In this document: piece by piece, positions 1-46,565 of the stretch
How the letters are laid out: every line of letters begins with the position of its first letter
How positions within the stretch are numbered: the first letter of the stretch is position 1
Source: a filamentous cyanobacterium CCP2
GTDB taxonomy: Bacteria > Cyanobacteriota > Cyanobacteriia > Elainellales > Elainellaceae
DNA: 46,565 nt
NCBI GenBank assembly: GCA_003003615.1
Contig: PVWD01000013.1
Coordinates: 1-46,565, forward strand
Reading direction: 5' to 3'
Program-made: the position numbers and the translations under genes
Notes under the pieces: generated by a model
The model's database searches: none
Told to the model about the DNA's origin: nothing
Seen by the model: the letters and a program-made list of their open reading frames with translations, nothing else

Positions 1-457
1 GTATATATAAATATAAAATACTTGCTTGGGTTATATGTACAACCCGCAGAGATTGTTGTAACGACATCGGAGATCTGTTATCCAACTGGTATTCTCATGG
101 GATCTTTAAGCCTGCTCCATTGTCGCAACGATCGTCCCTCCCATATGGAAAACGATTTATTTGAGGAAGTATTATTGATTACGGGCAAGTAGCAAGGGGG
201 TTCAAAGGCAGTTTCCGTGGGAAGTATGAGTAAATAGATATAAAATGCTTTGAAGACACTAAAGATACCAAACGTGTAGCCATCTTTATATTGAATTGAG
301 CTGCAATAAGCAAATATCCAGAACGAGCACCTAAAATGATAATATGCATTTTATATGTAGACATTACACCTTGTATTTAATTTATACATATAAGGTGTAA
401 TGTATCAATGGACTTTTGCTCATTTGTACTTACTGTTTTTTACAATAAGCTGTACCG
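1..457. other. AT-rich upstream region of the telomere-resolvase-like gene
   Basis: No convincing gene is seen here; a short open frame on the minus strand between 179 and 364 has no ribosome site or recognisable content. The stretch is AT-rich and begins with a GTATATATAAAT-type run. It holds the 43-nt near-palindrome described separately and a TACAAT at 441-446 that could serve as a -10 box for the following gene, although no well-spaced -35 is visible. A promoter or a binding region for the neighbouring protein is the most likely content. Confidence 0.5.
361..403. promoter_or_regulatory. 43-nt near-palindrome upstream of resolvase gene
   Basis: The outer arms are perfect 12-bp inverted repeats, ACATTACACCTT at 361-372 and AAGGTGTAATGT at 392-403. 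The 19-nt centre is itself largely self-complementary, so 17 of the 21 base pairs around position 382 match. The centre is nearly pure A/T. It lies 54 bp before the start codon of a protein whose relatives act on AT-rich palindromes. It could be an operator, a resolution target or both; a transcription terminator is less likely because the stem is not GC-rich and no T tract follows. Confidence 0.6.
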
Positions 458-2686
458 ATGAACCGTAATAAGATTGTTGCTCTCTATCGTCAGCGCATTG
501 AGAGTGGGGAACGCATTAAATTATCCTCCAAGGAACGATCGTTTCTAGTTCAAGATTTTGTCCAAAAACTTCAGGGAATAAATGACCCAATCGCAATTAG
601 GGAGATGTGTCGTGATGAGATTACGCTGTTGGAGGAAGGGTATGGCCAAGGCAGTAATAGTACGACAAATTATCTTAGCAGGTATCGTTCGGCAATTACT
701 CAGGCAGTAGAACAGGGGATACTACTGTTGACGGAGAAGACAAAAGCAAGATTTGTGGGACATAAACAAGGGACGGGGGAAGCTTTTGAGGCAACGAATC
801 ATCTAGCGTGGAGCCTGATGCGTTATGACAATGCGGTTTATGCTCGAAACCGCCGGGCAACTAATGTGGGAAATAATCGGAGACAAGATGATCCGCAGCC
901 GTTTGTTCCCGATCGCTTTTTGGAGAAGGCACGCGAACTATTGGAAGCAACTGAAGCAGAAACACTGGCAGTGGGAATTGCAGCTTTGACAGGGAGACGA
1001 CATACGGAGGTGGCAGTTTCTGGTCAGTTTACTCTGACAAAACACCCTTATTTACTCGCTTTCGATGGGCAATTGAAGAAGGATACTCCGGTTGCTTATC
1101 CGATCGTGTCACTCATTCCGGCGGAAGCCGTTATGGAGGCGATCGATCGCTTTCGGACAATGCCGCAGATACGTGAGTTGCAGGGGCTTACTAGTGTGGA
1201 TCAACTAGTGGTTAATTTTAGAGCTAGGGTCAATTCTAGGGTGAAATTGCATTTTCAGAAAACGGGAATTCTGCCGCTTCTACCCGGTTTCCAAAGTGTT
1301 TCGATTCATCGTCTTAGAGCAGCATATGCACGCTTGGCAATCTATTTTTGGTTGCCGAATCAGGGGATGAATGAGCAACGATTTTTACAGTTTTATTTGG
1401 GGCATGTGGAGGCAAGCCAGATGGACGATGCACCCAACTCAAATGCAACGACTCATTATTTTGGCTATCGGTTGGTGGATGAATCAGGAAAACCAATTTC
1501 TGCTTCTGGCATTAAGTTAATGAGCTATCCGCCTCTTCCGAGACCCTCTCTTCAGCAAGTAGAGGAGCAATTGCAGTTTAACGAGGTGTTGAAGGCGATG
1601 GCACCTGATGTGGGTGAGGAGGATCAAAGTATGAATGTACCAGATACAGGTGGTGAGGAGATTGGAGAACGAGAGAAGGGGGAGGCGATGTTACCCAATC
1701 CAGCAATTGTTGATAATTTGCCCGCTAAGCCCAAAACACCTGCGAAGAATCGATATAAGGAAGTTACGGTCAATCTTAATACACTCTTGACTGCCGCTGA
1801 TGCTTTAGGGTTGCACTTACTGAAGGGAAAGGGGAGAGGGTATCAACTGTTGCTGCAACAAGTGCTTGAGGTAATTGGAAAACGACAGCACAACCAATCC
1901 CTTAGAAGGGAGGAAAATCAGGAGGAAATATCTGGACGATCGCTCGTGCAGGATGAGGAAGATAGGGATAAGTTAGTTCAGAAGATGGATGAGTTGTCCC
2001 AACAAATGACGGTTCTCAGTCAACACGTTCAAAATACTCAGGTAGAACGTGAGTCAGTATCGCTCTTGGCAAACGAAGTTACCTCCCTCCGAAAGCAACT
2101 TCAACAACTGATAGAGGAACGTGACTCGCTTCAGTCTCAGGTTGAGCGGTTGCTGCCGCTTCAGCAAGAAGGGCAAAGGCTCAAACAGGAGTTGCAATTA
2201 GCTCGCGATCGCCTGAATCAATTTCTCCATTTGGCCCAGGGGGCGGCTTCTGAGATGGCACCAGATTCTCAGAATCAGAAGCCGGAGGGTTCGCTTTCTC
2301 CATCAAACGACATTCCAGAGAATGCGCTAAAGGAAAGGGATGAAGGGACATTCAAGTCGAAATCTCATGATGTTTCTGCTAAGCTCTCTCCCGACGATCG
2401 CATTCCGATTGCCATTGATGCTCTCATCCGCTTTAACCAATCTTGCTCTGATATTGCTGAACGATGGTTCATTAGTACTAATGTTATTGCGATGGCCTCT
2501 GCGACCAATCCCGCAACGAAGGTTAAACCCTGGTTGGAATTGCACCCGGAGGTCGCTCGTCTGGTGCAGCAGCACAATCAAGCCATGGAGACAGATAGAC
2601 CCCATCATAATCGGGGCAAGGATAAAACTGAATTGCGTTCGATCGTTGATGCGTTTACGGAGGGGAGTCAAACGCAGCATCAATGA
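458..2686 (+). CDS. Telomere resolvase (protelomerase)-like protein
   Basis: Members of this family cut a palindromic double-stranded target and rejoin the strands as covalently closed hairpins, using tyrosine-recombinase-like chemistry. By eye the region from about 170 to 340 follows phage TelK. ALTGRRHTEV (catalytic Arg181) and the GQLKKD hairpin (Lys207) come first. IHRLRAAYARLA follows, with Arg287 and His284 where TelK has Lys. LGH (His316) and a THY with the candidate nucleophile Tyr334 complete the set. Residues about 1-150 are helical and may bind DNA. Residues about 500-625 are a long Q/E/L-rich coiled coil, and 660-715 form a further small domain. At 742 residues it is longer than TelK. 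No clear Shine-Dalgarno precedes the ATG. Whether it resolves telomeres or has another recombinase role cannot be told from sequence. Confidence 0.85.
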   Translation: MNRNKIVALYRQRIESGERIKLSSKERSFLVQDFVQKLQGINDPIAIREMCRDEITLLEEGYGQGSNSTTNYLSRYRSAITQAVEQGILLLTEKTKARFVGHKQGTGEAFEATNHLAWSLMRYDNAVYARNRRATNVGNNRRQDDPQPFVPDRFLEKARELLEATEAETLAVGIAALTGRRHTEVAVSGQFTLTKHPYLLAFDGQLKKDTPVAYPIVSLIPAEAVMEAIDRFRTMPQIRELQGLTSVDQLVVNFRARVNSRVKLHFQKTGILPLLPGFQSVSIHRLRAAYARLAIYFWLPNQGMNEQRFLQFYLGHVEASQMDDAPNSNATTHYFGYRLVDESGKPISASGIKLMSYPPLPRPSLQQVEEQLQFNEVLKAMAPDVGEEDQSMNVPDTGGEEIGEREKGEAMLPNPAIVDNLPAKPKTPAKNRYKEVTVNLNTLLTAADALGLHLLKGKGRGYQLLLQQVLEVIGKRQHNQSLRREENQEEISGRSLVQDEEDRDKLVQKMDELSQQMTVLSQHVQNTQVERESVSLLANEVTSLRKQLQQLIEERDSLQSQVERLLPLQQEGQRLKQELQLARDRLNQFLHLAQGAASEMAPDSQNQKPEGSLSPSNDIPENALKERDEGTFKSKSHDVSAKLSPDDRIPIAIDALIRFNQSCSDIAERWFISTNVIAMASATNPATKVKPWLELHPEVARLVQQHNQAMETDRPHHNRGKDKTELRSIVDAFTEGSQTQHQ

Positions 2687-2688
2687 TA

Positions 2689-2706
2689 TATATACATATG
2701 TATATA
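2689..2706. repeat. Perfect 18-bp AT palindrome
   Basis: TATATACATATGTATATA is fully self-complementary around the central CATATG and starts two bases after the stop codon of the resolvase-like gene. It lies in the 60-bp gap between two convergent genes. It has no T-tract and is too weak to be a classic terminator. It resembles in composition the short AT palindromes at hairpin-telomere resolution sites, but no sequence identity with a known site is claimed. Confidence 0.65.
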
Positions 2707-2746
2707 ACCACGGAACCTTGAACTCCTTTCCCCTACCATACCCTCC

Positions 2747-3721
2747 CTACAATCCATTTCCTACAATCGTGCAAAAGCGATCACGGCCTTCCTGTTTGGC
2801 TTGATAAAGTGCTTGATCGGCTAGGGTCACTAGGTTTACCATTTCTGCTTCGATGCTTGCTTCTATTGTTGCAACTCCTGCACTAATCGTAATATGCCCT
2901 TTTTGTGAACTCTCGTGGGGAATCGCTAAGCTTCTTACCCGTTCACAGATTCTCTTGGCTACAGTAGCCGCTCCATTCCCGTCGGTCTCAGGCATTAAAA
3001 TCACAAACTCTTCTCCTCCATATCGCGCTGCTAAATCTCCCGACCGATGGACGACGCTGGAAATTAACTGGGCAACTTGCTGGAGACATCGATCCCCTGC
3101 TGGGTGTCCATAGGTATCGTTATATAGCTTGAAATGGTCAATATCACACAAAATCAGGGATAAATATACTGAACTTCTGCCCCCAGTGCAAAGCTGCATT
3201 CGACGAATTCTCCCTTGTTCTTGCGCTATATATTCATCAAAGCGACGACGATTAGCAATTTGGGTTAACCCATCCATGGATGCCATTCTTTGCAAGTCAC
3301 GGTTGGCTGCCTCTAACTCCCGCTGAAGCTGCGTTTGCTCAATTAGCCGCCGTACCCGTTGCCGCAATACCGCCCAGTGTATCGGCTTCGTTACATAATC
3401 AACCGCTCCAACTTCATACGCTCGATCCACCGATTCTTGATCATTTAACCCAGTAATCATCAATATTGGCGTAGTTTGACCGTTTGGAAGCGATTGTAAT
3501 TCGGCACAACACTCGAAGCCATTCGTCTCCGGCATCAAGGCATCCAGTAATACAATATCTGGCTGTTGCTCAAAAGCTGCCAATGCTGCTTTGCCATCCT
3601 GCGCTTCTACAATGCGATACCCCTCCCGCTCTAGCAGTAGCCGAAGCTGCATCCGAACAAAAGGATCATCATCAACAATTAAAATCAGGGGAGCTTTATT
3701 CTGAGATATCGTGGTGTTCAT
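2747..3721 (-). CDS. Response regulator with GGDEF diguanylate cyclase output
   Basis: The 324-residue protein has an N-terminal receiver domain (about 11-125): acidic pocket Asp17-19, phosphoacceptor Asp60 in VLLDALMP, Thr90 and Lys112. After a short coiled coil comes a GGDEF domain (about 150-318) with the active-site sequence GGEEF at 235-239. Five residues before it lies RSGD (226-229), the product-inhibition I-site. It should therefore make cyclic di-GMP from two GTP when phosphorylated by a partner kinase, with feedback inhibition. No kinase gene is adjacent. The gene converges on the resolvase-like gene. The start codon has only a weak ribosome site (CAAGAAG directly before ATG). Confidence 0.92.
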   Translation of the reverse strand: MNTTISQNKAPLILIVDDDPFVRMQLRLLLEREGYRIVEAQDGKAALAAFEQQPDIVLLDALMPETNGFECCAELQSLPNGQTTPILMITGLNDQESVDRAYEVGAVDYVTKPIHWAVLRQRVRRLIEQTQLQRELEAANRDLQRMASMDGLTQIANRRRFDEYIAQEQGRIRRMQLCTGGRSSVYLSLILCDIDHFKLYNDTYGHPAGDRCLQQVAQLISSVVHRSGDLAARYGGEEFVILMPETDGNGAATVAKRICERVRSLAIPHESSQKGHITISAGVATIEASIEAEMVNLVTLADQALYQAKQEGRDRFCTIVGNGL

Positions 3722-3848
3722 CTTCTTGATTAACAGCTACTCTACCAGCTTTAACAGGACATTCAACGTGAGGATTGCCACCCACTGCTTCTGCTAGATT
3801 ACCCTCACGTCCACCCACTTCTAACGCTTTGTATCGCTCTGCTAGAGG
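3696..3848 (-). pseudogene. Open 48-codon gene fragment, no start codon
   Basis: Reading leftward, the frame between stops at 3849-3851 and 3696-3698 encodes a protein-like stretch beginning LAERYKALEVGGREGN and containing VGGNPHVECPVKAGRVAV. It has no ATG and overlaps the first bases of the GGDEF regulator in another frame. The composition looks like a real protein tail, so it may be the C-terminal remnant of a gene that once preceded the regulator. I do not recognise the family. Confidence 0.3.
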
Positions 3849-3892
3849 TTAAAAGCTGTACTGTTGCCAACCCATTCCTCAAATGCGATCAG

Positions 3893-3938
3893 TCCTTAAC
3901 TTCTCTGTATGGACTTTCATCGTTATAAATTCTATAAA
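3893..3938 (+). promoter_or_regulatory. Shared-type promoter of the RCC reductase gene (copy A)
   Basis: An upstream element TCCTTAACTTCTCTGTAT runs directly into a -35-like TGGACT. A 17-bp spacer follows, then a -10 TATAAA at 3933-3938. The start codon is about 80 bp downstream. The same element, at the same spacing, precedes three genes near 32 kb. The upstream half abuts the -35 box, which is where an activator would bind. Confidence 0.7.
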
Positions 3939-4019
3939 AAGAACAGAGCAACGGCATTCATCAAACGTTGTTAAAAACCGTCTTCTCTCAATTGTCCCAT
4001 CTTTTCGTCTGTTGTTTAA

Positions 4020-4784
4020 ATGGTGATGAATCCACAAACTCCGTCTGATCACAATATTTTGTTTAACCGATCGCAAGAGATTTTAAGCGACCTATATCAA
4101 AAAATTGATGATCGTTTAGCGTTACAACCACAACCCGTCCATCAACCCTTTCAAAGTTTTGCCAGTCCTGATGGCAGTTTCACTGGCAGCCTTCAAACGT
4201 TGATTGGAACAAACATTGACTGGTTAATTCATTCATCAATCAATGTTCCCAGTAGAGCATTCGGCACGATGCGGCTCACCGCTTGGCTAGAGCCATACAT
4301 TCAAGTTCCACATCTTGCCTTTGAGTTTGGGTTATTCTCTTCGCAATTACTTTTCTATATTGATTACATTCCTCGCGTTGATTTATGGACTCACCCGGAA
4401 TATGTTGAACAGTATTATAAACCCGTTGAACCCACCTATCTTCAGTTGCGAGATCATCCCAATCTAACTTTATTCGTCAGCAAGGGATTTTATGTGCGAC
4501 AGGTGCAATCTCCCACTCATCTCTGTTTTACTTGTCCAACAACTAATGATTCCTTTTCTCTACTGCAAGCCGTTGCTCATGAGATGTGTGATCGTTGGTT
4601 AGACTGGGTTGAACAAGCCAGTCCTGTAGCAATAGAAAAACAGGCAGACTTGGCAAAGCGCGATCGACAAATGCGACAAATTACAGCAGAACGTGATCCT
4701 GGAAATGCAATGGTTGAAAAGAGTTTGGGAGCTGAAATAGCGGGTCAAATCGTGCGATCGCTCTGGGACAAAACGGTAAATTAG
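4020..4784 (+). CDS. Red chlorophyll catabolite reductase-like protein
   Basis: RCC reductase is a ferredoxin-dependent bilin-reductase-fold enzyme; in plants it reduces the open-chain product of pheophorbide a oxygenase. The 254-residue product aligns by eye with plant RCCR: a WLIHSSINVPS segment, a pattern of beta strands ending in YIDYIPRVDLWTHPEYVEQYY (plant: LDLPHRKDL..NPDYLKEYY), and a C-terminal LAKRDRQMRQITAERD...GAEIAGQIV. The length fits a mature RCCR without a transit peptide. ATG 4020 or the ATG at 4026 may be used. It is monocistronic and driven by the shared promoter element at 3893-3938. Related bilin reductases of the FDBR family are an alternative, but the tail motif favours RCCR. 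Confidence 0.82.
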   Translation: MVMNPQTPSDHNILFNRSQEILSDLYQKIDDRLALQPQPVHQPFQSFASPDGSFTGSLQTLIGTNIDWLIHSSINVPSRAFGTMRLTAWLEPYIQVPHLAFEFGLFSSQLLFYIDYIPRVDLWTHPEYVEQYYKPVEPTYLQLRDHPNLTLFVSKGFYVRQVQSPTHLCFTCPTTNDSFSLLQAVAHEMCDRWLDWVEQASPVAIEKQADLAKRDRQMRQITAERDPGNAMVEKSLGAEIAGQIVRSLWDKTVN

Positions 4785-4805
4785 AACAGCTTTACAGGGG
4801 TTTAG

Positions 4806-5168
4806 TTATAAACTTTGCTGTCTTAGGTCATCTTGACGTTGCCGCGATTCCTGTTGTCGCTGCCTCATGCGTTCTTGTATCTGTTCTTGGTTTTGTTGCC
4901 ATCGTTGCTGTTGCCGATCCCAGAGGTCTTGCTGTCGCTGCCGTTGTTCCTGTAGGCGTTCTTGCTGCTGTTGCCGTAGGTTTTCTTGCCGTCGCCTTTC
5001 TTGCTCACGCTGTTGGGAAGGAATTATTTCATCTGAAAACTGCTTTTGAGACATTGCCTCAGTCATGCTTGCTGCACGATTTGTTAGTGGAACAACAAAC
5101 AGAAAGATGGCTGATAGAAGGAGACAAAATAGCTCTAGCCTTAGGAGCCGACTCAACAGATTTAACAT
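4806..5168 (-). CDS. Small exported Gln/Arg-rich coiled-coil protein
   Basis: The start at 5168 is chosen because GGGAG lies 8 bases before it; an in-frame ATG at 5207 lacks a ribosome site. The 120-residue product begins with a hydrophobic stretch (about 8-27) followed by NRAAS, consistent with a signal peptide or membrane anchor. The rest, from about 50 on, is almost entirely Gln, Arg and Glu in a helical pattern without hydrophobic core. It is not recognised as a known family. It converges on the RCC reductase gene with a gap of about 20 bp. Such tails are often low-complexity periplasmic helices. Confidence 0.6.
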   Translation of the reverse strand: MLNLLSRLLRLELFCLLLSAIFLFVVPLTNRAASMTEAMSQKQFSDEIIPSQQREQERRRQENLRQQQQERLQEQRQRQQDLWDRQQQRWQQNQEQIQERMRQRQQESRQRQDDLRQQSL

Positions 5169-5234
5169 ATCATGCTCTCCCTGAACTGTGAATGAACGAT
5201 CATCCATAAGTCCACTGTAGCGAAGACAGAAAGT

Positions 5235-7538
5235 TTAGATCTCCCTCTTTGCGATCTTCTTCATCGGGTTTGTGCCTTGAACCTCTTTTTCGTGTAAGTA
5301 ACGGTGAATCGCATGATCCAAGGTAGGCAGCAGCGTAGCTCGTTCACTTCCCAGCACACTATAAACTGGACGAGGTGCGATCCATCCCAAAGATTCATTA
5401 GGATGAGCCTGAACGTGTGCCGCATTCAGCCCAGCTTGTTTAGCAGTGAATCGGGCTAATTCAGCCCAAGTCGTCGCTCCCACATTGGCTAAATGCCAGA
5501 TGCCACACTCTCCATCAATCAACAGATCAAGAGTGACATTGACTAAATCGGGAACGTAGGTAGGAGAAACGGTGGTATCTTCGGTAGTCCTAAATGTCTC
5601 TCCGGCGGATAAAGTTAGCAAGGCGATCGTCAGAAAATTGTGCTGATCCCAAGGGCCAAAAAAGGCACTAGTGCGAATCACCAGCGAATAGGGATGTACA
5701 GCTAAGACCCATTCCTCCGACCTGGCTTTACTATGTCCGTAAACATTGAGGGGTGATACAGGGCTACTTTCCAAATAAGGTGTATTGTGACTGCCATCGA
5801 ACACAAGATCTGACGAGAATGTAACCAGGGCAATCTCTCGATGCAGACAGGCTTTTGCTAACACTGCGGCTCCCTCTGCATTGGTTGACCAGCACACATA
5901 AGGCTCTCGCTCTGCATCATCCACGCGCACGTATCCCGCCGCATTGATTACTGCCCAGGGATTCAGTTCTGACAGCATGTTGTGTACGGATACGCTGTTT
6001 GTAATATCCATTGCTTTGCGAGAGGCAAGCACATAGGGAATTCCTCGAACAGCGCAAATGCGAGCAAAGGCTTGCCCCAAAGTTCCAGTTGCCCCTGTAA
6101 TCAGGAGGGGTCTGGAAGGGGAAATAGTAGGTAAAGAGGAAACGGACGAGAGTAGACGGTGATGAATCGTGCGAGAGCGTTGCTTTATGTGTGTTTGGCT
6201 CTCCAGCTTTGCATCTTGTTGAGCGTAGCTAACTGGCGGATGCAGAAATCGATCGTCCCGTTGCCACCATCCGGGCACAGCCAAAAGCGGGTGCGGATAA
6301 GGTTGATTCTGGGATAAGTAACGAATCATCTCAGCCAGGGCAGTCGATCGAGGAGTGGGCGATCGTAAATCAAACACACCTGGCTCATAGAAGCCATTTG
6401 AGCGAGTCACCAGACTATTCCAATCATAGGCACCTAGCAGTGACCAAACCGTTACAGCCCGAACCGCTATGCCATCCTGTCGCACACTCTGCGCCGCATC
6501 CCAGACTTCTTGCAACCAGCGCAACTGTTCCTCGCGGGTACAGCCTAAGTGAACTTCTGTCACTGCGATCGGTAACTGATAGCGATTCCAGGTTTCATGC
6601 AGTAGGTCTTCAGGACTGGTTTTTCCCTCTACACAGACTCGCACTGCCGCCACATCTGCATAGTTGTGTTTGCCATTGCCCCCATGCGTATCAACCGGAT
6701 ACCACTCTAAACGCTCATCTAGAAACCGATCGCTTGTGATGTAGTGATTAACACCAACAATATCAGGGGGACAGGGATGCTCCAGAAACCATTCCAATTC
6801 TGCGGATTCAATTCCTGCTTGTTGCAAGTAATTCCACAGTGGATGACGGGCATCTACACGCCCGCAGAGGAGATCGAACGATAACCAACGGCGATGGTTT
6901 TCAAACTCGGCTTGATAGGCAAGCAGCGGCGTGCTGAATGTTTTGCCCAAGTCTTCGGTTTGCACCAGTTGGGCAGTGGCATTTACCTGGCGAATAGCTT
7001 GCATGGAGCAGATGATGGCTCTGCACTGGGCGAGTAGGGCGCGAATAAAGATAAAATCCTCTCGTCCATGCGGATACCAATGCCCATATAAGCCGCTGAA
7101 TCGTGCTGTTGTCAGGGGTTCATTGACGGGTGTGTAGTGGGTGATCCACGGATACCGGTGGGCAACAGCATCAGCAAATTCAGCCAGTTTTTCTGGAAAG
7201 GCAGGATCAACCAGACTGGTGTAGCCAGGGCCACTACCATGATGGATCAGTCCAACGATCGGACGAATTTCCAACTCTCGTAACCGTTCCAATCGCTGAT
7301 CTGCCCATGTCCAATCGGCTTGTTCTAACCCGTTTGGGGCAATGCGTTCCCATAGGATTGGATAACGTAAAGCCTGAATCCCCAACATCGCAAACCGATC
7401 GAGGTCTTCTAGCCGAGCCGCATGACCATTCCACTCCAACTGGTCGAAGTATTCGTCTCCAACTCGGTTGACGGTGCATTCTATTCCTCCCCAAAGTTCC
7501 AATGGTGGAGGAGCGATCGGTTCTTTGTTTGTCACCAT
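5235..7538 (-). CDS. GH1-like glycosidase fused to RmlD-like reductase (copy 1)
   Basis: The N-terminal half (about 15-430) is a TIM-barrel glycosidase of family GH1 type. HYTPVNEP supplies the acid/base Glu, and ITEVHLG is at the position of the nucleophile TENG motif. The C-terminal part (from about 480) is an extended short-chain dehydrogenase like dTDP-4-dehydrorhamnose reductase, with GATGTLG for the nucleotide, a FSSDLVFDG strand and YGHSK as the YxxxK pair. A GTG start at 7562 would add eight residues; ATG 7538 matches the paralog better. It follows the glycosyltransferase-mutase gene closely and is probably co-transcribed. The paralog at 10978-13227 has the same architecture. A role in building or trimming a deoxysugar/galactose-containing glycan is inferred. 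Confidence 0.85.
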   Translation of the reverse strand: MVTNKEPIAPPPLELWGGIECTVNRVGDEYFDQLEWNGHAARLEDLDRFAMLGIQALRYPILWERIAPNGLEQADWTWADQRLERLRELEIRPIVGLIHHGSGPGYTSLVDPAFPEKLAEFADAVAHRYPWITHYTPVNEPLTTARFSGLYGHWYPHGREDFIFIRALLAQCRAIICSMQAIRQVNATAQLVQTEDLGKTFSTPLLAYQAEFENHRRWLSFDLLCGRVDARHPLWNYLQQAGIESAELEWFLEHPCPPDIVGVNHYITSDRFLDERLEWYPVDTHGGNGKHNYADVAAVRVCVEGKTSPEDLLHETWNRYQLPIAVTEVHLGCTREEQLRWLQEVWDAAQSVRQDGIAVRAVTVWSLLGAYDWNSLVTRSNGFYEPGVFDLRSPTPRSTALAEMIRYLSQNQPYPHPLLAVPGWWQRDDRFLHPPVSYAQQDAKLESQTHIKQRSRTIHHRLLSSVSSLPTISPSRPLLITGATGTLGQAFARICAVRGIPYVLASRKAMDITNSVSVHNMLSELNPWAVINAAGYVRVDDAEREPYVCWSTNAEGAAVLAKACLHREIALVTFSSDLVFDGSHNTPYLESSPVSPLNVYGHSKARSEEWVLAVHPYSLVIRTSAFFGPWDQHNFLTIALLTLSAGETFRTTEDTTVSPTYVPDLVNVTLDLLIDGECGIWHLANVGATTWAELARFTAKQAGLNAAHVQAHPNESLGWIAPRPVYSVLGSERATLLPTLDHAIHRYLHEKEVQGTNPMKKIAKREI

Positions 7539-7585
7539 TTTGTCACCATAGAGTCTCTGCACCTCTCACTAGCAAGTTGCATTTG

Positions 7586-10072
7586 TCAAACTTTTGTCAA
7601 CTGTGCCTTGCTAGCAATCTGTTTGTAAACCATCAGTGCCTGTGCAACACATTGATCCATGTTGTAATACTTATAGGTTGCTAGTCGTCCTACAAAGTAC
7701 ACGCCAGGAGTGGCATCAGCTAAGGCTTTGTACTGTTTGTAAAGCTCGGTGTTTTCAGAGCGAGGAACAGGATAATAGGGATCGCCTTCTGCCTTCGGAA
7801 ATTCATAAACAATGCTGGTTTTATGATGTTCCTGTCCAGTTAAATACTTGAACTCCGTCACACGCGTATAGAGGTGTTCATTTGGGTAATTAATGACAGG
7901 AGCCGATTGATAGACAGCAGTATGATGAGTTTCATGTTTGAATTCCAGCGATCGATACGGCAATTTCCCATAGCGATACTCAAAGAATTCATCGATCGGG
8001 CCTGAATAAACCATTTCACGGCAGGGAATACCATTCACAACTTCACGATAATCCGTATTCAGCATTACCTTAATGTTGGGATGTGATAACATGTTTTCAA
8101 ACATGGCTGTAAATCCGTACAGCGGCATCGCCTGATAGGTATCGGTAAAGTAGCGATCGTCGCGATTGGTGCGGGTAGGAATGCGAGCAATCACCGATTT
8201 ATCTAGCTCTGAAGGGTCGAGTCCCCATTGTTTGCGCGTATAGCCGCGAAAGAACTTTTCATACAGCACCCGTCCCACTTTACTGACTACAACATCTTCC
8301 GAGGTGAGAATATGATCCTTGGGTTCTGCCAACGATTTGAGAAAATCTTCTACCTCAAAGGAGTTAAGGTTTAGTCCATACAAGGTGTTAATGGTGTCCA
8401 GGTTAATCGGAATGGGAACCAACTGACCATCCACGCTCGCCCGCACTCGATGTTCATAGGATCGCCATTCGGTGAACTGCGACAGGTGCTCAAACACATC
8501 ACGGGAATTGGTATGGAAAATATGTGGCCCATACCGATGCACCAAAACTCCTGCCTTGTCGTGATGGTCATAAGCATTACCGCCAATATGACTGCGGCGA
8601 TCGACCACCAGCACTTTTTTACCTAACTGGCTGGCTAGTCGTTCCGCAATCACGCTGCCCGAAAACCCTGCGCCGACTACCAGATAGTCAAACAAATACT
8701 CACGGGTGACAACTCCCGGTGCTTGTCCTGCCCCAAGGGATGCAGAGTGCTTGCCGTTGGCATAGGATTGCTGTTTGGCAGCGATCGACTCTTCAATCAG
8801 CTTTAGCATGGATGTCCAAGTGCGATCCCAGGAAATCTGCTCCAGAAAAGCATCGACTCGGCTGAGCCAACCCGAAGCCTGGAGATCCATCTGCATGGCA
8901 ATATCAGCCGCCACTACAAACTCTGATACTGTATCGGCAATATGCACCATGCCTTGCTGCCCGTAGGGACGTACCACATCCCGAATGGAAGTGGAGACAA
9001 CAGGTTTTCCAGCCGCCAGGTATTCTGGCGTTTTGGTTGGGCTAATGAATCGAGTAGAATCATTGCGGGCAAAGGGCAGCATCGCCAGCTCCCATCCAGC
9101 TAAATAGACAGGTAGCTCTTGATAATCTTTTGCGCCTAAGTAATGAATGTTATCGCGTTGTGGCAGGCTCTCAGAATCAATTTTGACCACAGGCCCAATT
9201 ATCACCAGATGCCAATCGGGGCGGGCATCAGCAATTCCTACCAGCAGTTCCAAGTCCATTCGCTCATCAATCACACCAAAGAATCCCAAACGCGGGTGAG
9301 GAATATCAATCTGATCGGCAGGGTCGGTCGTCAAAGCTCTAGCCTGGGCAAAGTGGGCAACATCAACGCTGCTGGGGAAAGCGTAAACGCTGGGATGCTG
9401 ATCCTGCTTGGCTTCGTACAGGCTTTGTCCACCTGTAAATACTAAATCAGCCTGCTCAAATAATTCTGCTTCTCGCTGCTTTAGCACAGGGGATGCGTTC
9501 TTAAATGCCGATAATTCATCCATACAGTCATACACTGCTGCCAGTGGCTTAAGATGCTGACTGAAGCCGATCGCCATAGGTGTGTAATACCAGCAGATGT
9601 AGTGCTGAATGTTATGTTCTAACAGCAGGTGATCCAGGAGTGTTTTTTGTATCTTACCAGTGGCTACATCGCTTAAATTTTCAGGTAAATGTGGTACAAC
9701 AACCCAAAGATTTCCAGTTGGATTACTGACCTGTAAATGAGCTGAAATGTTAGGTTGAACGATCGGTTCTTCCACAAAGAATACTCGTTTTGCTTGTGCA
9801 CAGCGAGTCAATAGATGTTGGGGACGCTGATAAACAAAATTCCAGCGCAAATGGGATAGACAAATGACATCGGCAAAGTCTGTAGCCGAACGATTAAATT
9901 CATTTGGGCGGGTGATGAACTGGGCGTTAGAAATATGCAGAGGATCAGATGAACGAGGATGAGTAGGCACTAAATCTTGAGCAATGCTTGCATATTGGGT
10001 AGATTCTCGGCTACCAAGTGACAGAGTATCGCGACCATTGCTCTGTTGAAAATGAGGTGGACGATCAGCCAT
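7586..10072 (-). CDS. glf: Glycosyltransferase-UDP-galactopyranose mutase fusion
   Basis: Residues about 65-430 form a GT-B-like glycosyltransferase, with LSHLRWNFVYQRPQHLL near the start and SPTKTPEYLAAGKPVV as the donor-binding helix region. From about 459 to the end is a full-length UDP-galactopyranose mutase: FAD-binding VVGAGFSG (467-472), IGGNAYD, RYGPHIFHT, and FRGYTRKQWGLDP. The mutase, an FAD flavoenzyme active in the reduced state, interconverts UDP-galactopyranose and UDP-galactofuranose. The fused transferase may hand the sugar to a glycan. The gene heads a minus-strand pair with the GH1-RmlD fusion and faces a 905-bp divergent intergenic region. The symbol applies to the mutase half only. 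Confidence 0.9.
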   Translation of the reverse strand: MADRPPHFQQSNGRDTLSLGSRESTQYASIAQDLVPTHPRSSDPLHISNAQFITRPNEFNRSATDFADVICLSHLRWNFVYQRPQHLLTRCAQAKRVFFVEEPIVQPNISAHLQVSNPTGNLWVVVPHLPENLSDVATGKIQKTLLDHLLLEHNIQHYICWYYTPMAIGFSQHLKPLAAVYDCMDELSAFKNASPVLKQREAELFEQADLVFTGGQSLYEAKQDQHPSVYAFPSSVDVAHFAQARALTTDPADQIDIPHPRLGFFGVIDERMDLELLVGIADARPDWHLVIIGPVVKIDSESLPQRDNIHYLGAKDYQELPVYLAGWELAMLPFARNDSTRFISPTKTPEYLAAGKPVVSTSIRDVVRPYGQQGMVHIADTVSEFVVAADIAMQMDLQASGWLSRVDAFLEQISWDRTWTSMLKLIEESIAAKQQSYANGKHSASLGAGQAPGVVTREYLFDYLVVGAGFSGSVIAERLASQLGKKVLVVDRRSHIGGNAYDHHDKAGVLVHRYGPHIFHTNSRDVFEHLSQFTEWRSYEHRVRASVDGQLVPIPINLDTINTLYGLNLNSFEVEDFLKSLAEPKDHILTSEDVVVSKVGRVLYEKFFRGYTRKQWGLDPSELDKSVIARIPTRTNRDDRYFTDTYQAMPLYGFTAMFENMLSHPNIKVMLNTDYREVVNGIPCREMVYSGPIDEFFEYRYGKLPYRSLEFKHETHHTAVYQSAPVINYPNEHLYTRVTEFKYLTGQEHHKTSIVYEFPKAEGDPYYPVPRSENTELYKQYKALADATPGVYFVGRLATYKYYNMDQCVAQALMVYKQIASKAQLTKV

Positions 10073-10190
10073 AGTATTTGTTGCACTCCCGATTTTTCTA
10101 AGTTAAATGTTCAAAAATTACATCTTTACAAAGCGAGAGCTAAATAAGTCTAGTTGAGACTAAACAAACGACCCAAGCTGTAATTTATGA

Positions 10191-10394
10191 AAGTGCGAAG
10201 GGAACCTGTTTGAATTTTTAGGTCAGTTATCAAGAAGATTTGGTGGGTTTGTCACAAAGGAGACAATTCAAAAACAGTTTAAGCTTGGCTACTCTCGTTC
10301 ACTCTATGAAACTCGATCGGATACTGTTTTAGCTTCTACCTTAAGAGAAGAAGACAAACAATACCTCTACGTCTTTGCGGTTAAAACATTGTAA
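10191..10394 (+). pseudogene. 67-codon open frame without start codon
   Basis: Between a TGA at 10188 and a TAA at 10392 lies a frame with protein-like composition, including FEFLGQLSRRFGGFVTKE and EEDKQYLYVFAVKTL. It has no in-frame ATG or GTG and no ribosome site, so it is more likely a decayed gene end than an active gene. I do not recognise the family. Confidence 0.25.
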
Positions 10395-10865
10395 AGTGCT
10401 GTGGTGCATATTTCTTTTAAATGTATCGGTTTCAACAACTGAAGTTAATCTTTATTTCCACTACGGGATGGAAAATAGCAGCACATCAGGAATTTGAGGT
10501 TGGTGTTTAGCTAAATCGATTATTTACTATGGCGGAATCAATTCATAAACGTGAGAGGCTTAGAGCGTAGCTTAAACAATCACGCTTCCGTAGATAGAGG
10601 TGCGAGTCAACTGCGATCGGTTAATTATAGATAGGGTGCAATGCAGCAGAAGCAATCTGATATCACAAAGAGATGCATTAAAAGAGATGTAATAAAGATC
10701 GATTAGATGAACTCAACTTTAAAGCAGCAATCATCTGATAATTTCTATAAAATTAACCGCTAGAGCGTTAAAGTGATGCCCGAAGTTCTTAACTTACCCA
10801 AACTTTTATCTACCACTGATTTTTACCAACTGATTCATGAATAAATCAATAATTAACCACCAATT

Positions 10866-10920
10866 AATTACCAATAAATTACCAATAAACTACCAATAAA
10901 TTACCAATGAATTACCAACA
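10866..10920 (+). repeat. Five tandem 11-bp iterons
   Basis: Five consecutive copies of AATTACCAATA occur without spacers; copies 3, 4 and 5 each differ from the first by a single base. A degenerate copy precedes them at about 10851. The period is close to one helical turn, so a protein would see the copies on one face of the DNA. They end 57 bp before the start codon of the second GH1-RmlD fusion, as expected for a regulator-binding array. Confidence 0.75.
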
Positions 10921-10977
10921 TATGAAACGGTGCATCACGATGTGGAAGAACGCAGCATTTAGCAAAGTGAGAGTTTA

Positions 10978-13227
10978 ATGAATTCAACACAAATGATGCC
11001 ACCGTTGGCGGTGTGGGGCGGAATTGAGTGTACGGTCAACCGAATCAGAGACCAATATTTTGACCAACTGGAATGGAATGGACATGCCTCTCGCATAAAC
11101 GACTTGGCGCAGTTTGCTTCTCTTGGGGTAGAAGCAATTCGTTATCCCGTGCTATGGGAACGTATTGCACCGAATGGATTGGAACAGGCAAACTGGTCAT
11201 GGACAGATGAGCGATTAGCCATGCTGGATGATCTGGGCGTTCGTCCGATCGCCGGTTTGGTACATCATGGCAGCGGCCCTCGCGATACCAGCCTGATTGA
11301 TCCGGCATTTCCAGAGAAATTGGCAAAATTTGCTGATGCTGTTGCCCAACGATATCCCTGGATCAGCCATTACACTCCTGTAAACGAGCCGCTCACCACA
11401 GCACGGTTCAGCGGACTGTATGGTCATTGGTATCCCCATGAACAAGATGATTTCATGTTTGCAAAAGCACTGATTCACGAGTGTCGGGCAACGGTGCTGT
11501 CAATGCAGGCGATTCGGCAGATCAATCCTCAGGCTCAACTGGTGCAGACCGAAGATTTAGGCAAAACTTTCAGCACTCCCCTGCTGTCCTATCAGGCGCA
11601 GTTGGAAAACGATCGCCGCTGGCTGTCGCTCGATTTGCTCTGTGGTCGGGTGAACTCTGAGCATCCTCTCTGGAGCTATTTACTTAATGCAGGCGTTGAG
11701 GAAGCCGAATTATTGTGGTTCCAAGATCATCCCTGCCCTCCTGATATCATCGGCATCAACCGCTATGTTTGTGGCGATCGCTTTATTGATGAACGGCTCG
11801 ATCGCTATCCTCCGCACACCCATGGCGGCAACGGCAAGCACCAGTATGCCGATGTGGAAGCGGTGTGGGTCTGTGCCGATGGCATTTATGATCATGCTGC
11901 TCTACTGAAGGAAGTATGGCAACGCTATCAGCAACCGATCGCCATCACGGAAGCCCATTTAGGCTGCACCCGCGAGGAACAGTTGCGCTGGCTGAAGGAA
12001 ATTTGGCAGGTGGCTGAAGCAGTGCGGAATGAAGGAGTAGACTTACAAGCTGTCACCGTCTGGTCACTGTTGGGAACCTATGATTGGAATAGCCTGGTGA
12101 CTCGCGCTGACGGGTTCTATGAACCAGGGGTATTTGATGTGCGCTCTGCGGTGCCTCGACCAACTGCAATTGCCACAATGGTGCAATCGTTGGCAGCAGG
12201 ACAAGAATATACCCATCCATTCTTGGAGCTACCCGGATGGTGGCAGCGATCGCAGCGGCTCCTTTATCCACCTGTAATTTACTCACAGGCATCGGGTGGA
12301 TGGATTGATGCAGACCCCACCGTAGTTGTCCGATCGCCGCAGATGAAGCGTGTAGGCAGCACAAACCATTCTTCTGGTGTTTCCCCTCCGCCATTATTGA
12401 TTGCAGGAGCAACGGGCACGCTGGGACAGTCCTTCGCTCGCCTCTGTGAAATTCGGGGGATTCCTTATCACCTATTATCCCGACAGGAGATGGACATTAC
12501 CGATGCAACGGCTGTGGGGCAAACGCTGACGGAACTGCAACCCTGGGCGGTGATCAATGCAGCAGGATATGTGCGAGTCGATGATGCCGAGCGAGAACCA
12601 CATCTGTGTCATCGCATCAATGCAGAAGGAGCCACGATTCTAGCGAAAGCTTGCGCCGATCGGGACATTGCAATGGCAAAGTTCTCCTCTGATCTGGTGT
12701 TTGATGGCAATCGCACTGACCCCTACAGGGAAAGTCACGCCGTTGCGCCCCTGAATGTCTACGGACAGAGTAAGGCAATCGCTGAACAACAGGTGTTAAC
12801 GGCTCATCCCGATGCCCTGGTCATTCGCACCAGTGCTTTCTTTAGCCCGTGGGATGACTATAATTTTTTGACGATTGCCCTGCGTACCTTAGCAGCAAAA
12901 CAGCCCTTTATCGCGGCAGCAGATGCAGTGGTTTCCCCGACCTATGTCCCCGATCTGGTGAATGTCACCCTAGACTTGTTGATTGATGGAGAATCAGGGC
13001 TGTGGCATCTAGCCAATGCGGGAGCGATCGCCTGGGCTGATCTGGCAAGAGAGGTTGCCGTCTTAGCAGGATTGGATCACACCTACATTCATGCTCGTCC
13101 CGCTAGAGAACTGAATTGGGTTGCGCCTCGTCCTGCTTACAGTGCATTGACGAGTGAGCGAGGAGTACTGTTGCCGTCATTGGATAAGGCGATCGGTCGT
13201 TACCTTGATGAACGGATCTGTGGATAA
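10978..13227 (+). CDS. GH1-like glycosidase fused to RmlD-like reductase (copy 2)
   Basis: This 749-residue paralog of the 5235-7538 gene has a GH1-like barrel (about 10-430) with acid/base Glu137 in TPVNEP and candidate nucleophile Glu325 in ITEAHLG. The RmlD-like reductase follows at about 472-745, with GATGTLG 477-483, Ser570-571 and Tyr595/Lys599. The two copies agree almost residue for residue through the barrel; they differ mainly in the linker (about 432-470). Glycosidase and reductase on one chain suggests a step in which a sugar unit is removed or transferred and a nucleotide sugar reduced, but the substrate is unknown. The start follows GTGAGAG and the iteron array. Being divergent from the mutase fusion it may be separately regulated. 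Confidence 0.85.
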   Translation: MNSTQMMPPLAVWGGIECTVNRIRDQYFDQLEWNGHASRINDLAQFASLGVEAIRYPVLWERIAPNGLEQANWSWTDERLAMLDDLGVRPIAGLVHHGSGPRDTSLIDPAFPEKLAKFADAVAQRYPWISHYTPVNEPLTTARFSGLYGHWYPHEQDDFMFAKALIHECRATVLSMQAIRQINPQAQLVQTEDLGKTFSTPLLSYQAQLENDRRWLSLDLLCGRVNSEHPLWSYLLNAGVEEAELLWFQDHPCPPDIIGINRYVCGDRFIDERLDRYPPHTHGGNGKHQYADVEAVWVCADGIYDHAALLKEVWQRYQQPIAITEAHLGCTREEQLRWLKEIWQVAEAVRNEGVDLQAVTVWSLLGTYDWNSLVTRADGFYEPGVFDVRSAVPRPTAIATMVQSLAAGQEYTHPFLELPGWWQRSQRLLYPPVIYSQASGGWIDADPTVVVRSPQMKRVGSTNHSSGVSPPPLLIAGATGTLGQSFARLCEIRGIPYHLLSRQEMDITDATAVGQTLTELQPWAVINAAGYVRVDDAEREPHLCHRINAEGATILAKACADRDIAMAKFSSDLVFDGNRTDPYRESHAVAPLNVYGQSKAIAEQQVLTAHPDALVIRTSAFFSPWDDYNFLTIALRTLAAKQPFIAAADAVVSPTYVPDLVNVTLDLLIDGESGLWHLANAGAIAWADLAREVAVLAGLDHTYIHARPARELNWVAPRPAYSALTSERGVLLPSLDKAIGRYLDERICG

Positions 13228-13377
13228 CCAGTTGTAATTTCGACACCCACTTCACCTTTGCCCAAACCCTAGAGGCAAGAGTACCCTCAAGGGGAATTTT
13301 ACAGGAGGGTTCATCCTGGTAGTCTCGAATAGATGAATCAAATTAGCTTAGATATTGACTTAAAATGCGAGAAAACG

Positions 13378-13401
13378 ATCGTGTTACCAATCGTGTTACC
13401 A
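13378..13401 (+). repeat. Two tandem copies of a 12-bp unit
   Basis: ATCGTGTTACCA occurs twice in direct succession 30 bp before the patatin-like gene. The TTACCAAT core resembles that of the 11-bp iterons upstream of 10978. It may be a regulator site; the two copies alone are weak evidence. Confidence 0.4.
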
Positions 13402-13430
13402 ATTCCTACATCCTTGATTAAGGTAAAAGC

Positions 13431-15674
13431 ATGAAAACAGCAACTTCAAGCAGCTTCACTAATCAAGTTTCTAAATTTATAGAAAATTGGATCGAACCAC
13501 CTGTTCAATTTTTCATCCGCCTAAGAGTGCAGACGGCGATCGTCTTAGCAGTATTGTTAATTTTTACGCAAGCAGGGCAAACGATCGAAATTTATCGGGC
13601 GATCGCTTTAGATTACAACATATATCAGGCGATTGTAGCGACAATTTTTGTGTTTGTCCTAAGTATTTTTGTTTGGTATACCTCTCGTTTTTTAGTACTA
13701 GAACAATTCGCTATTAAAGATAATCAATACAAAAACTTCTTAGCCCAGTGGGGCCCAAGGGGTTTAGGAATTGTTCCCATGCTTGGACTCAGTTTTGGCG
13801 TTTTGGCAGCCTGGAAGCAATCAATTGATGAAGAATCTAAGGCTTTCCTGCTCACTTGGATGATTTGTAGCTTGGGTGCTGCGGTTTTTGCCTTAATCCT
13901 ATTTGTTAGTCGTACTGCTTTATTTAATGAAGACCGCGCTTTAGGTGCGAAATCTCAAGGGGAAGGTTTATTTAGCCCAGAGGTTGAAATAGGACTTGCC
14001 AACATTGCCTACCTTATCTTTGCTGCTTTTTCTTTGCCTCTGGTATTTGCTGCTACAGATGCAAAGTTTTCTTTGGGAATCATCGCTATCTTTGCTCTGT
14101 CTCCACTGATCAACCTAGTTCTCTATTCCTGGTATTCAGCAAGGGAAATAAACTTAAGACGGAAAATCATTATTTGGTTTATTCCTTGCCTATTGGGGTC
14201 TGCAATTTTTGGATTTACTCTACCTCCCACTGCCGTTCCCAGTGCAGTTGGGTCAATTGGTGTAGTTGCGATCGCCTTTACAATTCTCGTCGTAATTTTC
14301 TCAACTATCTATAATTGGGCACTTGAAAATAATATTCCAGCCTTAACCTTTCTGGTGGGTTTAATGTTTTTTTCCAGCTTATTAAACCTCAATGACAATC
14401 ATCAGTTTAGGCAGACTGTAAAACCGCAGGCTGTTCCACTACCCGCTTTAGAAGATAGCTTTAAGTCGTGGCTAGCCAACCGACCCGATCGCGATCAATA
14501 TGTCGGGAAACCCTATCCGGTTTATCTGGTTTCTGCTCAAGGGGGTGGAATCTATGCGGCATACCATGCAGCAACGGCCCTAACAAAATTAACTGAATCG
14601 ATGCCAAATTTTCCCCAACATATTTTTGCCATCAGTGGTGTTTCTGGGGGTAGTTTAGGGGCTTCAACCTTTTCTAGTTTGATTAAGGAAAGTAATCATA
14701 TCAATCAGTCTTTAAGCGAGGCAGTAAGCCAAATTTTTGATCAAGATTTACTTTCTCCCTTACTGACCCTGGGCTTATTTCCTGACCTGACTCAGCGATT
14801 TATTCCCTTTTCTATTTATGATTGGGATCGAGCCAATGGATTAGAAGTTGCCTTTGAAAATGCTTGGAATCGTTTACCCAAACAAGAAGAAAGCGAAAAT
14901 CCTTTTAAGCGATCGTTCTATCAACATTGGCAACCTGAAGAAATTGCGCCTGCCTTGGTTCTCAACACAACAGTTGTTGAAAATGGCAAACGCTTAGCAT
15001 TTAGTCCCTTTAAGATCGTGTTGCCCACTCAGGAAAACATTGTCCTGGATGAAAGGGGTTTAGATGTCAAGTTGAGTACGGTCGCTGGGCTAAGTGCCCG
15101 GTTCCCTTTTGTCTCACCAGTAGGTTGGTACAAACGCAGCAGTGACGGCAGTAAATCCCGCTTGGCGGACGGAGGATATTTTGATAATTCGGGAATTCCA
15201 ACCGCCATTGATATGGGTCGAACCTTGCAGAAGCTAGAGGGGTACGGGAAAACCTTTAAGCTGGTTTATCTGGCGATCGTTGATCAGCAGGATAGTTCTG
15301 TTGAACCGCCCAACTCTTCTGGGCTAAATGAGATTTTATCACCTGTTCAAACCTTATTTGGTGCCCGCGTTGCCCGCAGCCTCAGTGCGATCGAGTTATC
15401 GACTTACACTCTGAATGACGGTGTTACTGATCCGTTTCAGTTGAATTTTAGAACCCTCGTACTTCAGAAAGTCGATCCACAAATGCAGATCAATCTTCCC
15501 TTAGGCTGGCAACTCTCCATGACATCTAAGGAGTTCATTGCTGGACAAACGCCTGAGCCAAGCCGGTGTAATGTAGACAATTTCAAACAAGCCTTCAGCC
15601 GTAATATTTCAAGCACAGATGCGAAAAATCACAACAGTTGTGTTGCCAAATCCATTGAACTTGAGTTGAGCTAG
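13431..15674 (+). CDS. Membrane-anchored patatin-like phospholipase
   Basis: The first 320 residues contain about nine hydrophobic segments and form a membrane domain. The C-terminal part (about 345-650) is a patatin-like acyl hydrolase. It has the oxyanion-hole glycines 371-373 in AQGGGIYAAY, nucleophile Ser405 in GVSGGS and the catalytic Asp580 in DGGYFDNSG. Patatin enzymes use this Ser-Asp dyad to remove acyl chains from lipids. The membrane domain would place it at a bilayer, probably remodelling membrane lipids. It stands alone, with AAGGT before the ATG and 200-250 bp gaps to both neighbours. Confidence 0.88.
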   Translation: MKTATSSSFTNQVSKFIENWIEPPVQFFIRLRVQTAIVLAVLLIFTQAGQTIEIYRAIALDYNIYQAIVATIFVFVLSIFVWYTSRFLVLEQFAIKDNQYKNFLAQWGPRGLGIVPMLGLSFGVLAAWKQSIDEESKAFLLTWMICSLGAAVFALILFVSRTALFNEDRALGAKSQGEGLFSPEVEIGLANIAYLIFAAFSLPLVFAATDAKFSLGIIAIFALSPLINLVLYSWYSAREINLRRKIIIWFIPCLLGSAIFGFTLPPTAVPSAVGSIGVVAIAFTILVVIFSTIYNWALENNIPALTFLVGLMFFSSLLNLNDNHQFRQTVKPQAVPLPALEDSFKSWLANRPDRDQYVGKPYPVYLVSAQGGGIYAAYHAATALTKLTESMPNFPQHIFAISGVSGGSLGASTFSSLIKESNHINQSLSEAVSQIFDQDLLSPLLTLGLFPDLTQRFIPFSIYDWDRANGLEVAFENAWNRLPKQEESENPFKRSFYQHWQPEEIAPALVLNTTVVENGKRLAFSPFKIVLPTQENIVLDERGLDVKLSTVAGLSARFPFVSPVGWYKRSSDGSKSRLADGGYFDNSGIPTAIDMGRTLQKLEGYGKTFKLVYLAIVDQQDSSVEPPNSSGLNEILSPVQTLFGARVARSLSAIELSTYTLNDGVTDPFQLNFRTLVLQKVDPQMQINLPLGWQLSMTSKEFIAGQTPEPSRCNVDNFKQAFSRNISSTDAKNHNSCVAKSIELELS

Positions 15675-15926
15675 GGGGTTGTGTAGTGCCAGAGCCACAC
15701 TGGACACTAAGCCGTTGTTACGGTTCACCAAGAGTCTCAATGGAGTGGCGATACAAATTTGCATGGTACTAATTGCCTACCTGATTTTACAGTTGATAGA
15801 GATTCCAGCATTTTAGATGTTGAACTCATAACATTTAAAATCCTTCCTGGTAGGCTGCTTGACAGTTCCAGGAGTGCATTACCCACTATATGAGTTCTCA
15901 AGCCTTGAATTGGTAGGAGAACACGC

Positions 15927-18080
15927 ATGGTTGGGACTGCTGTGAATGGAACTGCTGAAAAGACCGGTGAGAAGACCGTAGTGTATGGGGCTTGCCCTCA
16001 TGACTGCCCTGATACCTGTGCCATGCTCGTGACCGTTGAAGCGGGTCGAGCCGTCAAAGTAGAAGGTAATCCCGATCATCCTTTCACCAGAGGAACCCTG
16101 TGCGGCAAAGTCAGCGATTACCTCGATCGCGTGTACAGTCCCGATCGCATTCTCTATCCCATGCGGCGGGTCGGGGCAAAAGGCAGTGGGCAATTTGAGC
16201 GCATTAGCTGGGATGAAGCCCTAGACGAGATCCGCGATCGGTTTCAGCAGATTATTGCCGAGTATGGGGCAGAGGCAATCATGCCCTGTAGCTATTTGGG
16301 CCATGAAGGCTTACTGAATGGTTTAACAGTGGGCGATGCCTTCTTTAACCGCTTAGGTTCAACCATTACCGAGCGCACCTTCTGCATCTCCTGCACCAGC
16401 ACCGCCTACTTGATGACCTACGGCCCCACCCACGGCACTGACCCCGATACCTTCAATCACTCCAAGTACATCATCTTGTGGGGCTGTAATGCGCTCAGTA
16501 CCAATGTTCATTTGTGGCCCTTCATCAAAGAAGCAAGGCAGCAGGGAGCCAAACTGGTGGTGATTGATCCGGTACGGACGCGCACCGCCCAGCAAGCAGA
16601 CTGGCATATTCCAGTGCGTCCCGGCACCGATGGGGCCCTGGCTTTGGGAATGATGCACGTCATTATCCATGAGAATTTAGTCGATACCGACTACGTGGAA
16701 CAATACACCGTTGGCTATGAAGCCCTGAAGGAACGAGTCAGCCAGTATCCTCCAGAGCGGGTTGCGGAAATTACCGGGATTGCCGTTGAAGACATCATCA
16801 CCCTGGCACGAGAGTACGCCACGACTCAGCCCTCTGTAATTCGCTTAGGTGTGGCTCTAGAGAAACAAGCAGGGGGTGGACAGGGGGTACGGGCGATTAG
16901 CTGCTTACCAGCATTGGTGGGAGCGTGGCGGCATCTAGGGGGTGGAATGCTTCAAGCTCCGATGTGGCCGTTTCCGATTCGGGGAGAAGCCGTTCACCAT
17001 CCAGAATTTATCAAACCTGGAACGCGAGTGGTGAATCAATGGCAACTGGGACAAATCCTCACGGGCGAACTGAATCTTGATCCACCTGTGAAGGCACTGT
17101 TTGTTTACAACTGCAATCCCGTTACCCAAGCCGCAGAACAGGACAAGATTGTAGCAGGACTGATGCGAGAAGACTTATTTACCGTTGTGAGTGAACACTT
17201 TCTCACCGATACAGCAGACTATGCGGATATTGTTTTACCTGCCACCACACAAGTGGAAAACCTGGATCTGATGTTTTCCTGGGGGCATACCTACGTCACG
17301 CTGAACTTGCCTGCGATCGACCCACCGGGAGAAGCCATTTCCAATACTGAGCTATTCCGTCGTCTTGCTGCCAGGATGGGCTTTGAAGAAGAATGCTTTC
17401 AGCTTAGTGATGAAGCACTGGCAATGGAAGTGCTGGATTATTCTGCACCAACCATGCAGGGCATCACGATGGATCTGTTGAAGCAGAAGGGATACGCCAA
17501 GCTGAAGATTGATCTCGTTCCCCATAAAGAAGGCAATTTTCCCACGCCTTCGGGCAAGTGTGAGTTTGTTTCGTCGATGAAGGTGGATAGCAACTATGTT
17601 CTGCCTGTCTTCCGGCAAGGCTGCGAAGAATATCAACCGGGAGAGCCGATCGACCCTCTGCCCACCTACACGCCGCAGCGAGAATCGGTTCACAGCAATC
17701 CAGATTTGGCAAAGCGTTATCCCTTGAGTCTGCTGTCCGCCAAACCGCATCAATTTATCAATTCCTGCTTTGCCAACCTGCCCAAACACTCAAAACTTCA
17801 GGGTGCCCCACGGGTGATCATTCACCCCGATGATGCAACGCAGCGGGGAATTAGTGAAGGGCAAGTCGTCAAGGTGTTTAACGATCGCGGAGCTTTTGAA
17901 GTGCCAGCCCAAATTAGCGACATGACCCGACCAGGAGTGGTGGTGGCTCCGCTGGGATACTGGCGCAAACTCAGTCATGCAGGCAATACAATTAATGCGG
18001 CTACGGCTGCCCTGTTTGCGGATATGGGGCATACGGCTGCGGTGGGAGATGCTCTGGTTGAAGTTGCGGTTGCGAGTTAG
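15927..18080 (+). CDS. Molybdopterin oxidoreductase, DMSO reductase family
   Basis: The 717-residue protein begins with a [4Fe-4S] ligand set, Cys23, Cys27, Cys31 (ACPHDCPDTC) and Cys59 (GTLCGK). It continues with the molybdopterin-binding domains; FCISCTS near 150 lies where the metal-ligand residue is usually found. A C-terminal dinucleotide/pterin-binding beta-barrel starts near 590 (SLLSAKPHQFINSCF, HPDDAT). No twin-arginine signal is visible, so it is probably cytoplasmic. AGGAG lies 8 bases before the ATG. The substrate is not clear: the family includes formate, nitrate, thiosulfate and acetylene-hydrating enzymes. It lies 236 bp before the nitrile hydratase locus on the same strand, which suggests but does not prove a link. 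Confidence 0.88.
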   Translation: MVGTAVNGTAEKTGEKTVVYGACPHDCPDTCAMLVTVEAGRAVKVEGNPDHPFTRGTLCGKVSDYLDRVYSPDRILYPMRRVGAKGSGQFERISWDEALDEIRDRFQQIIAEYGAEAIMPCSYLGHEGLLNGLTVGDAFFNRLGSTITERTFCISCTSTAYLMTYGPTHGTDPDTFNHSKYIILWGCNALSTNVHLWPFIKEARQQGAKLVVIDPVRTRTAQQADWHIPVRPGTDGALALGMMHVIIHENLVDTDYVEQYTVGYEALKERVSQYPPERVAEITGIAVEDIITLAREYATTQPSVIRLGVALEKQAGGGQGVRAISCLPALVGAWRHLGGGMLQAPMWPFPIRGEAVHHPEFIKPGTRVVNQWQLGQILTGELNLDPPVKALFVYNCNPVTQAAEQDKIVAGLMREDLFTVVSEHFLTDTADYADIVLPATTQVENLDLMFSWGHTYVTLNLPAIDPPGEAISNTELFRRLAARMGFEEECFQLSDEALAMEVLDYSAPTMQGITMDLLKQKGYAKLKIDLVPHKEGNFPTPSGKCEFVSSMKVDSNYVLPVFRQGCEEYQPGEPIDPLPTYTPQRESVHSNPDLAKRYPLSLLSAKPHQFINSCFANLPKHSKLQGAPRVIIHPDDATQRGISEGQVVKVFNDRGAFEVPAQISDMTRPGVVVAPLGYWRKLSHAGNTINAATAALFADMGHTAAVGDALVEVAVAS

Positions 18081-18140
18081 GGGTTATGGATTGAATCAAA
18101 CTGAGTGTGCCTTGGAATACAGTTTGCTGTCACCACTCCC

Positions 18141-18159
18141 CATACTATGCCGTAGTATG
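18141..18159. promoter_or_regulatory. Inverted repeat before the nitrile hydratase locus
   Basis: CATACTA and TAGTATG are perfect 7-bp arms separated by TGCCG, in the gap between the molybdoenzyme and the cobW-type gene. No T tract follows, so an operator is as likely as a terminator hairpin. Confidence 0.4.
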
Positions 18160-18316
18160 AACTACTGAAAAGCTATGCAGATAAGCGGTTTTAGCAACAA
18201 TTACCGTTGGGATGAATGCTGCTGTCCTTCCCTTCATTTGCTAATCGGATAGTTGTTGGAATGCTTGCAAGAGTATGATTTGTCGTTCGTGTACAAAAGC
18301 TAGAGCGTTTTAAGCT

Positions 18317-19294
18317 ATGGTTGCTGAAGTTCGATCGCCTGTACCGGTCAGCGTGATTACGGGGTATTTAGGAGCAGGAAAAACCACTCTGCTGAACCGT
18401 CTGCTCACTCAAGAGCATGGTAAAAAAGTAGCTGTTATCGTCAATGAATTTGGTGAAGTTGGCATTGATAGCCAATTGATCATTGATGCCGATGAAGAAA
18501 TTCTGGAAATGAATAACGGGTGTATTTGTTGCACCGTTCGCAGTGATCTCATTCGGATCTTTAACTCCTTAATGGAGAAGCAGGACAAGTTTGATTATCT
18601 CGTGATTGAAACCACCGGGCTGGCTGATCCCGCCCCAGTAATTCAGTCTTTCTTCGTGGATGAGGTGATGCGCTCTAAAACGCAACTGGATGCCGTTATC
18701 ACCGTCGTTGATGCCAAACACATTGAGGAACACTGGGACAGTGACGAAGTTCAAGAACAGATTGCCTTTGCAGATGTCCTTCTGTTGAACAAAACAGATT
18801 TAGTATCTCCCGAACAGTTGGACGAGCTAGAGCAGCGTATTCGCAGCATGACAGGCTTCGCCAAGATCTATCGAACCCAAAACAGTGATGTGTCGATGGA
18901 TGCGATTCTGGGCATCAAGGCATTTGACCTGAAGCAAGCCCTCCACATTGATCCAGAGTTTCTCAATGAAACGGCCCATGAACACGATGAGTCGGTGTTT
19001 TCGGTTGCCATTGTCCAACCGGGAGCAGTGGATGGAGACAAATTCAACCGCTGGATTTATCAACTCCTGCAAGAGAAAGGCACCGATATCTTCCGCATGA
19101 AAGGCATTTTGGATATTGACTCAGAGGATCGCCGATTTGTGTTTCAGGGGGTTCATATGCTGCTGGATGGTCGTCCGGGACGGATGTGGAAGCCAGACGA
19201 ACTGCGGCGAAATGAACTTGTCTTCATCGGGCGGAATTTGTCAGAGTCTGAATTGACAGCAGGATTTCAGTCTTGTTTGATTCAGTCGGCTTGA
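18317..19294 (+). CDS. CobW/P47K-family GTPase metallochaperone
   Basis: The protein (325 residues) is a G3E GTPase: Walker A GYLGAGKTT (16-24), the metal-binding CICC motif (Cys69, Cys71, Cys72) in NNGCICCTVRSDL, a switch region ETTGLADP and NKTD for guanine recognition. A C-terminal CobW domain follows from about 235. These proteins deliver metals such as zinc or cobalt to client enzymes, and the P47K branch activates Fe-type nitrile hydratase. Here it heads a locus whose hydratase has a cobalt-type motif. It therefore may supply the metal, alongside the p14K-like activator downstream. No strong ribosome site is seen at the chosen ATG. Confidence 0.88.
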   Translation: MVAEVRSPVPVSVITGYLGAGKTTLLNRLLTQEHGKKVAVIVNEFGEVGIDSQLIIDADEEILEMNNGCICCTVRSDLIRIFNSLMEKQDKFDYLVIETTGLADPAPVIQSFFVDEVMRSKTQLDAVITVVDAKHIEEHWDSDEVQEQIAFADVLLLNKTDLVSPEQLDELEQRIRSMTGFAKIYRTQNSDVSMDAILGIKAFDLKQALHIDPEFLNETAHEHDESVFSVAIVQPGAVDGDKFNRWIYQLLQEKGTDIFRMKGILDIDSEDRRFVFQGVHMLLDGRPGRMWKPDELRRNELVFIGRNLSESELTAGFQSCLIQSA

Positions 19295-19345
19295 ACATCT
19301 ATGCTCCAGAAGCTTCACGATACCGTTACTCAGATCATGTCCGAT

Positions 19346-19415
19346 CGGCAGGCAAGATGCCTGCGCTACTGTTCCTCAAATTATGTCTAACCGGCAGGCA
19401 AGATGCCTACGCTAC
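19346..19415. repeat. Two copies of a dispersed cyanobacterial repeat
   Basis: CGGCAGGCAAGATGCCT followed by GCGCTAC or ACGCTAC occurs twice, 46 bp apart. The core AGGCA-AGA-TGCCT is a small palindrome. A related GTGGGCATCTTGCCCAC-type sequence occurs twice between the hydratase alpha and activator genes. Cyanobacterial genomes often carry such dispersed palindromic repeats in intergenic DNA; no function is evident. Confidence 0.6.
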
Positions 19416-19518
19416 GGGGATCTCAATAAACAATTTTCTTGTGGGGTGGGTTATCTTACCTGCCCAGCCATAGCCAGGATTTAAGGTGATTCGCCCCATA
19501 CTGAGAGGAGATAACTTG

Positions 19519-20034
19519 ATGAAAAAGCTAGATGCCTACAGCGTTAGCATTGGTGTTCTAGGTGGCATTGATACTTACCTGACCGCAACGGTGATTCTTG
19601 TTCCGGTTTGGGTCACTTTTATTGCCTGGGCATCCTTCTTCATCCTGGGAGGTGGAAAAGCAGGGCTGGTTCAGAGCATTGTGTCTAACTTAACTGGCAT
19701 TCTCATTGCTTCGCTGACCCTGCTGGCGATCGCCCTCATCGGTGACAACGCTGTGGTTGCTGCGATCTGCGTCGGGATTGGCAGTGCTGCAATGGTGCAG
19801 GTTTCCAAAATTCCGATTCTCACTGCGATTCCTGCGATCGTTTGGGGATTTGCCTCTATGGTAGGCACTAGCGTGGCTACGGGAATGCCAATTACAACGG
19901 CTGGATTAAACAATCCGGGTATTGTTGCGGCCGCTGCCATGATTTTAGGAGGATTGTTCGGCTACCTGTCAGAACTTTGGGGGAATGCCATGACCCGTGA
20001 ACCAGTCACAGAACGCGATCGTACCCGCGTTTAG
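19519..20034 (+). CDS. DUF1097 (YcdZ-like) membrane protein
   Basis: The start at 19519 is preceded by GAGAGGAGATAACTTG, a good ribosome site; an upstream in-frame ATG at 19486 lacks one. The 171-residue product has five or six hydrophobic helices with Gly/Ala-rich faces and a short basic tail. It matches the DUF1097 family, whose Escherichia coli member is YcdZ, of unknown function. It sits between the CobW-type GTPase and the hydratase beta gene on the same strand. This raises the possibility of a transporter for metal, nitrile or amide; that is inference from position only. Confidence 0.7.
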   Translation: MKKLDAYSVSIGVLGGIDTYLTATVILVPVWVTFIAWASFFILGGGKAGLVQSIVSNLTGILIASLTLLAIALIGDNAVVAAICVGIGSAAMVQVSKIPILTAIPAIVWGFASMVGTSVATGMPITTAGLNNPGIVAAAAMILGGLFGYLSELWGNAMTREPVTERDRTRV

Positions 20035-20080
20035 ATTAATTTTATCCACATTGAAATGAATCTCTCATGGAATAACTCAG

Positions 20081-20800
20081 ATGAAGCTACAACACTACAT
20101 CGGCGGATTGGAAGGATTAGAACCGTCCAGCTTTGAAAAGCGGGTCTTTGTCCAACCCTGGGAACAGCGAATTTTCGGAATTCACGTTGCCATGATGGCA
20201 TTGAGCAACCATCTGGAAGCCGTAAAGAATGTACCAACCACCTTCAAAAGTTTCTGGACGTGGGGACATCTGCGAACGGGCGCAGAGGGACTGAATCCCT
20301 TTGACTACTTCAAGTATCGATACTACGAGAAATGGTTGGGGGGAATTTCGGGATTCTTTATAGACTCTGGGTATGTCAGCAAAGAAGAACTGGATGCCAA
20401 AACGACTGAGTATCTGGAGAATCTGGAAGCCCCTCTCCCTGATGGGGGTGAACCTGCGATCGATGAACAGGTGATTGAATATCTCCGAGTGGGAGACTCG
20501 CCTAAGTGTGAGGTGGAGGTTCAGCCCAAGTTCAAGGTTGGGGATGTTGTGACCGTTAAAAATCCACCGCCAGTGGCCCACTGTAAACTGCCGGGCTACC
20601 TGCGAACCAAACAGGGGGTTGTGGATGAAGTCTATGACGGTGCTTACAATTACTACTTCCCCACGGGGGACGGAGTTGGCGAGCCAATGCCTATCTACAA
20701 CGTCAAGTTCAACTCCCACGAAATTTGGGACAACCTGACCGAACCGAATACGGAAATTTACGTTCAGATTTTCGAGGCCTATCTTGAAGATCCGGCGTAA
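20081..20800 (+). CDS. nthB: Nitrile hydratase beta subunit
   Basis: Nitrile hydratase hydrates nitriles to amides as an alpha-beta heterodimer, with the metal held by the alpha subunit. The 239-residue product shows the beta-subunit signature: the N-terminal IGGLEGLEP segment, WEQRIFGIHVAMMALSNHL (about 27-45) and a C-terminal SH3-like barrel. The barrel starts near 150, with KFKVGDVVTVKNPPP, H-KLPGYLR and VKFNSHEIWD. The length and full set of segments indicate an intact gene. It precedes the alpha gene by 36 bp. This beta-alpha-activator order is typical of cobalt-type hydratases, while Fe-type loci usually have alpha first. Thiocyanate hydrolase subunits are related, but the alpha partner favours nitrile hydratase. 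Confidence 0.93.
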   Translation: MKLQHYIGGLEGLEPSSFEKRVFVQPWEQRIFGIHVAMMALSNHLEAVKNVPTTFKSFWTWGHLRTGAEGLNPFDYFKYRYYEKWLGGISGFFIDSGYVSKEELDAKTTEYLENLEAPLPDGGEPAIDEQVIEYLRVGDSPKCEVEVQPKFKVGDVVTVKNPPPVAHCKLPGYLRTKQGVVDEVYDGAYNYYFPTGDGVGEPMPIYNVKFNSHEIWDNLTEPNTEIYVQIFEAYLEDPA

Positions 20801-20836
20801 TCAACCGATTTAAGATAACTGAGGAGATGGAATGGA

Positions 20837-21445
20837 ATGAGTGAGAACGTCGATCGGGAAACGTACAGTGCTGCGCGAGTTCGTGCTCTGGAATCTTTGC
20901 TGATTGAAAAAGGAATTATCACTGGAGAGACCGTTGACAAAGTAATCGAATTCTTTGAAAAAGACATGGGGCCGTTTAACGGTGCCAAAATTGTTGCCAA
21001 AGCCTGGGTTGATCCAGAGTACAAGCAACGGCTGTTGGAGGATACCCCTGCGGCGATCGCAGAACTAAACTTTCCGCGTGGTATGGCGGGAGCAGAGGGG
21101 GAAAACATGAAAGCAGTTGCCAATACCCCTGAAGTCCATAACTTAATCGTTTGTACGATGTGTTCCTGCTACCCCTGGCCCGTTTTAGGATTACCGCCCT
21201 ACTGGTTTAAAGATCCTACGTTTCGCGCCAGAGCCATCCGAGAACCGCGCAAGGTTTTGAAAGAGTTTGGTCTGGATGTTCCTGAATCCGTTGAAGTCCG
21301 GGTTTGGGATACCAGTGCTCAAATCCGCTGGTTTGTGGTTCCAGAACGCCCTGAAGGAACGGAGGGTTGGACGGAAGAACAGCTTGCGAACATTATTACC
21401 CCAGAGTCAATGCAGGGAGCCGCAAAAGTCGTTGTCCCCGCTTAA
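20837..21445 (+). CDS. nthA: Nitrile hydratase alpha subunit, cobalt-type motif
   Basis: The 202-residue subunit carries the metal-claw motif CTMCSC at 106-111 in VCTMCSCYPWPVLGLPP. The three cysteines and Ser110 with backbone amides hold the metal, and two of the cysteines are normally oxidised. Threonine at position 107 is the cobalt-type signature (Fe-type has serine). The family's WDTSAQIRWFVVP strand and the ITPESM tail are present, so the gene is intact. GAGGAG precedes the ATG by about 12 bases. It probably forms one operon with the beta gene. The product should convert nitriles to amides in the cytoplasm. Confidence 0.95.
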   Translation: MSENVDRETYSAARVRALESLLIEKGIITGETVDKVIEFFEKDMGPFNGAKIVAKAWVDPEYKQRLLEDTPAAIAELNFPRGMAGAEGENMKAVANTPEVHNLIVCTMCSCYPWPVLGLPPYWFKDPTFRARAIREPRKVLKEFGLDVPESVEVRVWDTSAQIRWFVVPERPEGTEGWTEEQLANIITPESMQGAAKVVVPA

Positions 21446-21448
21446 ACC

Positions 21449-21600
21449 AAATTCAATCCACCAAAATTCTCGTGGGGTGGGCATCTTGCCCACCCAGTCA
21501 ACCAAACTATGAGCCAAATTCAATCCACCAAAACTCTTGTGAGGTGGGCATCTTGCCCGCCCAATCAACAAAACAAGACTATGAGCCAAACATTCAATCC
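21449..21600. repeat. Tandem copies of a 67-74 bp repeat with a palindromic core
   Basis: Two near-identical units start at about 21451 and 21518 with ATTCAATCCACCAAAA, each containing a GGTGGGCATCTTGCCC-type palindrome and ending CTATGAGCC. A third truncated start occurs at about 21592. They fill the space between the hydratase alpha gene and its activator and look like an expansion of a dispersed cyanobacterial repeat. They create an artificial open frame running into the activator gene. Confidence 0.7.
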
Positions 21601-21642
21601 ACATCCTTGATGCAAACCCAGCAGGAACAGGAAGAAACCGCA

Positions 21643-22023
21643 ATGCAAATTAAGTTCGAGCAATTTGCAACCGCCAGCATGATTGGCAACGAAGATGCTC
21701 CGCCTCGGAGTAATGGCGAGCTTTTGTTTCAAAGACCCTGGGAAGGTCGAGCGTTTGGCATGGCGATCGCCCTTTCCAAAAAGGGACACTACGAATGGGA
21801 AGACTTTCGCCAACAGTTAATTGCATCCATTGCGGAATGGGAAGCAGAACACTGTAAAGACGATCCTGATTGGGACTATTACTTACGCTGGCTTCTCTCT
21901 CTGGAACGGCTAGTGCTGGAGTCGAACCTTATTAGTGCAGACGAACTAGAACAGCGGACTCGTCAACTGATGACCGGAACAGCCGAAACAAGCGAATCTG
22001 CGATTTCTTCAGAGAATCCGTAG
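21643..22023 (+). CDS. Nitrile hydratase activator, p14K-like
   Basis: The start at 21643 is chosen because AGGAAG lies nine bases before it; an ATG at 21610 would add eleven residues, and everything upstream of that is repeat DNA. The 126-residue product resembles the hydratase beta N-terminal domain, with LLFQRPWEGRAFGMAIALS and WDYYLRWLLSLERLVLE. This is the hallmark of p14K/NhhG proteins. Those proteins form a complex with the apo-alpha subunit and exchange in the cobalt-loaded form. It follows the alpha gene on the same strand after about 200 bp of repeat DNA. Read-through transcription is likely. Confidence 0.87.
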   Translation: MQIKFEQFATASMIGNEDAPPRSNGELLFQRPWEGRAFGMAIALSKKGHYEWEDFRQQLIASIAEWEAEHCKDDPDWDYYLRWLLSLERLVLESNLISADELEQRTRQLMTGTAETSESAISSENP

Positions 22024-22082
22024 CGCAGACATCTTGCCTGCATTAGTGCAGCCTCTCTACAAGGAGCAAACAAGCTGATTGC

Positions 22083-22305
22083 ATGGCAAAAACCGCGATC
22101 GCTGACCTGTTTCATGGTTATGCTTACCATGGGTTGTTGTCTGTGAAAACTGCTCACGGCAAAAGGGCTACTTAATTCAGCAGCGATCGATCAGAAGATT
22201 GCAGAGCTTTTAGCGGAACGTGAAGCTGAGCAGGAACATGAGCATAAACACTCGATCGGAGACTATCTCACGTTCATACTACAGCCTGAGTTAAACCAGA
22301 CATAG
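22083..22305 (+). pseudogene. Frameshifted or decayed small gene
   Basis: An ATG at 22083 opens a 30-codon frame (MAKTAIADLFHGYAYHG...) that stops at 22173. A second frame from 22147 continues for 52 codons (KGLLNSAAIDQKIAEL, REAEQEHEHKHSIGDY) to a stop at 22303, overlapping the end of the convergent isochorismatase gene. Joined by a frameshift they would make one protein of about 75 residues. The second part faintly resembles the N-terminal helices of the hydratase alpha subunit. I regard it as a remnant. Confidence 0.3.
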
Positions 22306-22873
22306 CCTCGATAAATTCGTGATGCATCAATCGGGAATTTCGTTGTAAATATTCCATCGACTTCAGTGCAGCCCAATGAGCATCCCAATCGGAACCCATG
22401 CAGCAGTCTTCAATGACATAAAAGTGATAGTCGTGCTGATGGGCATCAACCGACGTGTAATGTACACACACGTTCGTCAGTGTTCCCATGATGACGAGGG
22501 TTTTCACGCCTAATCCGCGCAGCAGCAAATCAAGGTCGGTGGCAAAGAAGGCACTATAGCGACGTTTGGCGATCGTAAATTCTCCATCGCGGGGAGAGAA
22601 ATCAGGATGAAAATCGGTTCCGGGCCAGGTTTCAAGACAGTGAATGGGTTCAGTCCCGTCTAACTCTCGCCCAAAATCTACCATTTCTTTGCGATGCACT
22701 TCCTTAGTGTGGATAATGGGCAATCCTGCGGCTCTGGCAGTGGCTAACACTTTCTGGGCTTTTGGTAACACATCAGAAGAACCAACCGTATGCAGTGGGC
22801 CGCCACCAAAGTTATCTTCTTGAAAGTCAATAATCAGTAACGCTGTGGAAGGGATATCAAACTTTGGAATCAT
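22274..22873 (-). CDS. Isochorismatase-family cysteine hydrolase
   Basis: The 199-residue protein has the family's catalytic triad: Asp16 in LLIIDFQ, Lys103 in KRRYSAFFATDLDLLLR and Cys136 in MGTLTNVCVHYT, preceded by the usual cis-peptide region. Members hydrolyse isochorismate, nicotinamide, N-carbamoyl compounds, biuret and similar amides. Facing the nitrile hydratase genes, an amidase-like role on the amide produced is attractive but only inferred. It converges on the hydratase locus and is separated from the metallo-hydrolase gene behind it by about 340 bp. Only a weak ribosome site precedes the ATG. Confidence 0.88.
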   Translation of the reverse strand: MIPKFDIPSTALLIIDFQEDNFGGGPLHTVGSSDVLPKAQKVLATARAAGLPIIHTKEVHRKEMVDFGRELDGTEPIHCLETWPGTDFHPDFSPRDGEFTIAKRRYSAFFATDLDLLLRGLGVKTLVIMGTLTNVCVHYTSVDAHQHDYHFYVIEDCCMGSDWDAHWAALKSMEYLQRNSRLMHHEFIEAMSGLTQAVV

Positions 22874-23217
22874 ACACCGTCATCCTTAACTCGTTCATAC
22901 AGCAGGTTCGATCGCATAGTACGCGATCTTGAAGTCCTCCTATCAACAATGGAGGAGTCAAGTTTCTCAGTTTGAATTCAATCACTAAATTAGCGAATAG
23001 GCAATAGATTGGCTTTTAGCTACCGAATCACTCATTAAACCGTTGCTTCAGGTACACCAAGCTCACGAGCAATATAGCTATACGAAATACGTCCATTTAG
23101 TTGTAAATATTTAGTGATTTTTAATTAGCCCATCAGTTTAATATTCAGTTTGATAGGAGAAATAACCACGTCTCAACTACATCAAAGCCCGTCTCACTCC
23201 AAGGGAAATTGCAAATA
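22874..23217. other. Intergenic region with an HTH-like remnant
   Basis: No intact gene is seen. On the minus strand a 29-codon frame between stops at about 23035-23124 reads ITKYLQLNGRISYSYIARELG followed by VPEATV, resembling a helix-turn-helix segment of a mobile-element or regulatory protein. It has no start codon. The rest is low in G+C and without clear structure. Confidence 0.35.
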
Positions 23218-23979
23218 TCATTCTGAAGGACAACCAGGCTGACGACGAAATTCTAAGTACTCTGTAATGATCTGGCTGTATCGTTCCTGGCCAAAAATGG
23301 TGTAATGACCTGGATAAACGGTTTCGATCGCCAGTCTTTCCAGTCGTTTGTAGGTGGAAATGTAGGTTGGAATGTGGCTGCAATGAAGTTGATCAAGCAG
23401 TTCTCCATCGTAAATCACATCACCCGAAAACAGTTCCTGCGACTTGGGATCATACAGCGCAATACAACCCGGTGAATGTCCAGGTAAATGCAGCACTTCC
23501 AACGCCCGATCGCCCAAATCCAGTACATCTCCCTCATTGAGAATGTGAGTCGGTTCAGCCGCCTTGAGCGTGTACGTTTCCACGGTGAACCCCTCATAGG
23601 GCAAACAATCAAAATGTTCTGGCAAAACCCAGCCCTGCGCTGGTGAACAAAGGGCTTCGTAGTCGTCTCCCGTTCGCAACGCTGAAGCCTCAGCTGCATG
23701 AATGGCGCGATGCTCAAATTCGTGCATACTGCCAGCATGATCAAAATGAATGTGGGAAGCGATCGCCAGCAACGGTTTGTCCAGTAAACTCGCGATGTAG
23801 TGACGCAAGCTAGACACGCCTAAACCCGTATCAATTAATAAATCCTGGTTTTGTCCCTTGATCAGCCACAAATTGGCCCGGTTAAACCAATAATAATGAG
23901 GTTCGGTAATCAAATACAGCCGATCGTTAATTTTTTGCGTAGAGAACCACTGATCACAAACAGGTCTTGCTTCTGGCAT
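23218..23979 (-). CDS. Metallo-beta-lactamase-fold hydrolase
   Basis: The chosen ATG at 23979 gives 253 residues and avoids overlap with the preceding gene; the frame stays open to 24120, which would overlap the DUF4242 gene end by 65 bp. Metal ligands are visible: the HIHFDH motif (SHIHFDHAGSM), His in LPGHSPG, Asp in FSGDVIYDGEL and the last His in YPGHYT. The family includes glyoxalase II-like thioesterases, lactonases and RNases. No ribonuclease beta-CASP domain is present, so a small-molecule hydrolase is likely. It is the last gene of the minus-strand group that starts with the BTAD regulator. Confidence 0.85.
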   Translation of the reverse strand: MPEARPVCDQWFSTQKINDRLYLITEPHYYWFNRANLWLIKGQNQDLLIDTGLGVSSLRHYIASLLDKPLLAIASHIHFDHAGSMHEFEHRAIHAAEASALRTGDDYEALCSPAQGWVLPEHFDCLPYEGFTVETYTLKAAEPTHILNEGDVLDLGDRALEVLHLPGHSPGCIALYDPKSQELFSGDVIYDGELLDQLHCSHIPTYISTYKRLERLAIETVYPGHYTIFGQERYSQIITEYLEFRRQPGCPSE

Positions 23980-24055
23980 AAATCGCTGTTGGATAGAAAT
24001 ACACCCTTCCGGGAAAGAAGGATTACTATTGACTGTACTGTAATTTGTCGGATTG

Positions 24056-24637
24056 TTACACTGGTTCACGCACTCCTGATGTTTGAACCGTTTCTGGCTC
24101 AGATTCCAAAATGTTAACAACCCAAACTCGTTTGATTGAACACCCAGCTACACGATAGGCTTCTCGTACAGTACCAACATCAGTCGCTTCAAGTTCACAA
24201 ATTGTACGACAGCGATCGCGGGACACAAAAGAACGAACCCAACGGACATGACGAGACTCAAAGTAGGGATGGAGATCGGGGATTTCAGATTGGAGCAATT
24301 CTTCCGCCAAGGGGGGATGAGTAACTTCAACCAAAACGTGAACCGTGGGATTTGCTCTGATTTGGGAGAACGCCATCACTTCTGGAGCAGGTTCTAGTAC
24401 CGTTGCTGTCCAAATGCGGTCAAATGAAATGTTTGCCTGCCGACAAGCTGTCCGCACACTATCCGCATCACTGGCGATTAATTCGCAGAGCGTGAAACGT
24501 TTATCTTGAGAGATGAATCTGCGAATGCGGTGAATGTTGTAGGCCTTGGCACAGGGAGCAACCCGCTGAGTCGCTGCATCTGAAGCTTCCTGAGTCAGTG
24601 GAGGGTCATAAGTTGTTTCAATCATGATCCGAAACAT
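24056..24637 (-). CDS. Tandem DUF4242 protein
   Basis: The 193-residue product contains two copies of a roughly 85-residue ferredoxin-like unit. The first runs about 4-88 (HRIRRFISQDKRFTLCELIASDADSVRTACRQANISFDRIW). The second runs about 98-180 and keeps the pattern VRSFVSRDRCRTICELEATD. This is the DUF4242 pattern; a Streptomyces member, SCO4226, has been described as nickel-binding. Here the function is unknown. AAGGAG lies nine bases before the ATG. One base separates it from the stop codon of the large regulator, so the two are translationally coupled and probably act together. Confidence 0.75.
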   Translation of the reverse strand: MFRIMIETTYDPPLTQEASDAATQRVAPCAKAYNIHRIRRFISQDKRFTLCELIASDADSVRTACRQANISFDRIWTATVLEPAPEVMAFSQIRANPTVHVLVEVTHPPLAEELLQSEIPDLHPYFESRHVRWVRSFVSRDRCRTICELEATDVGTVREAYRVAGCSIKRVWVVNILESEPETVQTSGVREPV

Positions 24638-24638
24638 T

Positions 24639-27600
24639 TTAAGAACTCCTTGAGGGTGTCGTACTATTCAGCTTATGTGTTGCAGTTGCTAACATTTTCA
24701 CAGCCCGCGAACTCAGTTCTTCAAAGGTTACGCAATGATGTAGCCGCTCCAGTTCTTGTCTCGCTTTTTCGGGTTGTTTTGTTGCGGTCAGAGCCTGAAT
24801 CCAAAGTGACCAAGCCAAAACAATATCGCTTGGATGTTCGACCACCCGTGCTGACTGAAGTGCAAATGAAGCATGAGTTAAAGCCGCTTCAGTGCGTCCA
24901 CGGGCCAGATCAATCTCAGCCGCACCGCTCAGTATATAGGCTAATTTGCGGGGAGCATCAATAACCTGCAATTCTTGGAGGGTCGCATTTAGGGAAGGGA
25001 TAGCCGTTTCAGGAGTCAGAATGTAATGAGCCAGTGCGTGGAGTGCCTGGGCAAAGGGGGCTTCGCTGCCTTCTGCCATTTTCTCCGTGATGGTGATGAG
25101 CGTCTGAGAGTGGGCGATCGCGGCTTCAATGGCACCTGCTTCTAAATGCACCATGACCAACAGGGTTAAACTGAGGCTTTGGTGCTGAGCGGCTGTTGAC
25201 ATCTGATAGGCTTCGGTGAGAAGGTGGCAAGCGGATTCTAAGTCACCCCGGAAGCGAGAAACACAGCCTAGCCCGTAGGGAATATCGGGAATTTTTGCAC
25301 TCACACGATCGGCCAAAGACTTCGCTTCTAGCAATAGTGCTTCTGCCCGATCCATGTCTCGCTCCATTGTTGATAAACAGGAACCGCTGATGGCAAAGAC
25401 GCGGGCACTATTACCAGGATGCTTCATCTGTCCGCGCTCCGCAAAAGTTAAAGAGTGGGAATGCAAATCATCTAGGCGATTGTGGTGGTAGTTCAGCATT
25501 AGCAACGCTTCAATACCCGTGGTTTCAGCGTCTTGCAAACCTGTCGCTTGGGCATCCCGAATCCCGTCTTGAAGGGTTTGCTCAATGATAGGCACTGCAT
25601 CACTGCGAATCCCGGCCAGCACTTGAACCTTCAGAAGCTGCATCTGAAGCAGTAAACAAGTTCTCGAATCTAGCACATCGTTACAGTGATGTAACCCCTG
25701 CTGAATGAATTCGGTTGCTTCTGCGTAGGCAAAAATCTGAATGCATTGTTGTGCCGCTTGCAGCGAGGCCGTTGCCGCTAATTCATGGTGTTTACCAAGG
25801 GAAGCATGACGTGCAACCGCACTAATTAGATCAGGATTGACTTGAGCAAGCCGATCGAGATGTTGAGCAATTTGCCAGTGCATTAGCCGTTGCCGAGGGG
25901 CAGATACCGTTTGATACACCACCTGCCGCACCAGATCATGAGCGAAGTCGTAGCGATCGCCCGCTTTGGCAGCACCAGGACGAATGATCCCTGCCGCTTC
26001 TAACTGCTCCAGAGCAGTGAGCAATCGGTGTAACGGACAATCAGACACCTCAGCCAACAGCATCGGCTCAAACTGACGACCTAGCGCAGCCGCCCACGGA
26101 AGCAACATTTGGGCTGTGTCCTCCAGGGTTTTAAGGCGATCGGCAATTAAGGCTTGTAAGTTACTGAGGTTGACCCGTCCCTGGTGGTGAAAGGCGCGAA
26201 CTGCTTCCAGGGCAAACAGAGGGTTGCCACCACTATCACTGTAAATCCGATCGCCATCAATGGAGCCATCCACCGTGCGAATCAACTCTCGAATTGCGGC
26301 TCGCTCTAGAGGTGGGAGGATTAATTCCTGGAGTCGATGCTCCCGACGCAGGGTTTGCATAAGAGTAATGGCTGCCGGGTGATGTTGAATTTCCTGACTG
26401 CGGGCACTACAAGCAAACCGGATAGGGTATGAACGCAGCAGCCGAATGCCATAGTGCAATAAGGAGATTGAAGCCTCGTCAAGCCACTGAATATCATCAA
26501 AAATGACTACTACGAGGGGAACTGAATCTGTCAGTTGAGTCAGAAAGCTGATCACAGCATCAAAAAGTCGTCCCCGATCGTCTAGCAGTTTTAGAGGATG
26601 GCCCATTTCAGGGAGCAGCGAGCTTAACTCTGATGGCAGTCCTGAGATGGAGTCCGGCATCAGCCCTCGGAACGCATCAATCCAGGCTCCATAGGGACGC
26701 AAGATTTCCGCCTCAAACCCTCGCCCCTGCAATACTAGCCCTTGCTTCTGTTGCACTGTCAACGCCAATTCTTCCAATAGCCGCGTTTTGCCAATGCCGG
26801 GTTCCCCCAAAAGCAACAGCACCTCTGATGCTCGGTTTGATTGAGCAGAATTGTCCAACCAAGACTCGATCGACTGCCACTCCACCTGTCTTCCCACCAA
26901 GGCTGGCAGATCAGGCGATCGGCGGGGTTTCGGCACCGAAATTGCCAGAGGGGAGCGGGGGAGCGGAGAGGCGATCGGCGTATCTGCTGTGAGCAATTGT
27001 TGATAGAGTGTCTGGGTGGTGGCACTGGGATCAATGCCCATCTCTTCCCGCAAAATCGTCATGCACTGATGGTAAACCTGGAGCGCAGCCGCCCGATCGC
27101 CACTGGCATTGTGTAATCGCATCAGAGCTTGATAACCCGCTTCATGCAGTGGGTCTAGCCGTAAAAGCTGGCAGGATAAAGGAATTGCAGCAGCGTATTC
27201 TTGCTGTTGTTCTAGAATTTGAATCAACCGCTCGATCGCTTGGAATGCCTTTTGATGAAACTGTTCCCGCAGGGGCAAAATCCATTCATCATCACAGGAC
27301 GGCAGTAATTTACCCTGATAAAGTTGGGCGACCTGCTCCAGATGGGTGCGCTGGGAGTTGATTGGATTGAATTGGGCTGCCTGTGCCTGATGTAGATGGG
27401 CTTCAAACTCCGCTACATCTGCCCGACTGGGACTATCTGCTATCCATTGCAGCGTTTTGGTTTCAATTTGCAGGCAGTTGTCTATTGGAGGAAGCGACTG
27501 ACGCAAGCGATATAGTTCTCGACGTAAACTCGTTTTTGCTTGATCGTCGGGTAAATTCGGCCATAGGTCAAAAGCAATTTGCTGACGCGGTTGTGGTCTG

Positions 27601-27716
27601 CCTCGATTCAAAATGAGATAGGCAAGAAGAGCCTGTTGCCGCTCCGCACTGACAGCCGTAATTGCCTCACCATTAGCAGTTAGGCAAAAACGACCGAACA
27701 GTTCTATATACAACAT
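24639..27716 (-). CDS. BTAD/AAA/TPR signal-sensing transcriptional regulator
   Basis: The 1025-residue protein has an N-terminal OmpR-type winged helix (about 1-95, with RGRPQPRQQIAFDLWP) and a bacterial transcriptional activation (BTAD) domain of TPR repeats (about 99-245). An AAA/NB-ARC-like ATPase follows (about 265-560), with Walker A GEPGIGKTRLLEEL and Walker B VVVIFDDIQWLDEAS. The C-terminal half is TPR-like helices (from about 610). This is the layout of AfsR/SARP-like STAND activators, which bind direct repeats near promoters and often respond to metabolic signals. The adjacent genes (DUF4242, MBL-fold and possibly OsmC and diiron genes) are candidate targets. The 13-bp palindrome at 27759-27771 lies 43 bp before its start. 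Confidence 0.9.
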   Translation of the reverse strand: MLYIELFGRFCLTANGEAITAVSAERQQALLAYLILNRGRPQPRQQIAFDLWPNLPDDQAKTSLRRELYRLRQSLPPIDNCLQIETKTLQWIADSPSRADVAEFEAHLHQAQAAQFNPINSQRTHLEQVAQLYQGKLLPSCDDEWILPLREQFHQKAFQAIERLIQILEQQQEYAAAIPLSCQLLRLDPLHEAGYQALMRLHNASGDRAAALQVYHQCMTILREEMGIDPSATTQTLYQQLLTADTPIASPLPRSPLAISVPKPRRSPDLPALVGRQVEWQSIESWLDNSAQSNRASEVLLLLGEPGIGKTRLLEELALTVQQKQGLVLQGRGFEAEILRPYGAWIDAFRGLMPDSISGLPSELSSLLPEMGHPLKLLDDRGRLFDAVISFLTQLTDSVPLVVVIFDDIQWLDEASISLLHYGIRLLRSYPIRFACSARSQEIQHHPAAITLMQTLRREHRLQELILPPLERAAIRELIRTVDGSIDGDRIYSDSGGNPLFALEAVRAFHHQGRVNLSNLQALIADRLKTLEDTAQMLLPWAAALGRQFEPMLLAEVSDCPLHRLLTALEQLEAAGIIRPGAAKAGDRYDFAHDLVRQVVYQTVSAPRQRLMHWQIAQHLDRLAQVNPDLISAVARHASLGKHHELAATASLQAAQQCIQIFAYAEATEFIQQGLHHCNDVLDSRTCLLLQMQLLKVQVLAGIRSDAVPIIEQTLQDGIRDAQATGLQDAETTGIEALLMLNYHHNRLDDLHSHSLTFAERGQMKHPGNSARVFAISGSCLSTMERDMDRAEALLLEAKSLADRVSAKIPDIPYGLGCVSRFRGDLESACHLLTEAYQMSTAAQHQSLSLTLLVMVHLEAGAIEAAIAHSQTLITITEKMAEGSEAPFAQALHALAHYILTPETAIPSLNATLQELQVIDAPRKLAYILSGAAEIDLARGRTEAALTHASFALQSARVVEHPSDIVLAWSLWIQALTATKQPEKARQELERLHHCVTFEELSSRAVKMLATATHKLNSTTPSRSS

Positions 27717-27758
27717 GGTGAATCGGCAAGCTCAGCTAAGCAACCTTGAAGATATGCC

Positions 27759-27771
27759 AACGTAATACGTT
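27759..27771. promoter_or_regulatory. Palindrome before the BTAD regulator gene
   Basis: AACGTA-A-TACGTT is a perfect 6+1+6 inverted repeat placed 43 bp upstream of the regulator's start codon, at a distance suited to an operator overlapping its promoter. Autoregulation is possible. Confidence 0.45.
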
Positions 27772-27969
27772 AATCTTACTGCTAAGCAGAGATGCCAGGA
27801 CAATAAACATGAAACGATCGGGTGGAATCGTCTAAACAGATCAGTTCTTTGTCCATTGGAGTTCCTTGAGTAATGAATGCTGCATCAATGCATTAGTTAG
27901 AAATGTAAACAAAAAGTCAACGACGATCGCAATACCTGATCTTTTTCTGTCTTCACTGGGTAGAAGATG

Positions 27970-28000
27970 CACTAGGGAACAATCGGATTGCTCCCTGGTG
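27970..28000. terminator. Strong hairpin after the OsmC-like gene
   Basis: CACTAGGGAACAA and TTGCTCCCTGGTG form a 13-bp stem with two G-T wobbles around a TCGGA loop, ten bases past the OsmC stop. There is no clear run of T on the minus strand downstream, so termination efficiency is uncertain. Confidence 0.5.
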
Positions 28001-28009
28001 AGTTTAATC

Positions 28010-28582
28010 TTAGGCTTCGACTTGTAGGGTCGGCAAGATGTGAACTTGATTTGCCATGTTCCAGAAGTTCGGAGAAGACGAGATAGTCGCCTCATACATC
28101 TGCTGGAATTGCTCAGGGGTGGCATTTCCCTTCACCTTCAACGTCCAGCGCAAATCTTGATACCCTGCATGGACTGTTTCATCCAGCTTGAGCATTCCCC
28201 GCACATCCAGGGTGCCCGTGCTGCTGATTTCTACTTTCTCCAGCGTGATTCCTTCCATTGAGCAAAATTCAACGAACGTGGCCATGAGGCAGGAGTTAAT
28301 GCCAGCTAGCAATACTTCCTGGGGGTTAGGGCCCATGTTGGTTCCACCCAACTCCTCAGGCTCATCGATCGTCAGAGTGAAGTCGCGGGCATAGGATTGG
28401 TTCGCCCAATCAAAGGACTTCATCCGCGTTACCGATCGCGTTCCGTCTACCCAGGAGGTTGTGGCATGAAAAGCCATTTGTCCTTGAACAGCATCTTGCT
28501 TAATGGCCGCAATGAGTTCTTTCAGTCCGCTAGGAGCAAAGCCGTTGATGATTTCTACTGGTTGTGTTTGTTGGGCCGTCAT
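28010..28582 (-). CDS. OsmC-family protein lacking the second redox cysteine
   Basis: The 190-residue product matches the OsmC/Ohr fold: an N-terminal strand region, MGPNPQEVLLAGINSCLMATFVE with the conserved Cys98 on the long helix, and a C-terminal VEI...TGTLDVRGML sheet. Classical OsmC and Ohr peroxidases have a second cysteine in a CP motif near residue 165. Here that place reads ISSSPNFWNMAN, so the usual disulfide cannot form, though Cys107 may substitute. It may bind hydrophobic ligands or use other thiols. AAGGA lies eight bases before the ATG. It is downstream of the diiron gene, about 100 bp away, on the same strand. Confidence 0.85.
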   Translation of the reverse strand: MTAQQTQPVEIINGFAPSGLKELIAAIKQDAVQGQMAFHATTSWVDGTRSVTRMKSFDWANQSYARDFTLTIDEPEELGGTNMGPNPQEVLLAGINSCLMATFVEFCSMEGITLEKVEISSTGTLDVRGMLKLDETVHAGYQDLRWTLKVKGNATPEQFQQMYEATISSSPNFWNMANQVHILPTLQVEA

Positions 28583-28681
28583 GATTAAATTCCTTGATTA
28601 ACTAAATTAAAAACAATTGAATTTGTGGAATGTGAATCTGTGGAATGACCGAAGCCATTCAGTTTTCCGTTCGCTGTTGCT

Positions 28682-29611
28682 TTAGGAAAAGGAGGTTGCC
28701 AGTGCAGCAATGCGGGCGTGGCCGTTAGAGCTTAGAGCTTGGACACTTTGCATAAAGTTGGGATGGGTCATGCCAGAACTAAGAAATGTCTTCTGGTAAG
28801 ACCGTTCCTGAATTTGCTGGATTTCATCGCGTTCCTTTGCAGACAATGTTCGTCCGATCGCCTGCTCAAGGCTGGCAATGTCAAGCTGTACTTGAGCTTT
28901 TAATCCTGTATTAAGGTATTGAATAATGGCGATGTAATCGTTTATTGCTGCGTCGATCGCTTCTGCATCGAGTGTTTCAGCCAGATCTTGTACCATGAGA
29001 GTATCGAGTCGGGCGTGTTGGGCTTCTTCTTGCCAGTGATGCTTTAATAAGCTGCAAAATTGTGGATCAAGCTGTTCACGTCGATTATCACGAACGCTTT
29101 CTAAAAAGTGTCGCTGCGTCATCCATTCGATGTGCAATGTCATTAGTGCAACTCCAAGCGAACTGTGCTGTAAAACAAAATCAGCGATCGCTTTGGGTGG
29201 CCCAATTACGCCACAATGAGAGCGAAATCCTGCCTCAAATGCCGCTGCAAACTGTCGAAACAGGTGGATGTGTTTACTTTCTTCTTCCGCAAAGCCGAGA
29301 TAAGCTTGTGCAGCTTGAATATTCCCACAGCCGATCGATTGAACATGATCGACCACCAACGGCAGAATAAATTCTTCGACTAATCCAAATAGGTGCAGAT
29401 AGCTGTTACCACGAATGTGATTGAGCGTTAATTGTTCATCTGGCGTTAAACAGGAAATGGACTGCGTGTGGGCGATCGCCTCTGGCAAAAAGGGTTTAGT
29501 GAAATCTAATTGTTGATTAGAACCAATCAGATCTTCCACCCGCCAACTGATTTTGGCGGCATCATTCAAGATTGCTTGATAGCTAAATTTGGGAATGGCA
29601 ATGGTGGTCAT
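28682..29611 (-). CDS. Ferritin-like diiron oxygenase-type protein
   Basis: The 309-residue, helix-rich protein carries two pairs of iron-ligand motifs: Glu79/80 in LVEEF with Glu111-xx-His114 in EEESKHIHLF, and Glu162 in HIEWMTQRH with Glu196-xx-His199 in QEEAQHARLD. This spacing is that of ferritin-like diiron oxygenases such as the AurF N-oxygenase family, which use O2 to oxidise amines, alkanes or aldehydes. The substrate is not apparent. A strong ribosome site (AAAAGGAGG) precedes the ATG. It is the first gene of a minus-strand group with OsmC; the BTAD regulator further downstream may or may not control it. Confidence 0.75.
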   Translation of the reverse strand: MTTIAIPKFSYQAILNDAAKISWRVEDLIGSNQQLDFTKPFLPEAIAHTQSISCLTPDEQLTLNHIRGNSYLHLFGLVEEFILPLVVDHVQSIGCGNIQAAQAYLGFAEEESKHIHLFRQFAAAFEAGFRSHCGVIGPPKAIADFVLQHSSLGVALMTLHIEWMTQRHFLESVRDNRREQLDPQFCSLLKHHWQEEAQHARLDTLMVQDLAETLDAEAIDAAINDYIAIIQYLNTGLKAQVQLDIASLEQAIGRTLSAKERDEIQQIQERSYQKTFLSSGMTHPNFMQSVQALSSNGHARIAALATSFS

Positions 29612-29795
29612 CAGACCTCCTTTTCTGTAGAAATAGGTTGAAGCTCAGTCAAGCGGTCAATCACAGAGAAGTACACAACTGAGGTGTTTTTTAACTTGTA
29701 TTCAGACTAGCAAGAGTGGTGTTTCAAAAGCGTCCCAAAAGCGTCTCAGAAGACTGAGTTTGGGTCTTAATTTCACTGAGGGCAGCTTGCTGCTG

Positions 29796-31310
29796 TTATT
29801 GCAGGGTTTGCCAAATGAGGAACCCAGTCACTCCTGCTAGAAGCAACGCAACGCAAGAGAGCAACAACAGTCCAATGAGTCCGCGTCGAATGGTGCGGTT
29901 GGCCTGCTGCTGGGCGAGGAATAGACGCTGATTGGTCTGCTTGGATGCGGCTAGCTCGCTCTGGATGTGTTGCTTGTCGAGGGCTTGGCTGGCGGCAAAA
30001 AAGCGATATTCTTGATTGCTCAAGTTTTTTCCATCTATCCAATGCTGAGCATCCTGGAGGGCTTGCCCCTGGAGCAAGTGCGTTTCATCCTGGCAACCAG
30101 AAGCAATCCACGCTTCTAAATGGGCGGCATAAGGGCGCAATTTTTGCAGTTGCTTGTTGACCCATTCCAGGTTAAATACCGATGCATAGATGCGATTAAA
30201 CACTTGCAATTTGCCCTGGTGTTTGACGATTAACCCGGATAGGAGTAACTCGATCGTTTCAGGAGAGTCATCGGCTGGGAGGCTGCCGCTTTGCAAAATT
30301 TGTTGGTAAAGTCCGAGCAGTTGGCTGGCTCGTTGTTCGTTGCTCAACAACCGATCGCGAATAGTTCTTAGATGTGGGGGTTCATCTTGCGCGACCCAGT
30401 TTTCAATCATCCGCGATTCCACCACCGCAGCAACGCGATCGGCAATGGCTCCATGCTGAGTTAACATTTCTCGCACTAGCTTTTTCAAAAAAGGAGAGTC
30501 CTCACCGGGTAAGCTTTCCCAATCTCCACTTCCATCCGAAGACTCGCTCTGCAACACCAATTGACAAAGCTTTTGGGTGAGAAATGGTTGCCCCCCTGTC
30601 CAGGTTAAAATTTCTTGGAGAACATCTCGCGGCGGGTCAATTTTGTTGGCAAATCCTGCTTGTAGTGGCTGTACTTCTTGCAGTTGAAACCCTGCCAATT
30701 CGATCGCCCGACCCACATTAAACGGAGTCCGCCGACAGTCAGCAATTAGAGCAGAAGGTGAAGCAACCCCCAGGAGGGCAAAGGTGAGGCGATGGTAGTC
30801 ATGGCAGGAACGAATTAGAGCAAAAAAGTCATCTGTATCAAAAGGCAAGCTGAGGATGCTGTCAATTTCATCAAAAAAGATGACGATCGGTTTTTGAATT
30901 AACGCAGGCAGAACCGATTCCAGTAATTCACCCAGCCGCCCTACCGCAGAAAAATCTTGCCGTTCCGCCAGCCATTGCCGCACATTAATTTGTTTTGAAA
31001 GCTGAAACCCCCGCACCAGGCGCATAATAATGTCTGCGTACCATTGGTCAGGGGTAATATTGCGGTTGCCAATGCCGGAAAGATCGATCGTGGCACAGCT
31101 AATTCCATCTTCTTGCAACCGCTTAGCAACTCTGACTCGCAAGCTCGACTTTCCCATTTGGCGGCAGTTCAGCACGTAGCAGAACTCTCCTGATTTAAGC
31201 GCAGCATAAAGTTCATCATCTGCCTGCCGTACCACGTAGCTGGGAGCATCAACCGGAAGGCGACCCCCCACTTGGTATTGATAAGAAGAGATAGGAGTTT
31301 GCATAGTCAA
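29796..31310 (-). CDS. AAA-like ATPase with C-terminal membrane segment
   Basis: This is a cyanobacterial AAA-like ATPase (PF14516 type): [19 protein letters not shown], the Walker A-like [12 protein letters not shown] (about 48-59) and Walker [12 protein letters not shown] (about 145). [16 protein letters not shown] winged-helix sensor region (about 240) follows, then helices to about 460. It ends in one membrane helix ([22 protein letters not shown]) and stops. Relatives usually continue after this helix into WD40 or other repeats; here nothing follows, so it may be a truncated or minimal version. No signature for a specific signal is visible. Confidence 0.85.
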
Positions 31311-31357
31311 GCGGTTGAGTGAATTGCAGTGAATTGCTCACTAAGCGTTATGCTATG

Positions 31358-31534
31358 TTATCGAATTAGGCTTGTCCAGGATAAGGTGTGATTAAGCTGT
31401 GAGAGATGATTCCAGTTTGGCATAACGAAAATTTTGTACAGAATTGCGATCGATAAACTGCCAGCCGTAAATAAGGCAATGAGTTCAACCCAGTGAATAT
31501 CGTTATGATAAGAATGCTGATACTTCCGGTTCAT
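31358..31534 (-). CDS. Small single-span membrane protein
   Basis: A 58-residue frame starts at ATG 31534 with GGAG eight bases upstream. It begins MNRKYQHSYHNDIHWVE, runs through a hydrophobic helix of about 20 residues (LIALFTAGSLSIAILYKIFV) and ends with a polar tail. It lies alone between two longer genes on the minus strand. The good ribosome site and the membrane-helix content argue for a real gene; the family is not recognised. Confidence 0.6.
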   Translation of the reverse strand: MNRKYQHSYHNDIHWVELIALFTAGSLSIAILYKIFVMPNWNHLSQLNHTLSWTSLIR

Positions 31535-31795
31535 GATGATTACTCCGATAAGTGACTGTCATGGAATTGAGTGAGGGGGGATAAATAACGGAAACGAAGA
31601 TGAAAAGCGATAAATTGAGTCACGCGAAACTTGCTATTTTTCCTTTTCATCACAATGCAGAACTGAAGCAATGATTAATGGTTTTGTAGTGGGAAAAATG
31701 AGAGGCGAAATGTTCGATCGCGCAACTATACTTTTGCAGAATTTCGCCCCTGTCAAACTAACAAATAACCAATCATCAATATCTGCGAAACGAAC

Positions 31796-31981
31796 TTAAC
31801 GGAAACTAATATAGGAAGCACCACGATACTTAAGCGGAATCACAGCTTGAAAGCACTGTGCAAAGCTAGGAGCGTGAAATTGGATAGCAACTCCTCGATA
31901 TGTTCCGATCGTTTGCTTTTGCTTTGTTTCAATTGTTGGAACGTTGATCACATATTGAGCAGCACGGTAAGTTAGTTGCAT
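31796..31981 (-). CDS. Short DUF4278-type protein
   Basis: The start at 31981 has AAAGGAG seven bases upstream; the frame is open to 32035 but the extension is repeat DNA. The 61-residue product begins MQLTYRAAQYVINVP and has a second TYRGVAIQF element, the repeated YRG-type pattern of the small cyanobacterial DUF4278 family, of unknown function. It is preceded by the shared promoter element (copy D). Confidence 0.65.
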   Translation of the reverse strand: MQLTYRAAQYVINVPTIETKQKQTIGTYRGVAIQFHAPSFAQCFQAVIPLKYRGASYISFR

Positions 31982-32002
31982 AGTGTTCTCCTTTTTATTT
32001 GA

Positions 32003-32034
32003 GTGAATTCGTTGTTGGGTGAATTCGTTGTTCA
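32003..32034. repeat. Two tandem 16-bp units in a 5' leader
   Basis: GTGAATTCGTTGTTGG and GTGAATTCGTTGTTCA follow each other in the leader between the copy D promoter and the DUF4278 start codon. The duplication accounts for the apparent N-terminal extension of the frame. It could influence translation, but nothing more can be said. Confidence 0.6.
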
Positions 32035-32041
32035 TGTCCTA

Positions 32042-32087
32042 TTTATAGAATTTGGGACAAGATTCGTCGATGTAGGAAAGTTAAGGA
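32042..32087 (-). promoter_or_regulatory. Shared-type promoter of the DUF4278 gene (copy D)
   Basis: Reading leftward: TCCTTAACTTTCCTACA, then TCGACG as the -35 region, 17 bp, and -10 TATAAA at 32047-32042. The start codon is about 60 bp away. The spacing is identical to copies A, B and C. Confidence 0.7.
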
Positions 32088-32139
32088 GTTGAGCAGTGGG
32101 TGACACCTTAACTTTAGTAGGCTAGTGAAAAGGTTATAC

Positions 32140-32490
32140 CTACTCATCCAATTCCCGAATTAGCTCAATTCGATCGGCATCAAATATCAGCCCTTCAAAC
32201 CCCAATTGGGGTAAATTCCTGCCATATACGCAGCCATAAAACCGATCGTGGGGAGCGCGAATCGAATTAATGATTGCCTGCACTTCTGGATTTGAGCTAA
32301 CTAAAAAATTAATCTCGAATTCATCAGTGCGGATTCTCACCTGGTCATCTAATAATGTTCTGAATTCGCCAGGATTTTCGTTAAATCGAAAAATAACGCC
32401 GCACAAACGAACAGGCTCAGATTCATACAGTTCGATCGTCAAGTCAGATTGACATTCAATTACACTTCGGAAAGGCGCGGGATTTACCAT
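32140..32490 (-). CDS. Hypothetical small protein
   Basis: The ATG at 32490 has AAGGA eleven bases upstream; a TTG at 32511 is a poorer choice. The 116-residue product is acidic and predicted to be mostly beta strands (FRSVIECQSDLTIELYESEP, GVIFRFNENPGEF, RIRTDEFEINFLV). It has no signal peptide or membrane segment. I do not recognise the family. Its promoter is copy C of the shared element, which suggests co-regulation with the RCC reductase, DUF4278 and peptidoglycan-binding genes. Confidence 0.6.
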   Translation of the reverse strand: MVNPAPFRSVIECQSDLTIELYESEPVRLCGVIFRFNENPGEFRTLLDDQVRIRTDEFEINFLVSSNPEVQAIINSIRAPHDRFYGCVYGRNLPQLGFEGLIFDADRIELIRELDE

Positions 32491-32534
32491 GATTTTGGGT
32501 TCCTTACTCAAGAATGAAATGATTCACTATTGCT

Positions 32535-32580
32535 GTTTTAAAGTCTGAAGCGGCGATCGTCGATACAGAAAAGTTAAGGA
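32535..32580 (-). promoter_or_regulatory. Shared-type promoter (copy C)
   Basis: Reading leftward: TCCTTAACTTTTCTGTA directly followed by TCGACG as the -35 region, 17 bp, and a -10 TAAAAC at 32540-32535. The upstream 22 bp are identical to copy B and inverted relative to it. It serves the minus-strand gene at 32490. Confidence 0.65.
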
Positions 32581-32716
32581 TTTTGAGAGAAATAGTTGAC
32601 GACGAAGCAATCAAAATTTGAAAGTAGTCAAAATTTGCTGTAAAGCTCTCATTGCTTATCTCCTCAAAGCAGCAGTGTGAGGTGTTTTCGCCTCTCCTTA
32701 TCCTTTTTCTGCAATC

Positions 32717-32762
32717 TCCTTAACTTTTCTGTATCGACTCTCAGCCATTCAACTTCTATAAC
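32717..32762 (+). promoter_or_regulatory. Shared-type promoter (copy B)
   Basis: TCCTTAACTTTTCTGTA leads into TCGACT as the -35 region, a 17-bp spacer and -10 TATAAC at 32757-32762. The start codon of the peptidoglycan-binding protein is about 77 bp downstream. Confidence 0.7.
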
Positions 32763-32838
32763 AGAAATATGCGTTATGCGAGTCTGAAAACAAGAATTTA
32801 CTCGCTGCAAAAGCTTACAAACAGAGAGGTAACTTTCT

Positions 32839-33441
32839 ATGCATACTAAAAGTTCTGCTTCCATTCGTTCTCTTGCCGTTTTGCGACGCAATAGTACCGG
32901 AGAAGACGTTCGCTTTCTGCAACAACAGATGAATGCTATTAAATTCTTTCGTCCCTCTTCTAATCTGCCTCTTTTGGCATCCGACGGCATTTTTGGCCCA
33001 ATCACTGAATCTGCTGTGAAGACTTTTCAAAGTACAGAGCGCATTCTTGTTGACGGTATTGTTGGGAATCAAACATGGTCAGCTCTATTTCGTATCATTG
33101 TTCCGATCGTTCAACATGCATTCAACGTCAACCCATTTCGTGTTGAGTTTGCCCCTGGTACAAGCTCAGCAGTTCTAGAAAATGGTGTGATCCGAGGCGA
33201 TCGGGATGTCTATGTATTAGAGGCTGCAACTGGGCAGAGGATGAAATTTCAAATGAGTTCTCCTGAAAATAATGCAGTGTATGACCTTTCTGATCCCTTA
33301 GGAGGAGTGCTGCAACAAGAGTCAAGACAGGGAGAAATCACACTACCCCCGTCCCACGATTTCCAAACCGGATACTATTACATCTCGGTGGGTGGAACCC
33401 GCGGCAATGCAGGCTATCAGTTGCGGGTTGAGATCATTTAG
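32839..33441 (+). CDS. Peptidoglycan-binding-domain protein with C-terminal beta domain
   Basis: Residues about 15-85 form a PG_binding_1 (three-helix) domain: GEDVRFLQQQMNAI, DGIFGPITESAVKTFQ and VDGIVGNQTWSAL. The C-terminal half (about 108-200) reads like a pre-peptidase C-terminal-type beta sandwich, with DVYVLEAATGQRMKFQMSS and GYYYISVGGTRGNAGYQLRV. No catalytic domain is present. No typical signal peptide is visible at the N-terminus, so its route to the wall is unclear. Its gene has the shared promoter copy B upstream and a good terminator downstream, so it is monocistronic. Confidence 0.85.
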   Translation: MHTKSSASIRSLAVLRRNSTGEDVRFLQQQMNAIKFFRPSSNLPLLASDGIFGPITESAVKTFQSTERILVDGIVGNQTWSALFRIIVPIVQHAFNVNPFRVEFAPGTSSAVLENGVIRGDRDVYVLEAATGQRMKFQMSSPENNAVYDLSDPLGGVLQQESRQGEITLPPSHDFQTGYYYISVGGTRGNAGYQLRVEII

Positions 33442-33456
33442 AAAAATCTAAAAACG

Positions 33457-33494
33457 GAAAAAAGGGTAGGGATCAATTTCTCTACCCTTTTCTT
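33457..33494 (+). terminator. Rho-independent terminator
   Basis: GAAAAAAGGGTAG pairs with CTACCCTTTTCTT around a 12-nt loop, about 15 bases past the stop codon of the peptidoglycan-binding gene. The 3' arm is T-rich and the 5' arm A-rich, which could also let it act on the other strand. Confidence 0.8.
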
Positions 33495-33674
33495 CACCAA
33501 AATTTGTCCTAATGCCGATGAATTTAAGCAATGCCAAGCTTCTCACAACGATGATGAAGACCTAACCACAACCCTACCCTTTGCCCTTTAGCGAGCATTG
33601 CGATTGGGAGTTGGGAACGACTGCGATCGTTGGAGAGGCGCGAGACGGTGTTCAAGCTATGGGGTACATCATAC

Positions 33675-34760
33675 CTACACCATGCCTAAATCTGGCACCA
33701 GAATTCGTCCTTTGTAACCAGTATGGGTGTAACTGCTAAGAACATTTTGCCCGATCGATTCTGCTCGTTCAGCCGCAACCAACGCGACACAGGCTCCACC
33801 AAATCCGGCTCCGGTCAGCCTTGCCCCAAACACATGGGGCGTTTTTTGCAGTAATTCTACTAATCGATCGAGTCCAGGTACAGATACCTCGTAATCATGC
33901 TGTAGGCTCGCGTGAGACGCATTCATCAGTGCCCCAAATGCTTCCGCTGATGTGCTCTTCAACGCCTGCAACACTCGATTGTTTTCGTTTATCACATGAC
34001 GCGCCCGTCGATTTAGCGGTTCGGGTAAATTCTTCACAATATTGGGGTCAGTCACGTCTCTCAAGGCTGGCACACCCAAAAGTCGTGCGGCTTCCTCACA
34101 TTCCGATCGCCGTTGATTATACCCACTTGTGGCTAGGCTGCGGGGAATACCGCTGTCAATAACCAGAATTTCAGCCTGTGACGGCAAGGGTAAAAGTTTG
34201 CGATCGAGACTGCGAGTATCCAGAAACAATAAATGGTCAGTATCTGCGAGGCTAGCTGCCATCTGATCCATGATGCCGCACTGAACGCCAGCATATTGAA
34301 TTTCAGCCTGTTGTCCCAGTTTGGCAATTTGAACATCATCTAGGTCGAGATGGAGCAGCGATCGTAAACCTCTCAAAGTTGCGACTTCCAGGGCGGCACT
34401 ACTGGATAACCCAGAACCGATGGGAACGGAAGAAGTGACAAATAGATTTAAAGGTGGAACAGTATGACCAATTTTTTCCAGCACTCGGATACAACCGAGA
34501 ACATAACTTACGAAGCCTTCAGGAACCAATTCGTGATTGGTAAAGTGTGCCCATTCTTCCAACTCTGCTGAATAAAAATGGTGACGATCGTCGGGGCTAA
34601 ACCCCAAAGATACGGTAGTGTGTTGTGGAATAGCAGTGGGTAACACAAACCCATCATTGTAGTCGGTGTGTTCTCCCAGCAAGTTGACTCGTCCCGGTGC
34701 GCTAGCTTGGGTCTGAGGAGCTGTGTTAAAGATCTGCTGGAAATCCGTCTGAGAGGTCAT
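33675..34760 (-). CDS. galK: Galactokinase
   Basis: Galactokinase phosphorylates alpha-D-galactose at C1 with ATP, the first committed Leloir step. The 361-residue GHMP kinase shows the family signature [15 protein letters not shown] (23-37), the ATP loop GSGLSSSAA (about 114-122), the catalytic Asp region [14 protein letters not shown] and the C-terminal [16 protein letters not shown]. The length is slightly short of the usual 380 but complete. Its ATG lies two bases after the stop codon of the M24-fold gene, with GGAG inside that gene's end, so translation is coupled. The pathway partners galT and galE are a few kilobases upstream on the same strand. Confidence 0.96.
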
Positions 34761-34762
34761 GA

Positions 34763-35920
34763 TTATCGCTCCAGGGGCAACGGTCGTAAGCGTCCTTCAA
34801 TTTCGGCAGATTGCCAGTTGGGGTCGAAGGTGAGGTTTTCTAAACTGCCATCTTCCAGCAGTACAAAGGTATCTTCGACTTTTGCTCCCACCAAACTGGG
34901 ATTCCACGCCATTGTCATATTTGCATTCAGGCGATCGGTCGTTGTTGGAGTCGCGATCACCTCTCGCGACAGGTATCCGGTTGTTCCTCCTTGATGATGC
35001 TCCCGAATCGCCTGATAATACCCCTGCTGTTTATAGGATTGGGCGATCGAGGTGTACACCTCCTTCAGCGGAGTTCCAATCTGGCAGGCATTCAATGCGG
35101 CGGCTTCTACCTGCCGTACCTGTTGATGCAGATTCGCTTCTTCTCCTGACAGAGAATCAAAGCAAACAAAGCGCGTCAGGTTGGCATACAATCCATATCC
35201 CCGCGCACAAAATATCAGCATGGCAATTCGTCCGATCGGTTCTGCCATCGGAATGGGATGGCGATAGAGCGGTAATCGTCGCTCACCCGCTGCCAGGGTT
35301 AACGCCGGATGCAAGCCTCTCATCCACAGTGCTTTTGCTCCTGCCCCCGCCAGTTGATACTCCGTCCAGTTGGGTTGAGCCTGCGATAGCACTTCTGTCA
35401 TGGCTTCGCTGGCTAATCGTCCCACCTGACGGTAGCGTTCTAACTCAGCAGGGAGCATAATCCGTTTGTGGTCAATCAGCGAAGCAGGAAGCGGAATTTC
35501 ATTGGAGCGATCGGAGGTTGAGCCAGCAGGTTTATCGCTGAGGATCATTCCCCGATGGGTGACTTCCTCAATGAAGCTTTCCTGAAATTTTGCATTAATC
35601 CAGGGATAAGTAAATAGCTCGTAGCCACCAACCAAATCAGCGCGATCGGGCAATTCTTCATCTTTCAATCGCTGTGCCTCAATTTCATTGGTTAAAATCC
35701 AGGCTCCACTGTGCGTCACCAACACCTCTGCCACTCCTGTTTCAGCCGCCAGCAGCACCGTATGGGTTGCACCAGCCGTTGCCCAGGAAAACCAGTCTGT
35801 GCCACGCAGTCGAATTCCGGCAGCTCCTGTTTCATAAAGTGCATTTCGCATTCGCTCCAGTTTGTGAGCAATTTCGGCAGAGATTTGAACATTGCGGGTT
35901 GGTGCGGCAGAGAGTGTCAT
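34763..35920 (-). CDS. Noncanonical M24-fold protein coupled to galK
   Basis: The C-terminal half (about 160-385) has the pita-bread fold pattern of M24 peptidases: [30 protein letters not shown] and [11 protein letters not shown]. The N-terminal part resembles a creatinase-like domain. Of the five metal ligands, the first Asp is not visible in [16 protein letters not shown], the second is Asn, and the first Glu of the usual EP motif is Asn in AWNPS. Metal-dependent peptidase activity is therefore doubtful. The ATG at 35920 is preferred; a TTG at 35950 would extend it. It is directly coupled to galK, suggesting a role in sugar handling rather than peptide cleavage. What that role is cannot be read from the sequence. 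Confidence 0.8.
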
Positions 35921-36079
35921 AGGATCGATCGCCTCAGTGAACTGATGCAAGGAAATGTAGATTTGTGATTCAGATGCGAACGTTACAACTCAAGAAGACG
36001 GTATTAACCGGGGACTCGAAAGCTGAACCGATTTGACTCAACTTTCGAGCGGATCGATTCGAGCGGAGCTACAGGATTT

Positions 36080-36096
36080 GCTTGGTCTAACCAAGC
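36080..36096 (-). terminator. Hairpin after the disordered small gene
   Basis: GCTTGGT-CTA-ACCAAGC is a perfect 7-bp stem with a 3-nt loop, about 35 bases past the stop of the minus-strand gene at 36130. No T tract follows, so it is a weak terminator candidate. Confidence 0.4.
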
Positions 36097-36129
36097 CTTT
36101 GTCGAACTGTCCTTTTCGAAACTGCTTCT

Positions 36130-36360
36130 TCACTGCTGTCCGTCTTGTTGCTCTGGATTAGGTTGATCAGGAGGAGAATTGGGGCGTTCAGTAGCAGCAG
36201 GGTTGATTTCAGTACCCTGGGCATTAAAGGGATACCCTTCACTTTCGTCCAGTATCTCCTGGGGATCGCTGGCTGGGGTAGTTGCAGCAGAATCGATCTG
36301 ACCCGTATCATGGCTCTGTTTAATTCCGGGCCCTTTATGACTGGCATGACCACTACTCAT
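36130..36360 (-). CDS. Small disordered acidic protein
   Basis: The start at 36360 has GAGGAAG five bases upstream, the best ribosome site in the frame; ATGs at 36396 and 36414 are possible. The 76-residue product begins MSSGHASHKGPGIKQSHDTG and is rich in Pro, Asp, Glu, Gln and Asn with no hydrophobic segment. It is predicted to be unfolded. No family is recognised. Small hydrophilic proteins of this kind are often stress-related, but nothing here proves that. Confidence 0.5.
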   Translation of the reverse strand: MSSGHASHKGPGIKQSHDTGQIDSAATTPASDPQEILDESEGYPFNAQGTEINPAATERPNSPPDQPNPEQQDGQQ

Positions 36361-36549
36361 AATGACTTCCTCAAATCGCTCTCTAGCGTTATTCATACCT
36401 ACAGTTAAAGGCAAATCTAGTGTCTTAACTTCATCCTTACAGTGGGTATTTGCTGCGCTGAATAGGAATAAAAGATGAATTCAAATTGTTGTTAAAAACA
36501 CATTAATTTATTTTGTTAATTACGATCGGAGATAATTCGACCGCACCAT

Positions 36550-37080
36550 TCACGCTACTGTCTTTTCTCTATTTGAATATCCAGTCTGAACTAGACGCAA
36601 TCCAATTCCTACTAATAGTGCCCCTACAGCCAGAAAGCTAAGATCCCAAAGTAGTTGATTCGATCCTAATCTCAGATGATGGATGCCTAGAATATGATGA
36701 TCAATAATGCCTTCAACCAGATTAAATAAACCTGCCCCGATCAGCATTGCACCACCAAACACCTGACCTGACCAAGGAACATCCTGGTGCTTTCCGGCAC
36801 GAAAAAGGAGAAAAATGCCAATCAGCGTTAGAACCCAGTCGAGCAGATGAAACAATCCATCTCCCAGCGTGTTCAACTCCAATCCTGCAACGGTCATATC
36901 GCTTTCGATGCTGGAAAACATATGATGCCACTGCAACAGTTGATGAAAAACAATGCCATCAAAAAAGCCACCCTGTCCCAATCCAAGAACGACTCCAGCG
37001 ACGATCAAAGGGCGGTAGTTGAAACGATCGCGCTCTGGCAGAGAATGCGCTTCAATGGTTTTTGAGGAAGGATTATTCAT
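36550..37080 (-). CDS. DUF2243 membrane protein
   Basis: The 176-residue protein has four hydrophobic helices and the DUF2243 hallmarks: GFFDGIVFHQLLQWHHMFS in the first third, LFHLLDWVLTLIG, GLFNLVEGIIDHHILGIHH and a final hydrophobic helix. The His- and Asp-rich loops suggest metal or heme contact, but no function is established. It starts 23 bp after galT ends, so it is probably in the same transcript. Confidence 0.82.
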   Translation of the reverse strand: MNNPSSKTIEAHSLPERDRFNYRPLIVAGVVLGLGQGGFFDGIVFHQLLQWHHMFSSIESDMTVAGLELNTLGDGLFHLLDWVLTLIGIFLLFRAGKHQDVPWSGQVFGGAMLIGAGLFNLVEGIIDHHILGIHHLRLGSNQLLWDLSFLAVGALLVGIGLRLVQTGYSNREKTVA

Positions 37081-37103
37081 GTTTTTAATCTTCTCTCTTT
37101 CAT

Positions 37104-38210
37104 CTACGGTACGATCGAGTTTTTTGCTAAATTCACTTTTACAGACTGTAACTCCTTCGCCTTTTCTTCGGGTAAAGCATCGTTGGCAAACATTCCTGCT
37201 GCCAATTCTGTTCCCGCTAAATATTTGAGTTTGTCAGGCGTGCGGTAGGGCGGATAAAACTCAGCATGAAGATGCCATTCTGGATGCGGCTGACCATCGA
37301 TCGGTGCCTGAAACCATGCCATTAGATAGGGAAATGGTCGATTCCACAATCCGTCGTATTTGAGAGTCACAGTTTTTAAGGCTCTGGCAAGCCCCTGTCG
37401 CTGGTTTGGTGTCAGGTCGAGGAAGGTAGCAACAGGCTGAATGGGAGCAACCCACACTTCGTAAGGGTAACGAGCGCATACGGGGACAAAGGCAATTGCA
37501 TCCTGATCGCAATACAGAATGCGCCGATCGTCCTCAATTTCCTTTTGAATCAGGTCTTGCAGTAAGCCCCGTTGCTGCTGCTGATAATAGTTCTGTTGGC
37601 ACACTTGCATTCGCGCTGGCACAGGCGGCACAAATGGATAGGCATAAATCTGCCCATGCGGATGGTGCAGCGTCACCCCCACTTCCACGCCTTTGTTCTC
37701 AAATGGCAAAACATATTGAATTTGCTCGTGCTTACCGATCGCCCGCGTGCGATCGCCCCAAACCTGCAACAGTAGTTCCAGATGATCGAGGGGAAGGGTG
37801 CTGAGGTAGGACTGAGGATCTTGGGTAAAGACAACAACTTCACAAACACCATTCGCAGGCAATGTTTCAACGATCGCGGCAGGTGAATCGTGGGCTGTGG
37901 GAGTCAGGGAGGGAAACCGATTCTCGAAGACAGCCACATCATATTGTCCCTGCGGTAACTCTGTGGGAAACTGCGGGTCGCGGGTGGGCGCGAGCGGATT
38001 ATATTCTGGCGGCGGCATGAAGGTACGGCCCTGACGATGGCTGGCATAGGCAACCCACTCGCCGCGTAAGGGATGCCAGCGCAGATGAGGATTTGCCTGA
38101 ACAGGTTCACTGCTCGGACTGGGAGCTGCAATGTCCTCGGCGATCGGAGAACGGCTATACAGCGTCAATTGGCGACCATCGGGCTTCAATAATTCCTGTG
38201 AGTACATCAT
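37104..38210 (-). CDS. galT: Galactose-1-phosphate uridylyltransferase
   Basis: GalT exchanges UMP between UDP-glucose and galactose-1-phosphate. The product (368 residues from ATG 38210) carries the catalytic HPHGQ (residues 183-187 from this start), in which the second His becomes uridylylated. N-terminal [20 protein letters not shown] and the C-terminal [15 protein letters not shown] metal region are also present. The ATG at 38249 would overlap galE by about 30 bp; the one at 38210 lies five bases after the galE stop. Either way the two are coupled. galE, galT and DUF2243 form one minus-strand operon, with galK farther downstream. Confidence 0.95.
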
Positions 38211-38215
38211 AGGCT

Positions 38216-39223
38216 CTAATGCTTTGCTCCGTGTCGCTTTTGATGCCACTGCCAGGCATGGCGCAAAATCTGATTGAGATCGGCATACTGCGGTTGCCAG
38301 CCCAACACTTGCCGTGCCTTGTCGCTGCTGCCCACCAAAATTGGCGGATCACCAGGACGACGATCGCGCTCCACAACAGGAATCTCTCGACCTGTCACCT
38401 GGCGTGCTGTTTCAATCACCTCTCGCACCGAGAAGCCACTGCCATTGCCTAGATTAAACACCGCACTGCTGCCGCCATTCAGCAAATATTGCAATCCCAG
38501 CACATGTGCCTGTGCCAGATCAGCGACATGAATATAGTCTCGAATGCAGGTGCCGTCTGGGGTAGGGTAATCGGTGCCCAAAATTGAAATAGATTGCCGT
38601 TGCCCCAGTGCCGTTAGCAACACCAGCGGAATCAAGTGGGTTTCGGGAGCATGGTCTTCTCCCAGTAAGCCGTCTGGATCGGCTCCAGAGGCATTAAAGT
38701 AGCGAAACGAAACCGATTTCAGCTCGTAGGCGGCAGCAAAATCATCTAAGATTCGTTCCACCATCCACTTTGTAGTGGCGTAAGGGCTGATGGGATCTTG
38801 AGGGTGATCTTCAGTAAGGGGGATAAACTTGGGCACGCCATACAGCGCACAGGTGGAAGAAAAAACGAATTGTTTAACGGATGCAGCAACCATCGCTTCT
38901 AATAGCGTCAAGGTGCCGACAACATTGTTGCGATAGTACTTAGCCGGATCAGCAACAGATTCTCCCACCGCAATATATGCCGCAAAATGCATCACGGCAG
39001 CGATCGCATGAGTGGCAAAAATTTGATCGAGCAGGGGACGATCGCTCGTATCGCCCACAATCAATTCCACCTGCAATACTTCTTCCACTAATTCACGATG
39101 ACCGTAGGAAAGATTGTCTAGAACAATGACCTCGTAGCCAGCGTGTTTGAGTGCCAATACAGCATGGGAACCAATATATCCGGCTCCGCCAGTAACTAGA
39201 ACGCTTGAACGATTCTGTGACAC
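38216..39223 (-). CDS. galE: UDP-glucose 4-epimerase
   Basis: GalE interconverts UDP-galactose and UDP-glucose using bound NAD. The GTG at 39223, with GAAG eight bases before it, gives 335 residues beginning just before the Rossmann motif VTGGAGYIGSH. The upstream TTG at 39277 lies in promoter-like DNA containing TATAAA and is less likely. Other family features are the FSSTCALYG strand, SPYATTK (catalytic YxxxK), YFNASGADP and TPDGTCIRDYIHV. Epimerase output feeds both the Leloir cycle and, potentially, the UDP-galactopyranose mutase encoded near 9 kb. Confidence 0.95.
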   Translation of the reverse strand: MSQNRSSVLVTGGAGYIGSHAVLALKHAGYEVIVLDNLSYGHRELVEEVLQVELIVGDTSDRPLLDQIFATHAIAAVMHFAAYIAVGESVADPAKYYRNNVVGTLTLLEAMVAASVKQFVFSSTCALYGVPKFIPLTEDHPQDPISPYATTKWMVERILDDFAAAYELKSVSFRYFNASGADPDGLLGEDHAPETHLIPLVLLTALGQRQSISILGTDYPTPDGTCIRDYIHVADLAQAHVLGLQYLLNGGSSAVFNLGNGSGFSVREVIETARQVTGREIPVVERDRRPGDPPILVGSSDKARQVLGWQPQYADLNQILRHAWQWHQKRHGAKH

Positions 39224-39520
39224 AAAGTTTACTTCGAGTTCTGAATAGTGACTGCATTTAGCTTCGCTTTTATACAAACTTCTGTTTAGTCACGCAAGAG
39301 AGAATTTGTCATGAACAAAACTTGTACTCACCAACACAACTGATTTAACTGTTATCGGTCACACTCCTCTGCACTTTTAATGATTGAACAGAAAATAATT
39401 CAACCTAAATTTTTCTAAAGATTTACATGTATCTGTGCCAGTTGGTTTCTGCCCAAAGGAATAATTACAATTGTATTAGACGCTACTTTTCAGGACTGGG
39501 ATTTGTCCACAGAGTGCAAC

Positions 39521-40327
39521 ATGATTCCAAGTATCAGTACAACCCACTTTACAGAAAACGATTTCGATCGCCTTGCTGCTGATCTGAGACAAGATGGAAT
39601 TTGTATCATTCGCAATCTCTTCCCTCCAGAACAAATTGCAGAATGGGCAAATGCCTTTGCTCAGTTATTCCAACAACGCCAAGCGCAACCCGGTGGACTG
39701 GCTCCGCGTGAGCAAGCCCGCTACTATTTAACCCTGCCCTGGATGGCTCCTTTTGCCAACTCAGAGGTGTTTGCGAATCCGGTGATTTTGAGGATACTCG
39801 ATCGCGTGTTTTACCAGGAGTATCGCCTGGTGCAGCTAGGGGTTGATGTGCCCGTGCAAGGGTCGGATTATCAGGAGATTCACCGGGATTTTCGTCCGCT
39901 TTTCTCTGATCAAATTGTAACGCCACTCTATGCCCTGGCTGTCAACTTTCCTTTGGTAGAAGTTACTGCCGAGAATGGGCCGTTTCAGATGGCGCGAGGC
40001 ACCCATGTGTTACCGCGTGAAGAAGCACTGGTGAAGGTAAGAGCGGGTGAAATTCCAATGGAATCCTTTTACTTGCAACCTGGCGATGCCATGATTCGAT
40101 CGCCCTTAGCACTGCACCGGGGTTCGCCGAATCAGACTGCCCAACCCAGACCAATGGTTGTCATGGGCTATGTGATGCACTGGCTACACACTGCAAACGT
40201 TGATTTGACGGTTCCCAGAAATTATTACGATCGCCTGCCGAAGCAAACACAGCAATTGCTGCGCTGCCAGGTTGTGGATCAGCTACCAGAGGCAGCCGTC
40301 GAAACCTATATCAATTTCAAGTATTGA
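39521..40327 (+). CDS. Phytanoyl-CoA dioxygenase (PhyH)-family oxygenase
   Basis: The 268-residue product is a double-stranded beta-helix Fe(II)/2-oxoglutarate oxygenase. The HxD pair is in QEIHRDF and the distal His in LALHRGSPNQ, followed by the Arg-containing strand that holds 2-oxoglutarate. ATG 39521 is preferred over a TTG at 39503. The substrate is unknown; the family hydroxylates lipids and many secondary metabolites. It is divergent from galE and ends in a strong terminator, so it is monocistronic. Confidence 0.8.
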   Translation: MIPSISTTHFTENDFDRLAADLRQDGICIIRNLFPPEQIAEWANAFAQLFQQRQAQPGGLAPREQARYYLTLPWMAPFANSEVFANPVILRILDRVFYQEYRLVQLGVDVPVQGSDYQEIHRDFRPLFSDQIVTPLYALAVNFPLVEVTAENGPFQMARGTHVLPREEALVKVRAGEIPMESFYLQPGDAMIRSPLALHRGSPNQTAQPRPMVVMGYVMHWLHTANVDLTVPRNYYDRLPKQTQQLLRCQVVDQLPEAAVETYINFKY

Positions 40328-40405
40328 GCCGTACCGGATTGGTTAATGCAAAACACCCGTTCCTTGCATTCCTATCCTTAAGACGGACGATCGCTACACA
40401 TTACC

Positions 40406-40444
40406 AGGAGATAGTTGAGAGAGCATTCCGACTATCTCCTTTTT
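40406..40444 (+). terminator. Rho-independent terminator after the PhyH-family gene
   Basis: AGGAGATAGT and ACTATCTCCT are perfect 10-bp arms around a 15-nt loop, followed at once by TTTT. Confidence 0.88.
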
Positions 40445-40496
40445 GTGTTCAGCCAATTTTTTGTGTTCAGCCAATTTTTTGTGTTCAGCCAATTTT
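40445..40496 (+). repeat. Three tandem 18-bp units
   Basis: GTGTTCAGCCAATTTTTT occurs at 40445 and 40463, and again at 40481 in a 16-base partial copy, directly after the terminator's T run. The repeats create an in-frame extension (MCSANFLCSANF...) of the GH43 gene that is not part of the protein. Confidence 0.85.
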
Positions 40497-40532
40497 GCTT
40501 TCTCAAAAAACAAGTTCCTCAAGAAACCAGCA

Positions 40533-41507
40533 ATGCCTACCTACACAAACCCGGTTTACAACGGTTATTTTGCCGATCCCTTTGTCTGGCACCATGAAGG
40601 AATTTACTACGCGATCGGCACAGGAGCCGCAGAGGCGGAAGGCGAAGTAGAAGTTCAGCTGCGAGTTTTTCCCTTGCTGCGATCGGAGAATTTTGTCGCC
40701 TGGGAATTTGCCGGAAATGCGTTGCTGCGTCCCGACGCTGCGCTGGGCGATAACTTTTGGGCACCGGAAGTGGCTTACTGGGACGGCACTTTTTATCTTT
40801 ATTACTCCGTGGGGCATGGAGATAAACAGCATCAGCTCCGAGTGGCAACCAGCGATCGTCCCCTTGGCCCCTACGAGGACATCGGTGAACCGTTACTGAA
40901 ATTAGAAACCTATCCCTTTGCCATTGATCCGCATCCCTTCCGCGATGACGATGGACAATGGTATTTGTTCTATGCTCGTGATTTTCTTGACACCGAAGCA
41001 GGGGCGCGGGTGGGAACGGCGATCGTGGTCGATCGGTTGCAAACCATGACGACTCTGGCAGGCACAGAACAAACGGTGTTGCGGGCGCGATCGGAGTGGC
41101 AGCGGTTTCTGGCAAATCGCCCCATGTACGAAGGCGTGTACGATTGGCACACATTAGAAGGCCCCTGTGTTCGCAAACATAAGGGACGCTATTACTGCTT
41201 TTATAGTGGTGGCCGCTGGGAAACTGAGGAGTATGGCGTGGATTACGGCATTGCCGATCGCATCACTGGGCCATATTCCGATGCAGGCAATGAGAACGGG
41301 CCGCGGGTGCTGCGAACCGTTCCCGATCGCGTATTTGGCCCTGGGCATAATTCGATCGTGTTCGGGCCCGATCATCAAACAGAATACGTGATTTACCACG
41401 CCTGGAGTGCCGATCGCTCTGCCCGTCGGATGTGCTTAGACAAGCTGATCTGGACTCCTGATGGGCCTCGCTGTCAAGGCCCTACCTGGACTCCGCAAAC
41501 GATATGA
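40533..41507 (+). CDS. GH43-type glycoside hydrolase
   Basis: Starting at ATG 40533 the 324-residue protein is a five-bladed beta-propeller of GH43 type. The general base Asp is in GYFADPFVW, the pKa-modulating Asp in FAIDPHPFRDDDG and the general acid Glu in TLEGPCVRKHKGRYY. The family cleaves arabinofuranosides, xylosides and galactans by inversion. No signal peptide is seen, so it likely acts in the cytoplasm on imported oligosaccharides, or is exported by another route. Its neighbours, the convergent GH2 enzyme and the Leloir genes, point to a galactose- or arabinose-containing glycan. The repeat array and terminator sit just upstream, so its promoter is not evident. Confidence 0.88.
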   Translation: MPTYTNPVYNGYFADPFVWHHEGIYYAIGTGAAEAEGEVEVQLRVFPLLRSENFVAWEFAGNALLRPDAALGDNFWAPEVAYWDGTFYLYYSVGHGDKQHQLRVATSDRPLGPYEDIGEPLLKLETYPFAIDPHPFRDDDGQWYLFYARDFLDTEAGARVGTAIVVDRLQTMTTLAGTEQTVLRARSEWQRFLANRPMYEGVYDWHTLEGPCVRKHKGRYYCFYSGGRWETEEYGVDYGIADRITGPYSDAGNENGPRVLRTVPDRVFGPGHNSIVFGPDHQTEYVIYHAWSADRSARRMCLDKLIWTPDGPRCQGPTWTPQTI

Positions 41508-41534
41508 GCAATTGGTATCCGATCTCTTACTCCC

Positions 41535-43436
41535 TTACGGATGACACTGATTACTACCGTGGTGTGGTAACAACTGGGGTTCCCCGCGAGCTTCTGGATG
41601 CCGATCCAAATGGGGCACCCGTCCCAGCGTTGCCGCCTGGATCGCTTCAAGCGGAAACTTGGGGGTGCGATCGGCGTACAGCAACCCATTCGCCTCCTGA
41701 AAGGTATCAGTGAGTTGAGTGTAGCAGAAACCGCTAAATAGCTCGATTGAGTTAACAGCTTGCAATAATGCCGTATACCGAGCTTGCAGTTCAGCGATTT
41801 CAGCCGATCGCACATAGCCCCAAATGCTGTGATCCTCTGACTGTCCGTAGGCAATACCGCCGAATTCCGTCAGCATGATCGGTTGTCCCTGGTGCGGGTA
41901 GCCATCCAGCGTTAGCACACGCCCGCCCGGTCGCTGGCGATCGAACAAATCTGAAAGTTTTACCTCCGGCCCATAGCGCGTTGCCAGCCGTTGAGGGTTG
42001 TTATCGTAGTCGTGAATCGCCAGAATATCAGTAGCGGCACTTTCCCAGCCATCGTTACCCACCACAGGGCGAGTCGGATCAAGGGTTTTGGTGAGATGAT
42101 AAAGTGCCTGCACATAGTTACGATGAGGAGCGGTTGCGGTCAAATCCGGTACGCCCCAGGACTCATTAAACGGCACCCAGACGACGATGCAGGGGTGACT
42201 GGCATCTCGCTCAATCACTTCCGCCCATTCCTTCATCATCCGCTCCACGGCCTTGTGCGTGAAACGATAGGCACTGGGCATCTCTTCCCACACCAACAGT
42301 CCCAACACGTCAGCCCAATATAAAAAGCGTGGGTCTTCAACTTTCTGGTGTTTTCGCACACCGTTAAAGCCCATTTGCTTCACCAATTCTACGTCATGCC
42401 GTAGGGCTTCATCCGAGGGAGCCGTCATCAACGATTCAGCCCAATAGCCCTGATCTAGCACTAGGCGTAGATAGTAAGGCTGTCCGTTCAGCATGAATCG
42501 ATCGCGCTGAATGCTGACCGTCCGCATTGCGGTATAGGATTGAACGCTATCCAGCAGGATATGCTCGTGCAAAAGCTGCACCTCTGCCTGGATCAGCGTT
42601 GGTTTTTCTGGACTCCAGAGTAATTCGTTGCGGTAGTCATCAATTCCCGGATCAGATAAGGCGATGCGGCGATGAATCTCACCATTCAGAACTTCATAAG
42701 TATCGTTCACCAACAGTTGCTTGCCTGCTGTGAGCTTGACTTTAATTTGAATTCCGTCCTGCAACTGACCCGCCACAAAGGCTTCAAAGCCAATTTCCCA
42801 TCGCTCAAAGTGGGGAGTCCAGCGAATGCGATCGATATAGGTTTCTGGTACTCGTTCTAGCCAAACCGTTTGCCAAATGCCACTCGTGCGCGGATACCAA
42901 ATGCTATGGGGCTGCAACTGCCAGTCTTGCTTGCCGCGAGGTTTTGCCAGATCAAACGGATCATCTTCTGCCCAGACCGTGACTTTCTGTATCCCGTTCG
43001 CATTGAGCACCGACGTAATATCAGCACTAAATGGAGTATGCCCTCCTTCGTGGTCTGCCACAAGTTGCCCGTTGACCCAAACGCGAGCGCGATAGTCTAC
43101 TGCGCCAAAGTGAAGCAGAACGAGACCTTCCCCTTTGGGGAGTTCAAACTCTCGCTCATACCAGCAGTTGGGATGAAAGTCTTGGTCGTTAATACCACTT
43201 AGGATAGATTCGGGAGCAAACGGAACTTCGATAGTATTTGCCCAATTGCAAATATCGGTTGGCTGGTGATACTTTCCTTCATCGTCAAACATGAACTTCC
43301 ACGCGCCGTTCAGCGAAAGCCAATACGATCGGCGCAGTTGTGGGCGCGGGTACGCCATATCGGGCAGAAACTTAGCGTTCCAATCTTCTATGCTGCAAGG
43401 ATAGCGATCCTCTAAGCATTTACCAAATGCCTTCAT
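41535..43436 (-). CDS. GH2 beta-galactosidase-type glycoside hydrolase
   Basis: The 633-residue protein has the GH2 domain order: an N-terminal jelly roll (about 30-190, RRSYWLSLNGAWKFMFDD, FGAVDYRARVWVNGQ), an immunoglobulin-like domain and a TIM barrel from about 300. The barrel contains the acid/base Glu in VPFNESWG and the nucleophile Glu in LTEFGG. Beta-galactosidases, mannosidases and glucuronidases share these motifs, so the substrate is not fixed, but the galK-galT-galE setting favours galactosides. ATG 43436 is chosen over a GTG at 43475 because GGAATTGAG precedes it. It converges on the GH43 gene with a gap of only 27 bp. No signal peptide is seen. Confidence 0.87.
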   Translation of the reverse strand: MKAFGKCLEDRYPCSIEDWNAKFLPDMAYPRPQLRRSYWLSLNGAWKFMFDDEGKYHQPTDICNWANTIEVPFAPESILSGINDQDFHPNCWYEREFELPKGEGLVLLHFGAVDYRARVWVNGQLVADHEGGHTPFSADITSVLNANGIQKVTVWAEDDPFDLAKPRGKQDWQLQPHSIWYPRTSGIWQTVWLERVPETYIDRIRWTPHFERWEIGFEAFVAGQLQDGIQIKVKLTAGKQLLVNDTYEVLNGEIHRRIALSDPGIDDYRNELLWSPEKPTLIQAEVQLLHEHILLDSVQSYTAMRTVSIQRDRFMLNGQPYYLRLVLDQGYWAESLMTAPSDEALRHDVELVKQMGFNGVRKHQKVEDPRFLYWADVLGLLVWEEMPSAYRFTHKAVERMMKEWAEVIERDASHPCIVVWVPFNESWGVPDLTATAPHRNYVQALYHLTKTLDPTRPVVGNDGWESAATDILAIHDYDNNPQRLATRYGPEVKLSDLFDRQRPGGRVLTLDGYPHQGQPIMLTEFGGIAYGQSEDHSIWGYVRSAEIAELQARYTALLQAVNSIELFSGFCYTQLTDTFQEANGLLYADRTPKFPLEAIQAATLGRVPHLDRHPEARGEPQLLPHHGSNQCHP

Positions 43437-44337
43437 CTCAATTCCACTCTGATTGCTCAAGCAAGGTTGCCCCACCAGGTTAAGAGATCTAGCACTTTCT
43501 TACAAATCTCTTAATCTCGATTCCTCTATGGTATCGCTTTATATTGCGGCATATCCAACGGTTGAGGTAGAAAAAGCTGTATTTGCTGATTAAATTCCAT
43601 AGCAAGTACACCATTTCTCAAGCTAAGATTTCAACCTGGGATTAAGATGAACACCACAGCCAATCTGTAGCACTCCTATTCTTAATCTGGTTTTGAGAGA
43701 ATAGAGAGATGAAGCAGCAATAACGAGTCCAAGGGCTGGCTTTATGCGCCAGTATGATACTCCTGTGACCTGCATACCTTTCAACGCGATCGCCCGCCCG
43801 CCAGCAGCACATCACCGGATTCTTCCCAAGTGCAGTTTGCCACTTTGCATGAAGCGAGACATCTCCAAATCAATTAATTTTTCAAGTTGCTGCAAACTTA
43901 CCGAAAAATACTGATTTAATAACCTGAAAAATTATATTTGTACGGGTTTGGCAATGCCAAGCCTCTTTGGAAATCAAGATTTTATTAAATTCACATTCCT
44001 TAGAACAAGTTCCCTGGCGTTCAGCTCATCCACTACGGATTGAAGCAAATTCGATCGTCCTAACTTTTCCATCCGTTGCCATACTTACTAGAAAATACTG
44101 ATCTTCATCAATTAATTTTTCAAGTTGCTGCAAACTTACCGAAAAATACTGATTCTTTTTAGCGGTTGCAATTATTCAGAAGTTATTCACATTTGCGCTC
44201 TAACTTTGAGATCACAAAATAACGTAAACGTATCAACTTAGCATTCCGAAATTCCTGTGAAATTGGTTCAATCCCTGCTGATTCGGGAACATTTCTAATG
44301 GTGCCTTACGTTTTGTTACTCTTTTTTACCAAAAGTC
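43437..44337. other. Long intergenic region with direct repeats
   Basis: About 900 bp separate the GH2 gene from the DUF4347 gene. No gene or RNA is recognised. The region is AT-rich in its right half and holds the 47-bp direct repeat listed separately, plus a partial third copy near 44084-44104. Promoters for the divergent flanking genes must lie here. Confidence 0.5.
43870..44154 (+). repeat. Two identical 47-bp direct repeats 238 bp apart
   Basis: Copies at 43870-43916 and 44108-44154 match perfectly, starting TCAATTAATTTTTCAAG and ending ACCGAAAAATACTGATT. A partial third copy, CTTACTAGAAAATACTGAT, lies just before the second. No terminal inverted repeats or gene lie between them, so they are not an obvious mobile element. 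They may be regulatory or a recombination product. Confidence 0.75.
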
Positions 44338-46565
44338 ATGCCTTCCCAAGCCATCAATCAACTCGTTTTTATTGATTCAGCGATTGAAAATATTGAGCAT
44401 CTGCTAAACGGTATTTCACCGAGTACATTACTAAATGCAGCGATCGTAATCATCAATGCTCAGCGAGATGGGGTTGAGCAAATTAGCGAAGTCATTGACG
44501 CTTACGGTGATATTAAAAGCATCCACATTGTATCTCATGGTGAGGTGGGTTTCATACAACTGGGCGCAACTCAGTTATGTCATGCGACACTCGATCGATA
44601 TACAAACCAGCTTCAGCATTGGTCGAGCCAGTTCGTTAAAACAGAAATTTTCTTGTATGGCTGTAGGATTGCAGCAACGGCTGTTGGTCGGGCATTTGTT
44701 GATCGATTCGCTGCGCTGACCAGGGCAAATGTGGCGGCTTCAACAACTCCAGTAGGCACTGCTAAATTGGGCGGAAACTGGCAGCTAGACTTTACAACGG
44801 CACCTGTGCGATCGGCTTTGGCATTCACTTCAGATGCGATGTCAAGTTACGAATTCACCTTCAACCTTTTGCCCAACCTGATCTACAGCATTAGTGGCGA
44901 TAAGGTGAACTACACCAGCATCAACGGTGGTGGCAACTTCGCTCCGGTTAACCCCATCACAGGATTGCCAGTCAATAATACGCTTGCTTTTACCACAAAT
45001 GCTGTTGCCAGAGATCCCTTATCCAGCAATCAAATCCTCTATTACATCAGTGCTATCTCAAACCGTTTGGGTTCCTGGGATCCTGTCACTGGAACTGCTA
45101 CAGATCTGGGTTTAATCACAGGTGCAGGTAATCCTAACTTGCAAGGTTCTGCTCGGATGGCATTCCGAGATAATGGTCAACTCTATGTGATGCGGGACAA
45201 TACTCTGTATGCGGTCAGCACTGGCTCAGGTTTGGGAGCCGGGAATTCTACTGCTGCTGGGACAACCACCCTTGTTGCGCCTATCTCTGGCTTACCAACG
45301 GGGAATGGCGGCGATATGGCATTTGACCCTGCTAATCCCAATGTTCTCTACATTGCTGGTACAAGTACAAACAGCCTGTACAGAGTCACCTTTACAGGAG
45401 CAACTCCTTCTGCGGCTACACTAATTGGAGCGATGGGGGCTTCATCTGCCGGTCTTGCCTTTGGCCCAGATGGAAACCTTTACGGCAGTAATGGCACGAA
45501 CTTGGTCAGAGTGAATACCACGAATGGAACCACTACCGTCGTGGGGAATATTGGCAGTAGTATTAATGATTTTGCCACCCTACCAGCTCCTTCCCCTGAT
45601 GTTGACCTCAGCATCTCAGTAACCGATTCTCAAGCAACGGTTGCTCCTAATGGCTCAGTGACTTACACCATTACGGTTAAAAACAATAGCTCCTCCGCAC
45701 TAAGAGGCATATCGCTCGTTGATAATTTTACTGATCCTTCCCTAGCGGGTACACCTACTTGGTCAGCATCACTCAGCACAGGTGTAACTTTTCCCTCTGC
45801 CGCCGATCAGTCTGGCACAGGAAATATTAATGTCAAAGTGAATTTGGCTGCGGGTGCTACGGTTACTTATACGGTGACAGGTTTAACGGCTAAAAATGCA
45901 CCTGGTGCAGTTATTACCAATACCGCAACGGTTGCCCCACCCGAAGGCTATACTGACAAAGCCTCCAATCCAGGAGCAAACAGTGCCACTGATTCAACAA
46001 CGATCGGCACGCTCGACACCACTCCTCCCATTGTTACGGTTAATTCCCTCACAACCAATGATGGAACACCTCAACTAACAGGCACGATCGACGATCCCAC
46101 TGCAACCATTAAAGTCACCGTAAATGGAGTAGAATACACTGCTACAAATAACGGTAACGGTACTTGGACGCTCCCAGATAATGCAATTACAACTCCACTT
46201 CCTAGCGGAACCTATGATGTCAAAGTCACTGCAACTGATACATTAGGCAATGCTGGCAGTGACACAACTACAAATGAGTTAGTCATTGACAGAACCGCAC
46301 CAGTTGTCACAGTTAACTCCCTGACCACCGCAGACGGCACACCTCAGCTAACAGGCACGATCGATGATCCCACTGCAACCGTTAAAGTCACGGTCAATGG
46401 AGTAGAGTACACTGCTACAAATAACGGTAACGGCACTTGGACACTGGCAGATAATGCAATTAGTCCTGCTTTATCCAGTGGTACTTACGATGTCAAAGTC
46501 ACTGCAACTGATACATTAGGCAATGCTGGCAGTGACACAACTACAAATGAGTTAGTCATTGACAG
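44338..46565 (+). CDS. DUF4347 surface-type protein with Ig-like repeats (partial, 3' end beyond window)
   Basis: From ATG 44338 the frame stays open to the window edge (742 codons). Residues about 6-165 match DUF4347, a domain often found at the N-terminus of large cyanobacterial exported proteins (LVFIDSAIENIEHL, IHIVSHGEVG, IFLYGCRIA). A beta-propeller-like region (about 180-415) follows, then a DUF11-type conserved repeat (about 420-550, VDLSISVTDSQATVAPNGSV). Next come immunoglobulin-like domains of 91 residues, of which two full copies are seen. The layout is that of a secreted or cell-surface adhesin-like protein; the C-terminus, where a secretion signal would be expected, is not in the window. 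No classical signal peptide is visible at the start, as usual for type I-secreted proteins. Confidence 0.8.
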   Translation, partial: MPSQAINQLVFIDSAIENIEHLLNGISPSTLLNAAIVIINAQRDGVEQISEVIDAYGDIKSIHIVSHGEVGFIQLGATQLCHATLDRYTNQLQHWSSQFVKTEIFLYGCRIAATAVGRAFVDRFAALTRANVAASTTPVGTAKLGGNWQLDFTTAPVRSALAFTSDAMSSYEFTFNLLPNLIYSISGDKVNYTSINGGGNFAPVNPITGLPVNNTLAFTTNAVARDPLSSNQILYYISAISNRLGSWDPVTGTATDLGLITGAGNPNLQGSARMAFRDNGQLYVMRDNTLYAVSTGSGLGAGNSTAAGTTTLVAPISGLPTGNGGDMAFDPANPNVLYIAGTSTNSLYRVTFTGATPSAATLIGAMGASSAGLAFGPDGNLYGSNGTNLVRVNTTNGTTTVVGNIGSSINDFATLPAPSPDVDLSISVTDSQATVAPNGSVTYTITVKNNSSSALRGISLVDNFTDPSLAGTPTWSASLSTGVTFPSAADQSGTGNINVKVNLAAGATVTYTVTGLTAKNAPGAVITNTATVAPPEGYTDKASNPGANSATDSTTIGTLDTTPPIVTVNSLTTNDGTPQLTGTIDDPTATIKVTVNGVEYTATNNGNGTWTLPDNAITTPLPSGTYDVKVTATDTLGNAGSDTTTNELVIDRTAPVVTVNSLTTADGTPQLTGTIDDPTATVKVTVNGVEYTATNNGNGTWTLADNAISPALSSGTYDVKVTATDTLGNAGSDTTTNELVID
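46015..46565 (+). repeat. 273-bp tandem repeats encoding Ig-like domains
   Basis: Units start at 46015 and 46288, with a third beginning at 46561 at the window edge. Each encodes a 91-residue domain containing GTPQLTGTIDDPTAT and VTATDTLGNAGSDTTTNELV. Parts of the two DNA copies are identical, so the array is recent or kept uniform by recombination, and further copies are expected downstream. Confidence 0.85.

Follow-up and report, generated by a model that had tools for sequence, protein, structure and literature searches.

A predicted telomere resolvase gene next to a contig end in a filamentous cyanobacterium

Introduction

Hairpin-ended DNA is textbook knowledge for Borrelia, Agrobacterium and a few phages. 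The window analyzed here, the whole of a 46,565-bp contig (G000:C82) from the 528-contig, 6.95-Mb draft assembly of a filamentous cyanobacterium, opens with a reading frame predicted from its sequence to encode a telomere-resolvase-like protein, and this raises the question of whether the genome contains a linear replicon, a linear prophage or a re-used recombinase. Such a finding is of a kind already known: hairpin ends have been deduced from reads for the linear plasmids pNPM8-10 of Nostoc N6 (PMC5987646); a passage of the same paper, in whose text the word “telomere” is absent, cites a linear 429.7-kb chromosome in Cyanothece 51142; the paper on the Agrobacterium tumefaciens enzyme TelA mentions cyanobacteria in passing (PMC3558466); and NCBI annotates cyanobacterial plasmid proteins as “protelomerase family protein” or “telomere resolvase”. 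No study of this cyanobacterial resolvase family was found in the open-access literature, a coverage outside which most subscription journals lie.

Family assignment of the gene

458–2686, + strand: predicted telomere resolvase (protelomerase) gene, ATG start, 742 aa

A profile search against telomere resolvase models placed this frame far above the curated cutoff of the ResT/TelK catalytic domain model (Pfam PF16684, ResT-TelK_cat), with 155.5 bits against a cutoff of 27 (E 1.4e-45) over residues 151–337. In the reverse direction, a profile of the resolvase family matched the solved structures of TelA (1.6e-31), TelK (3.6e-27) and ResT (2.6e-10), while the Pfam scan of the window proteins gave no match to integrase families. 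Two PHROGs families of unknown function also match the frame (E 1e-18 and 7e-17). The score against the NCBIfam TelA model is far under that model's cutoff, indicating that the 742-aa protein is no close copy of a characterized enzyme. In the catalytic part, the gene and its closest relative, from FACHB-502 (L045), differ by 0.26, 0.19 and 0.56 at codon positions 1, 2 and 3, respectively, a sequence pattern as expected under purifying selection. By Pfam match, predicted fold and catalytic residues the product of this frame is classed as a telomere resolvase, and the original prediction is confirmed by the PF16684 match and by a fold nearest to those of TelA, TelK and ResT.

Catalytic residues, fold and domain layout

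458–892, + strand: N-terminal alpha-helical DNA-clamp region, residues 1–145 (Y128/R132), superposing on TelA from about residue 19
893–1507, + strand: catalytic domain, residues 146–350 (R181, K207, H284/R287, H316, Y334), from Pfam, structure superposition and profile alignment
1745–2242, + strand: long helical or coiled-coil stretch, residues ~430–595, from AlphaFold secondary structure and coiled-coil matches
2369–2683, + strand: C-terminal all-helical domain, residues ~638–742, from the relatives' alignment and a model of the domain alone

The five catalytic residues picked out beforehand (Arg181, Lys207, Arg287, His316 and Tyr334) were all correct. They occur in the order Arg, Lys, Arg, His, Tyr, pair in the profile alignment with TelA R255, K286, R366, H394 and Y405, and are conserved in a 26-member alignment (R181, R287 and Y334 in 26/26, K207 in 25/26 and H316 in 24/26). 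The two words taken as TelK-like are both present, ALTGRR at residues 176–181 and AAYARLA at 288–294, and the TelK alignment contains the corresponding “GRR” and “AxYAR”. His284 pairs with TelA Tyr363, a difference from that enzyme and also from ResT, which has a tyrosine at this position (PMC3558466).

Hairpin formation by TelA depends on Tyr201 and Arg205, which are needed to fold the hairpin and dispensable for cutting; conservation of residues of this type between systems is not strong (PMC3558466). In the profile alignment, which is of moderate reliability in this stretch, Y128 and R132 of the window protein pair with Tyr201 and Arg205. Y128 is kept in 21 of the 26 relatives, while R132 is kept in only 10 of 26, most of the others having D, A or K. 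The pairing is suggestive only as a hint, at the sequence level, of a hairpin-specific function.

An AlphaFold model of the protein (mean pLDDT 78.5, with values of ~90 or higher over most of residues 1–350) superposes on TelA with a Z score of 24.5 (2.4 Å over 278 residues, 21% identity), on TelK with 18.4 and on ResT (PDB 8VS5) with 13.7 over 150 residues, the last comparison being on the catalytic domain only. Among ordinary recombinases XerA was best, with a Z score of 9.6 and a 16-Å rmsd, and Cre and lambda integrase gave ~7. This comparison had been named beforehand as one that might overturn the prediction; the predicted fold is nearer to the resolvases than to the tyrosine integrases. 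The closest likeness is to TelA (PDB 4E0G, 4DWP and others; PMC3558466), with which it shares the helical bundle followed by a catalytic domain. The two differ in length, TelA having 442 aa as against 742, and the window protein adds the coiled coil and the C-terminal domain. The likeness to TelK of phage PhiKO2 lies in the catalytic fold, while the extra C-terminal parts have no shown correspondence to the TelK stirrup; the TelN (N15) and PY54 enzymes are grouped with TelK.

The long coiled coil and extra C-terminal domain anticipated from the sequence are supported by the models. The coiled coil itself spans approximately residues 493–595, and the C-terminal domain, modeled alone, reached a pLDDT of 91.5 and recurs in the relatives' alignment. 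No clear PDB match for this domain was found among the 102 chains compared, a known fold still being possible; the best matches were weak (Z up to 4.3) and mostly helix-turn-helix regulators. The predicted structure is probably that of an extra DNA-binding module.

The contig end and the palindromes beside the gene

1–457, no strand: AT-rich (35% GC) non-coding segment from the contig end to the resolvase gene
361–403, no strand: 43-bp imperfect inverted repeat ACATTACACCTTGTATTTAATTTATACATATAAGGTGTAATGT, ~55 bp upstream of the start codon
2689–2706, no strand: 18-bp perfect palindrome TATATACATATGTATATA, directly after the stop codon

Between the gene and the contig end lie 457 bp, and transcription runs away from that end. 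TTATATGTA occurs three times in this segment (P 0.02). The segment matches nowhere else in the assembly, and for this reason the left end shows no obvious repeat break; the right end breaks within a repetitive gene that is also present on contig C165. We propose that bases 1–457 are a subtelomeric region. Neither a palindrome nor hairpin read-through was found at window position 1, the telomere itself not being in the window, and a search of the strain's genome returned no second end with similar sequence. Because the genome is a 528-contig draft, a contig end alone means little. Across the family, eight of the 16 genes on contigs longer than 10 kb, including that of the window, begin no more than 2.5 kb from the contig end upstream of them, where 1.65 are expected (P 2.8e-5, uniform placement assumed); several relatives sit mid-contig, far from any end.

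The palindromes near the gene, suggested earlier as possible substrates, are real sequence features, but they are without sign of being telomeres. A repeat like that at 361–403 was reached in one of 200 shuffles, and it is probably an operator and not a resolved telomere. Its identity as a telomere was ruled out because the sequence beyond it is no mirror image of the other side. A search for an operator motif common to the relatives yielded only the common HIP1 octamer GCGATCGC.

Relatives and the ends of their replicons

The resolvase family is sporadic, occurring in 15 of 386 genomes sampled from the phylum. In the tree, the window protein pairs with that of FACHB-502 (100/100) within a nine-row clade (98/91) that includes PCC 7428, G. 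dulcis, G. crepidinum and Crocosphaera. On FACHB-502 contig79 the gene lies 482 bp from the contig end in the same layout as in the window, and DNA synteny beside the resolvase was not found between the two, the FACHB-502 neighborhood being rich in transposons. The FACHB-502 contig end (L045, 1–290) is made up of a 95-bp unit repeated in tandem about three times, with TTGTATATATACAA in two of the copies; these are possibly subtelomeric repeats.

The NCBI-annotated homologues on plasmids of Gloeocapsa PCC 7428, Gloeocapsopsis dulcis, Gloeothece PCC 7424 and PCC 7822 are 35–45% identical to the window protein in the N-terminal half and similar in overall layout, and at least two of these plasmids have telomere-like inverted repeats; the window protein differs in belonging, with FACHB-502, to a separate two-member branch. 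Plasmid pGLO7428.02 of PCC 7428 (NC_020051.1; L139, L040), a 201,822-bp record deposited as linear, has 1,340-bp inverted terminal repeats that are 100% identical, and each begins with a 36-bp perfect palindrome, TACATTGTTATATTGGAATTCCAATATAACAATGTA, a ready telomere substrate. The G. dulcis plasmid (NZ_CP119970; L142) was deposited as circular. It contains a 3.5-kb palindrome whose 1,738-bp perfect arms meet at 211,060, with a core, TTATATTGGAATTCCAATATAA, that is the same as the PCC 7428 telomere core, although the flanks differ. Because this “circular” record holds a telomere palindrome, it is probably a mis-closed linear plasmid, with two telomeres joined by the assembler.

The hexamer TGTATA occurs 10 times in the PCC 7428 and G. 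dulcis repeats, against 1.6–1.9 expected. As a subterminal motif of the window it was rejected, its two occurrences in bases 1–457 against one expected not being significant. The telomere core TTGGAATTCCAA has a single match in the window's genome, inside contig C274 in an unremarkable context, which was judged to be chance.

Elsewhere in the family, an Oculatella contig ends in a 42-bp perfect palindrome upstream of the gene and a Crocosphaera contig in a 28-bp one. Three short contigs carry a resolvase between inverted terminal repeats: G078 C53 (22,857 bp; 740-bp repeats and 106-bp palindromes), G078 C59 (18,151 bp; 921-bp repeats and 38-bp palindromes; L029, L030 and L082 cover these two) and G127 C6 (L025; 18,309 bp; 260-bp repeats). 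Judging by these ends, they are small linear plasmids of 18–23 kb, two of them in one genome. At its terminus G078 C53 has AAATTAACGGAC, a motif already published as that of the hairpin ends in Nostoc N6 linear plasmids (PMC5987646). The window enzyme shares its clade with those of PCC 7428, G. dulcis and Crocosphaera and is only distantly related to those of G078 and G127. Nostoc N6 likewise differs from the window in having a distant resolvase, a protelomerase-family protein on pNPM10, and another telomere sequence. The PCC 7424 and PCC 7822 homologue records show no end signature.

Two further observations concern replicon ends. Short motifs, one per replicon end, are repeated within the terminal 0.4–1 kb of L030, L029, L056 and L084 (AACTTGTTA, TATACAAGA, CCTTATC and TGATATT), and are candidate binding sites of the resolvase or of an end-binding protein. 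The record of PCC 7822 plasmid Cy782202 (NC_014534.1, L042) contains, within positions 1–60, the GC-rich, polylinker-like CGAGCTCGCCGGCGGGCCCGTCC, perhaps a cloning-vector residue, and has no inverted repeat at its ends.

A candidate linear main chromosome

One relative lies on a 4,681,111-bp contig that makes up a genome listed as 100% complete (G027). Here (L022, C1:2103191-2123190) a 6.2-kb perfect palindrome with 3,079-bp arms and a single-base center at 2,113,190 carries an 876-aa resolvase-like gene in each arm, the arms being arranged head to head. By eye, the flanking genes include malic-enzyme-like and iron-uptake-like ones. All nine GC-skew samples taken between 3 kb and 1.95 Mb are positive; between 2.08 and 3.6 Mb most are negative, the one at 2.13 Mb being an exception, and beyond 3.9 Mb the values lie near zero, so that the palindrome lies near the skew switch and far from dnaA (a dnaA-like start at position 1, by eye). 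Since a stable 6-kb perfect palindrome would be unusual in a circular chromosome, the structure is likely to represent two telomeres joined by the assembler, which would make this contig a candidate linear main chromosome and allow the question of whether cyanobacteria have such chromosomes to be tested on strains or reads that already exist. That the family maintains linear replicons in many cyanobacterial lineages, including at least one main chromosome with a resolvase at each end, is a tentative generalization, which we regard as a serious possibility falling somewhat short of probable.

Two terminal palindromes, that at the L022 center and that at L084 1–29, have an odd single-base center. 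Known resolvases cut with a 6-bp stagger and are not expected to produce such a center, and the G027 palindrome differs in this respect from what they leave. These centers may reflect sequencing error or a different end chemistry.

Neighboring genes

20081–22873, no strand: nitrile hydratase beta and alpha genes with an ORF downstream of them, followed in the opposite orientation by an isochorismatase-family gene (cargo)
37104–43475, GalT, GalE and GH2 on the − strand: galactose genes GalT, GalE, GH43 and GH2 (cargo)

The resolvase gene had been described as lying among ordinary chromosomal genes. This is right only in part: its neighbors are metabolic cargo, not demonstrably chromosomal, and some are common to resolvase-bearing plasmids or contigs. 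On the G. dulcis resolvase plasmid, nitrile hydratase and accessory genes lie just before the isochorismatase gene, much as in the window. A megablast search of window positions 22000–46500 against 72,556 plasmids returned two records, one from Kovacikia and the other this same plasmid, matched in the isochorismatase gene (82.7%); positions 2750–22000 had no plasmid match. GH2 and GalT also occur on the Gloeocapsopsis crepidinum resolvase contig, with 77–79% identical protein. Judged by gene content, this shared cargo points to an accessory replicon.

The interval between the resolvase gene and this cargo contains an unusual fusion in two places (5235–7562 and 10978–13227), joining a family-1 glycosidase-like domain to an RmlD-type reductase; between the two, at 7586–10072, a glycosyltransferase is fused to a UDP-galactopyranose mutase.

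A model for the locus and its alternatives

Of the options raised at the outset, a linear replicon is best supported, as related genes lie on replicons with hairpin or inverted-terminal-repeat signatures. We consider it probable that a working resolvase maintains a linear accessory replicon with covalently closed hairpins and that the window is the first 46.5 kb from one end; the replicon is proposed to be a large plasmid or chromid. This reading is built on the observed family membership, catalytic residues and predicted fold, together with the end structures of the relatives. Replication through the hairpins would produce a palindromic junction at each end, to which two resolvase molecules would bind via their N-terminal helical and catalytic domains. 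Tyr334, aided by R181, K207, R287 and H316, would attack the DNA, both strands being cut a few bases apart near the center; the cut strands would then be folded back on themselves and resealed to give two hairpins, a step in which Y128, perhaps together with R132, would act as Tyr201/Arg205 do in TelA. The added coiled coil and C-terminal domain would probably serve to bind subterminal repeats or to keep the ends together. Catalysis, the linearity of the replicon, which sequence is the strain's telomere and what the extra domains do are parts of the model that we infer. If it is correct, a broad family of larger resolvases exists in cyanobacteria on linear accessory replicons that carry metabolic genes, and in at least one case a plasmid record deposited publicly as “circular” is probably wrong. 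Biochemical tests can start directly from the telomere sequences obtained here, TTATATTGGAATTCCAATATAA among them.

The same enzyme and mechanism could instead serve a linear main chromosome with hairpin telomeres, of which the window would be one end. The proteins scanned in the window include no recognized plasmid replication, partition, conjugation or transposase genes, the neighbors are metabolic, FACHB-502 homologues of some window genes sit on a 1.25-Mb contig, and the 4.68-Mb G027 contig has its resolvase in a 6.2-kb palindrome near the GC-skew switch. We nevertheless find a chromosome end unlikely: window positions 2700–22600 have no DNA match in the complete 5.5-Mb genome of a member of the same family (G011), the cargo is common to resolvase-bearing plasmids and contigs, and a gene found in 15 of 386 sampled genomes is sporadic. 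Less likely again is a circular replicon on which the gene was recently captured, is decaying or has another job, such as regulation or dimer resolution. In favor of this, a number of relatives are found at a distance from contig ends, the record with the PCC 7424 homologue was deposited as circular, and in G. crepidinum the C-terminal part of the protein is missing; the window gene, however, is full-length, with intact catalytic residues and a codon pattern of purifying selection, and several related replicons readable to their ends show inverted repeats or palindromes. One record deposited as circular, the G. dulcis plasmid, contains the telomere palindrome and so is probably linear.

A re-used recombinase is the weaker option. 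That the protein should be an ordinary tyrosine integrase or recombinase merely resembling telomere resolvases is very improbable. The catalytic fold and residues are common to tyrosine recombinases, and His284 at the TelA Tyr363 position is as in ordinary recombinases; against this stand the PF16684 match far over the cutoff, the Z score of 24.5 with TelA compared with 9.6 or less for the Xer, Cre and lambda integrases, and an alignment that continues through the TelA helical domain. Our preferred reading remains that of a working resolvase on a linear accessory replicon.

A second resolvase-like gene and distant matches

A linear prophage suits another contig of this genome better than it does the window, where Pfam scanning of the proteins recognized no phage structural or packaging genes, a further difference from TelK. 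Contig C107 (L023; 17,192 bp) encodes a 517-aa protein that matches PF16684 (E 5.1e-13) and is distant from that of the window. Its neighbors, named by eye, include a primase/helicase-like gene, a ParA-like gene and a small gene that is possibly terminase-like, and from this content the contig looks like a small plasmid or phage-plasmid. No palindrome was found at its ends. The left end is Nextera adapter sequence, likewise present at contig C120, indicating that some ends of the assembly are library artifacts.

Among viral contigs no relatives of the window resolvase were found, and phage records gave a single weak match, to Vibrio phage HY01. PF16684 also scores above its cutoff in the Synechococcus elongatus control genome, a match that may be a diverged recombinase. 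In Stenomitos frigidus (L066, ~3218–11668), an open frame of 2,800 residues has a part that resembles the window protein in its N-terminal 130 residues only, and this N-terminal domain may have been reused elsewhere.
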